Positions 1-64,000 of a DNA stretch of 64,000 bases are shown in pieces. A program made the translations under genes and the position numbers. This DNA is from Sporobolomyces roseus (Eukaryota > Basidiomycota > Microbotryomycetes > Sporidiobolales > Sporidiobolaceae). The notes beneath the pieces were generated by a model, which made no database searches, was not told the DNA's origin, and was given only the letters and a program-made list of their open reading frames with translations. Every line of letters begins with the position of its first letter. Position 1 is the stretch's first letter. Location: contig JADILM010000004.1 in assembly GCA_016617785.1 (NCBI GenBank), positions 1,736,001-1,800,000 of the forward strand, read 5' to 3'.

Positions 1-446
1 TCTGCGTCTCGTTGACGAGCTGTCTATCTACAAGTAGCTCGATGTGCGTGTAGCTTGACCCACACTGCTACTTCGGATGCTGTCGATCTCTTCAGTATCA
101 GGGCGTCTGTGAAGTTCAAGGTTGAAGCCTTGGTGTTCTCGTTTCTCGAAGAGGTCAAAGAGTCGAAATTTCCGTTTCGCTCGCTCCGAAGTCATTCCCG
201 CTCGACAGAGGCCATACGACGACTTGACATGCTCATCTCGACATCTACCGGACCCTCACGTCCGACGAGAAGAAAAGTTGGTGCGAAAGCCCGCTATCCG
301 AATCTCTCACTTTCTACCAAGAAGCCGTCAAAGTCCCCGATATTCTTCTCTCCCCCTTCCTCCACTTCTTCTTCTCCTCTTCCCCCCACCTGCCTTCGAC
401 GAAACGACACGACCAATCAGCGACAACCTCACGTCAATCTCATTCT
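1..446. other. Upstream flank of the P450 gene, no gene seen
   Basis: Two overlapping open frames cross this stretch but their translations are low in complexity and look like shadows. The last 100 bases are very rich in pyrimidines (TTCTTCTCCTCTTCC-like runs), which is common just upstream of fungal start codons. I read it as the promoter and leader of the following P450 gene, possibly with the 3' end of a gene lying outside the window. Confidence 0.4.
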
Positions 447-3009
447 ATGAGTCCTGTAACCGACTCGATTCTAGGAGTCTCCACTCATGACTTCATTCAA
501 CTTTCAACGTTCAACCTCGTCGCGTTCACACTACTCGCTGGCCTCGCTTACTTCATTTGGGAATATAGAGATGGACGAGCCATCGGAACGAAAAAGAGAC
601 CCGATCTCTTCGCACCGTACGGTCAACAGCGATTTCTGCTTGGAGATGTCATCGGGATGATCAAGAATCAGGATAGGGCTATGGAACGTAAGTCCTCATC
701 GTCAATCTATCTACAGTGCGTGGAAGTGGAACTGACCGTGTACGATATCGCTCTTTCTTGATTTCGCGAATCTTTCGACGAAACAGGATTCATGGAAGCG
801 AAGAGTATCAAACGCAAAGAGTCGGACAAAGGAAAAGCACTCAGCTTCACTGTGCCCTGGGGACGTCGAATGATCGAAATCTCCTCCCCTCATGTGAGTT
901 TACCAGACGGAAAGATGACTATCATCTCGGAACTGACGAGTTCCTTTCGTTTCACAGATGCTTGAATATGTTCAACGCACGAACTTCAACAACTACATGA
1001 AAGGTCCCCTGTTGTGAGTCCTCCTTGGCTGCCGGTCTCGAGGCGAGCTCACCTGATGAATCGGCCTTCGCTTTTAGCCATCGCAATCTCAGCGGTCTTC
1101 TTGGAAACGGTATCTTCACGACAGACGGAGTCGAGTGGCAGTCCCAGCGAAAGGTAAGCAGTTGTAGGAGTGTTCGAGACGGGATCTGGTTTGACGATTC
1201 TCGTCTGCGAAACAGGCTACTTCGAAAATCTTCACTGCAAACAACTTCAAAGGGGTCATATCGCAGTCTATCGACACAAACATGAATCGCTTGATGACGA
1301 TCATCGGCAGACATGCGGACAATGGCACCGTATTCGACTTGTCTGAACTATTCTTCCGATTTACTCTGTGTGAGTTTCTCGTTCCTCTGTCTCCACTTCA
1401 TCGCATACTGAACATTCCTACCGTAGCTACTTTCTCCGAGATGGCTTTCGGCAGCAACTTCGGTGCTCTTTCCACCGAAACAGATCAACCAGTACCTTTC
1501 GCAAAGGCGTTCGAGTGAGTCTATCGCCACTGTTTCCGCACAATCTCGATCTGACTATTCGTCTCCAACTCGTCTCCAGCTATGGTCAAGTCGTCATGAA
1601 CAGGAGGTTCACCAAGTTTGTGACCCTCTCTCTTCGAAACGATTCCGAAACCCGCTGATTCGGTCTTCCTTCTAACAGTCCTTTCTGGCAAATCACTGAA
1701 TTCCTCGACGGAACTCGCACAAAGATGAACGCTGCGAGCAAGACTATGGATACTTTCGCATACAAAGTAATTCAGGAGAGAGAGGAGATGGGGAGAGGAA
1801 ACTTCACCGGATCGCAGAAGAAGGAAGCCGCCGAGAAAGACTTACTCTCTCTGTACATGGCTCTACGAGACGAGAATGGGCAGCCTATGAATAGGACAGC
1901 ACTGCGGTTAGTTGAAATTTCTCACGATTCTCTTTTCGGTTGAAGCTCAATCATGTTTTGTCCCGTGTAGCGACGCTCTCATGAACCTCATCATCGCTGG
2001 AAGGGACACTACTGCTCAAGCTCTATCGTGGACATTCTTTGTGAGTCAATCACAGAGCTCTCTCTCCTATCGCGAATACTGATTGACATTCCCTCGTTCG
2101 CAGAGGCTGATCCTTCATCCTGAGCTCCTCGATCCTATCCGCAAAGAGTGCGACGAAATCGGTCTAATCGACTACGAATCCTACAAGTCCTTGTCACAAA
2201 CGACTGCTGCTATCCAAGAAGGTCTTCGTCTACACCCATCGGTTCCGAAGAACGCTTGGGAAGCGGTAGGAGACGATCAGATCCCGAATGGCCCTCGTAT
2301 CGAGAAAGGCGACAACGTGTTCTGGTCGACGTGGGCGATGGGTAAGTCTTCGTTAGAATCTATTTTTAGTGATTGTTCGCTTACGTCGAGTTCTTCTGAC
2401 GCAGGTCGGGACAAGGTATGTTCCTCTTGTATGGTCCAGTCAGTTCTTTACTAACGGGTTCCCTCGTCCTTTACAGTCGATTTGGGGTCCCGATGCCAGC
2501 GAGTACAAGCCTTCGCGATGGATCGAAGAAGATGGATCCGTCAAGAAAGAGTCGCAATACAAGGCGCACTGGTTCAACGGAGGATACCGACAGTGAGTTT
2601 TCCGCTTCTTTCGCGTCGTGAAGCGGGCTGACCATTGCTCTCGACGCTTTAGCTGCCTGGGTAAGCTTTGATTTTTCGCACTATTCTTTCTTTCTCTCGT
2701 TGCGATTCCCTCTTGTCCTACCTCGCTACATTCTGCTAATCAGACCGAAACAAACAGGTATGAACCTCGCTCTGTATGAGGCAGTCTCAGTACTGGCGGC
2801 TATCACGAAGGAGTTCGATTTGAACTTCGCACCTGGTTACCTCGAGAAAACCGAGATGGTTGACATAGAATTCTCCCCTCGTTATCAAGGTGCTTTGACT
2901 CTCTCCATGAAGTGAGTACCGTGCCTTAATAATCACTCGAATACACCCTGACGGTCTGTGTTACAGGGCACCTTTCGAAGTTCGAGCGACTCGACGACGA
3001 CAAAAGTAG
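447..3009 (+). CDS. Cytochrome P450 monooxygenase, CYP52-like, membrane anchored
   Basis: A haem monooxygenase of about 540 residues that would hydroxylate hydrophobic substrates such as fatty acids or alkanes at the ER membrane, using electrons from P450 reductase. Residues about 20-43 form one hydrophobic N-terminal anchor. Family landmarks come in order: a [10 protein letters not shown] segment near residue 150, the I-helix AGRDTT near 340, the K-helix EGLR near 392, the PxxYxPSRW segment near 445, and the haem loop FNGGYRHCLG with the ligand cysteine near 472. The frame is rebuilt from about a dozen exons. Two are tiny: 11 bases at 2405-2415 and 8 bases at 2653-2660, the latter carrying the haem cysteine. 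The start is the first ATG that precedes the anchor. CYP52/CYP63-like membership is inferred from overall resemblance; the substrate is not known. Confidence 0.93.
2405..2415 (+). other. 11-base microexon in the P450 gene
   Basis: GTCGGGACAAG sits between an acceptor GACGCAG and a donor GTATGT. It supplies the middle of a MGRDKSIWGPDA segment, which matches the usual MGRD-x-x-x-WGPDA block before the PERF region of CYP52-like enzymes. Without it the flanking exons do not join in frame. Confidence 0.8.
2653..2660 (+). other. 8-base microexon coding the P450 haem cysteine
   Basis: The exon CTGCCTGG lies between an intron ending TTTAG at 2652 and one starting GTAAGC at 2661. Joined to the CA left by the exon ending at 2592 and the GT that opens the exon at 2758, it reads His-Cys-Leu-Gly in frame. 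This restores FNGGYRHCLGMNL, the haem signature. Both flanking introns have good branch sites (GCTGAC and GCTAAT). Skipping this exon would remove the catalytic thiolate and shift the frame. Confidence 0.85.
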
Positions 3010-3417
3010 ATCATTTCGAATTGTATATAGTTTTTCGCATCCCTCGCTGCAAATGGTTCTTTAGCTCGCAGATTCGGTCAGGGGCGAGATCTGGGAGATT
3101 GAGAATGAGGTTCTATTCCCGATAGTTTTCACTCTTTTTTCCCCCCGCTTCGTCAGCTTCGTCTTGTCTTCTGTCTTGTTCTCACGCTATCCATCACAAG
3201 ACACAGCGCTCTCTAATCGCCTACGACGCCTCCCCTCCCTTCTGTCGGCTCCCATCGTGATCCTAACTTTCCCCCTTCGCTTTCACTTTGTTGAAGCTTT
3301 CCTCTATCTCTGTACGCTCTACCGTCGGATTCTCGAGAACCGCTTATAAGTTGGGCTTAATAGTTCTCTCTCCAATACCACAAGATCGAGTAGAAGAATG
3401 CATTGCTATCCAAGGTG
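3010..3417. other. Convergent 3' intergenic region
   Basis: This stretch separates the 3' ends of the P450 gene (+) and the THADA-like gene (-). It is rich in pyrimidine runs. The open frames present are short and show no family resemblance. I see only likely 3' untranslated sequence for both genes. Confidence 0.5.
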
Positions 3418-6400
3418 CTATTCGCAAGATCTAAGCGTGTCTACAGCTTGCTTCGGACCATCTGAATTTGAGCAAGCTCCCGAGTCGTATGCCGAGACGA
3501 GAGGAGTAGCCCATCTGCAGACAACCTCGTTACCCTCGCGACCAAGAGGGCCAGCCTCCAAACCTCGTCCATTCTCAACTACCTTCGCCAACGCTGTCAA
3601 CCGCTTCGAGATCGTTCCCGACAGGTTGGAAGTGATTGTCGATGGGCTGTCTCCTAGCAGTAAAGAAGGTACGAGGTGGTCGTCTCGGTAGATGTTTGGT
3701 TTCTCGATTGCGAAAAGGAGTGAAGACGGGTTTGAAAGGATTTCGAGATCCTCAGCTGCGAAGCTCACACGAAGATCAGTCAAGGATACTGCAAAGGAAG
3801 GGAAGCAGTGCTTACCGAAGTGAAGATCCTCATCTTCGAGGACGAGCTGAACGAGAGGACTACCGCCGTTCCGGAGAATCGTCTCTACGGCCTTGCCCTC
3901 GACCAATTTCGAATCCGCGGCAGCATAGCCGTAGTCCCTCGTCTCCGAGTCATCGTCTTGCAGCAGGCGGACAATGCAGAGAGCGTACTGGGGTTCCTGC
4001 TCTTTCGACAAGGGTTCCTTCTCGATGGAGCGACGCAGCGTTGCCAAGGCGAGTGCAGCAGATTCACGAGAATCGACAGACTGTCAAGCTCGACAAGAGA
4101 TCAATTCTGAACGACTCTTAGAAAGGTAAAGGGAGCGACTCACCTCACTTGGCCGACTCCAGCGTTCGATCATCTCGAGTACTGTCGAACGCTCACTTTC
4201 ATCACTTGCCCCACCTGCGAGTACCGGCACGAGAGCTTCGCGAAGCGGGACATCGGTCGTTTGATCGTAGATGACCTTGAAGTCGGCGAAAGTACCAGTT
4301 TCCTCGAATGTCGAAGTCGAGGAGCGAAGGATTTCGGCGGCAGCGACTCGAACATCTCCTGCTTGATCACGATCGAGGACGGTACGCTGGAGAGTCTTGC
4401 GTGCGATATCGACGACAGACTGATCCTGGTCGACCAGGATTGTGAGCTGCTCGAGCGCTTGACGTTTAGCTTCGAGCGATCGACCACAGAGTGACGCTTC
4501 GACGAGTTCGAGCTGCTCCTTGCGGGCGTTCGAGGCCGTGAAGAGCACTTGCCAGCACGATCTGAGGTACTCTTCAGCTGAAGGAAGGTGATAAGCCGAA
4601 GTTGTCCATTCCTGAGCTTGAATCAAGGAGACGGCGGCGAAGGTGCAGATCGGCGAGGATGGGGTCGAAATGCTCGAAGGGAGGTAGAGAGAGATGAGAA
4701 GGAGCGGCGAGTAGATGGCGAAGGGCTGGGTAGGACGAAGGGGGCTAGCGAGATCGAGAGAATTCGGCAACAACGCTTTCGCAGCGCGAAGGTAGGCAGT
4801 TGAGACTAGCACGCAAAGAAGAATCAGCTTTCAGAAATCACGATAACAGAGAAACATCACGAACCCCGAGATTCAGCATCAGGTGTCAAGGGTGGAACTG
4901 ATCGCAGCAACTTCAAGACTTGACCGACTCGACCGTGAAGCTGAGGAATCAACGACGAATTCAGCGAACGGTTCAGTTGTCTTTGTTCGAATAGATTCTC
5001 ACCTCGTTCTTGTTCAGTGACGTTGCATCTTGTTCGATACTCTGGAGGATTTGTTCACATTTTGCAGGAACCTGAATAGGAGCGACGAGACCGGTGAGAG
5101 CATCTCCAGCAGTATCTCGAATCTGCAGGATCAACGAAGCGTCAGTGAGCGAATCTTCATCTCCTCCATGCTGATCTCACCTTCCAGACTCGACTTGAGG
5201 CGCAAGCTTGAACGAGCGGCAGGAACGGGTCGGTGAGAGTCGAAACTGGGTCGATTCCGGTTGCTTCGACAGGATTCGGTGTCTGTAGCAGCGAGATGAG
5301 CATGAGGATTGCAAAGATGGATGATTGTAGACTCGAGGTCTGGAGGAAACGAAGGTTCAGTCTACAAGCTCGTTCAACCTGACCTGAACTTGGTGAAACT
5401 TACGGGAGCCTCTTCCAAGCTCTGCTTCCACCCTCGCTCAAGCTCGGCGCGAAGGACTCCTTTAAGTGTAGGGTAACGGCCGAAGAAGTCGTCGATGGTC
5501 ATCCTCTTGGCAAGGCTGACATGGTCGCGATCGAGATTGGTGCGTCGAGCGTTGAAAGCTCGAGTGATGAGCGAAGCGAAGAGCATCATAGCTACATTAC
5601 GAAGAATCCAGCTATAGATGGCAAGTATGAGTATCGGCAAGAAAGGCGGTGAAGAGGAGAGGCGGGAAGTGACTGACTTGGTCGACCAAAACAAACTGAT
5701 ACTCAGCAAGAACGCTCGCTCAACGTAAGGGCCAATCACTCCGGCACATTTGGCGTCGAGGAAGGCAGTTCGAAGGGTGTTCATAGCGTGTACTCGACTT
5801 TCGTCCGGAATCTCGGAAGAAGTGGACTCGGCGATTTCGAAAAGTCGGGAAAAGCCATCTTCGAAGGTGGTCCTCGAAGTGGGCAGGGTGGTGGTCAGAA
5901 GACCGACGAGAAGGTAAGGAATCGCTGCAGAACGGCGAGTGAAGGAGATTCTGGAAGAGACGATCGAGTCGAGGTGATACTGACGAGCTCGTGAAATCCG
6001 ATCAGCACTTCGCTTCGAAGATATACTGATGAAAGGTGCTCACGTTCAACCATTGCGCAGGAAGCTTGCCTACTTCTGGCCAATCTTGACCGGCGACCAG
6101 GAGGACTCCTGCTGCTCGAGCGTAACAGGGATGCAAAGTCATAGCGGCACCGCGATGTCGAATTCGACGAAGCCAATCGGCGAAGAGGTCGCCCATTTCG
6201 CCAATCTCCTCATATCGCCATACTGAACGGAATGCATCCGAACCGAGCTCCGAGGGGAGTCGCAAGAGAGTCTCAAGCAGCTCACTATCGACGGATAGGT
6301 TTCGAGTCAGTTTACTCCATTTTTTTCGCAAAGAAGCGAAAAAGTTACCTCGCTTCCTTGACTGATCGCCAGCACGCGCTCAAAATCACTCGATACTGCG

Positions 6401-8805
6401 GTCCACCCATTCCCTCAGCTTCAGCCGAGTCACCTTCCCCGTCTTCTCCATCTGCAGCTTCCATAGTCGCTAGAGTTCGCTCAATACGAATCGCCCTAGC
6501 TTCTTCTGTATCGGCTTCGTCCTCTTTCGCGGCCTCCTCCAAACCTTTCGCAGCGAGGATGGGAGAAGTGACGTCCCATACACGCTTGACCGTGTCGAGC
6601 GCTCTTCTGAAGAGGGCGCGTCGTTCCACGGCGGTTGACAGGGTCTCGTAGGAAGCGGGAGGAATCGAGATGAAGAGATGTCGGAGAGCGAGGAGAGTGC
6701 CGTGCATAGGGATAGACGAGGCCGCATAAGCGAGATTGTCAGAGTAGATCGAGAGTTCGTGTTCGGCGAGATCGAGGAGGGAGGACAGGAAGGAGACTGA
6801 GCGATAACAACAAGTCAGCGATTTAGTCACATTACGAGCTGCTTGGGGGTCACTCACAACCGGCGGGACCGTTCTTGGTGATTTCGGCTTCCTCCCAACC
6901 TCCAACCTCGCCTAGCGTCCAATTCGCTAGAGAATCGTCCCCTCTCTGCACGCTGTCCAGGATCCATTTCCTCCAAACGAGACCCACAATTCCAGCTCCT
7001 GCACTCGCATCTGATTCCCTGCCACTCTTAATCATACGTAAAGCAGGAAGTAGGAGTTCTCGCTTTGCCTTTTCGCTCCCTTCGGGTCCTTCGTAGCCGG
7101 GAAGAGGTGAGGGGAAGCGCTCGAGCGTCGAGATACACACATATCGTGCGGAGGTGTAAGTCGAAAGGAGTTGGCGAAGGAGAACGTGGGTCGTTTCCGG
7201 AGTAACGAGGCGAATTTCGAATGGCCAAGCCGCTTCTTCGACTCTGACTCCATCCTCGTTCTTGACTTGACTTCGGTACTTCGTATTGAACATTGGAGTC
7301 TGAGTTGTGGCAGTCTTGCGATAGGTCGAGTAGCCTGTCGTCGTATCTCGCTTTCCTTTTCCCTTTCCTCCGTTTCCTCCGACGTCTTCTCCTGCCTCGT
7401 CCGTATCCAGTCGATAATTCGGATCCACCTGAGCTTGGAACGCCAAGTCCAGCATTCGGAGCGAGTTCATCTTGAGCCTGTAAGGGCGGGCCGGATTAAG
7501 GTTCTCGATTCCAACGAGTCTGAGCCACCACTCTAACCATTGCCTCACAGATTCGACGTAATCTTGTGCCTCCTTCACTCCCTCTTTACCCTTGTTGACC
7601 GTTCGCTGCGCTTTCCAAGCCGAGTCCCGTAAACGAAGGAGCAGCTTGCCCGTGAGTCCGGTGGTCTGCATTCGAAATTCTCCTTCTTCTTCACCTAAGG
7701 AGTACTTGTAGAAAGTCTTGAGGAGAGGGAAGGATGCTGGAGGGAGCTGAATGGCGGTAGACGAGGAGAGAACAAGGAGGGAAAGGGCATCGATTCGGAG
7801 AGAGGGAGAGAAACGAGTCAAGGTAGTTTCGAGGAGGTCGAGAGGAAGAGGGACTTTATGGGCGAGAGTGGGGGCCGTATCGTTCGAATCGAGCTGGACG
7901 AGATTGAGAGAGTTGCCGACCCTGAGGAATGCGAGAGCCGCTTCGAGATCTTCATCATTCAGTTTCGCGACACTCCCTTCTCCTCCTTTAAACAGGTACC
8001 CTCCGGCTGCCAGTAATTCCTGAAACGCTTCCTTTCGCTTCGAACAGATAGGTGTGAGGAGGTAGATGCAGATGTTCTGTCGTCCCTTGGCTTCATCAGG
8101 AAGTCTGCAAGCTTCGAGAATTGGTTGAATCCAGAATTGCTGCGAGTCTTTCCCTTCCTCCTTTTGCCGCGCCCAACAATGCTCTATCCATGTCAAGCCG
8201 ACTCGTCCTGCGATCGGCGCGATATCCTCGCTCGCAATGATTCCATCCACTATCCGTTGAACCAATCCTTGTTGAATGTCGACTTCGGGAGATGCTGAGA
8301 ATTCGACAAAGTATTCGAGTTTGTGATGGGGGAGGAGGGCTTCGAAGGAGTAGAGACTTCGCTTGCTGTTCCATGGATCAGCGAGAATCTTGGACTTGAG
8401 CTGTTGCGAGACTTCGGGAATGTCGAGAGTAGAGGGAGAAGTGAGGGCGAGGAGGAGGATGAGGGAGCTCTTGAGTTTCGATTGGACCGAGAGAGGGTGG
8501 ATATCCCATGCAGTGTAGAGAATGGTAGAAAGGGTAACGAGGAAAGGAGCGGAGAGCTGAGTGCGAATATTGTCGATTTCGTCGAGGAACGCTGAACCGG
8601 TAATTGCTGACTGGGCCCGCCGGAGTAAGTATTCGAGAGCCTCAAATGCGACGAGTGTAGTAGAAGGTACACCGGAACCTTTCGACGCTGTAGGGATAAC
8701 GGAGGGAGGAGCTGAAAGAATGTCGAGAACGAGGGCGAAGGCGGCTGCGTGATCTAGTGGGCTGTAGACGGCCTGCAATACATTAGTTGAGCTCACTGAG
8801 TCCAT
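3418..8805 (-). CDS. TRM732: THADA/Trm732-type HEAT-repeat protein (DUF2428)
   Basis: A very large helical-repeat protein (about 1600 residues after splicing) of the THADA/Trm732 family. In yeast, Trm732 partners Trm7 for 2'-O-methylation of position 32 in the anticodon loop of certain tRNAs. The diagnostic DUF2428 core lies at about 5380-6000: FTRRSAAIPYLLVGLLTT, then VHAMNTLRTAFLDAKCAG, then NVAMMLFASLITRAFNARR and FFGRYPTLKGVLR. These match conserved family blocks in order. The rest is alpha-helical repeat with no other motif I recognise. The 5' end is uncertain. The long open frame starts with ATG at 8805, but a well-formed intron just upstream (donor GTAAGTGAG, acceptor ATTGCAG) would remove that ATG. 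No in-frame upstream ATG then results. Confidence 0.88.
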
Positions 8806-8817
8806 CTAACAACTCAC

Positions 8818-8970
8818 TTACCCTATAGCTGCTGTTCCCGTTGCGATTGAACTTGAACCAACTTTTCCCTTCTTTGATTGTTTAACATCCCTGATCAATC
8901 TATCCCGTAGAGCGAATACCTCCTCTGTTTGTTTGGCTACCTCTGGCGATGTTTCGGCTGTCTTCGCCAT
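8818..8970 (-). other. 50-codon open frame in the leader of the THADA-like gene
   Basis: An ATG at 8970 opens a frame beginning MAKTAETSPEVAKQTEEVF that runs 50 codons to a TAA at 8818, just 12 bases before the ATG of the long THADA-like frame. It may be a true first exon joined by a splice I could not place in frame, or an upstream open frame in the mRNA leader. The amino-acid composition looks natural, so I favour a first exon, but the reading frame does not carry through the obvious intron. Confidence 0.4.
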
Positions 8971-9368
8971 CGTTCGAGGCTGAAAGTCGGAAAGTCGAAA
9001 AATTGAGTGAAAGAGGAGAGGAAGAAAGGAAGGATTTCGAACGATCTCGCACAATATGAACAATTTTACGGTCTAGTCGCAGGAGTGATCAATTACACTC
9101 AGAGATTCTGCAGCAGAGCCTTGTCGAAAGCGAGAGGGAGCTTTCGAAGGAGACGCTTGCGAAAGGTTTGAACGAAGCCGATCACGAGAGCCCACGCTGA
9201 ACGATCGTGATCCTCACTCTGGAGCAGATTGTTACCGTCATAAATGATAATGAGGTACGAAGTGCGACGGAGAGGACTGATTGCTGAGAATGCTAGAATT
9301 CAATCCCGGTTCTGCGACTATTGCGACAACGCTACCCGTCCGTCCTCGCTCAGCTACCCTATCCCGGA
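8971..9368. other. Intergenic region between the THADA-like and PTPA genes
   Basis: It holds the promoter of the THADA-like gene and the 3' end of the PTPA gene, both on the minus strand. I see no motif-bearing open frame, RNA gene or repeat here. Confidence 0.4.
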
Positions 9369-10996
9369 TCACTTTGCCCAAGGAGCTTTCGTGACGACCT
9401 CTCCGGCTCCTCTTTCTACTGGATCTCGCGGTCTAAGTATTGAAGTTTCGTCGCTTCGAGATTGTGTCGATGTTGCGCTTCCCAATACTCCGAAAGGTGA
9501 GCTCTGAGCGGCTGCTCCACCTTCATCCGCCAATGTTCTCCGAGGTGAGCTTGCGTTGATCGTTGAAGAGCGAGAAGGGAACAAGGTAGGAGGTGCGAAA
9601 GAAGTCGGTTGCGAAGGTATCCGAGTGCTAGGAGCCGAGACGGTGTAAGGGGTCCGTCGACTTGCTGCGTGAGATGTTGTGGTAGTGGTAGAGCTCGATG
9701 CTTTGATCCAAGGAGCCATCATCCCCGTTGGTTCGTCTCCGCCTCGTTCTTCCTTCTCCCCGTCCTCTTCTTCTTTCCCATCCCCTGTACTCGACAGCTC
9801 TGATCCATCCTCTCTGTTCGACCATCTGATAAGTCCACCAAATCGCAAATGCTGCACGACCGGAACTTTCGCCAAAACTTCTTCTCGATACATCTTCCAT
9901 AGTCCATTCTCGAATTTGGCCCAATTCGGGACGGTCGACGCTATTTGATGTAGTAGAGGAGAGTGCTCAGAGAAGGGACCGGTCTTCAGGGTGTGGATAT
10001 GGAGGATTGAAGAGGGAAGGAGATAGGAGGCAGCGAGGGGGACCAGGGTTCGAGGCTGAAGAATGTGCGAGGGTCGAAGAGAAGGGTGATCTGCGAACGA
10101 GAGACTTAGTCACAGCTCAGCATCATTGCATCATTTGAAGTCTGTCGAAAGGGTTGAACTCACCAATCAACTGAGAAGCGCCGAAAAGGTAAACGAGATG
10201 TTGATGATCATCGAGTCCCCAGACTCCTTTACTTCCCGCTGGTTCTAGCTTGAACACCCGTTGTAGCTTCCTCACGAGGTCGATGTAGGCAGCAAAGATG
10301 CGCAGGACGACAGCTTGATCGTCTCGAGGTTCGAGTACTCCGAGTAGTCGCAGCGAGAGGAGCCAGAGGAGGAACGAAAGTTCGTGTCCGGTTCCATAAT
10401 CGAGGCGAGGACCCGAGCCGAAGGATGTGAGGAAGTTGAAGGAGAGTTCGGCGAGAATGAAGGAAGAGGAAGAGGTCGCAAAGGCAGAATCAGGAGGAAG
10501 AAGCGATTTTTGAAAGTCTTCGTTGTGCTAAAAACCGTCTCCTGCATCAGCGCGCTGTTTGTGGACATCGATCATGTACACCGAAAAGCTAGAGACACAC
10601 CTCCTCGACCCTAATGAGCCAATCTCTGAATGCTTTGTTCCCAAACCGCTGCGGAGCTGTTTGAAGCGGCACTTCATCTATCCAAGCTCCCGCTCGTTTC
10701 AAGCAAGCCATAGTCTTCTTTGTGACCTGTATACAGCGTCCACTCAGCTAGTGGCCTCGAGTAGAGCGAGAAGGTAGACTGACCTCACTTTCGAAGCAAT
10801 CCTCCTCTATTCGCTTCCCTTCCACTGCGTGACATAGCTCGAGGGTGAAAGACTCCAAGTCTGCATACGCTCGAGAAGAGAACCAGGGCTCAAGATCGGT
10901 GGCTGTGAAGATCTTGCGTTTGGGAGATGAGAATGTTGAAGTAGAAGTTGATGCTATAGGCTGGAGGGGGGAAGGTACTGGAAGGTTGCTGGGCAT
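9369..10996 (-). CDS. RRD1: Serine/threonine phosphatase 2A activator (PTPA), peptidyl-prolyl isomerase family
   Basis: A canonical PTPA/RRD protein, which helps load and activate the PP2A catalytic subunit and was described as a prolyl isomerase. Reading the exons in order gives KIFTATDLEPW near the N-terminus, then APQRFGNKAFRDW, RLDYGTGHELSFL, EPAGSKGVWGLDDHQHLVYLF and KMYREEVLAKVPVVQHLRFG. All of these are hallmark family blocks. The last 130 or so residues are a serine- and threonine-rich tail absent from the catalytic fold; such tails occur in one of the two fungal PTPA types. The ATG at 10996 is the first methionine consistent with the N-terminal block. A divergent relative lies at 44.5 kb. 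RRD1 versus RRD2 assignment is tentative. Confidence 0.92.
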
Positions 10997-11215
10997 ATCT
11001 GAAGCTCTAGATGATGCGGTTCGAGTTTGGTGACGTGAGTGAGGTGAAGTGCAAGAGACAAGAGGTTCGCAAAGGATTTGCAATTTCGTTCTCTCCCATA
11101 CTCTCGACACTACAGCTCTCTGCTCGTACTGAACTCGGATCTCTGGAAGATATGTCTAGCTTGCGAGTGAATCGGAGTTTCGAATCCATCGACAAAAATG
11201 CCATTCTGTCTCTAC

Positions 11216-13348
11216 TTAAAAGATCCTCAATCCGCTCGACTGTACCTCTTCCCGCTCGATACCATTTCCGTGCGTCTCGCCATCTATATCCATCTCGTTC
11301 GACGCGACGTTCGTAGCAGTCGGTCCATTGAGCGATCGTCCGAGAAGCGAAGCGAATAGCTCGTCGATCTGTTCGTCGTGCCATGTAGCTGCGTAGGGAC
11401 AAGTGTAGCATTAGCGACTTCTCTTTATAACCGAGACATACGAGAAGCACTCGAAGAAGAGTCTCACCAGCTTCAATCGGAATCATAAAGTTTTGGATCT
11501 TCTCGTGAACGTGATAACTGTGGATTTCGACGAGGGCTTGATCAGTACAGGTACATCAGGAGCAGGAGGTGGGATCAATCCCGAATCGACAACCTACCGA
11601 ATCTTTCGACCTTTACTAGCTCGAGTATCGACTTGTTTCTTGACTTTCTTCCCCCGTGCAGAAGCCATTCTCAGCGTGTTCATCGTCGCGTCATCTGTGC
11701 AACACACCTTTCCCGTCAATCCAAATCCACTTGCGATTGAGAAGGGAAGTGGAACTGACCAAGATCCAACATCCTACTTTCGACGACTTCCCTCAACAAT
11801 TGCTGATAGAAATCATTATCATCGAAGCATTCCTCATCGATTTCTTTTCCTTTATCTCCCGAACCCTCTCCTTCAAGCGGTACCAATCCTTTCCCACCTC
11901 CGACAACTTTCCCTTCTCCCCTCCTCACCCTCGTACGTTTGATCAACCGTTCTCGTTCAGAAGAAGACAAGGAGTGATCGATTTGTGACATGAAGTTTTG
12001 GTTGATCGCTTTGAACTTCTTCGAGGACGAGGTTAGGGATTGACCGGATGCGGCGAGTACTTTGTCAGACCATTTCGTCACGGTTTGTCGTAGGAAAGGT
12101 TCGAGTCTGCAAAGGACACATCTTTGAATTAGCCACACTTTCACAGAACGAACAATATGAGAGAAGGACCTCACGTAGATTCGAATGTTGCGAGATCTTT
12201 CAGGGTGTCCATCATCCAATCGTCCGTGTCCCCTTCTTCAACCGCTCTTCTCTTCCGCTTCCTGCTCTCCCCGAAGCCGTCTTCCGGTTCAAGCTTCTCA
12301 TTCTCCCTCGCCAGCTCTTGTCTCAGCGAGAATAACTCTTCACTCAACGAAGCGAGTTCTGAGAAAGTCGATTGGACGTCGGCGGCGAGAGAAGGGTGCG
12401 AGAAGTAGGTGGGCGCGAGGGAAGATTGAGGGAGAAGGTTGGAAGAAGTCGTAGCTTTCTGTAAGCGGATTCGAGATTCGAGGAGGTTGTCGCAGAATGC
12501 CTAGAAAAGTTTCTCGACGAAAAGATCAATCTTCGGAAGTTACAGAGTTGATGATGGATGGGACTTACGAGTTGCTTCTTGACATCTCGTCCCTTCTCTA
12601 CATCTGCACTGGCGGCTTGCTTGAGTTCCTTCATCATGACTCTCTCATCCTGTTGTTTCGCCGTCGATTTCTTCGAAGGTTTCTTTACTTCCTCCTCTTC
12701 CTCAACATCCTCCTCTTCCTCGACCTCTTCATCTTCCTCATCATCATCCTCTTGCTCTTGATCTGAACCTTCCTCTTCCTGATTTGATTCTTCGTCCGTT
12801 CCTGCAGGTCCCAATAAATCTGCGAATTCTCCTTCGTATACCTCGTCCTCATCCTCCTCGTCTTGATCTCCCTGTTCAATCTCACTATCATCGTCTTCGT
12901 CTTCGCTGTCATCACCGTAGAGGTCGTTCCTACTCGCTCTCTTTCCCTCGTATTTCGAATCTACGATAGCTTCTCCCTTCTTTCTCAGTCGACTCTCACT
13001 ACAGAATGATCCAGCAAGTCAGTAGAGATAGTGCAGACAGAGTAGGGGTAGTAGCGTACCCAACATCGACATAATCTGCTCTTGCAGCATCTAAATCTTT
13101 TTGATCTTCATTCTTCTCGGCATTGTAAGTAGTATATGCATCTTCAGGATCGAGATCTATAGCTTATAGATGGTTTGTTAGCTCCACCAAGCAGTCAGAG
13201 GGGACGGAGAGAGTAAGGATTCTACCTTGAGGAGTTGCTTGTTCAATTTGAGCGAGTTGTTGAGCTAGCGTTAATCGTTCTGAGGGGTATACAATTGTTA
13301 GTAGATACTCTCAAGGACTTTCTACATGGATCAGAACTCACTAGACAT
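11216..13348 (-). CDS. BFR2: AATF/Bfr2 ribosome biogenesis factor
   Basis: A nucleolar protein of about 540 residues of the AATF/Traube family, part of early small-subunit (18S rRNA) processing. The N-terminal half carries very acidic runs of glutamate and aspartate (12690-12930). The C-terminal half has the family blocks DDWMMDTLKDLA, LEPFLRQTVTKWSDKV, DNDFYQQLLREVVE, then ASKGRKIRYHVHEKIQNFM and TWHDEQIDELFASLLGR. The first coding exon is only seven bases, ATG TCT A, at 13342-13348. It is followed by a GTGAGT donor and then a frame reading KRLTLAQQLAQIEQ. It is divergently arranged with the ZIM17-type gene, about 100 bases away. Family assignment is firm; the exon joins were read by eye. 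Confidence 0.93.
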
Positions 13349-13449
13349 AGTTGATGAGAGTAGTTGATCAATAAGAATTGTAAATTCAAAGCTTCGCCTT
13401 GTACCCTTCACTCAACAACCCCGATCACACTCGAGTGAATACACAAGCT
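13349..13449. promoter_or_regulatory. Short shared divergent promoter (BFR2/ZIM17)
   Basis: Only 101 bases separate the start codons of the AATF/Bfr2 gene (-) and the DNL zinc-finger gene (+), so both must use the same small control region. No named factor site is obvious. A nucleolar factor and a mitochondrial chaperone helper would thus be co-regulated, if the element works in both directions. Confidence 0.6.
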
Positions 13450-14104
13450 ATGGCTAGTACATCTAGATTGCTCCCTTCGATAACCCGAACTATTCAACCA
13501 TCGTTCCGATCTACAATTCGCTCTCTCACTCTTCAATTCCCTCGACAATCAGCGACATCTCTCCCTTCCCTCTACCACAGATCCTTCACCTCGACTCCCT
13601 ACCGATTCGAAGCTACTCCCTCCTCGACCGGTACCCCGATAGGTCGAATCGATAGAAGGTTGAAAATATTCTTTACTTGCACAGCCTCGGTTCCCGTAGA
13701 CCCTCAAAACGCTCACCCAGGCGCAGATGCGAAACCCTGTGGTCATAGGAGTAGTCACGAGTTCAGTAAGAGAAGTTACGAAAAGGGTGTCGTCATAGTT
13801 CAATGTCCTGAATGCGAAAATAGACATTTAATCGGTTAGTTCTCACTCTCGCTTGAGCTCTCTCTCTGTCGCCTAGGAGTACTCATGTGCTGACTGAGTG
13901 TTAACAGCGGATCACCTTCATTGGTTCTCGCAAACCCCTTCCCCTGAACACCCGAAAGGTCAACCGATCGGGAAAGAAACCTCGAGAACTATCGAAGATA
14001 TCATGCGAGAGAAGGGAGAGGAAGTCAGGTGGATTGACGAAGGAGATGAGGGAGCGACGTTGGAAGTGCCAGGTCCGGAAGAAGGAGAGGTTGCGAAGAA
14101 GTAG
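13450..14104 (+). CDS. ZIM17: Mitochondrial DNL-type zinc-finger protein (Zim17/Hep1/DNLZ)
   Basis: A small helper that keeps mitochondrial Hsp70 soluble. The first 55 residues are rich in Ser, Arg and Leu with almost no acidic residue, as in a matrix targeting signal. The core reads RSSHEFSKRSYEKG, then VIVQCPECENRHLI, then ADHLHWF across one intron (phase 1). This matches the conserved RSSH and DNL-type core. The second zinc knuckle CPEC is normal. The first is odd: the two cysteines are parted by about 19 residues (FFTC-TASVPVD...KP-CGHRSSH) instead of the usual two. No good splice sites remove the insert. The acidic C-terminal tail of about 50 residues is an extension. Confidence 0.92.
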
Positions 14105-14645
14105 GGGGAAAGGCTTTCAAAGTTTGAGACGAAGAGGTTGGACACCTGAGCGGTGGAAAAGAATGGACAGAGTGTAGATAATGAAGGGAGTAGATTGTTG
14201 TATCAGTATCATAGACGTATCATATCGACTTGAAGCAAGGAAAGGAATAAAATCGCAACTTCACAACTCAATCCCACTGACCTTTCGACTCGAGCTGTGA
14301 GCTATCCTGTCTATTCGTGATCAGCAACGAAACTGATACGAGGCGGAAGGACCGCGAAAACGTTTCATCCTTTCGCTTGAGAAGACTCGAAGTGCGAAGC
14401 TGCGACTCGACTGTCAACGAACGATACTTCGCTCGCTGCCTCTCGTTAAAACTCTCGGGTACCGATACGGAAGCGAGTATGGGAAAGGACGATGGCTAAT
14501 GACACAGGAGGGTAGTAGGAGGATAGAGCGAGTAGCTGTAATAGAGAGAGAAATACACGACAAAAAAAACACAGGTTCGATCCTTCTCCTCCCTCTCTCG
14601 ACCTCTCTATCTATAACAAAGCGAGGTTAGGGTAGTGCGGGGGGT
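14105..14645. other. Convergent intergenic region ZIM17/NOP58
   Basis: About 540 bases between two converging genes. The only frame of note (14317-14499) has no recognisable content. I take the sequence as two 3' untranslated regions. Confidence 0.45.
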
Positions 14646-16840
14646 TTAGGCCTTGACCTTTTTGCTCTTGCTGCTCTCCTCCTCACCGTCATCAGCCTTG
14701 CGCTTCTTCTTCTTGTCCTTCTTCGATGGTGACGCTGCTGCCTCAGCTCCTGCCTCTGTCGCTGCCTCTGCCGCCTTCTTCGCTTCCTTCTTTAATCGCT
14801 TGCGTTCCTTCTTCGCTGCCTCATCATCACCTTCGACCTCACCGACGACGACAGCGGCTTCACCCGATTTCTCACTCTTTCTTCGTTCCTTCTTCTCCTT
14901 CTTCTCTCGTTTCTTCTTCTCTTCTTCAGTTTCCTCAACTTCCATCTTCTCAACACCTTCATCTCCACCCTTTCCAGGTTCGACACCAGTAGGTAAGAGG
15001 CTAACGGCATCGGCACCAGAGTTGTAAGAAGCTCCGTTCCCTGTCGGTTCGTAACGTTTTTGTTTCTCTCCTCCATTCGCTTTCGAGAGTGATCGGAGAG
15101 AGGTGTGTCCGATACCGGCTTCGAGTTGTCGTAGTCGGGATTCGAGTTTCGCTCGGTTCTCAATACCGATAGTTGCGGAATCGAGGGAAGATTTCGAGTC
15201 GGCGTCGGCGAGAGCATCGAGACGGATAGAGAGAGCAGCTTTGGTAGCGACCATACGAGCCATCTGTGAATTTGCAAACGCTACTGAGTCCTTGATCTGA
15301 ATAGGAGACTGAGTAACACTTCTAACTCACCTTTCCCTTGAGTTTCTGAGGAGCTTGACCGACGAGGGAAGCGTGGAAGATGAGACCGTATTTGGGAGTA
15401 TCGTGCTTGGTCTTGAGAGCACGGAAGAGGGCCTTCTCGGCACCGAGGATTTGAACGGTTGACGCCGGGTGTTTGGCGAGAGACATGAGGGAACCGGCAT
15501 GAGCGATCAAACGAGCACCGACGAGTTCTCCAACGAGGGCGGTGAGATTAGGTGCGATAGCGGCCATTCGGTTTCGGAGGTACTCGTAAAGTTCGGTACG
15601 GTATTGAGTGATCGAGATGACTTGGTCACAAAGGAGGTGAATGTGGTCGAGATCTTGTTCCGAGATTTCAGTTCCCATCGAAACACCAGCTGCTGATTTG
15701 AGAGTCTCTTCGAGTTCTTCGGGGAGGACGTGAGAGAAGTCGGTCGTGTTGTAGTTGGTTCGGAATCCCATGGCTTTGACAACTTTTGCGTAGGTGATGT
15801 TTTCCGTGATGATCTTGCCCATCTCGGGGAAATGCCATCCGTACCATTCCTGTTCAAGCCAAATAGAGTCAGTCGCCATGATATATCATCTTTTAGTAGC
15901 CAGCTAGTCCTTACCTTGACCCTCATAGAGTAAATGTTGATTTCCTTGTCCAAATCGTCGAGAAGAGCGATAGCTTGAACGACCATAGTGTCGACCTTGT
16001 CGGGCGAGAACTTGAGCTTGTAACGGGAGAGGGAGTGGGAGAGACCAAGTTCCATGGTAGAGAGATCGCGAGGGTCGATATCGCCGAGAAGAGCAGAGAG
16101 TTGTTGTCGAATTCCTCGATAAAGATCGTGAGTAGTCGAGTCGGAAACGACAGAGATTCCCTCGAGCTTCTTTTGAATCGCACCAGCTGTATGACCATGT
16201 CTTCTATCAACATCTGCTCACTTGATTGAGAGTTGCGAAAGAGGATGACATACCAAGTTTAGGTTCCGAAACTGCCAACTTCTCGTTCTTGAATTTCTTG
16301 TTTCCGGTGACCTCTTCAGTAAGGAACTTCTTCAAGCTCTTTGAGACCTTTCCCTCTCCAATTGCGGTCATATCCTCTACAGCGGTCGCGGTCGAAGTGA
16401 ATCGGTGGATCGCTTGAAGTTTGACACTGTGAATCGTTTCAGACAAGCCATAGTCAGCACTCTTATTCACTCTAGAAGCGGTCCTACAGTCTCCTGATTG
16501 CCCTTTCAACCCCCGGTCTGCTGACTGCATGCATTCCATCATAATCTTTCCTCTGCCCTTCACTCCCTCTCACTGCTCCAATCTGCTTCCAGCCAAGCTC
16601 ATGCATTTTCTGACCACCCTCATAGCGTTCCCTTGCCCTCCCATAGCCCGTAGAGGGACGACAGTGACCAAAGCTCGGATGAAAGATAAAGATTGATGGA
16701 AGCAGCATAGTGAGCTAGACTAACAGGTTGTTGGCGCCTTCTTCAGTCTCGAATTGCTTGTGAATATCTTTGTCTTCAAGTTTACCATCTTTGATCTTGA
16801 AGAGGGCGAGTCCGACTGCCGACTCGAATAAGACGAGCAT
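14646..16840 (-). CDS. NOP58: Nop58, box C/D snoRNP core protein
   Basis: Core protein of box C/D snoRNPs, which guide 2'-O-methylation of rRNA in the nucleolus. The start [19 protein letters not shown] is the classical Nop58 N-terminus. The central NOP domain reads [13 protein letters not shown] and then [24 protein letters not shown]. The [11 protein letters not shown] and [16 protein letters not shown] blocks follow. The C-terminus holds the usual basic KKE/KKD tail (KKDKKKKRK). Length is about 570 residues, normal for the family. The first intron (16427-16724) is 298 bases, about four times the local norm. It shares a 226-base divergent promoter with PRP19. Confidence 0.96.
16427..16724 (-). 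other. Unusually long first intron of NOP58
   Basis: Donor GTTAGTC and acceptor GATTCACAG join AAC-AAC-CT to T-GTC-AAA-CTT in frame. At 298 bases it is far longer than neighbouring introns. NOP56/NOP58 introns host C/D snoRNAs in animals, so I looked for boxes on the transcribed strand. There is one imperfect C box (ATGATGG) and CTGA tetramers about 85-105 bases downstream, but no convincing terminal stem. Short GGGAGGG and GAGGG stretches could form hairpins. A hosted RNA is possible but not shown. Confidence 0.45.
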
Positions 16841-17066
16841 TCTTGAAGCAGGAGAGGAGGGGGAAAAGGAGGGAAGAGGAAGGTGCCGGGCTAGAGGAGA
16901 AAGGAGTAAAGGAGAGTAAAGCTGCTAGTCGTGCCGGTCGAGTTGGGTAGCGGAGTTGGACGACTTGGATTCAAGAATTTAACAGAAATTGATCGAGATT
17001 TGTTGACTTTGCAATTCATCAATACGACTAGTCCTCCTTCCTCCACTTCCCTCTCCAACAACAATC
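16841..17066. promoter_or_regulatory. Shared divergent promoter NOP58/PRP19
   Basis: The 226 bases between the two start codons must drive a snoRNP core gene and a spliceosome gene. The PRP19-proximal 50 bases are C- and T-rich and include an ACAACAATC leader just before the ATG. I cannot name a factor site. Confidence 0.55.
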
Positions 17067-18949
17067 ATGAGTTTGTTCTGCAGTATTTCGGGACAGCAAC
17101 CTTTGAAACCAGTAGTATCGACAAAGTCTGGACAAGTGTTCGAAAAGGAACTCGTCTTGAAATACTTGCGCGACAACGACTCAAAAGATCCAATCACGGG
17201 CGAACAACTGAATGAAGATGACCTAGTAGAGATCAAGACTGGTATGTGATCTCTCCTATATCTCGATCACAAGCCCTCAAGGCGAGACGGAAACGAGATC
17301 GAGTTGCTTCGAATTCGTTGCTATTCTCTCTCAATCCACCATCTCCCCCGAGCAGCTTGTTTGAATAGCTATACTGACTAAGAGTATGTATGTACAGCTC
17401 CTTCCGCTCCCACCGCCCCTCCTCGTGCCCCTACATTCACTTCAGTTCCCTCCCTCCTCCACACTCTCCAACAAGAATGGGATTCAACTATGCTCGAATG
17501 CCTCGAACTCCGACGACAGGGTGCAGAACTACGACAAGAACTCTCTCACGCCCTTTACAAGGAGGACGCAGCGATGCGAGTGTTGGCTCGAGTTACGAGG
17601 GAAAGGGATGAGGCTCGCGAAGCACTCGCTAGTGTAAAGGCTACTTTGGGATCTTCCTTCTCGACTGGAAACGGTGAATCAGCAGCCCAAGGTGGAGATG
17701 CTCAGATGGAAGGTGTAGAGGAAACTCAGGAACCTTCAGGATTACCAGCGGATGCTAGACAACGAGTTGAGGAGACCAACTCAGCGTACGTACTCGTTTC
17801 TACCTCGCAATAAGCATCAGGAGCTGAGCTAGCATATCTGAACAGTCTCTCATCTACTCGCAAAAAGCGAAAGCCTGCCGCCGACGCTGCTTCTCCCGCC
17901 GACATCAAATCTTACACCGAAACTTCCACTATCCCCTCTGTTCACGGCACTAAACCTCCCGGTGTTTCCGCTTTAGCTCTCGCTAAGGATGCCACCATCA
18001 CGGTTACTGGAGGGTTAGTCAAGGACCCCTTGTATTCTGAACGAGTTTTCGATATTAACGTTCTCTCTTCCTCCTCAGACTCGACAAGAACGTTCTCCTT
18101 TACGACCGAACCACTTCCAAAATCCTCGCTACTCTCAAGGGACACACGAAGAAGGTTACTTCTGTCGCCGCTTCCTCTTCCTTTACCGAAGAGGGTCTCC
18201 CTTCATTCGTCGTCGCCGGTTCCCTCGACAAATCAGTTCGCGTTTGGGCTCCTTCTGGTGGAAAGTCGGTCTACGGTGTCACTGGCAACATCTCGCTCGG
18301 ATCCGAAGTCAACCAAATCTCCCTTCACCCCAGTAACTCCCTCGTCGGTTCCGCTCAATCCGATGGAACTTGGGCCATCCACGATCTCACTCCTACCTCC
18401 GGCAAACCTTCTACCATCCTCACCGGTTCCCTTCCCGAAGATGCCGCCGCCGGTACTTCCAACACTTCTATCTCCTTCCATCCCGACGGTGTCATCTTTG
18501 CCGTTGGATCCTCCGATTCGAAGATTCGAGTATTCGAAACCCTCAGTGGAAACTGCGTGGCTACTTTCGATGGTCACTCTTCGGAATCCGACGCTGCGGA
18601 GGTCGTCAGTCTCGCCTTTTCGGAGAACGGTTACACTCTCGCTTCCGCCGCGAAAGGTTCGAAACAAGTCAAGATTTGGGATCTTCGCAAACTCTCAAAC
18701 TCTGCCAACATCGACCTCGAAAACGACGTTCAGGTCAACGCGCTTAAGTTCGATTACTCGGCTCAAGCACTCGCGGTAGTAGGAACAGATGCGAGGGTTT
18801 ACCAGAACAAGACTTGGGAATTATTGGTCAAGAGTGAGGAGAACGGTGATGTGTTGACTGGAGTCGATTGGAGCAAGGATGGAAAGGAAGTCGTCGTTGC
18901 AGGTATCGACCGAACGGTGAGAATCTTGAGTGCGCAGAAGAGCGAGTAA
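17067..18949 (+). CDS. PRP19: Prp19 pre-mRNA splicing factor, U-box E3 ligase with WD40 repeats
   Basis: Scaffold and ubiquitin ligase of the NineTeen complex that activates the spliceosome. Residues 1-60 form the U-box (MSLFCSISGQQPLKPVVS, then GQVFEKELVLKYL and DPITGEQL). A coiled-coil segment follows (LLHTLQQEWDSTMLECLELRRQ, then LRQELSHALYKEDAAMRV), where the family tetramerises. From about residue 215 the chain is a WD40 propeller: LDKNVLLYDR, GHTKKVTSVA, SLDKSVRVWAP, DSKIRVFET, KQVKIWDLRK and a final IDRTVRIL. Length near 525 residues is typical. The first intron (17241-17396) is about 156 bases, longer than its neighbours. Confidence 0.97.
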
Positions 18950-19207
18950 AGGAAGCAATAGAAGTAGCTTTTGTTTTCATCTTTTGTAGTCCTAGTAAAA
19001 CATTTAGTATTCCCTATCTCTCTTCTTCGACCGTTGCCTATGTACTTCGAATCGACGCCGCTGTTTGCTCAAGAAAGCGAAAGATGACGAACGTCACTTT
19101 TCTCATTGATTGTTCTTAGAGAGTGGGGAGAGAAGTCCGGGAGAGAAAACTTCCCTCTCTTCTTCCCTTCCACTACCCTCCAATCCGACTGCACTCTTCT
19201 ACACTGC

Positions 19208-22049
19208 ATGACCTCTTCTGGATCCGATTCAAGTGAACCAGTAATCGTCTCACACCCTTCATCTCCAACACCGAGTCGAAATATGTCAACTCCTCTCTCT
19301 TCAACCGCTTCACGTCAACTCGAACCTGTCGTCATCAAGGATACCGAAACAGAACATGTCGCAGCTCTGTCACCTACCGAACCCGATAATCAGACTCACG
19401 GACTCGGTGAAACTGGACAAGCACAATTGGAACGCTTGAATGCACACAGCGTGCTCGGCGGGACTGATGCAGTAGTGGGGCCTGCTCACGGAGAAGCTCC
19501 AGAGTACATCGCTACTTTGAAGAGGCAAGGAACGAACGGAACAATCGAAGAAGGGGACGAGGATCATGATGACGGAAATTCGAAAAGCGGGCCGAAATGG
19601 TTGAAGAAAGTCAAAGATGGAGTTTCGAGTATCAAGGAGAAGGCAGCATCGTCGTCGGCGAGTATTAGAGATCGTTCAGATACTGGAAGTATCACCGGGA
19701 GCATCTTCGGTCGGGACCGTACGACAAGTCAAACCAACGCTTCCCGAATCTCGAATCAAGGTGTTCAAGAGCCTCACACGATCATCACCGACGGTCACGG
19801 CAATCCTGTACCTGTCGATATTGGAGCCCCCGATTCGAATCCTCCTCCTCCAGTCGTCAACAATGCCGTCAAGCGAGACGATTTCGCTCGACCAAGTCCA
19901 GGAAGCGCAAGTCTAGTTGACAGTACGACGACGAGTGTCAAGGACAAGGTGCTGGAGAGCTTCGATGTCGAGCCGCGAACAAGTCAGGAGAAGTTCCACT
20001 CAATGTTCAAGGATATCTCGAATCGCGAAGAATTGATCGAAGGTGAGTCTCTCTCTCGCATGCTCCTCACGAACGACCGGGGAGATGATGCTGATGGCTC
20101 TGTTGTCGTGATAGATTACCGATGTGCTCTCGTTCGCGACATTCCTGTTCAAGGCAAACTTTACCTCAGTGAACATTACCTTTCTTTCCACGCTGCGATT
20201 CTCGGTACGTCCGCCTGATTCCTTCTCATCTCCGAATTAGTAGTAGCTGATCTCTAACCGTGGTGTACAGGCTGGGAAACGAATCTCACCATTCCTTGGT
20301 CTGAAATCGTTTCTATCGAGTTCGTGATCTCGCCTGTTTCGCTAATTGAGCCGTTTTCGCTGACGTTGTGCATCTCGTAGGAAACGCATGACCGCCAAAG
20401 TCATCCCGAATGCTATCGAAGTTACCACCCTTCACGCCTCCCACACTTTCTCTTCCTTCCTCGCTCGCGACTCGACCTTCAAACTCATCGCTTCGATATG
20501 GGAACACGTTCACCCAGGCGAGAACATGGCTGCCGATGCTGCCGCAACCTCTACGCCATACGTCGCCGAACCTTCCGATGCAGACCCCGACATCAAGAGT
20601 CAGATTTCGTTCGAAGACGAAAAAGGCGAGAAGAAATCGCACAAGTTCAAGACTGGAATCGCAGCCATCAAGAATCACATGCGTGCTGCTTCTCTCGATA
20701 CGCGAAACAAGTCACCTACCGAAGCGGAGAAGATTAAGCGAGATGCGCAAGCGAAGAGTGGAGGAGGAGGTCACGCTGCTACTGAATACGATGGACCAGA
20801 GTACAAGAATGAAGCTCTCGACTGCATCCTACCGACCAGTCCCGACAAGGCTTACGAGCTCTTCTTCACGAATGCGGAATTCTTGAAAACGTTCTTGGAA
20901 GGCAAGGAGCAGTTGAGGGGTGAGCACAACACCTGTTTCGACGACTCTGATGACAAAGACTGATTGAACTCGATTGTAGAGGTCGATATCGGACCTTGGA
21001 AAGCTGTTGATGGAGCTGCCGCTTCGAGCGACGACGATCACGCTCTCAAGGAACGAGATATGTCCTACGTGAAACCTCTCAATGCGCCTGTCGGTCCGAA
21101 GCAAACGCATTGCAACATTCACGACAAGAATGTTAGCTTCTTCTCTCCTCAATTTGCTGTGGAGCGTCAATCTGACTTCGACTTTTTGCACTTGATCAGG
21201 ACAAAATGGATCCCGAAACTTGTATCTCGAATGTGACTGTCACCAAGACTCCCGTAAGCCGATGCATGGTCGAATCCTTTTCAATCTGTAATGGCAGCTG
21301 ACTCGACTACGACCTCTTCTTACAGGATGTCCCAAGCGGAGACAACTTCTCGACTGTGACTCGTTCTACCTTCACTTGGGCAGCTGGAGGAGGTACGCAC
21401 GTCCGAGTCACGACAGAAGTCGAGTGGACAAAGGTGAGTCGCGATCCGATCCGTTCTTGCGAGAATCTGGCGTTGACGGAATTCTTCGCAGGTCAATCGA
21501 ATGCTTCGCGGTGTGATCGAGCGAGGAGCTGTCGACGGTCAAAAGACGTATCACAAAGATCTCGAGGAAGCTGTTCGTGCTCACATCGAAGCGAACAAGG
21601 ATGAATACGGAGTCGAAACTTCAGGAGAACCACCCGCACCGAAACCTTCAGCCTCTTCCGATTCTTCTTCCTCCGGCGGTTTCCTCGACTCTCTTCCCGT
21701 ATCTCCTACCATTCTTCTTCTCGGTCTCGTCATCATTCTCGCTTTCACCAACTTCTTCACTCTTCTCTCCCTTCGACATCAAGCTGCTGAAGCTCGTTCG
21801 GCTCGGATCGGTCACCCGGCGGAAGTCGCGAACGCCGTCTCACGAGTACTCGGCGACTTCAATTCGCTTCATCAGCAACGAGCTATCGGACCCAGTGGAG
21901 GAGGAGTAGCGGGAGAAGTCGAACATATGAAGAAGGTACTTGTCGGACTCGAACAACATATTGGTCACATCGCAGGTCAAATCACAAAAGCAGTAGGACA
22001 AGTCAAAGAGGTCTCGGATCGTATGGAAGGAGTACGAGCTATGTTGTAA
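19208..22049 (+). CDS. LAM-family GRAM-VASt sterol transfer protein at membrane contact sites
   Basis: An integral ER protein of about 810 residues of the Lam/Ysp/GRAMD1 family, which moves sterol between membranes at contact sites. Residues 1-260 are disordered and Ser/Thr-rich. The GRAM domain (about 262-360) reads FHSMFKDIS, then RDIPVQGKLYLSEHYLSFHA and WSEIVSIEKRM. The VASt domain (about 450-620) starts with ALDCILPTSPDKAYELFF and ends with VTTEVEWTKVNRMLRGVIERG. One transmembrane segment, PTILLLGLVIILAFTNFFTL, lies near residue 690, with a coiled C-terminal tail. There is no BAR or PH domain. I chose the ATG at 19208, after which the sequence has normal composition; the frame is open upstream to 19106. 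Confidence 0.9.
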
Positions 22050-22299
22050 AAAGGGTAAGGAGGGATTCTTTGGAAAGTTCGTATCGTTATTTTATTCTCT
22101 GTCTCCTATACTTAGCAATCTGGATTGTAGCATCACTTACTCGTTTCGTGTAGATATCCATCATCCTCTTCCGTCATTCCTGGTCCCGAACTGGAGAAAT
22201 CGCTTCGGAAGATTTCCTTTCTCGCCCTCTTCGCTTTACGCTTCGTTCGCATTCACTTCCCTCGTCCTCCGGTTTCCGTTTCGGGCTCGTACGTCGCCG

Positions 22300-22796
22300 T
22301 ATGCTAGCCGATGTCAAGTCCTCCTACGATTCTGACGATTCCGCTTTCTCGGTTCTCGCGCTTCGAATACTACTTCTTTCGAGTCGAACGCTCAAATCTC
22401 CTCGAGATCAGTCGCTCAGCTGACTTGTGTCCCTTCTTCATTGGAGGTTGGCGCTGTTCGCATTAGGACTCGGCAAGGAGAGCGATAAAAGGGAAAGGAA
22501 GAAGGACGTCAAGCTTGGAATCGAGGTGAGTACTCTCTGACCTCCTTTCATTCCCGCTCATCAAGCTAGTCTGAGCTAAGAACTGACGAGTTGTTGCTCT
22601 TCAGCCTTCAGCGGATTCAAAAAATCGGCAGACTTCAACATCCGTCGACAACTTTCGACGCACTTTCGACTCGCTCGAACTGAGATTCTCCGTTCGTTTT
22701 CCTCCCACCTCACCTCCGCGATACCTTATCCGACTATATCTCAACGAGTCGACGATGCTCAGACTCTCACCACACCCCTATGCCGATTTCAACTAA
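22300..22796 (+). CDS. Possible small spliced gene of unknown function
   Basis: A stretch between the LAM and H4 genes holds a convincing intron at 22526-22604 (GTGAGT donor, CTAAG and CTGAC branch sites, CTCTTCAG acceptor). Across it one frame stays open: ALGLGKESDKRERKKD, then LGIE, then PSADSKNRQTSTSVDNF and so on to a TAA at 22794. An upstream ATG at 22309 opens another frame (MSSPPTILTIPLSRF) that would need one more splice or a frame change to join. A pyrimidine tract and AG before 22446 could supply it. The product is not recognised. It may instead be a 3' UTR intron of the LAM gene or a non-coding RNA. Confidence 0.35.
22526..22604 (+). other. Well-formed orphan intron
   Basis: GAG|GTGAGTACTC starts it and GTTGCTCTTCAG|CC ends it, 79 bases later, with CTGAC-type branch signals near the 3' end. 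It matches the introns of neighbouring genes but lies in a stretch with no assigned gene, so it marks a plus-strand transcript here. Confidence 0.6.
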
Positions 22797-23045
22797 GCCT
22801 CAGTCGATTCTTCTCCTCGGTTTTCTACTTCTTTCGCTCAAGTTTCACTCTGAACGCTCTCAACGAATCTCTCTATCGAGAAATCCGGAACAGAGGAACA
22901 GCGTAGTGATGGTGCGGGCAGCGCAAAAGTAAAGGTTTGCAGCTATCAGTGGTAATAGGTAAACAACAAGTGTATAAAAAAGAGTGAGGATGAAAAACGA
23001 AGTGTGTTGGTTCAGGCAAGTCCGAGCCAAGGGTAACGGCGGTTT

Positions 23046-26444
<3,399 letters not shown>

Positions 26445-26609
26445 GCGACTCCGATCGTCGCTCGCTTGATCTTGATTGCCTTCCATAGCCCTACTCTTCG
26501 TCTTTCTTACTCTCTCTTCAACCCCCCTTTCTACATTTTGAATACATTGTTGTTTCTCGTTTTTTTTTTGACTTACTCTTAGCTGCAACCTACGCGCTCT
26601 TTACATCCT
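26445..26609 (+). repeat. Duplicated H3 3' flank
   Basis: The 165 bases after the broken H3 copy match the flank after intact H3 (24497-24658). Shared stretches are CTACTCTTCGTCTTTCTTAC, TTGAATACATTGTTGTTTCTC, a poly-T run and AGCTGCAACCTACGCGCTCT. So the duplication took in the 3' untranslated region as well. Small insertions and deletions separate the copies. Confidence 0.85.
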
Positions 26610-26625
26610 AGTACCTCTCCCCCAG

Positions 26626-26708
26626 ACCGGATCGTCTCCGAGGTTATCAAGAAGATCTGGGCGTTTGAACTCGAAGCTAAAGAGTCGAACAACGAGGAGA
26701 AGAGTTGA
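26626..26708 (+). other. Possible orphan terminal exon
   Basis: Right after the duplicated H3 flank, a strong acceptor-like CTCTCCCCCAG is followed by an open frame DRIVSEVIKKIWAFELEAKE that ends SNNEEKS-stop. The composition is protein-like but the frame is only 28 codons and no partner exon is evident. It may be the last exon of a lost gene. Confidence 0.25.
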
Positions 26709-27204
26709 GCGAGATGGAGCTTGTATAGAGCCGAGGTGAAGTCACCGAGCATCACGGATTTGTCGAGATAGAAGTGAGGAGGATGCTGAGGGGATCCATT
26801 GACAGGAAGTCGACGGGAGAAATGGGTCGTTTTGAGTGCGACGAGTCAATTCTCCGTAAGACGTCGAGCAATCGTGAATTCGGGCGACTCTTTTGATTTG
26901 CTAGAGCCTGAAGACCATCAAATCGTCAGTCTCAGCTCGGTATCTTCTGATGAGCGGGACGAACCAGGTTAGAGAGTGCGCACCTCGACAGTCGACTTCG
27001 ACCTGTTGCCTTTCCTCCGAAATCGCTCTCCTTTATAAAGTGCCAGAGCACAGCCAAGCTAACTTCAGAGTTGGGATAGAGTATCAAGCAGAAAACGAAG
27101 CGTCGAAGCGTCGATAGCTCGCCAATCCCCCTCGACTTCTGACGAGAAGATTCGGTTTGATCTCGATTTCTCCCCAATGTTCCTCCTCAAATAACGATAT
27201 AGAT
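26709..27204. other. Intergenic, no gene seen
   Basis: About 500 bases lead to the 3' end of paralogue A. I see no motif-bearing frame, RNA gene or repeat. Confidence 0.4.
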
Positions 27205-28369
27205 CTACCGCCATACCTTGTCTCCCATATCATTGTCACCACCCTTCGCTTCTTGCTCGAACAACGCTTTAAATTCCTTCTCCCTCTTTTCCTTCTCCAG
27301 TCTCGACTCTCTCATTGAGATCTCCTCTCGATCTCGCCTAGAGTCCAGCATAAGAATTGATCCACCGATTGGTGGATTGTCGATGTTCTTGACAAGCGCG
27401 GGAAGTCTCGCTTGAGGTTCGATCAACGACTGCCATCGCATTATCAACTTCTGTATTTGTTCATGTTGCGCCGCAGTAGGCTGATGCACTATAGACAAAC
27501 ATCAGTCCACAGTCTGTCAGCTCGACCACTTACGAGAACAGGAGATCGTGATAGAAACGCACTTTCTGGTCGCTCGCCCGCAGTGGAACGACGCTCACTA
27601 CCGGGACCCACGACAACCGTTTGGCTTTGTAGTACTCCGTTGACCTCATCCCTCACTGTTTCAAGTCGTAACTCTGGCAAATCGAGACCGCGACCGAATG
27701 TTTCGAAATAGTCTTGTAGTGTCGTCGAGACTGCCTCGAATTGAGCTTCGAAGATAGCTGAACGCCTGCCGGAGATGTCCAGATCCTGGTCGAAGAGTTT
27801 CTGAGCGCGCTGTCTACCGGAATACACTCTGATCGAACACGAGCAAGCAACCGATCAGTCAGTCTGTTTCTGAAAATGAACCGACGAGCTTCGAGGTGAG
27901 AGAACGAAAGAGCTGCTCACCCGACATTAACCCCGATGAAGGCCAATGGAAGAGCTCTGATTGCGAATCTTCCAACTCCAATCACAACGTCGAAGCCAAA
28001 TCGTGCCCAGCTGCCTTTGTTGATCTTGGACTCTTCCTCAGCCCATCGCTTCAAGAACGGCCCCATACTAGACTTGAAGTCCACCGCTCGCCGATCGAAT
28101 AGGGGAGGAAACTGCCGCCTCCTCAATGCTGATCGCACTGTCCAAAGAAACGCAACGCCCAGCCCCAACGCGAATCCTCGACCTGACGCTTTATTTGTGA
28201 GGGATTCCCAGCGCGCTGCATGATTCCGGATGAGGTCCAAGTCGGAAGAGTCGACTCGAGATTGAAATTGTTGAGGGAGCGAAGTTTTGGCGAGGTATTC
28301 GATTCGACCCTTGTCGTCCGGCGATAGTCCTTCTAGAGGGTCGATCTTGCGGATTTCGATGCTGACCAT
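27205..28369 (-). CDS. Small two-helix membrane protein, paralogue A (unknown function)
   Basis: A protein of about 340 residues that I do not recognise by family. The N-terminal block IEYLAKTSLPQQFQSRV is followed by one hydrophobic stretch (ALGLGVAFLWTV, near residue 70) and a second (FAIRALPLAFIGVNVG, near 140). Downstream come AVSTTLQDYFETFGRGLDLP and then IMRWQSLIEPQARLPALVKN. The C-terminus is a charged helix rich in Glu, Arg and Lys. Three exons: the first intron falls after V-G-(GG), the second before the VHQPTAAQHEQ block. Paralogue B at 56.1 kb has the same intron positions and about one third identical residues. The region upstream of the two genes is far more alike than the proteins. 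Confidence 0.7.
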
Positions 28370-28379
28370 GATATGAGTC

Positions 28380-29046
28380 GTATGGAAGGTGGTAACGGTC
28401 AAAGGTGAGAACTTTCAGCTGAGAACCCTTCGAGATTTTTGGTCTTTTGTTCTCCAATCTCGCTTCGACTGTCACCAGCTTCATCCTGCGCCGACAGATC
28501 CACCTCTTCTCCGAGCCTTGAGGCTATCACGAGCTTGAACAGAGTCAGATCGCAAGCCCTGGAAGAGTGTCGAAGGTGGAAAGAGAGGAAAAGAGCATGG
28601 AACGTGAGTGAGTGAGGATGTTCGAGGGAGGCTGACTGAGGGAGCGAATGAGTCGAGTAGAGCTATGGATGGTTCGTGTAGCTTGAAGAGGCGTGTGAGG
28701 GGTAGGAAAGGGCGATTTTAGATGGAGAGTTGAGTCACGAGGTGAAAGGAAGGGAAGGGTCAGAGTGAGTGAGTAGACTGGCTCGCTATCTTACAGAGTA
28801 GCTCATGCGGATAGTGCCGGTGTCGCAAGGTTGCTGAACGTCAAGGTTGGACGAAGCGAAGAGGGAGAATCTCGAGAGTGAACCCGATTGGGCGGTCCTC
28901 ATAAGCGATGCTGGCGATCTCCTACAGGTCAAGTCGTATTTCCTAAGCGTAGAGTATGAAAGCAAGAAGTGAGGAGGGAAGAGAAGTGGGTCGCTCTCCT
29001 GCCTCTGTTCGAACATGAAACTTTCTGAAAACGTAAGAGTTCCCCT
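28380..29046 (-). repeat. Arm A of a long inverted duplication (upstream DNA of paralogue A)
   Basis: Read on the minus strand, this stretch parallels 55420-56105 on the plus strand almost from end to end. Shared runs include AGGCAGGAGAGCGACCCACT, TTCACTCTCGAGATTCTCCC, CGACACCGGCACTATCCGCA and TCCATAGCTCTACTCGACT. The best part, 28756-28846, matches 55621-55711 at 89 of 91 positions without gaps. Similarity weakens toward the start codons. It was presumably duplicated together with paralogues A and B as one segment. Confidence 0.85.
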
Positions 29047-29246
29047 TATTCGGCTCTCTCTCGTTCAGAAATACCCCTTCGACCTTGAGCTGCCCTCAAA
29101 GTGAGACGATAGATACACAGCGGCGAGATGTCAGAGAACGCGAGCGAGTCCCTCGATGCAATTTCGTTGCGATAAATCTGATCCTCGTGATTACAGCATT
29201 TCGAACAACAACTATGACCTCGAAGCAAAACACAAACAGCTCGAAC

Positions 29247-32200
29247 TCATCTCAGATCCAGCTCCACCGCCTCCTCGAGACTCAGCCCTTCCGTCGGCGA
29301 TGGAAACACGGTAATTTCCTTTTCTCCTTTCTGATTCTTCTCAATCATGAAGGATGCCTTCTCCTTCTCACTCCCTCTCTGTCCCCCCGCCTCCTTCTCT
29401 ACGACTCCGCCTAGTTTCTCCTGTACACGGAACAGACGTTCAGAGATGACGAGATTTTGACCAGATGCGAGATTCTTCAGGATTGAGGCTTCTTGATGGG
29501 TGTGGAGAGAACGGCGGAGAGAACGAGAGAAGAAGGAGGTGAGGAGATCAAGAGGGAACGTGTCGGGTATAGTTGGTAGAATCTGCGAGTTCAAAGTGAG
29601 TGAAGGAAGCGAAATCGGGAAAGGGAGAAGAGGACTTACTTCAATAGTGTCCAAATTCATAGCTTGACTATCTAGTATCTTCGCAACTCTCTTCTCACCA
29701 CCACCCTCTCCGTTACTCTGCAAGCTCATCTCGACCAATATTCTCGCCAACGATTCATTTCGTTTCGCTTCTTCTTCTCGTTTCGCAGCTGACGTGTGGT
29801 GCCGTCTGCTTCGTTTGAAGGGCAGTTGAAGTCGATCGGCAGTCGCTGTCGTGTCCGAAGGTACGAGAGGATCGCCAGATTGGAGGGAATAAGTTTCGGC
29901 TGATGAGAGATCTCGGAGGTTGTTAAGGAGAAGGGAGAGGGCTTGACGATCCAATTTGAGCTGTGAATGAGACCGAGAGTTGATCAGCGTCAACGTTATC
30001 AATGATGAACGGACCGTTCGACTGACCTTTCCGTATACGATTACCCTTTCCAAGGTCAATCTCAGACCCCTCATCTCCATCTCCTCCAATTCCCGCTTTG
30101 CGTCCTGCAAGTCGTACTTTGACGAGTTCGACAAGAACAGAATAGCTTTAAGTCGAACTCGATCGAGTAAAGCGAATTGAGAATCGGGTGAATAGCGAGA
30201 TGCGAGGAAATAGAGGAAAGTAGGAGGGGATGAGGTCGATGCTTCGAGTTGAGCGAAGGTCGTTTCTGTGCATGATTGTCGAGATCAGCGAGAGTTGGGT
30301 CAAGAAGGGCAGAAGAGAGACTCACCTTGTTCTCGTAGATGAGCTTTCGTATCCGAATCTTCGAGAAGCTCTCCTAATCTTCCGAGGTATCTCTTGACTA
30401 GATCCACGTGCAGTCTCGCGTCCTGTTTTAAGATTACCGCCGCTGATCAGTAAAGTGCTGGGTAGCTACTGGAGAAAGCAGAGCAAAACTCACGGTATCT
30501 CTTTCTTGCAGTACCGCACCCTCAAGGAATAGATCCGCTGCGTCCTCATCAACATCCCTCATCTTTGCAAAGAGTTCCCTCGTATCGAATCTCAACGTTT
30601 GTTTGGGATCGTTGAAAAGCTGTGAGATGGAATGAAGGAACACAAGTTAGTTGAAGTTCAAGCTTGAAGAATGCCAATCTCATCTCACCTTCAAGCCAAG
30701 TCCTCGATCCTGTCGTATCAGCCATAACCCATACTTCTCCGTTAAACCTTGATCTTTCACTTTCCATAACAAATCGAAAATCTCTCTCTTTAGATTCTTC
30801 AGATCGGCTTCATCGTCCTTGTACTCTCCCTCCACTAGCCTGTTCGGCGTGCTCGAGAACCGATCAGTTTCGTCGCGCTGGATGGTCGATCCGAGGAATG
30901 AACGAACTTTGTCCAAATCTCCAGTACTCTCTCACTCCTCCCTTTCTTCCCCGCCAACTCAGCAACCAAGCTATACATCCCAGCTCCAAGTAGGTTCTCC
31001 TCGACGATAGGTAAGACGCAATCGTTTTGACTCGCGAGGAGAACCTTGATATCCATTGGTCGATTCGCTTCTGCTAGGAGACTGACAAGTTTCGTATCGA
31101 CGACCTGTAGACCCTCACTGAGCGTGAGGCTCGGCCCGATAGACAGCAGACAAGATGAACAGAAAGCGCACCATATCTATTTTCCTCGAATCGTTACTCC
31201 TCCTGCCACCCACTCCTCTCTCGACTCCCGCCCCTGTCTCTCGTCTCGCGATCCTCCATTTCATCAGATAGCTCAGCAATGAATCCTTCGCGTCTTCCCT
31301 CATTCTCGTTCTCAACTCGACCGTACTCTGAGCAGTCTCGACTGATGGTTGGAGGTGAGGCGAGTAGTTGTGATTCAGGTTCTCCATGACTACTCTCCAG
31401 AACCTCATCATCAGTCACGGCAGAATATCAGAAGAAAGAAGGACATACTGTAATCATCGATCGTCTTTGCTTCTTCGATTTCCGAGCGGATTCCTCGAAG
31501 GACAGAAATTTGATCAGAGGAGGAAATCAGTTCGTTTACTCCTCCTTCTCCGTCCGAATCAAACATTCTAACGACAATACGTGGGTCGCAACCGGAAGAG
31601 AGGAAGTGATCAAAAGCCGTGCGAAACGACGTCTTTGCGAGTTCGAGGAATGCGAGTCGGAGGTGAATGTAACTCGCTTCAGGTGACTGTACGTCCAGAA
31701 GATCGTCGACGCATCAGCACGAGCTCACATCAGAGAGGTATGCGTCGAGTTAGAGAACGTACATTTGGAATCCCCTCGACGAGTTTCAAGCATTCCTCCC
31801 CCCTCCCTTTCTCCAACAAAGCATCCGCCTTCTTGACCAATGTCAGGGGACTCAAAGCCCACAGACTATTCCTGCCCACCAACAAAGTCCTTGTCCCTCC
31901 CCCTCCCCCTCCATTTCTCTTCTTCTCCCTCCCACTCCTACTACTCTTTACCGGCGTCATTGGTGCTTCCCCAACTCTCGCTTTCCTCAACCCCACATGC
32001 ACAATCTCCAATTTATTCATTCCGTTGAAACTACCTCCCAAGTCGAGCCCACCCGAGGTATGACATGATATGAGTGATTTTGGATGGAGAGGTGAGGAGG
32101 TGAGGTCGGTAAGTTGAATTAATTGGACGAGTTCTTGAGTCACGAGGGAATGAATTTCGATCGTATCGTTCCAGAGTAAGGCAACGGCATGATCATCATC

Positions 32201-33602
32201 CACGACTGGTTCATCTCCTCAAGACCTCTCAGCTACGTCTTGAAGGAGAGGTGAGAGAAGGGAAGAACGAACCTAATGAGCGTAAGTTTGAAGACCACTC
32301 CAAAGTACCTCTACAAGGTTCTCCTAGTTCATTGACAAAAACTCCGAGAGTAGTAGAAGCTGTATGAGATGCGATCAAGAACTCGTTGAATCCGACAGAA
32401 ACGATCGAAGGTCTTTGACGAGGGTCGAAATCGGATGGAGGAGTTTGACCTCCTTCGTTGGTTGAGGTAGAGGGAGATGTGGGACGTGGATAAGGATCGG
32501 GATTAGGAGCCTGTGCATCAACGCGAAGATCAATGTTCTGAACTGGGAAAAGGCATGAACGTTGAGCGAGAGACGACGCACTTGAGAGATTGGGAGTAAA
32601 GGTAGAGCTTCTGCAGCTTCCAAGTCTACAATCGAATAATTCTCTGAATCGGCCAAACAGATTCTTCCTCTTCGCAAGACCGCGAGATTCGCTCCTCCCG
32701 GCAGCGGTAGATCCTGTTTGACTCGCCAAACACTCAGCTCCACCTTCACGAGAGAGCTGATGAGAGGCGAGGGAAACATACCTGAATCGTATCTACTCCA
32801 GTATTCGAAATCGATAACCAATGAACGCTCCTCTTCTTAATCGCGATCAATTGAACCCTTTCCTCCTGACCCCCTGAGCCAGTCGATTGTACTTCGTCGT
32901 GATCGAGAGAATAGGTGATGATCCCTCGGAGAGAAGGGAATTGGTGTACGTTCAAAGGAGACAAGGAAGGGAAAGTTGAATGAAACGTTAAAATCCCCTC
33001 TGCGTTTCCCGCACTCGTCTCAGCACACTCTATTCAGACAGGCCTCAGAGAGTGCATGAAGACGCACCTGAGAGAATTATAGCTTTGTTTTGTAAACGAG
33101 GGAGGACTGAGAGTTTATCAACAGGTCTCCGCGAAGGACTCGGTGATTCGAACTCTTGCAACATTTCGAGTGCTTTCGTATGTTTGACCTGTAAGCTCAA
33201 CGGAGACTTGCCCATCAGTGCTCCCTTTCACGCAGATGGACAAGCGAGTGAACGTACATCCCTCCCTTTCTTCGGAGTCGCACCTATCGGACTCTCAACC
33301 TGCTCACTCTCGAGCTCCTTATCTACTCCATAACCCCTAACCTTCCCCTCTCCGTTCGAACTAATCCAAACCCTTCCCTCTCCTTGTTCATTCCCAACTT
33401 CCACTGCCCTGACACCACTCACTCCCTTCTTGAGACCCGTCGCATCCCCAACGAGTGAACTTGCGGTATTGAGTAAAGAGCCTAGAGTGTTGCGTGGTGA
33501 AGAGGGAGAGAGGGTTTGAGATGAGGTGGGGTGAGAGTGAAAGATTGAGGAGAGGAGCGGGTGGAGGGAGTAGGGTTGGAGCGAGGAAGTGGGAGAAGCC
33601 AC
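29247..33602 (-). CDS. VPS3: VPS3/TGFBRAP1-type CORVET tether subunit with CNH domain
   Basis: A large (about 1100 residues) endosomal tether protein of the Vps3/Vps39/TGFBRAP1 class. The N-terminal third resembles a CNH beta-propeller: GEGRVWISSNGEGKVRGYGV, SVHWLSISNTGVDTIQ, GGANLAVLRRGRICLADSE, SVGFNEFLIAS, then DDDHAVALLWNDTIEIHSL. The middle and C-terminus are helical solenoid, ending KLDRQALSLLLNNLRDLSSAE and FPLDLLTSFFSRSLRRSLHT, as in the Vps39 domains. About 15 exons. The open frame begins at a GTG (33602) within CCCATCGTGGCT. An in-frame stop lies 18 bases upstream and no AG acceptor occurs for over 100 bases after it, so no ATG start could be found. Vps3 rather than Vps39 is a judgement on overall look. 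Confidence 0.72.
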
Positions 33603-34139
33603 GATGGGCGGATTTAGTGGTTACAGGGGGAGGAATCCAAGTGGAAAGTTGATGGGGGAGAAAGGAGCGAACCCGAGAGGATTTTTCGCAGACTTTGTTA
33701 ATTTGGGAATGGTTCCGTCTTGATTCTTACTTGATCATGCGCTAGAGGAAACTCGCACGAGCCAAGGTAGGTGATCTCTCAGGACCGCCGAACGAGATCG
33801 AGAGAATCCTCGTCAAGTCGTGCGAAGTGAAAATTTCCTTGAGAATTATCGCGCAAACTCGTGTTTGCAGCGTCAGGACGACAAGGTATGGTGAGGAACT
33901 CGTCGTAAAGAAAAGGCATAAAAGAGGAGTCGTCAGGTGTAGGGAGCGAGGTGGAACAAAGAAGGAAGAGGAGGGTAAAACAAGAATAGGATGCACTACG
34001 AAAGGGGCGTTGCTTGCGAATTCAACAGAGAAGCAGTGAAGAGAGGTAAAGTATACTTCGGGGGATAGCGATGGAAGTATATAGCGAATAGTATGTCAAG
34101 AGGGAGAAGGGTAGCAGTCCGAGTGCGGAGAATCGAGGA
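33603..34139. other. Intergenic between VPS3-type and UBC7 genes
   Basis: This holds the promoter of the VPS3-type gene and the 3' untranslated region of UBC7, both on the minus strand. An ATG at 33737-33739 on the minus strand is followed at once by a GTAAGA donor, but no acceptor joins it in frame. Other open frames look random. Confidence 0.4.
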
Positions 34140-34974
34140 TTAGAGGTCGAGTTGTTGTCTGACGTGAGCCCTGATGGTTTCATCGTATTCTTCTCTTTGA
34201 TCTCGATACATTTTCTGCGAATGGGAATCCTCCCCCCATCAGTTCCTTGCGAAAGGGAAGTGATGAAAGAGTGAGAAGTGAACTCACGCAAGCGTCGATA
34301 TTCGCACCACTTTCCAAGTTGGGTTCTGTTCGCACAACTCCCGTGCATCAGCTGACGTTCGAGCAGATCAATATAAAGGAACGAGAGACGTACCAGCTAG
34401 CATACTGATGACTGACAACAAGATTTTCTCTACTGATTGAACCGGACTCCAACGTTCACTTGCCGATTCATACGAGTTTGGATCATCCCCCGGAGCGTGT
34501 AAGATCGAAATACAAACTTCTCCATTCGCATAGACTGCCCCTCCTCACACATCCTCATCAGCTTGAACTCGTCTAGAAAGGTGAGAGAGATTTCGACACA
34601 TACTATTCGGATGAAACAATGGAGGATCAAACCTCATTTTTGGAGGACTGAGAGGATAATCTCTCGGAAATTTCAATTCGGCTTGAAATACTCCTCCTTC
34701 GAATGGAGTGTCTTCGGGTCCACTGATCAAACACGACCATAAAAAGAAATCATCCTCCGAAACGGGTCCGGCAGTGAACATGGAATCTTCTGATTCAGAT
34801 GCTGTCAATTGTTTGTACTGTCCGATTGAGAGAGAGAGGAGAGGGTTAGTCGAGGGAGACGAGGGAGAGGGGAGGGGAAGTTGGATGATGAGGAATCACA
34901 AGAGGGGGGGCGAGATGAGGACGTACTTCAGTCATGAGTCGCTTGAGTGCAGTGTTCATACTTTGTCGTGACAT
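34140..34974 (-). CDS. UBC7: Ubiquitin-conjugating enzyme E2, Ubc7/UBE2G type
   Basis: An ER-associated degradation E2 of about 165 residues. It reads [16 protein letters not shown], then [51 protein letters not shown], the active-site block [16 protein letters not shown] with the catalytic cysteine, then [19 protein letters not shown] and SMLAEPN. The acidic loop insert after the cysteine ([17 protein letters not shown]) is diagnostic for the Ubc7/UBE2G group. At least four introns. It shares a 91-base divergent promoter with MMS19. Confidence 0.95.
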
Positions 34975-35065
34975 ATTTGTTTGAGTTCTTCGGTGGAAGT
35001 GAGTGGAAGGAGACTAAGTCGACCAAGAGAGAGAGACAGGTTCCGATTTTGATCAATCACGCTTC
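34975..35065. promoter_or_regulatory. 91-base divergent promoter UBC7/MMS19
   Basis: The start codons of UBC7 (-) and MMS19 (+) lie only 91 bases apart. The stretch holds an AAGAGAGAGAGACAGG purine run and a GATCAATCACG segment. Whether one or two promoters work here cannot be told from the sequence. Confidence 0.55.
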
Positions 35066-38000
35066 ATGTCGACTCGCTTAGCAATCCTGTTGAGGGGTTA
35101 TACCGCACTAGATGATACTCAATTACAAGATGCAAGTCAACCCAAAGATATCGCAGCTGGTCAGTGCTACTCTTCTCACTTTCTCTCAACTCGCTCTCTC
35201 ATTCTCATCTCGCTCTCCCCGATATAGGTCTTGTCGGAGGTGAATGGAAATTGATAGAGATCGTCAAAGGGCTACAGGATAATCTGACGAGCGAGAATGA
35301 TGCTGTCAGAAGTAGAGGTCAGTTTCCCTAATCTCTCCCTCTCCTCTTCGAAGATTGCGGCTGATCAATTTAGAAGCGATACATAGGCGTCAACTTGCTC
35401 AGTCAAGTCGTGATCAACCTCGATAACCAAGTATTGGATCGACAATCTAGTAAATCTCCCGAAACTCTCCTTTCGCAATTCTTTGCACGGAATCGCTGAC
35501 TCCCTCTCCGCTCTTTCATCGATAGTCAAAGTCCTGACGACATTCTTCACTACCAAACTCGCCGACAAACCTTCCCTCGTTTCCTGCACTTCAGCGCTCA
35601 CCCACTTGACCCAATCCGCCTCTTTCGGAACTCTCGAAGGACTCGAAGTGACAAGAGGGTACGCTCTCCTCTCCTCTCCTTCTTCTTCTCTCTCCCTCGC
35701 ATCTCCTTCCTCTCACTCACTCGCGATTCCTCGATTTCATAGTATTTTCGATTCAATCAATCTCAAATCCCATTCCCAATCGATCCGACACACCGTCTAT
35801 GTCCTACTCGATTCACTCATGACCCACTCCCGACCCGCCTTGTTGAGAATGAAACAAGAGTTTGTGAAAGGATATTGTTCGTTGGTCGAGGGAGAGAAAG
35901 ATCCGAGGAATTTAATGATCAGTTTCGGATTGATCAGAGTCATGTTGTTGGAATTCGAGGTCGAGGGAGTAGTAGAGGTACGTCTCTACTCTCAGCAGCT
36001 CGCGTGGCACAATGTGGATTGACTGATGGGTGTGTTTTTACGGCGAACAGGAGTTGTTCGATGTCACTTTCTGTTATTTCCCCATCACGTTCACTCCGCC
36101 GAAAGATGATCCCTATGGAGTCACTTCGGAAGATCTGATCCTATCTCTACGGTGCGCACACTTCCTCATCCTAGCCACAGCCTAGAGTAAGAGCTGAGAC
36201 GAGGCGTAGCGTCTCACAGATCTTGTTTGTCGGCTACACCTTTGTTCGGACCTCTAGCTTTGCCTCTCTTCCTCGACAAGCTTCAGGCTGCATCAGAAAA
36301 AGCAAAGGTGTGCTTTCGATCGCTCCACGATTTGCTCGCGTTGACCGGTTAGCTAATCGGAGAAGTCTTGGTTCGAATTCCACAGCGTCAAACACTCGAA
36401 GCTCTCTCGGCCTGTTTCCCGATTTACGGCGCATCAACTTCTGGAGACTGGGCAGGTCGATTCTCCGAAGCTTTATCAATCGAAGTATTCCACGCGACCG
36501 AGACTTCAATCCAAGACCTCGCTCTCATCACTTTTCACTCCCTCTTTTCAACACTCTATCCCGACTCGATACCGGAGAAGAAGGAAGATAACGATGAGAT
36601 CATGGCTGATAGAGAAGAGAGGATTGAGGGGATCGCCGTGCAGGTTGTGAGGAATAGTTTGGATGAATTAGAGGAACCCGAGAAGAGTAATGCGAAACCT
36701 GCGCTAAGGATTCTCGTCTCCCTCATCGCTGCTTCAAGTACGTCTCTATCTCTGGATGCGACTCCCTTCAATGCGACTACAGATACTGATCAACTTTGAT
36801 TGTTCGTTACAGATCGATTAGCGAAATACGTCCTTTCAGAAACCCTCCCACTCCTCCTCAAGCACTGTCAGAACCCAGATGACCTCTCTCAAAAGCCCTC
36901 GGCACTCTCTCACATCGCTTCACTCCTCTCCTCGCTCTCCCCCTCAACCTCACCTGAGCCCATTCTCCCGTCTCCCCTCGTTCCAACTACACTCGATTTC
37001 TCTCTCCCCTCCTCTCCCCTTCACCCTCACCTCGATACCCTCCTGACCCTCTTCACCTCTTCCACTTCCCGCTCTCAATCCTCCCCAACGCGCCTCGCAG
37101 CTCTGAATGGTTTGATCGCACTAATCAAGCTCCCCGGTTTCTTGTCCGAATCACAAGAGATCGGATTCTGCGTCAACTCATTCAACGAGATCCTCAGTGA
37201 CTCTCACGAAGAAGACGACGAAGTCTACGACCTAGCACTCGAGAACTTGATCATCGTCTCTAGAATCTACCCTTCAATAATCGAGGAAACTACTTTCCCA
37301 CTCTTGTTCTCTTCCCTTCCGACCCCAACCGAACCGAATGAACCTTTGGGAGAACTTTACAAACGATCCTTACCAGCCTTGGCGGCTCTCTCGATCCCTC
37401 CGAATTTGTTCGAAATCCTTTCCCTCCGATTACTTTCTCTACTCGATACGACTCTATCACTCCCTTCTACACCTCGAGCAACCCTCTACGCTCATCACCT
37501 ATTGTTGATCTTGATCAGTACGATCAAGAGTAAAGTGAAAGCTGGGAAAGGGTTCAAAGAGGATTTGGAGAAATATTTGGAGAATGGTTTTGTCGGGAGA
37601 TTGTTGGGGATGTTTGTGCTGCCAACCTTGGATGAGGGTGGTGATGTGGTCGCGAAGGATCCGAGGTTGTTGTTGGATGCTGGGAGGGTTTTGGGATTGA
37701 TCTTGCAGAGATTCGGAGCTGAGTGCGCTAAGTCTCCTCGTACTCATCTACCCAGCGAAGCTGATGACGGAAGATTTCAACGGCACAGACGTCAAGCGAC
37801 TTTCCGGAAGACTATCGATGAGGCGTTCCAACGAGGGAACGTGCAACCTTTACTTTCCACTTCCTCTTCAACGAGTTTCTCTCCATTCTCCGTGAGTTTG
37901 GCATCTCCTTCAGTATCTCGTTATTATACTGAAGGCCTCCAATTCGTCACAGTCCACCTCCTCAATATCACAACAGAACCTCCTTTCCCTCTACGTTTCC

Positions 38001-39232
38001 CTTCTCCTTCCCTTACATCCCTCCGTCCCGCTCGCTCCCTCAACCCAGCAACTCATCGAGCTCTTCCTCACCCGCTCAATAGAGTCCCAGAACGAGTTAC
38101 AGCTAGAGTCAGGGTTGTTTGCGTTGGCGAGTTTGATCAACAAGAGGATTGGGAAAGAAGAATCCTTGTGGCTTGAGAACAGAATGAAGGAATTCTGGGA
38201 GGCTCAATTAAGCGGGAGTGTCGAGGAGGGGAAGAGGATGAAAGGGTTGAGGGTGTGGATCTGGGTTCGTTCGAAGTCTGCTTTCAAACCCTTAGATCGT
38301 TTACTGAGTACCGTCATCGCTGCGAACAGGTCGCGAAAGCACTGATAGTTCGATCAGATCCTTTCGGATATCGAATGATTGAGGACTTGCTCGAGTTGTT
38401 CAAGTCGGGAGATGCTGGAGACGGAGGGTTTGGAAGAGAAGTTGCGAAACAATTAGGAGTGCTTGTTGAAGCTGAGGGGGATGTCCTGAGCAAAGAGAAT
38501 CACTCGGCCATTCGTGTAAGCTTCTTCTCTGTCTATCTCTCTATAGAGTGAGACTGATCCATTTGGAGGAGCTTTACAGTTGTTGTACAAACAAAGATTT
38601 TTTACTTTCTTATTACCGAAACTCGTCGAAGCTCACAAAGCACAACAAACCACTTCAACTGGTGACTCGGCGGTCTACCTCATTGCTCTGTCCTCGCTCC
38701 TTCAACATCTGCCGAAACAGCTCACTTTGACCGAACTGCCAAAAGTATGTCTTCTGCTCTCTTTCTCCCTCTCCACTACGTTCGTGTTGACCCTTTCGAT
38801 CTATGTAGCTCCTACCACTACTGATCACCTCACTTGATCTACCCGACCCGATTCTTCGTTCGAATGTGATCTCAACCCTCTCGATCTTAGTTCGAGAAAT
38901 TCCCGAAACTCTCGAACCTTCAATCTCTTCGATCGCTCTCAAGACTCTGAAATCAGCTACTACTCCTTCAAACTCCCCAGGTTCAATCGTTCGTTCTCTT
39001 CTCTCCTTCATCGTGATCCGAAACTGATGAAGCCAGGAGGAGTAAACAGAAATTGAGATTGGCTTCTTTGGAGTTCCTCGGTTTGTTACCAGAGTACATT
39101 CCGTACCTGACCCTTCACCCTCAGAAGACGTTGGTACTGAAGGAATTAGGGATCAAAGCGATTGATGATCCGAAGAAAGTGGTGAGGAAAGCTGCGGTGG
39201 ATTGTAGATCAAAATGGTTCTCCTACACTTGA
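35066..39232 (+). CDS. MMS19: Mms19, cytosolic Fe-S cluster targeting factor
   Basis: A HEAT-repeat protein of about 1100 residues that delivers Fe-S clusters to DNA polymerases and helicases and acts with TFIIH. The N-terminal block reads LVGGEWKLIEIVKGLQDNLT, then GVNLLSQVVINLDNQVLDRQ after an intron whose acceptor is ACATAG. The body continues with FFTTKLADKPSLVSCTSAL, RGIFDSINLKSHSQSIRHTV, and ELFDVTFCYFPITFTPPKDD with PYGVTSEDL, a strong family signature. Helical repeats run to the end, closing KKVVRKAAVDCRSKWF. About a dozen short introns. Length is usual for the family. Confidence 0.93.
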
Positions 39233-39489
39233 ACACACTTGAACATAGATGGAATTTGCAACTGATGTTACTACACATTTGTTCTCTCTACTTGGGGAAC
39301 ACCGCTGAGAAAGAGAGAGAAGAAGTATGGAGAAATGTCAAAAATGAGTGTTTTGATACATCCAAGATTTGAGAGAAAAGCAAGACTACAATCAAGTACA
39401 ACGCAACACACATACGTACGAGGAGAGAAAAGAACGAGGAGTGATATAACTAGAGAGGAGTTAAGGAAATAGAATTGAGTGATGTTATT

Positions 39490-41608
39490 CTACTCTGCAA
39501 TAGCATCAATAGCTTGTTTCGCTTCTTCCCACATTGCCAGATTCTACTCAATCCATCCCAAAGCAGTATCAGTACTCTGGATCTAATCTGGGTAGAGTGA
39601 AAGGAAAAAGTGCTCGCCTTTTCTGCCCATTCTTTGTGGAACTCTGAGAAATCCAAACACATCTCTCTCAAATCCCCTACTTTCTGTCTCTGGAACCGAT
39701 CTAAATCTCCTTGAATCGTACTGGAAGCCCATCTCAGATCAGCAGTCAAAGCTTTGATGGCATCATCCAGCTACGATCGAACGGATTTGATCAATTTCAC
39801 AGCGAGCGAGAGCGAGGAGAGAGTATAACTTACTTGGTTGATTTGTTCACGAGTCTTTGAAATAGTGTTTCTTCTCGAAGCTTCAGGATCTGAATCGACG
39901 AAACCTTTCACCGAATGACTGAGAGCGCTCAGCAGTCCACTCTTTCTCCCTACGCTCCCATTCGTCACTGGTGGCAGTGGTGGTAATGGTTGATGTTCCC
40001 CTCCTCCTGCGCTTGGCTCTTCTCCACCGTCGACACTCCCTCCAACTTTGACTCGATCTAAAGCTTTCGCCAATCGTTGCGCCTCCAATTCACTCCGCTC
40101 TAACTCTTCCAAAGTTGATCGTTTCGATTCGAGTAGTTCTCGAGAGGATTCGAATTGGAGATGTTTCTGATGTCGGTACTTGAGGAGTCCTTTGATGATG
40201 GTTGAGAATTGAGTGTATTCTTGTAAAGGTTCTGTCCATTCTTGTTCCCAACGACTCAACTGTGGCGTCTCCCTCCCTTACATCAACTCTTGATCGTGTG
40301 ATTCGATACAATAATGAGATGGAAGTGAGAACTCACCATCGCATTCGTCAAAGTATAACCCGCATCAACCGCCATTCCCACTTTCTCAGTAGCCTCGTCC
40401 AAACCCCCTTGACCGTCCTCTCCCATTCTCAACGCGAACCCATTCATGCCTCCTCCCATCTCTGACCAATCCCCTCCCAAATCGTTCCACCTCTTCATCA
40501 GCCTCCTATTAACCTTCTCCATCGACCCACTCAAATGGTTCGAGAATTTAGCGGTAAAATTCTCTGAATCCAAGAACCTCTGATCTGGATGTTGTAACCC
40601 CCCACCATTCGTTAATGAACTAGTCGAAGTCGAAGGTAGAGGGAGGTTTGCGAATAATGCGAGAAGGTCTGGATCGGTTGGATCGGAAGCTGCTGCTCGG
40701 AGTGGATTCTTGGGGACCAAAGTGATTGGAGGAGAGTGTAACACGTCCAACCATGGAATCTCGGGATCGAGGAATCTAGTGAAAACTCGATCTTTTCCTA
40801 GAACCGAGTGAGCTAACGTTCGATTCAGGAATGTTGATAACATTCGTCGACGGCGTGCGATCAGTGCGACATCCTCTTTCGCTTTTGAAGGGTTCGTACC
40901 CGCGATCGCGTAAGAAGAGAGGGAGTTTTTTGGGGGAAGTGGTGGGACGACGAAACATGGGTGAAGAGTCGACAATGCTTGTCGGAGTGAAACGAAATCT
41001 GAATATCTTCGTCTTACTTCTCGTCCCTGTATCTCATTCGAGGAGAGTCAGCTACCGAGGAGAGAAGGGAGGGAAGTGAGAGAGAGAGAGGGATTCACCT
41101 CGTACCGAATACAATAAACTATATATGCCGCACTCGCACCTTCACTCGTCTTTAAAGCATCTACAATCTATCTCACAAACGCCCTCCCTTGATCAGTAAC
41201 TGTATCCCTCAAAAAAGAAGTAGATTTCCCCTCTTCGAAGAGATCGTCATCCGAGATTGGAGACTTGAGTTTGATCAAACGTACCTGTATGATTTCTCTA
41301 TTTGTTTTCTGATAACTATCTCTTTCCTGTTGTTGTCCTCCTGATCCCGTCACGATAGGAGTTTGAGGTAAAGGAGGACTCGTCGTCACTTGCTCCTCCT
41401 CCTCTCCTCCTCTCTCTTCTCGATCGTCCTCTTGTGTATGTTGTGCATATGGATCAGCTGAGAATGGGTAGGCTGCTGAAGTTACTGGTTGAGATTGAGA
41501 GGGAGAGGAAGGTTCGTGGGGAGATGAAGGAGGAGAAGAGGAACTGAAGGGAGAAGGGTCAGATGAGAATGGGTTCACTTCGTCTACTGGTGAAGAAGGT
41601 GAAGACAT
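39490..41608 (-). CDS. ATG20: Sorting nexin SNX41/ATG20 family
   Basis: An endosomal and selective-autophagy PX-BAR protein of about 600 residues. The first 120 residues are disordered (NPFSSDPSPFSSSS, PFSADPYAQ). The PX domain follows: SAAYIVYCIRY, REVRRRYSDFVSLR, LHPCFVVPPLPPK, then ALIARRRRMLSTFLNRTLAH and RFLDPEIPWLDVLHSPP, which match the Atg20/Snx41 group. The BAR-like half has WNDLGGDWSEMGGGMNGFAL, QEYTQFSTIIKGLLKYRHQK, and closes with MWEEAKQAIDAIAE. A poly-Ser/Pro insert lies inside the BAR part. I chose the ATG at 41608 (MSSPSSPVDEVNPF); the frame is open to 41698. Confidence 0.9.
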
Positions 41609-41893
41609 CTGGTATAGCGAGACTCGAGCAGTAAACTGACGAGATGAGGAGGACGAGAATGCGATGCAATTTTTCGAGGAGAAGCAACGTCTCAACAATC
41701 GATCAGATTGAGCGGCGGGAGAACAGCTATCATGTTACAGAGAAAATTACAAGCAACAGTATAGGCGCAAAAAAAGGCAAAGAAATCGACTCGATAAAAC
41801 CGAAACAGTCAACGTTCGCAACGCCTCGAAAACCTCCTTCTCTCTTCACGGATCAGCACATCTCGATGTCGGAGCTGTGATCAAATGTAACCA

Positions 41894-43749
41894 CTACACA
41901 TTCAGCTCTGCAGAAGCATGAGAAGCGCGTGTAGCGAGACTTCAACTCACGGATCCAATCCAATCCTAAAATCCTGAACAGTTCCTTCTCACTCCTCGCG
42001 ATCTCAACCTTATCCGTCTCCCTACTCCTCAATCCACCAGCATCCAATATCCAACCCCTATCCCTCACTCGCCGATCAGCTGATTCCCTGAAATCTCGAG
42101 CGAGAGAGAGAGGGCAACAAAAAAACTCACTTCTTTTCAGCCCATCTTCTCAAATCCCGATTGAACTGAGTACTACCCGTCCAAGCCTGTAATGCACTCC
42201 CCCGAGTATCCCAATTGACCACAATCAGATCCAACCTCCTGAATTTCGTGACAATCCTTCCTCCAGATCTAGTGACGGGTAAACGGAAAGTAAGAAACGC
42301 TCGATCTAGAGTGTCGAGTCGTGAGGAAGGAGCGTTGGAGATTGAGGTACGAGAAGAGGCGGGGGTTTGGGAGGAATGAAGAGTTGCTATGAAACCTAGT
42401 GAGATTGGATGATGAGCGGCGAACGGAAAAAGGAAGATAGGTGGTTGTGAGAGGGTACCTTTCACTCGTAGACGTTCGATAAGCTCTCCTAGTAGTCCTC
42501 GTTCGTATCCTTCCCTGTAATCGTCGAGTCATGAAGAGAGAAGAGAGAGAAGAGGCGAGTCAAGCTAGTTAAGTCAGTGACTGATTCTGTGCGAATGCGA
42601 AAAGCGAGCGCATTTGTATGCTTACCGATGAGGATAAGTGATCAAAAGGTCGACATCGTTCGAGTGTGTTTTGCCTCTCCTGTACCTATCAATGTTCACA
42701 GTACGAAGAATCAGAATCAGCTCGTTCTCGATCTCCTTTTCTGAACTTCCCGCTCATGTATCTCCTCCCTTCTCCTTCTCTCTACTGATCGAATTAGTCA
42801 GAAAGAGCGTTCATACTTACCCACCGCAGATCTCGACGAGAGCTTCCACCTCAGGCCTACATTTCGCAATTTGAACCTTGACGAATTCCGCAATCAATTC
42901 GACTTCTTCCCTAGGGATCCTACACTTTGCTTATCTTCTCATCAGTCTTGTATACAGGTGGAGAAATAAGAGAATTAGGGAGGAGAGAAGCGTACTTTTC
43001 TTGTAAATCTTCATAATGCTCAAGTTGTGAAACGTACAAATTTCGATCTCGTAAATCTTGGATCGTTCGAATTCCTTGTTCGTACAATGAATGCGCAGAG
43101 TTGAAACCTTGTCCGAGTCGAAAACTACCTATGAGTGTTGCGCAATGACTGATAGGGAGCGACGAGCGAACCTATTCCGTGAACAGTTTGTAATTCTTTC
43201 AAAGCGAGGAATTTTTCATTCGTCTTCAAATCAACTGTACGCAGATGGCGTACGAACACTCAGTCGTGTATGACTTGAGAAAGAGTGTAAAGAGGAATGC
43301 TATAAAACGTACTAGCTTCCTGTATTTTCCCAGTTTCGAGGAATTCCTGAACTTTCAACGAAATCTTCTCCCCAATCTGTGCATTCTCTCAAGCAGTACT
43401 TCAGCCTCTTCCTTACATCAGAGCTGGAGCGTAGACTTCAACACACCTTGGGTAACCTCCTAGCCTGTTCAACCGTTTCGATCTTCTCAGGAGACCCTAT
43501 GATCGTCGAAACAGCAGTGGCGTAGCTGATTGACTCCTTAGGTGCCGTTCCATAAACTGTGAATCTATACTCGCGGAGAGGAGAGAGTGCGTCGACGAGG
43601 GATTGGTTGATGCAGGGTTTGAGAGAGATTCTGCGGCATGCGTAAGAAGGGACCCGGCAGAAGGGATCGTTGGAAGATGTAGGACAGGAATCTGAATCAG
43701 AGTCAGAGTCTGAAGCCGCAGGAGCAGGGAGGGAGGGAGAAATAGACAT
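41894..43749 (-). CDS. POL4: Family X DNA polymerase (Pol4/Pol lambda-like)
   Basis: A repair polymerase of about 455 residues. The 8-kDa region reads SYATAVSTIIGSPEKIETVE and ARRLPKIGEKISLKV, and a helix-hairpin-helix follows (ELQTVHGIGSFRLGQGF). The catalytic core has CGGYRRGKTHSNDVDLLITY, holding two of the three metal-binding aspartates (D-x-D). The third lies in FRRLDLIVV. ALQAWTGSTQFNRDLRRWAE and LFRILGLDWIQLNV close it. These blocks are firm Pol X signatures. No BRCT domain is visible before the 8-kDa region, only a short Ser/Asp-rich stretch, so it is shorter than Pol lambda or Pol4 of many fungi. The ATG chosen is 43749; an earlier frame opening at 43815 has no ATG. Confidence 0.9.
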
Positions 43750-44527
43750 GAGAAATGGAAAAGTGAAGAGAAGGAAGGCAAGAGCAGAAATTGCAATTTC
43801 GCACAGTTTGGACACATCTTACTCCGCGGAGTTAGAACACACTCGTCTCTGGTCCAGTAGAACGTCGAATTAGCGAGAAGTAGGGCTGTGTTGGTAATAA
43901 AATATCGGTTCAAAACAGATCTGAAGTCGGGTCAGGCTCAGAATATAATACAAAACGACGTTTTAAACGGTAATAAATGCAATTGCAAGGACAATACAAA
44001 AGCTGCATATCGGCAATAGACAGAGCGCACAAAGCAATGGTTCAGGCAGGCTTGAGTGTCTTACACTATAGGTGACACTCTAGAGCAGGTTGAGAACGGA
44101 ATCGGAGAGAGGAGAAGCAAGAATTGACGAGAAGCGATTCGGAAGCGGTTTGTGCGGAGTGCGAAACTCGTGCTTCTCTCTCTCGCTAATGTCCAAAGGT
44201 AACGTTCTGACTCTTTCTGCAGTGGTTGGTTGAGCAGTCTACCCCGCTGAAGCTGCTGAGGAGCCCTCAAGTGCCTGCTGGACAGAGTGATTTACAACAA
44301 TAAAATACACACCTCCGCGAGCTCTCGTGTTTTAAACTCGTTTAAAACATGTATTAAATGTTTTGTTTAAAACATTCGGATTTACAACAGAGCCCTAGCG
44401 AGAAGGAAGCTATAGTCGGAAGATTGAATCTGTAAACTTCCTTGACCTTCGAATTCTCTCAAAACGAAACCCACTTTCACCCTTCTCTCTCTCTCTCTCT
44501 CTTTCCTTCACTTGCCAACGACGAGAA
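43750..44527. other. AT-richer intergenic region with palindromes
   Basis: Nearly 780 bases between the divergent Pol X and PTPA-like genes, richer in A and T than the rest of the window. It includes several TTTAAA cores (43960, 44332, 44341, 44367) and ends with a (CT)n run at 44487-44504 before the PTPA-like start. I see no coding frame. A replication origin or promoter role is possible. Confidence 0.45.
44289..44389. repeat. Nested palindromic element flanked by 11-base direct repeats
   Basis: GATTTACAACA occurs at 44289-44299 and again at 44379-44389. Between them are two back-to-back hairpins: GTTTTAAAC-TC-GTTTAAAAC (44329-44348) and AATGTTTT-GTTT-AAAACATT (44357-44376). Both arms are perfect. 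The layout resembles a very small inverted-repeat element with a target duplication, or a protein-binding site in a promoter. Confidence 0.6.
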
Positions 44528-45753
44528 ATGCTACCTCGAATCGACCCTGACACTCTACAAGCGAATTTGACACTCGATAGGAAGATCTTGACTGAAAGGG
44601 ATCTAGTAAACTGGCAGAATTCCTTGACGTTCGAATGGATTCAAGAATACCTCAACGAACTCATCGAGGGAAGCAAACAGCTAGGAGACGACAAGGGGAC
44701 AGGTCAAGTGAGTTCACAGTCTCCTTGACGGGGTGCGATGAGCTGACTTTGTCAACAAGATTTCGCACCGTTCAGGTCATTCAACAACTCGTTCACTTCC
44801 TCGATCAAGTCTCAGAGCTCTGCAATCAACACGAACAAGGTAGTAGTCACACTTCAAGTAATCACAAACATCAAGATTTCGTTGAATTCCGTTCAAAACT
44901 TTCAAGGTTGATCACCTCACTCCACTCCTCTCTTCCTTCCCTCCCTACCGCCGCGCTCCCCGAACTCAAGTTTCACCTAACGCGTTCATTCGGCTCAATC
45001 TCTCGGTTGGATTACGGGACATCCCACGAACTCTCCTTCCTCCTCTACCTCCTCGTCCTACGCCTCACCTCTTCCCTCTCAGCCTCCGACTCGACTCCCA
45101 CCCTCAAACTCTTCAAGCAATACTGGGAAGTCTCAGAGCACGTTCGAAAAACGTTTGGATTGGAAGAAGCTGGGAAGAGAGGGGTTTGGAAGAAGGACGA
45201 AGAAGGGGGAGGTAGGATGTGCTTTGATTCGGGAGCTAGTCAAGCGAGAGGTATTTCTTTCATCCCTTCCCCTCTCCTTGATCTGATCTGACTGATTGAG
45301 AGTTCGAGTGTAGGTCATCCATCTCGTTCTTCTTCCTCCCATTCACTCCCGACACTTCAGTCAACCCACTCATCTCCTCTCTACCTCCTCCGTTCCCTCC
45401 TCTCCGCACCCAATTCAAGTCCCTCTCAATCCCGTTCTCCGACTCCATCGAACTTACTCCCACTCTACACATCCCAAATCCTCCTCTCCCTCCCCGCTCT
45501 CCTTCACCTTCGTTTTGGTCCTTACCTACCATTCTCGAGTGAACAAGGTGCGTTGGAGAGTAGTGCGGATGGGTTGAGTAAGGAAGAAGAGGCAGAGTTG
45601 GAAGGAATGCAGGATGAGAGAGTTGGGGGAGAAGGGACGGTCGCTCCTTGGAACGTACCCAAGTTGAGCGGGGAAGAGGATTGGGACGGATTCAAGATCA
45701 AGGAGAGGAAAGTAAGTGAGGGAATTGTACCGGTTCAATCGAGGATGGGATGA
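44528..45753 (+). CDS. Divergent PTPA-like protein (degenerate PP2A activator paralogue)
   Basis: About 375 residues in three exons. The N-terminus RKILTERDLVNWQNSLTFEW aligns with the KIFTATDLEPWFSS start of the PTPA gene at 10 kb. The signature FGSISRLDYGTSHELSFLLY is kept almost whole, and YTSQILLSLPALLHLRFGPY matches the late MYREEVLAKVPVVQHLRFG block, followed by a GTVAPW near the end. But RFGNKAFRDW and the GVWGLDDHQ loop, central to the fold's activity, are missing; there is only GVWKKDEEGGG. It may be a fungal RRD2-type protein that has lost catalytic features, or a regulatory relative. Codon use resembles neighbours. Confidence 0.75.
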
Positions 45754-46218
45754 GTAAGGAGGGGAGGGGGGGTGGGGGAGGAAATGAGTGGAGGAATTGA
45801 AAGGACTCGAGGAAGAGAAACTGAGACCGCTTGAAATTCTGAGGAAAGGGAAGGGAAGGTTGAACTTGGTTTCGTAGTTTGTTTTCTTTTTTTGCGATTT
45901 GCAATCTTCTGAATAAAAGTTGTGTTTTGCCCTCTCCAGTCGCCCATGAGCAGAGCGCTGGCCTATTGGTTTCCGTTCGCAGAGAGTGAGAGATGCTACC
46001 TGTGAGAGCGACAGGCGAGGGAGAGCAAAATAAAGCTCCAATCCTTTCTCCCGCTGCCTGACTTTATAGGTCGAGATGAAAAGGTCATAATAGTATTGCG
46101 ATACACATCAAGTCGTACAGTAAGATCTATTCTGATTCAAACCTTATCAGCAACTTTCCTCAGAAACATGATCAAGAAACGAAAGAAAGAAAGGCCAACT
46201 CACCTAAGACAAACACAG
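45754..46218. other. Convergent intergenic region
   Basis: 465 bases between the ends of the PTPA-like gene (+) and the DUF1746 gene (-). A long purine run (AGGAGGGGAGGGGG) follows the first stop codon. Nothing else is evident. Confidence 0.4.
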
Positions 46219-47301
46219 TCATATCACTCCACCTCCTGTCCCTGTTCTACTACCACTCGCTCCCCCAATTCCGATCCCTTCTTCTTCCCTAGTCATATCA
46301 AACACTTCTCGATCCTCTTTCGCTCTCCTACTACTCCATTTCACTTCGTTCCACACATGTCGGAATCGTAGTTTGGCTATTGGAGGTACGACGATGCGTT
46401 CACGAGTATTCGTTCGTGAGCTAGTCGAGAGGGAGGAAGGAAGTTTCGAGGTGGAAGTTGAAGCTGAAAGATAGGTTTCGTTTCGCAAAACAAAGGAAAT
46501 CGATTGAGCATGATTCTCCTTGATCCTTCTGCGGAGAGCTTTGAGAAACGACGTACCATAGTCGTTCAGCTCCAGGTCATCGTCATCGTCGAATATATTG
46601 TCCTCATCCTGGTTTCCTACTTCCTCGTACGCGTTCCCACTTCTCCTTCGTTTCCTTCTACTTCTCCTTGCAACTTGCTCTATCCTCCTCTCTTCCTCCT
46701 CCAATTCAAACTCCTCATATCCGATTCCCTCAATCCCATCTCCTTCCTCCTCCACCACACTCCTCTCATGTAACCCCAACAATCCAAAATAATCCCTAGC
46801 TGCCTCTCCACCAGTACCATCTCGATTCGTTTCCGTCTCCCCATTTGCAGTCGAAGCGTCCAAATCCGATGGTAAAGTGATTGAGAATGAAATCGTAATC
46901 GTCAAGAATTGAGCGAGTGCGATCAATAAATCCAAACCCAATAAGTGATTCGTACTAGGTTTAGTTCGTTGTCCTATGAAATCTACTATGATCCCACTTT
47001 GAGTCCAACCATTCCCTTTAGTCCCTCTCGAACCCCAGGCCGAATCGACTAGAATCACTACGAAGTTACTCACTCCCCAAAGTAACAAAAAGAATCGTAG
47101 AGACCTGTTTGGATGGGATTTACGGGGGGTCGAGTATTGAACTGAGAGGATCACGCGGAGGAGAAAGGTCGGGAGGGAAGAGGGGGATAGGAGGAGAGAG
47201 TGAAGGGTTAGGAGGTAGGAGAGTGTTGAGAGAGAGAAGAGGAGGTGGAGGAGGTAGGCGGATGCTTGAGGTGCTGCTGCTGAAGGGGAAGGGGTAGCCA
47301 C
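46219..47301 (-). CDS. DUF1746 family membrane protein
   Basis: A 360-residue protein in one exon. The N-terminal half is hydrophobic with about three or four membrane segments (YLLHLLFSLSTLSYLLTL, FFLLLWGVSNFVVILV, LDLLIALAQFLTITISF), with QSGIIVDFIGQRTKPSTN between them. The G-x-x-x-DF-x-GQ block is what I recall of the fungal DUF1746 domain. The C-terminal half is charged and disordered. No methionine occurs near the start: the frame opens at a GTG in CCACCGTGGCTACC, an ideal start context save for the first base. TAG-TAA lies in frame just upstream. The next in-frame methionine is near the end of the chain. Confidence 0.7.
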   Translation of the reverse strand: MATPSPSAAAPQASAYLLHLLFSLSTLSYLLTLHSLLLSPSSLPTFLLRVILSVQYSTPRKSHPNRSLRFFLLLWGVSNFVVILVDSAWGSRGTKGNGWTQSGIIVDFIGQRTKPSTNHLLGLDLLIALAQFLTITISFSITLPSDLDASTANGETETNRDGTGGEAARDYFGLLGLHERSVVEEEGDGIEGIGYEEFELEEEERRIEQVARRSRRKRRRSGNAYEEVGNQDEDNIFDDDDDLELNDYGTSFLKALRRRIKENHAQSISFVLRNETYLSASTSTSKLPSSLSTSSRTNTRERIVVPPIAKLRFRHVWNEVKWSSRRAKEDREVFDMTREEEGIGIGGASGSRTGTGGGVI

Positions 47302-47457
47302 GGTGGGTGGTTACTATTTGAGAGGAAAGTGAGAGTGGGAGGAAAGGCAAACAACAGATGCGGGAACGTTTAATTGAATCCCCCCGAGTTTACTTTTGAT
47401 TCTGTACCATTCACTTCTTAGCTCTGTTCAAAGTACACGATACGAGTGTAGTGTCTT
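47302..47457. promoter_or_regulatory. Divergent promoter DUF1746/disordered protein
   Basis: 156 bases lie between the GTG that opens the DUF1746 frame (-) and the ATG of the next gene (+). A short CCCCCCGAG run lies in the middle. No named element is seen. Confidence 0.45.
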
Positions 47458-50139
47458 ATGCACTCTTATTTCCCTGCACCCCTCAAACTCGATCAATACC
47501 CACTCCCTTCCGATTCTTGCTCCCCTTCTCCAACAAAGAAACGACGCGTTAACTCTGCCACCAATCAATCTTCCGATCTCCTCACCTCTCGATTAAACTC
47601 GACTCTAAGACTAAGAGATGCATGGAGTGACATCTGGCGCAGACACACTCTCGATCAATCCCCCTCCCTCAATACAACTCAATCATCATCACAGCAGAGG
47701 AAACATCGACCTGCGGGGAGAACGAGAGCACTCAGAGTAGAAGAAGACGATATTATAGATTTGAAGGAATTGAGGATTACGAAAGATAGAGGAGTATTGA
47801 GGAATTCGAGGAAAGGGAGTTTCGCGATTGGGGGTTGGATACAAGAAAGTACAGAGGGGAGAGATACAGGGAATGGATTTCAAATCATTGATGATGAGGG
47901 AGAGGGAGAGGGAGAGGGAGAAGAGGGATGGGAGGATGAGGAAGAAGGAGAATTGAGTTGGGAGGAACCTGAATTGGATCAAGAAGATGATTCAGAAGAT
48001 GAGTTTGCAGAGATGGATTTACTACAGAGTCTGCCATCGCTCGAGTATAGGGAAGAGAAGAGGAAAACAGAAGAGAGGAAGAATGAACTGAATTCGTTCT
48101 TGGGGATGGAGAGGATCAGAGCTGGATCTACCAATCGAATCAACCAGGAGGAGGAGGAGGAGGATGAAGAGGATGAATTAGAGATGACACCGGATAAGAG
48201 TGGGAGCGGGAAGAAGGGAACGCCAACGACGACGAGCAGGATCAAACCGAATTTGACGCTCGAGAAACCCATGCTCCCTCCTCAGATGAGGGCAACGGTC
48301 ATACGCGAGTTCTTACAATCTTGTACTCCTCAACCACAACTCAAACCCCCCACTTCACGACAATCTCGACCTGATAAAGAGGAGGAGGGAGAGGAAGATT
48401 TCGAAATGACCCTTCTCTCTTCCGAACGAAACAATACTCCTATCCCTTCTACTTCCGCTATCAAACGTCTCTCCCTCGGTTCGACCTCCACCTCTCGATC
48501 TTACTCATCGCTTCCAAAGTCGTCCAAGTCTGCACCCTCCTCGAAATCCGCTACTTCAATCCTCCGAAATCGAATCGAAACTTTAGATCTATCAATCTCT
48601 CCTCCACCTCCTTCGTCCTCCTCGCCCACTCCCATATTTCGACCACTTTCGAGCGTCTCACGACGATCCGGATTCTCACGAGATTCAGCTCCTCCGCCTC
48701 CTCCTCCCGCTCGCTCTCGTTCAAACCATCTCAAACCCGTGCGTTTCACTTTTCTCCTCTCAACTCTCTTTTTCGCTTCACTGACTCTTCGATGATGAAA
48801 TCTGTAGATCTCTTCCACTTCCACTTCTTCACCACTACGACAATCGACAACCCTCTCCTCCAGATCTTCCTCCCCTCAACCTCTCGCCTCCACTTCTCAC
48901 CTCCCTCCATCCCCTCCAAACTCTAGATCCTCAATCACTTCTGCCCCCGCCGTTCAACCCACAAACAAGTTGAGTCGGTTCAAAGCGTTCCGAGAAGAAT
49001 TAGATCTCGACCTCTCGAAGGAGAAAGAGAAGGAGGAGGGGATCAGAAGAAGGACAGGAAAGATGTTGACTCCTACGCCTACACCACCACCGAGTATGGA
49101 CGATGTTGGAGCTAGGAATAGGAGAAAACATCAATTCGAGATTGTCGTTCCGCCATCGAGGAGGAGCTCATCGGTTTCGGTAGGGAAGGGACCGAGCAGG
49201 AGTGATTCTACAACCCCTTCTTCTGCGGAAAAACCGAAGGCGAGATCTCCTGAGGGAAGCTTGAAGGGTAAAGGGAAAGAACGAGAAACTTCTGAAGTTC
49301 AAGTTGTGAAGAAGAAGAGAAAAGGTAAATCGAGGATGGAACTCGATTCAGATCCCGATTATTCTCCTTCTCCCTCTCGCTCTCCCGAAGTTGAAACACT
49401 CGAAGAAGAAGCTCCTCCTCCTCCTCCACCTGCACGACTCGATCGAACTTCATTTGGATTATCAACCCCACCAATCTCTCGTTCCCGTCCTCCTCCCAGT
49501 TCCTCTTCTCCCACCACTCAACCCCAAACAACAACAACAACCTCGACGGTATTCAAGATCCCTTCTTATCCTTCATCTTCCTCACGAGCTCCACCTAGAC
49601 CCTCAACGACTCCTTCCCCTTCGAAATCTCTCAAGAATCATATTCGTTCGAAATCCTCGCCTCCACTTCCTCTCTTATCTACATCTGCCCCTCGAATTCA
49701 AGTGAGACCAATGGGATTCGCAAAAGACGATGAAGATTCCTCTTCTTCAGAAGATGAAGAAGAAGAAGAAGAAGAAGATTCGTTGGCTACTCCAGCTCCT
49801 CCACAATTCCCTTCTCCCCCTCGATCAAGACTACAACCTCCAACTAGTGTTGTTGATGGAACGATACCTAACAAGAGAGCTCTTGGGCAAAGACGAAGGA
49901 GGGAACGAGAGAGATTAGAGAAAGAGGCAACGACGAAACGGAGGGAGAGAAAGAAGGAGAGTGAGAAGGTTTGGATTGAACTTTCATCAGGATCTGAAGA
50001 AGAGGAGGATGAGGATGAGGAGGGAAAGAAGGAGGGAAAAAGTTTGAGTCCTGAATTGGGAGGAGAGATATTGGAGAAAGGGTGGGCGGGACAAGAGGAG
50101 GAGGAGAGTGAGAGTGAGGATGAGTTGATGTTGATGTGA
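47458..50139 (+). CDS. Large disordered protein, possible Scm3/HJURP-like N-terminus
   Basis: About 870 residues in two exons with one intron near 48740-48808. Most is low-complexity: acidic runs (EGEGEGEGEE, DEEEEEEEEDS), Ser/Pro tracts and basic runs such as RRRRRERERLEK, typical of a nuclear chromatin protein. One ordered block stands out at residues 45-130: SRLNSTLRLRDAWSDIWRRH, then EEDDIIDLKELRITKDRGVL and RNSRKGSFAIGGW. Its W-x-x-I and DDIIDL-x-x-x-x-I-x-x-DRGVLR pattern recalls the region of fungal Scm3 (the CENP-A chaperone) that reads DEIDL-TGEIV-D-GHLR. That link is my inference from memory only. Otherwise the gene is unknown. Confidence 0.55.
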
Positions 50140-50435
50140 ATAGTTCACTGTAGTCTCAGGGGGGAAAGCGTTATAATTTGGCATGGCGAAACAAGTTGGA
50201 AAGCTTTAACTAGGATTTGCTTCAGCTTTTTGCGACTTGCGGTCAGAGAGTGAACGTTAATAGCGACTGTATCACTCTCCCGTTGTGAGAATCCTCAGAT
50301 TGGATGACGAGATTCGAATAATGAATCGACAAAACGAATGCGAAAGCCAAAAAATTGCTCTTCTTCCCCGTCTTCTCACTTCCAGTCTCTCGATCGCTTC
50401 TCAATCGCCTTACCCACCATTCTCAGCTATACAAT

Positions 50436-51539
50436 ATGTCGCAACCTACTCTCCCCACTGAGCTCCTCCGCTCAATCTTTTCCTCCATCTCTTCTCCCTC
50501 GGATCTCGTCAACCTACTCTATAGTTCAAAGACGTTCTCTCCTATGATCAAGCCTCTCCTATACCGTTCAATCAACCTCACGAAGAAGTATCAACGCACC
50601 TCACTCGCTTTAATGAGGGGGGAGGATTCAAAGTTGGTTGAGAGGGTTTCGATCGAAGGGAACGATCTGGTTTGGAACAATGACGCTGGAAAGCTCGAGG
50701 ATCATTTTGAGGGAGATGGGGAGGGAAAGTGCGAGTTGGGAGCTAGGTGTGTCAAGGAACTTTTCGAGGAGAATTACTTCAAACTTGATTGTGAGCACTC
50801 TTCACTCCTCAACGTTTCAACGCGTACCTTTCGTCGACGAATTTGAAGCCTGCTCAGCTCTTCACTCCCTCCACGTCAAGGATGTTCACGAAGACCCCAA
50901 GATCGAACTTCAAAAGCTCGCTTTCTCACCTCAAATCGCTCAAAACCTTTCGATCCTCTCAATCTTGACTCATCGTGGATCGTCCCGTCTCTGGAAGAGC
51001 GTCCTCACGAAGATGAATCTGCCTTCCCTCCGTCGACTCACAATCTACGATATCACTTCATACGAACCAGAAAACTCTGCTCCTCTCGTACGGAATACGT
51101 CGAAACTGAATCGATCCTCCGTTCGACCGATTTGATTCCTCAACTTGAAATCCTCGTCGCTCCTTCTTACCCTTTCCTTCGATGTTACGACAACCTCGCT
51201 TATCTCGAAATCATCGCTGAAGACTCCCACATCGATAACAAGACGAAATACGCTGTCGTCCATATCGGAAACAACACTTTCTCAGAAGCTTGCGACAATG
51301 TGTTCGTGAATCTCGCTCAATTGACTTGTTACAGCGATGAACCGATCAAACTTGAGTACTTTGGAGTTGGTAATTGGGCGGATGGGATGTGTGAGATGTA
51401 TGATGAAGCGCTTGATGGAGCTAAAGAGAAAGGAGCAAAAGTTTACTTTGACTCGGACGAGGGTGAGGGCTTGATTCCGAACAGCTTTGTTAAGTATCTC
51501 GCTACGAAGGGGAAGGGGGGGAAGGAGAAACAGAGCTGA
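50436..51539 (+). CDS. F-box-like protein gene with a frame break
   Basis: The start MSQPTLPTELLRSIFSSISS followed by LVNLLYSSKTFSPMIKPLLY is a short F-box, the Skp1-binding motif of SCF ubiquitin ligases. One intron (near 50792-50859) leads in frame to LHSLHVKDVHED and NLPSLRRLTIYDITSYEPE. Then the frame closes at a TGA (51133). The natural continuation, EYVETESILRSTDLIPQLEI and on to 51539, lies in another frame with no intron signals between. So there is a one-base insertion or two-base loss near 51080-51100, or a sequence error. Substrate unknown. Confidence 0.6.
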
Positions 51540-52069
51540 AAGAAGTGAAGGAGATTTGGGAATAGTTAGGAAGAGAAGTAGTGCTTGAACGAAAACGAAG
51601 TTGATCGCACGAAACGAAGAATCGATGCTTTTCTCGCGTCACAATCGCTTGACCTTGCCTGGGATACAGAGTCGCCTCAACATTGACATTGTAGAGGCTG
51701 TAAGTGGGCTCAGGCTCGACAATCTGACAGCTTCGTCGCTTCGCAAGGAATCAATTTTCCGGGAAGGGAAAGAGACGGGGTGAGGGCGGTATCTCTTCTT
51801 CTTGGACGCTCAGCTCGAAGCACATCAGTAAGATAGAGTCTCTGAGCTCGTTCGTCACCTAAGCTAGCTTGTCGAAAGTATTGCGAAAACATTCGAGTCT
51901 TTTGAGCGAGACGTGGAAGATCTCAAACTGTACCATTCACCTCAAATTCAAGACCCGACACAAGTACAACAAGTCAAGCCCCGATATATCACACTCTTAC
52001 GACAGTGCTCGCCCTTCTGCGCTCTCCCCTCTTTCTGTCCACCTCATCACACTTTGACAAGAAAAACAG
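51540..52069. other. Intergenic, no gene seen
   Basis: About 530 bases before the acidic-protein gene. Short frames only. The last 60 bases are a CT-rich leader ending AAGAAAAACAG before the ATG. Confidence 0.4.
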
Positions 52070-54713
52070 ATGGAAGCCGAACCAGTTCCTCCGCCTCTCG
52101 CTAGCCTACCAGACTCAGCCATGACGATAGATTACGAAACAGATCCACTCAATGCCACTCTCGCAGCTTCAGGAGGAGGAGACGAAGAAATGGGAGATGA
52201 TGATTCGAGCGTACAACCTCCTCTCCCAACCTCGAATACAACTACAGAACCAGTAGTAGAGGAAGCAGAAATGGCAGATGATGAAGCTAGTACATGGGAG
52301 AAGGATCAAATGGTCGATGAAGGCAATTCGATTGATGCAATCCCCGCTCCTCCAACTGAGGTCGACCTCACAGACAACGAAACCCTACCTGAAGTTACGG
52401 GAGACCCTACAACTATCTCGACTTCGATGGAGGAGACTACTCTACCGGCACCTACCGAAATCGAAGAACCCGCTTCTTCTTCGACCTCTCTCCCTCTTCC
52501 TCTTCCCCTTCCCACTTCTTCTGAGCTTCCACCTCCTTCTACTACCGCCGAAGAATTCTCAGCTTTCACCACGAACGGCATCTCACATGAGGAACCGACT
52601 CAAGATCCAGCTGCTCCTCCCGCCGAAGTCCCATTGAGCGAAGGTGAACAAGCAGACGCAGAACAGAGCGATTACCCTGAAACTCTCAAGACGAATTCGA
52701 CAAACGAAGAGAAGAAAGATCTCTCGAACGTCAATCTCACCGACGATCTCGCTCCCTCACCTTTCCTTCGACCTCAAGTCGACAAAGCTTCTCTCATCGG
52801 TATCGAAGTTCCCTTTCCCGAACCTCAGGAGGGTGAACCCTCTTCCTCCCAACAAGCACCCACCATCCTCTGCACCTACGACAACACTACCTATTCCCTC
52901 TTCCGCTCTCAACCAAAGCTCACTCCAGCACACGAAGTTTCAAGCGAAGGAGGAGCAGATCCTCAACCAGAAGACGAAGACGAAATTCCCACCCTTCTCA
53001 CCGATGCCCACGATCAACAATTCTACTTCGGGACCCTCGTACAACTGTTTTCGAAACTACACGATCAGTTCCCGGAATTGCAGAGTAGAGAGGATGAATT
53101 GGTTTTGGATTTCGATGAGATCGGCGTAGCGCTCACAGAGGTACGCTCTCTCTCCCTTGCTCTGCCTCAATCTGATTTGATACTGACTCGAGTCGTTCTC
53201 GGATAGGACAACGTTTACTCTCGACAAGTTTCGTTACACGATTTCGATCGAATTCATCTTGGATGTGGACTACCTGGCCGACTACACGCGAGACTTTACC
53301 CTCAATCGAGGTTCTCGAGTGGATTCAACGCGCTCGCTCAACATGTCGCAAACTCAATGAATGGTATTTGTGAGTTCCTGATTTCTCGCTTGTCTTCCTG
53401 TTCGAGACTTGTTACTGACGCACGCTCTTGCAAATCACTAGCTGCCGGTACTGAAGCTGAAGGAGAAGGGGACGACAGCGAAGTCACCTACGATCAAGGA
53501 GAAGACGAAGAAGAAGGAACCATCAATGGCGACGAAGATTACCCCGAAGATTCGTTCGTCACAGTCGGCGAACCAGAAGATCAAGAAGCCGATGGACCCG
53601 ATTCGCAACTACCTCGCGAGGAGAATGAAGGTGAGGAAGAGGGAGAAGAGTTTGATTTGGAAAGTGCACTCGCTCAGTTGGATGGCGATGATGTTGCAGC
53701 GTATGCGGAGGGAGCTGCCGAGGATTATATTCTGTCGGAAGTGAAACAAGGAGAGGAGGGAGAAGGAACGAACGAGGGAGAACAAGAAGCGAATGCCGCG
53801 AACACGAATGAAGAGCGAAACGAGGAAGAGGAAGGTCAAGTTACTGTTAGTATTGCACTCGAAGGTGGATCAGTTGCGGAAGTGGAGACCATCGCGGGAG
53901 AAGAGAACGGAGGTGGAGAGACGAACGGAGAGGGATCGAAGGAAGAAGGTCAAGTTGAGGAGATTCAGCAAGTTCCCGAATCTGTCGAGTCAGAACAGAA
54001 CGGAGTCGCCTCGAAGGAACAAGATACGACTGCTGGAGATGCACGAACGGAGGATGTTGTCGACGCAGCTACGGATGCCGAGGACAACACTCAAGAATCG
54101 ACTTTCGAAACGGAGGCTCCGGTCGAAACTGCTCAGACTGAAGACCCAGCATCTGTCGAAGACTTGTCAGCGACTGTCCAAGTATCTGAGCCGGAAGCTT
54201 CTGCTCTTGGAGAATCAGCGATCGAACCGACTCGGGAGATCCAAGCTTCGGAGACTGTCGAAACTGGAAACGAAACTTCTACTGGTACGCTTGCCTTCCG
54301 CTTCTCCGATTGTCTTTTCAATCACCGACTGATTCTTATTTGTGTCGACAGCCATTGAAGAGTCTGCTACTCTCGACGAAGCGATTGACCCGAACGACGT
54401 CGTGATCGATTACGACGAAGCTTTCGATGGATCTTCTTCCGCCGTTCCTCCTACTTCGGATGCCCCGGTTGAAGCAGAGCAACCCGCAGCTACGCAAGCT
54501 TCAGAGGAGGTTGCTACCACCGCACCGCATAGCCCGAAGCGAAGACATGACTCGCTCGACGCTGGTTTAGACGAGGTGGCGGAGAATGAGATCGATGGCA
54601 GTGAGTCTCTACTGCATTTCTCTAGGGAGAAGCTGTAACTGACTTTCTGCTCACCTCCAGACGATGCCAAACGACCACGACTCGAAGATTCTTCCACGAT
54701 TCCTACCGCCTGA
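52070..54713 (+). CDS. Large acidic protein, conserved core of unknown function
   Basis: About 820 residues, very rich in Glu, Asp, Ser and Thr. An ordered core lies between two acidic halves: TILCTYDNTTYSLFRS, then DQQFYFGTLVQLFSKLHDQF, LVLDFDEIGVALTEDNVYSR and then VSLHDFDRIHLGCGL. I believe this core occurs in other fungi but cannot name it. The C-terminus has a short motif DPNDVVIDYDEAFDGS and ends in a basic PKRRHDSLDAG and DAKRPRLEDSS stretch that looks like a nuclear signal. Introns fall at 53140-53206, 53370-53441, 54282-54351 and 54602-54660. The final TGA at 54711 lies in the last exon. Confidence 0.75.
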
Positions 54714-55419
54714 TCTCGACGACCTCTTTCTCCGTGCCTCATCCGCTTCATTCGCAAACTTCGCAAGCAACCGCTCGTCCGTCTTCATACCCTCCATCTC
54801 GATACCCTCCTCTCCACCACGATATCTTCACTTCTCCCTCAGGATCCGTCTCCGTTCGTCTCTCATCACAACAAAAAAAAAAAAGGTTCAATTCCCTACT
54901 CCCGTTCTTCCTCTCTCCCTTCTCCCATCGTTCAAGTTATCCCGGATTCGTTCTTCGTCCCACTACAACTAACGCCCAACGCTTCTCTCCCTGGCCTCGG
55001 AAAGCAAAGAATTCCCGATCGAATCGCTCAAATGCGACGATCCCACTGGTAAACCCTGTCCTCCTTCTCTATACTGATCTTTTGCCTGTACCCTCAAGTC
55101 TCGACCAAAGGTATTCTCCCAACACTTCACCTCTTTCTCCTCATCGAGACGAAGCAAAAGCCTTTTTTCAAGCTGTCTATCCCCTTCTTTCCTCCCTCGG
55201 CCCCTCCTCTTCGTTACTCTTCTCCCTCTTCGTGTAGTGTTGTTCTTCTAGCGACTGATCAGAGGTAGACGTGTTGTAGAAAGAAGGCGTGGCGAGGGAA
55301 GCGCAGGATCAAACGAAATAAACCAACTTCTGTTCTCCAGTCTATCGCTGAGGAAGGGAACTCGAGAGGTACTCTACAGCGATACAGCGCATCTCAAAGT
55401 CGCTTCCGTCGATCAATCA
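54714..55419. other. Intergenic with a long pyrimidine-rich frame
   Basis: A 168-codon open frame (54734-55237) crosses this stretch, but it begins with GTG, is mostly Ser and Pro, and contains an A12 run. I take it as the 3' untranslated region of the acidic-protein gene. From 55420 the inverted duplication starts. Confidence 0.4.
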
Positions 55420-56105
55420 GGGGAACTACTTTGCGTTTCAAAAAGTTTCATCTTCGAGAAAAGGCAGGAGAGCGACCCACTTCTCTTCCCTCTTCACTTC
55501 TGGCTTTCATAAATCTACGCTTAGACAACACGAACCCGTATGCAGGAGATTGCCAGCATCGCTTATGAGGCTCGCACACTCGGATTCACTCTCGAGATTC
55601 TCCCTCTTCGCTTCGTTCGACCTTGACGTCCAGCAACCTTGCGACACCGGCACTATCCGCATGAGCTACTCTGCAAGATAGCGAGCCAGTCTACTCACTC
55701 ACTCTGACCCTCCCCACTCCTTCCACCTCGTCACTCAACTCTCCATCTAACATCGCCCTTTCCCACCCCTCACACGCCTCGCCAAGCTCTACGACCCATC
55801 CATAGCTCTACTCGACTTCTTCACTCCCTCTGTCAGCCTCCCCCAACCATCTTTTTTCACTTTCGTTTCATGCTCTTTTCCTCCCTTTCCACCTTCAGGA
55901 CTCTTCGAGAGCTTGCGATCCGGTTCTGTCCGAAATATGATGGCCTAGTAGATCAGAGAACAGCTGGAACTCGACATACATCTGGAATTCGACGTGAAGG
56001 ATGTGGACGGTGACACTCGGAGCGAATTCGGAGAACAAAAGAATCGAAGTCTCGAAGGGTTCATCAGTTTACTTTACTGCCTCCCGAACACACGCCGTCT
56101 ACGAG
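55420..56105 (+). repeat. Arm B of a long inverted duplication (upstream DNA of paralogue B)
   Basis: This is the counterpart of 28380-29046 on the other strand, lying in the same position relative to its gene. The 91-base core at 55621-55711 differs from arm A only at two T/C positions. It includes CTATC and GATAG, which could pair across a 19-base loop. Two short open frames survive in both arms, but conservation continues at the same level past their stops, so the match does not follow a coding frame. Confidence 0.85.
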
Positions 56106-57028
56106 ATGGATCAAACTGTCAGGGTCTCGTACACCCCGTATCCGATCAAGGAGGCAGAACGAATCCGACTGGAGCGTCTTGCAAAAGTTTCGCTACCTTC
56201 GAAATTTCGATCCGAAGTTACGGCCTCCGACGTAGACGCAATCCGCGCCGCCACGAAGCGATCCAGTTTGGAGGGCACAAGAGCAAAATATGCCACCTGG
56301 GTCTTCGGGTTTTTACTTGGAACTGGATGGATTCTCCCCGACAGGCCTCTACGAACGGGTGAATTGCTTCGCACCCTTCTCAGGCGGCAGATGACGCCTC
56401 TCAGGGTGACCGGATTTGCGGGATGGAACTATGCCACTTATCGAACTGGGCGAGTTCCGGAAACTCGCTATTTACGAACAGTTTAATGCGAAGCTAATTT
56501 CTCAAGTGTTCGTACCAGATTGTACGCTAAGGAGCGATACGAGAACATGATCTTCGTCAACGACATCTATCGAACGGGACGACATGAAACGATTGATCGA
56601 GCTTACGCGATGGCGATTGGGTCGACTATGCAAGAATATTTCGAACACTTCGGGCCTCTTCATGGAGTAGAAGGCGCGACGGTCCGTGTCCAGAACCAGA
56701 ACGATGCAGATCTTCAAAAGCTCCCTGGCGCGTCGGGAGCGACGGATAATACTGAATCTGCTGTGTCCCCGAGACTCGACAATGGAGAAGGAGGTGAGTA
56801 TCTCTCGCTCGTTGAAATACGCTTGTTTACTCAATATCTCCTGTATCAGGCTCACGTGATTCGGATTCAGCGCCTGTACTTCCGCCACCCGAGCATCTGG
56901 AGAAAATGCAAAGTCTCATGGCACACTGGGTCATGATCGTCCACCCGCAGACCAATCTTCCCGCTATTATCCGCAACATCGACGAGTCCCAGGAGGACGA
57001 CTCGAACGAGCGCATCCTGAAGCGGTAA
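56106..57028 (+). CDS. Small membrane protein, paralogue B (unknown function)
   Basis: About 265 residues over three exons, homologous throughout to paralogue A. Matching blocks are LERLAKVSLPSKFRSEVTAS against IEYLAKTSLPQQFQSRVDSS, STMQEYFEHFGPL against TTLQDYFETFG, and LMAHWVMIVHPQTNLPAIIR against LIMRWQSLIEPQARLPALVK. One hydrophobic segment (YATWVFGFLLGTGWIL) is clear; the second is weaker. The first intron (56450-56518) starts with GC rather than GT (GG|GCGAGT) and ends GTACCAG, at exactly the position of a GT intron in A. Unspliced, the frame would stop at 56486. The long charged C-terminal helix of A is missing. The ATG at 56106 matches the start of A; the frame is also open from 56001. 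Confidence 0.75.
56450..56518 (+). other. GC-AG intron in paralogue B
   Basis: GG|GCGAGTTCCGG begins it and GTGTTCGTACCAG ends it 69 bases later, with a GCTAAT branch site. Splicing joins TYRTG to LYAKERYENM in frame. The same site in paralogue A uses GTGAGC. So this looks like a GT to GC donor change at a retained intron. Confidence 0.75.
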
Positions 57029-57446
57029 CGAAGGGAGACAGCACGCAGGGGAAGAAGCGGGTTTGGTATAGGCAAGAGAGGGGGAATCCGCAACGCTGTT
57101 TGACTGGATCTGAGCGAGAGGACGACGAGAAGGGGAGACGTCTCTTGATAGACTTTCTATCGTCGAATCCTGTGCGAAGAGGAAGTAGTCAGATGTGGAC
57201 ATGAAAGAACAGACCTGAAAGCGATTCGATGTCGTTTCGAAGCGTAGACCTCGAAGTCTTCCAACTGAAGCGGTCGGACCCTTCTCTGTGACGGTTTCGC
57301 GTTCTTATCAATGCGGTTGCCGGTGCTTGGTCTAGTATAGCAATAGCTCTGATCGACCCAATCTCGTCCAATCTGATCCTCTGACTTTGTTCCATCAACT
57401 TCTCACGGTCTTCACCTCATATCTCGAACACAACAAAGTATTCGAT
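57029..57446. other. Intergenic between paralogue B and the Nudix gene
   Basis: About 420 bases with no motif-bearing frame. The stretch just before the Nudix start holds a CACAACAAAG leader. Confidence 0.4.
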
Positions 57447-59508
57447 GGCCTCATCATCTGCAACAGTCGCCAGACTGCATCGAGCGTTGGCTCAAGTTGC
57501 GACAACTCCGGCTCGACTAATAGCCTCTCCACCGGTCGCTCAAGGTGGTGGACCAGCTAGAAGGGCTAGTGTAGCCATCAGTGAGTCTACACGCTCTCTC
57601 TACGTCATCCCTAATGTTCTCTAGCTATGAGGAGAACCGGAGAGATCTAGGTGGAGATTGAGATCTCTCTTCTCTTGTAGATTAGCCGAGAGGTGGTGGT
57701 AGCGCGTAAAGGACTCCCACTGATATACTGATTCATTCCATAGTCATCCGACTCCGACCTGACCACTCCCCAACGAATTCCTCTGCTGCTTCATCTCCAC
57801 ATAATTCACCCCTCTCTCCCTCAACCTCATTCCCTAGCAGATCCCCACCGACCTCAGCACCACCCTCTCCCCGACCTCTACCGACCCAGCAGAATCCGAC
57901 AGGAGCTACGAATGAAGGAGGAGGACAGGAGGTTCAGGGAGTGTTGAATCAGTTGGAAGAGTTCTTTGCGCAACCGTGGGTCAATCAACCAGAGACGAAT
58001 ATTGAGGTACTGTACATCAAGAGGGCGAGCAGAGCTAGCGAGTGAGTTGGCACTTTTTCCTCGGTTTAGTCTAGCAGGCGTTTCTCAGTTTTGCGAAGAG
58101 AATTGTCGAAAGCTGATCATTCGCTATCTGATCGTACAGCAAATGGAGTGGACATGTCGCGTTCCCGGGGGGAAGATCAGAACCGGACGATGAATCAGCA
58201 GAGTTTACAGCAATGCGAGAAACTTGGGAGGGTACGTTTGAACGCATTCCTACTGATCTCTTCGTCAACGTCGAGACTGATCGTCGGTAACATTCTTCGT
58301 AGAGGTCGGACTTGATCTTGCCGAGCGAGATTGGATTTCGATCGGACAGCTGGATGACAGGGAAATCACTTCGTCGCTAGGGAAACGTCTCTTGATGATC
58401 TTGTCTCCTTTCGGTTCGTGCCTCGATCGCTCGATATCCTACTCTCACAGGAATTGATCAAGGACTCCGAGTGCTCCGACAGTCTTCCTTCACACTTCAC
58501 CTCACGCTCCAATGCCAGAACTCCAGGAAACCGAGGTTGCATCTGCCCACTGGATTCCTCTAGAACTCCTTCACTCTCCTACAGCTCGATATGGTACAGT
58601 CGATATCGATATCGCTAGTCGACTGGCACCGAAAAACCAAGTTGCGAGAACTGCTCTCAAGATGTTGGTTGGTCAAATGTCATTCAAGTACGTCGTTCTC
58701 ATAGCTTCATGTGTTCGAGTTCTCGCTCATGTCTCTTGAGATCCTTCGTACAGATGTATTCTCCTACCGAACGACCCCGTCTCGCTGCTCCCAGGTGTAC
58801 CACTAGGAGACAAATTGCCAGATCTACGACTTTGGGGATTGACACTCGGTTCGTCTGCCTTGTTACTTCCCTTCTACCGTGCTCTCTCTCACTGGTTCAC
58901 GATACGAACGCTTCACAGGAATGACTCTCGACTTGTTATCTCACATGACCCTCTCTCGCTCCGCTTCCGACTTGTCGACTTATCCTTACGCTGTTTCTGC
59001 GCTCGACCGACCGGTAGATGGATCGATCAAGGAAGACAAGAGTGAAGGGTTCAGTCCCTTCGCAAGTCCGAGTGAAGCCAGTATCTTTCCTAGATTCGTA
59101 AGTCTCTCAACCATACATTACGAACCATCCCTACTCGTTTCGCTTCCTCCGAGAATCCTGAACCTCGACTGACTTCCTTTCACTCGTTCTCTTGCGCAGT
59201 CTTACCCAGATATCAATCTCTTGATCTATCTTTTCGGCTGGCGATATCGACGACTTCTCCGATCCCACCCTTCTTCTCGACCACCTCAAACTCCTCGCAC
59301 TCCTTCCTCAATCCCGACATATCGAGTGAACTGGGCAGGGATGTCACTGAACGCTTATTACGCAGCGGTGAGAAGAGCGCTGGTCGTTGCGGTGTTGATG
59401 AGAGCGGTTGCTGCTCTTGGGACAGTAGCGGGTGTTGGATGGTATGTCAGGGAATGGTGGAGAGCGAAGAACATGAGACGAATCGGAATGGGCTTAGGGA
59501 AAGCTTGA
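57447..59508 (+). CDS. Nudix hydrolase, CoA-diphosphatase-like, with C-terminal membrane segment
   Basis: A protein of about 530 residues. After a Ser/Pro-rich N-terminal region, the Nudix domain reads WSGHVAFPGGRSEPDD, then ESAEFTAMRETWEEVGL. This is the Nudix box, with the metal-binding R-E-x-x-E-E-x-G core intact and one extra residue in the glycine loop, as in the CoA pyrophosphatase branch. Later blocks are LHTSPHAPMPELQETEVASA, HWIPLELL and CILLPNDP. The C-terminal end holds a hydrophobic segment (ALVVAVLMRAVAALGTVAGV) followed by basic residues, suggesting tail anchoring to an organelle. Substrate is not certain. About eight exons. Confidence 0.85.
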
Positions 59509-59728
59509 GTTAGCTTTGTATTGAGATCATTCTTGAGCGACTCGAGCTGTCGATTTTTGCATTTTCTGGTCGTTTTCGCGAGAGCAAAGCAAACTCAAAG
59601 GAAACAAACGTGTGCTGTGCAGCTGAAAGCAGACATCGAGCGGACTCGCAAGGAGCCACGGTTTGAGCGAATTCTGAGAAACTGCATTGAATTCGTGGAT
59701 ACACCAACGATAGTGCTCGTTCGTCGAT

Positions 59729-61065
59729 CTAAGCGAAAGGGTGAACGTTCTCTACTATAGCCTGTTCCAAAGGTTTCCATTTGTCTTGTCCCATTTCCTT
59801 CAAAACTTCTGTAGACCTCTCGATATCGTAGATTTGGAAACAAGGAGGACATTCCTTGACATCCTCGTAGAAAGTCTTCGTAGGGTAGTTCTTGCGAAAG
59901 ATAGAGAGGATATCGTTCCAGTTGCCAGCGTGAGGCCGTCGATTCTTGACCGAGGGAAGAAGGAGAGCTCCTATATGGAGCCGAGCTACATCAGTGACAG
60001 GAGCGAAGTTGACTGTGAGGATGAGAGCGTATCATCAGCAGTCGATTTGGCAAGATAGAAACGAAGTGTACCATCAGGAACGAGCTTGAGAGCTGAATCA
60101 CTCTTTCCGAGGAACAGGTCACGAACCCATCCAGCAGTTGAGCCCGACTGAGATACAGGATCAAGAATCTCGCCGATGCAGTAACCGGGTTGTACGGAGG
60201 AAAAGTCGAACGAAGGCTAAAGTTGCAAAAATCTGTTGAGTTTCGTTCGACGACTTCAAGCAGACTTTGATTCACCTTGTTCTCCTTGATGTACTTCCAC
60301 GCAGCTAGTTCACCCTGTGTCTTAGCAGCAGCGTAGATGTAAGCTCCTTTCGTCGGATCGTCGTCGCCGAGGGTTTGCGCAAGCTCGATAGCTTTGTAGT
60401 TGAAGTCCTTCTCCTTGACGGTGAGATGTTCTTGTCGAGCAGCTTCAAGTGTAGTGATTGCGGTGACTGAGGAAGTCAAAACGAATCGCTTGACCGAGGG
60501 AGCAGCGTGAGAAGCTTTGAGAGCGACGAGGGTACTGCCGACTGCATCTCGAACAACGGCGTCGTAGTCGAGAGAGAATGACATGTTCATAGCGACGTGA
60601 GCTACTCCAGCGACCCCTGTCGAGTGTATAAAGGTTCAGCTTCTGAGCGAGGCAAGAACAGAGAAGAGCAAGATTCACCTTTGATCGCTTCATCGTAAGC
60701 TCCCTCCTCGATGATATCGGGCACTTCAGCAGCTTCGAAGAGACCAGGGTACTTGTCGTCCCACCTCTTCTTGAGGTTGTCGAGTTTGGAAAGAGAACGA
60801 GCAGTTCCTCGTACTTTGTAACCAAGTTCGAGAAGTTGTTCGACAATATGACTTGCAATGAATCCTAACAGCGTTCGAACAAGTCAGACGATTCCCTCGC
60901 TACTAATTAGAGTCGAAAGAGTATACCATTTGCACCCTAGCGACAAGGAAGACGAGTAACTCAGTTTTCGTGCGACTCGAACGGAGAGAGCGAAGAGGGA
61001 GACTAGCGAACAGTGACGAGGATGAGAGATCCCTTGGGAAGTACAGCGTTATCGATTTGTAGCAT
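59729..61065 (-). CDS. Extended short-chain reductase (Gre2/dihydroflavonol reductase-like)
   Basis: An NAD(P)-dependent aldehyde or ketone reductase of about 345 residues. The Rossmann motif TGANGFIASHIVEQLLELGY lies at residues 18-37, followed by VRGTARSLSKLDNLKK. GVAGVAHVAMN and KRFVLTSSVTAITTL carry the active-site serine. The catalytic Tyr-x-x-x-Lys is in IYAAAKTQGE (Y-A-A-A-K). FSSVQPGYCIG and FAPVTDVARLHIGALL follow. The second exon is only 10 bases (60927-60936), encoding G-A-N of the nucleotide motif. The first intron has an unusual GTTCGC donor. Natural substrate unknown. Confidence 0.92.
60927..60936 (-). other. 10-base microexon in the SDR nucleotide-binding motif
   Basis: On the minus strand GGTGCAAATG lies between acceptor GTCGCTAG and donor GTATAC. 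Joined to ACT before it and GATTCATTGCA after it, it rebuilds T-G-A-N-G-F-I-A, the NAD(P)-binding glycine motif. It is the only in-frame solution I found. Confidence 0.82.
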
Positions 61066-61574
61066 GTTGTGCGATGGGAGCGAGAGTTGTCGATGATAGC
61101 GAGGAAAAGTGAGAAGAAGGAGAGAAAGAGAGGAAATGAGTCGGACTTGACGATTTTACCGCGAGTCGATCGCTGACCAAGCGCTTACTTACCTTACTTT
61201 CTGATTTCTAGTCAGCTTCAATTGGGACAGAACTCGCTCGTCGGAATCTTGGAGAACAGCGAGATGAGTAATCTCCTTCATCAGTCAGTTTCGGAGAAAT
61301 GGGAGAGTGGGTCAAAATGCGAAGGTCGATCAAGTGACCCGCAAGAGCGACTCTCTCTTCCCCAATGATCTGCTATCGTCGTGAAAAGACTCAGAGAGGG
61401 GGAAGAGAGTTGGAATGGCGAACGCGAGCAACAAAGGAATTGTAAAGAATAGCAATACTGTCCCTCTCCTCGCTTATCTTCCACCTGCCGAAGCATCAAT
61501 CGTCGACAGCAAACGCACCCATTGATCTTTTCCATACATGTTTGACTTCTACCCTTCTCCCCACCTCCACCTCG
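61066..61574. other. Intergenic between the SDR and F-box genes
   Basis: About 510 bases holding the SDR promoter and the F-box 3' end. Open frames present look random. Confidence 0.4.
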
Positions 61575-62929
61575 CTAATGTTCGTCCTCTTTCTCGCATA
61601 ACTCGAATTCCGTTGCAATCCCTCGTGCATTCAATACTTGAGCAAATCCTGAATATCTAGCCTGATCTTCAGCGGGGAGAATGTCGGGGAAGAACCCTTT
61701 GAGACGGCTGAAACGCTGGAGGACTGCGAGTATTTGGGCGGTTGGGAAGATCTCGTCTGGATTGGCCGAAAGACGGTTGTTGTCCGCTACCCAGCGCGAA
61801 TTCGTGAAGCTGACGCGAACGAGTAGAGGTGAGTTCTGAGTGAGCGTGTCAAGAAGTCGAAGGGAAGGACCATGAAAGCCAGTGAGCGAGAGGGAGGTAA
61901 GGCGTGGGAAAGATCGGAAGGCTTCGGATGGGATGGGATGGCCAGTTGTTACTACGGAGTAGTTTGATAGGGTGAAGATGGGAGGACGCGGGTCGATAGA
62001 GGAGAAAGTCAGGTGCCGCAGATTTGAACCGATGAGCGACACGAGTGTCGAAAAGTCGGCAGCGTCATATCGGCAATCGACGCTAATGTAAAGTCGCTTG
62101 AGCGTGGAGCGGGTTGAGGGGAAGAAAGGGAAGTACGTTGAGAGTTGGGCTCGATAGGTTGTGATGTCAAGGAGTTTGACGGGGAAAGGGATTTGCGAGG
62201 CTTGCACGGTCGCGTCGAACGGGATAGACGAGCCTGCTCGATTTAATACAAGGCTGTCCAAAGATCGTAGAGGTGCCACAGACAGCGCTTCTAGTATGTC
62301 AGACTGAAGATTGGATGAGCTCCAGTCAAACCGTCCTTCGCCAAAGGTGATGTTCCGAACTGATGAATCGCGGACGAATCGATAGGAGGCCTTTGGATCC
62401 GACGAAGGGAGGATTGGGGGAAGGAGGTCGACGGCGTGAAGGAGGTTGTGCAATTCGTTTGCGTTCGAGAAGTAAAGATCGACGCTATGAAGATTCGGAC
62501 AAGCGGAGAGTATGTCGATGTACCATCTTGAAGTTTGCTCAACCGCTCTATTAGGGGATACCTCGCCGTCTAGAAGCTTTTTGAGGTCCTCCAGCCAAGA
62601 AGCGATACACGAAGTATTGCGAACGAGTCGTCCCAGGCGCTGATCGTTCGACCGCAATACTGCGAGCAAGCAGAGAGCCTGACTCCAACGTAGATCGTCT
62701 CGCAGCCTGGTATGGACGTCGAACGGCTCTTGATAGAGAGCTCTGCGAGCAGAGGGTAGAGTTTGGCGAGAGACGAGGCACAAAGACGGGAGGGTGGCCG
62801 ATCCATCTGTTTGAAGCGAGGATTGATCAGTACACGTTCTTTGACAATTTATACGGAGCGTCTCGCACTATTTTCGAGGTAATCGGCGATGTTGTCGACG
62901 AGTTCCTCGGGAAGTTGCGAGAAAGACAT
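61575..62929 (-). CDS. F-box protein with leucine-rich C-terminal part
   Basis: About 420 residues in two exons. The N-terminus MSFSQLPEELVDNIADYLEN joined to LPSLCLVSRQTLPSARRALY gives an F-box, the Skp1-binding motif. The rest shows irregular leucine-rich repeats: ACPNLHSVDLYF, APLRSLDSLVLN, SNLRHLTFSSI, FPRLTSLSLTGF and LLVRVSFTNS. Target unknown. Such F-box/LRR genes are often members of large lineage-specific families in basidiomycetes. Confidence 0.8.
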
Positions 62930-63184
62930 GATTTCTGTGTCAACAACAGCGAAGGAGGTTAGCACATTCCGGAAGTGAGCGGGCTTTATACTGTTTGAGA
63001 ATAGCAGCGAGACCACCAGCATCTCTAGTCGCCTAACAAAGCGGATCTCAACTCTTTGAGAGAAGAAGAGCACAATCTCCTCCTCTTCACCTTCGGCTGA
63101 TCCTTGACGCATACTCAGAGGTTTGAATACACTCCTTCTATCCCTGCAATGATGTTCCTAGGTCCCCTTTGCTTTCCTCGCTGA
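62930..63184. other. Intergenic between F-box gene and retrotransposon end
   Basis: 255 bases with the presumed promoter of the F-box gene. No other feature seen. Confidence 0.4.
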
Positions 63185-64000
63185 TTTTTTTTTTTTTGTA
63201 TAAAGGAGAGATGAATTGCGGAAATTTAACAAGAAGCTAATACACTAAGTACGACAAAGGAGGGCTCAAACGATACCTTCCTACACCCTACCGAGACTGC
63301 GGCTCATGCACTCGAATCGACACAGTACACCGCTAATCCCACTCCTCGTAGTCAATTTTGAGAAACTCAACTCACGAAAGTCGTCGAACTATTCCGTCGA
63401 TTGTCCGTTGCGATAATTCGGAAGGAGAGGGAGAGGATTGGCTAGGATCGGACTTGATTCTTGACCATCGAACATCTGCTAGAGTTTGGATTGCGACGGC
63501 GACGACAGCTCGGATAGTTATCTGAACTGGTGCGTCAGCTTGCGATCTCAGGGTTGGTAGTCCCATGAGAATCTCGTCGGAAGAGAAGGTACTCGTGTTG
63601 AAAGCGGTTGAGAGAGTGTTCGAGAGGGTTTCGAGAAGTCGTGACCAGTACTCTTTCGAGTAAGCACAGGTGAAGAACGAGTGCGAGATGGTGTCAGGAG
63701 AATCGCAGCAGAAGACACACGTCGATGGGGTAGAATCGCTCCATTGGTGTAGTTTGGTTCGAGTGATCACCACCGAATGAAGCAATCTCCAGTGTGTCTC
63801 TGCCTCTCGAGGGCTCACCGGTCGGGCGTTGATCCATAGCCAAGTCCTCCTCCACTCGTCCTCGCCGGCATGGAGCATCGACGAGTACGACCGAGGAATC
63901 GGTGAAGACGATCGTTGACGAAGTAGTTCGAGTCGACCTTCGCTTGCTGAGAATCCGTGATTGAGTCCGAGAAGCGTGAAAGAGCGAGGTTCTGGGAACG
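63185..64000 (-). mobile_element. 3' end of a LINE-type (non-LTR) retrotransposon, cut by window edge
   Basis: The minus-strand frame enters from the window edge and ends at 63372. It contains HWRLLHSVVITRTKLHQW and CVFCCDSPDTISHSFFTCAY, followed by W. This is the C-terminal zinc-knuckle (zf-RVT) region, W-R-L-x-H and C-x-x-C-x6-H-x4-C, of non-LTR reverse transcriptases. About 175 bases after the stop, a 13-base A run (T13 at 63185-63197 on the plus strand) marks a likely poly(A) end. The reverse transcriptase core lies outside the window, so I cannot tell whether the element is intact. Confidence 0.85.

What the first reader, a model, noticed from the sequence alone, without database searches (positions are those of the whole stretch)
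28380..29046. Inverted duplication where non-coding DNA is far more conserved than the proteins
Arms at 28380-29046 (-) and 55420-56105 (+) lie immediately upstream of paralogues A and B, about 26.5 kb apart in opposite directions. A 91-base block is identical at 89 positions, while the adjacent proteins share only about a third of residues. Either gene conversion keeps re-matching the arms, or the block is under strong selection as a promoter, enhancer or RNA. This is the strongest unexplained structure in the window.
Basis: partly seen in the sequence, partly recalled or inferred. Interest (0 to 1): 0.8.

Follow-up and report, generated by a model that had tools for sequence, protein, structure and literature searches.

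The report
Recently matched upstream DNA of paralogues
Two old, very different sister genes in a fungus-like genome carry nearly the same stretch of DNA just upstream, most likely because that stretch was copied from one gene's flank to the other long after the genes split.

Summary
An inverted pair of 632 and 653 bp (28419-29050, 55415-56067; 81.5% over 654 columns) lies just upstream of two paralogues, and no further copy was found in the 22.4-Mb genome. The best 91-column stretch has 2 mismatches. The coding regions are far older: 4-fold sites match at 11 of 37, the chance level.

Mismatches in the arms look young: 65 of 114 are transitions, like 3' flanks of a duplicated histone pair (72 of 121) and unlike the two genes' third codon positions (61 of 158). 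The arms therefore share a later ancestor than the genes.

No RNA family, unusual fold or codon constraint was found. The identity profile fits a smooth peak slightly better than separate islands. Gene A also shares its 3' end at DNA level with a third, distant family member 120 kb away.

Best reading: ectopic gene conversion between the inverted 5' flanks, perhaps with some constraint on the core. One duplication by a staggered-break inversion, and pure selection, remain rivals. Without DNA from relatives this cannot be settled. It is a new instance of a known process.

The parts
28419..29050 (-). arm A: 5' flank of gene A
   Evidence: blastn against arm B, 533/654 columns; profile
55415..56067 (+). 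arm B: 5' flank of gene B
   Evidence: same alignment; only other copy found in the genome
28756..28847 (-). conserved core in arm A: 92 columns, 2 T/C differences
   Evidence: list of differences; best 91-window
55620..55711 (+). conserved core in arm B
   Evidence: column mapping, differences
28789..28902 (-). 38-codon ORF in arm A, also open in arm B; no sign of codon constraint (2 synonymous, 6 nonsynonymous codon changes)
27205..28369 (-). gene A, 339 aa, introns 27829-27920 and 27481-27533 (model by hand)
   Evidence: exon matches
56106..57028 (+). gene B, 258 aa, introns 56450-56518 (GC-AG) and 56794-56870 (model by hand)
   Evidence: exon matches
26896..27309 (-). second DNA-level patch: 3' end of gene A, 80% identical to the 3' end of gene C at C4:1643037-1643453
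29051..55414 (.). 26.4-kb segment between the arms, with matches to MMS19, PX domain, PTPA and DUF1746
   Evidence: Pfam matches

Best explanation
Genes A and B are ancient, inverted, linked paralogues of a small family without a Pfam match; gene C, 120 kb away, is probably a distant third member. Their 5' flanks recombine with each other as inverted repeats: one flank is used as template to repair the other (ectopic gene conversion), so the flanks are re-matched while the coding regions, already too different to pair, keep diverging. Shown, by the substitution patterns: the arms share a more recent ancestor than the coding regions. Inferred: that the copying was conversion, that it happened more than once and most often over the centre, and that the arm contains the promoter and 5' leader, so that the two genes also keep a common control region.
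For: Synonymous saturation of A/B: 11 of 37 four-fold sites identical (chance 0.25), 33 of 76 identical codons against 27.7 expected. Arm mismatches 65 transitions, 49 transversions; 4-fold mismatches 8 and 18, all third positions 61 of 158 transitions; arms against third positions P = 0.003, arms against histone 3' flanks P = 0.79. A gradient centred near 28780 (BIC 579.8) beats constant divergence (602.6), two-state islands (588.1) and three states (617.6), and still beats constant after trimming the ends (492.0 against 506.9). Ends are sharp: 21/25 next to 10/25 columns near 29030-29055, 20/25 next to 10/25 near 28425-28450. The arms sit at the same place relative to the start codon in both genes (about 50 and 39 bp). 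Gene C, related to A (E 3e-5 without the tail; score 80 against at most 73 in 1000 shuffles), has no arm upstream. A second patch, shared at DNA level by A and C, again lies at matching gene positions.
Against: No relative's DNA was available, so the defining test of conversion was not made. Two sequences cannot separate repeated conversion from one copying event followed by uneven constraint. The gradient beats islands by only 8 BIC units, and the A-C tail shows no gradient (413.6 against 412.7 for constant). An island at about 28960-29030 is 68 of 75 columns identical and is set off from the core by stretches at 72-80%, which a single peak does not explain. The excess of transitions is clearest in the inner zones (28 of 43) and weaker in the outer ones (37 of 71).
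Confidence: 0.55

Rival explanations
1. One duplication event: the 26.4-kb segment was inverted through staggered breaks, which leaves an originally single-copy stretch in inverted orientation at both breakpoints. The copy landed upstream of B, and the core was later kept by constraint or chance.
For: Originally single-copy DNA flanking a segment in inverted orientation is the mark of this process, and in that Drosophila study 4 of 14 breakpoints lay between already duplicated genes, so breaks near paralogues are not far-fetched (PMC3355041, passages). The orientation fits: the A-near end of arm A corresponds to the B-near end of arm B. The ends are sharp. Another local inversion with inverted ends is suggested in the window, since parts of 22521-22616 and 26896-26990 map to the same stretch of L010 in opposite directions.
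Against: It makes it a coincidence that both breakpoints lie within about 50 bp of the start codons of two paralogues, in matching register. It does not by itself explain 2 mismatches in 91 columns beside 19-33% in the outer zones.
Confidence: 0.18
2. Selection alone: the arm is an ancient promoter, leader or regulatory block inherited with the gene duplication and held by purifying selection while the proteins diverged.
For: The position upstream of both genes; the core is far more alike than its surroundings. In the duplicated histone pair the divergent promoter is more alike than the 3' flanks (18 mismatches in 454 columns against 69 in 357 and 52 in 181), so promoters here can be constrained.
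Against: After synonymous saturation the free sites in the arms should also be saturated, yet transitions are 65 of 114, far above one third (P 2e-7). By my arithmetic from the 51 differences in the central 398 columns, more than 80% of those sites would have to be fixed. Gene C of the same family lacks the block. Sharp outer ends.
Confidence: 0.2
3. The arm is coding or an upstream ORF: a 38-codon ORF (28789-28902), possibly a first exon with a GT (A) or GC (B) donor.
For: The ORF and its stop are open in both arms, with 17 identical residues near its C-terminal end; one of the two core differences is synonymous and the other turns GT into GC at a possible donor.
Against: Changes are 2 synonymous and 6 nonsynonymous codons, against 26% synonymous expected by chance; no three-base pattern is visible in the counts over the arm (no formal test). 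The core runs on past the stop codon. No relative was found in the protein database, though that search may miss short ORFs.
Confidence: 0.04
4. The arm is a noncoding RNA gene or a mobile element.
For: Strong conservation without codon pattern.
Against: No Rfam match at gathering score or up to E 5; fold z-scores -0.93 to 0.73 for 6 stretches; only two copies found in the genome.
Confidence: 0.03

Closest known systems
Interlocus (ectopic) gene conversion between linked paralogues, e.g. the inverted hsp16 modules and tandem col-12/col-13 of C. elegans (PMC3966223, passages seen)
   Same: A tract much more alike than its surroundings, with diverged DNA beside it; for hsp16 also inverted neighbours.
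   Different: There the coding part is the homogenised part and the flanks diverged; here the 5' flank is alike and the coding part has diverged. The hsp16 modules are 416 bp apart, the arms here 26.4 kb.
Inverted duplications at inversion breakpoints made by staggered breaks, Drosophila inversions 2h and 2q (PMC3355041, passages seen)
   Same: Originally single-copy DNA in inverted orientation at the two ends of a segment.
   Different: Those duplications are about 1 to 7 kb, and an ancestral gene order showed the inversion. Here no ancestral order was available, and both copies hold the same place relative to two paralogues.
[quoted passage not shown]
   Same: Proposed inverted-repeat recombination and possible repair by conversion in a basidiomycete.
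   Different: There the repeats are the genes themselves, in the mating-type locus; none of the Pfam matches in this window points to that locus.

Membership tests
Ectopic gene conversion tract | Tract more alike than homologous sequence beside it | tested here: met
   517 of 631 ungapped arm columns against 11 of 37 four-fold sites, Fisher P 3e-11
Ectopic gene conversion tract | Substitutions in the tract young, not saturated | tested here: met
   65 of 114 transitions against 61 of 158 at third positions, P 0.003; clearer in the inner than the outer zones
Ectopic gene conversion tract | Paralogous copies within a species closer than orthologous copies between species | not testable with these tools
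   No DNA of relatives could be reached; exact patterns gave 0 stretches in viral contigs and genome contigs, which are not fungal collections
Staggered-break inversion duplication | Single-copy DNA in inverted orientation at both ends of a segment | tested here: met
   Two copies found, inverted, 26.4 kb apart
Staggered-break inversion duplication | Segment inverted relative to an outgroup that has one copy | not testable with these tools
   No outgroup genome held (one search states that the genome has no relatives here)
Constrained regulatory block inherited from the gene duplication | Free sites as old as the gene duplication | tested here: not met
   Arm mismatches unsaturated, P 2e-7 against one third transitions
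Constrained regulatory block inherited from the gene duplication | Conserved islands rather than a smooth profile | tested here: inconclusive
   Two-state BIC 588.1, gradient 579.8; one side island at about 28960-29030
Conserved coding exon or uORF | Excess of synonymous changes | tested here: not met
   2 of 8 changed codons synonymous, 26% expected; small numbers
Structured RNA gene | Rfam match or unusually stable fold | tested here: not met
Mobile element | Dispersed multiple copies | tested here: not met
   2 copies found in 22.4 Mb; terminal repeats and target duplications not tested

The most novel reading that the evidence does not exclude
A self-sustaining conversion island: the inverted promoter-leader modules of two diverged genes are kept matched by repeated conversion, and this is selected because it keeps the genes under one control while their proteins diverge, so control regions evolve in concert and proteins do not.
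Probability: 0.17. Interest if true: 0.6.

Novelty: new member of a known kind. Interest (0 to 1): 0.36.

Why it matters
In the conversion cases I read about the coding regions are matched; here the upstream DNA is matched while the coding regions have diverged to saturation. If it is repeated conversion, it shows how two genes can keep a shared control region after their proteins have parted, and it warns against reading paralogue noncoding similarity as constraint.

Tried and rejected
RNA gene: no Rfam match, no unusual fold in 6 stretches, no tRNA. Tandem repeat: none at 28000-29500. Coding exon: ORF in both arms but no codon constraint. Assembly copy: arms differ by 18%. Same-age segment duplication: coding sites saturated. 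Ancient segmental duplication of the whole window: 966 ORFs of 40 or more codons compared with each other at E <= 1e-4 gave only pairs from the arms, A/B, the histone H3 copies with their flanks, and two PTPA genes.

Finding relatives: gene A as a spliced protein gave none of 5918 candidates at E <= 0.001, but by the tool's length rule that query reaches only proteins of about 186-593 aa, so single-exon predictions were out of reach and the negative says little. A single-exon control gene at 6853-8805 found 15 proteins, the best at 98, 86 and 69% identity (only the 7994 candidates sharing most words were scored), so relatives do exist in that database. The arm ORF with upstream codons found nothing.

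Survey for similar patches: 2600-22500 of the window gave 7 matches elsewhere in the genome (7 of 8 candidates scored), all 72-80% identical and at most 230 bp. 29060-48000 had candidates that could not be scored, so that part is unknown. 1-2600, 22500-26000, 48000-55050 and 58500-64000 were not searched as DNA against the whole genome.

Full report
Setting. The window is C4:1736001-1800000 of an unnamed 22.4-Mb genome in 15 contigs. Short introns and the Pfam match DUF1746, described as a fungal domain, point to a fungus; that it is a basidiomycete yeast is my guess, not a result.

The observation. The arms 28419-29050 and 55415-56067 are 81.5% identical over 654 columns in inverted orientation. 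Over 631 ungapped columns there are 114 mismatches; the best 91-column stretch has 2. No third copy was found at the thresholds used. Identity falls to about 10 in 25 columns just outside both ends. The arms end about 50 bp (A) and 39 bp (B) before the start codons.

The genes. Models made by hand give A 339 aa and B 258 aa, with the first intron at the same place and phase; in B its donor reads GC instead of GT. A and B match at 79 of 248 aligned residues; codon positions match at 118, 134 and 90 of 248. Neither A, B nor C has a Pfam match up to E 1. At 37 four-fold sites with shared first two bases, 11 match, as expected by chance; 33 of 76 codons for shared residues match against 27.7 expected. 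The genes have thus been apart long enough to saturate silent sites.

Age of the arms. If the arms were as old as the genes and merely constrained, the sites that did change should also be saturated, with about one third transitions. Transitions are 65 of 114, P 2e-7 against one third. By zone they are 16 of 31 (28906-29050), 8 of 11, 4 of 9, 16 of 23 and 21 of 40 (28419-28539), so the excess is clearest inside. Third codon positions of A/B have 61 of 158 and four-fold mismatches 8 of 26. The 3' flanks of a histone gene pair duplicated between the window and C4:1641-1643 kb have 72 of 121. The arms behave like those younger flanks. So the arms share a later ancestor than the genes they serve.

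Shape. Mismatch density rises smoothly with distance from about 28780: BIC 579.8 for a gradient, 588.1 for two-state islands, 602.6 for constant, 617.6 for three states; the gradient survives trimming. This is what repeated short conversion tracts inside a limited homology would give, but a constrained core would look similar, and one island at about 28960-29030 breaks the smooth picture.

A second patch. Gene A's last 34 or so codons and about 300 bp beyond are 80% identical to the 3' end of gene C, 120 kb away. C and A look distantly related: E 3e-5 without the shared tail, score 80 against at most 73 in 1000 shuffles, and the first intron at the same place and phase. B and C are not detectably similar (134 of 1000 shuffles as good). 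Differences in the shared codons are 5 synonymous and 7 nonsynonymous. C has no arm: in the 10-kb stretch around it the best match is 24 bp and lies elsewhere than upstream of C, where matches are 12-15 bp. So A carries DNA-level patches matching two different relatives at matching gene positions. This second patch shows no gradient and its transitions are 40 of 81, so it may be older or differently made.

Function. No Rfam match, no unusual fold. A 38-codon ORF is open in both arms but changes as neutral sequence does. The gene-side half of the arm looks pyrimidine-rich on the coding strand (by eye), as leaders and promoters of fungi often are (recalled); that the arm is the promoter is inference from position.

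Mechanism. The favoured reading is ectopic conversion between inverted 5' flanks on one chromosome. A single staggered-break inversion gives the right orientation and sharp ends and is known from Drosophila (PMC3355041, passages), where breakpoints between duplicated genes were also seen; here it needs both breakpoints to fall at the same place before two paralogues. Conversion between inverted neighbours is known from C. elegans (PMC3966223, passages). PMC3749932 (passages) describes conversion among coding sequences while promoter segments behave differently, about the reverse of this case. PMC12510652 was seen in passages only. My literature searches gave listings and starts of abstracts; I saw no report of this locus in them, and they cannot show that none exists.

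Limits. No DNA of relatives, no transcripts, two sequences only, hand-made gene models. The protein database holds relatives, but its three searches are used, and it gives no DNA.

Noticed in passing
window 22521-24602: A divergent histone gene pair (H3 by PF00125; its partner read by eye as H4) is duplicated in inverted orientation at C4:1641-1643 kb, 1878 of 2120 columns identical. Exon bins are mostly 98-100% identical; the promoter has 18 mismatches in 454 ungapped columns, the 3' flanks 69 in 357 and 52 in 181.
   Followed up: partly
window 26271-26619: The 3' end of a histone H3 gene with its 3' flank lies just past the 3' end of gene A; the histone search found no further H3 exon beside it.
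   Followed up: partly
window 22521-22616 and 26896-26990: Both appear to map to one stretch of L010 (5038-5133) in opposite directions, as expected at the ends of a small inversion of about 4.4 kb.
   Followed up: no
L038 and L039 (C2:576000-595999): A 4.25-kb inverted duplication, 96.6% identical, arms about 5.5 kb apart, containing histone H3.
   Followed up: no
window 9372-10527 (-) and 44596-45288 (+): Two different PTPA genes on opposite strands in one window, 45% identical over 100 columns.
   Followed up: no
window 56450-56518: Gene B's first coding intron, by hand model, starts with GC where gene A's has GT, and a T/C change also separates the arms at a possible donor (28793).
   Followed up: no
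window 47452-48792: Weak match to the centromere protein Scm3, 20.0 bits, below the curated cut-off of 24.3.
   Followed up: no
window 6853-8805: A gene matching Trm732 repeats has relatives at 98, 86 and 69% identity in the protein database, so close relatives of this organism are present in public sequence data.
   Followed up: partly
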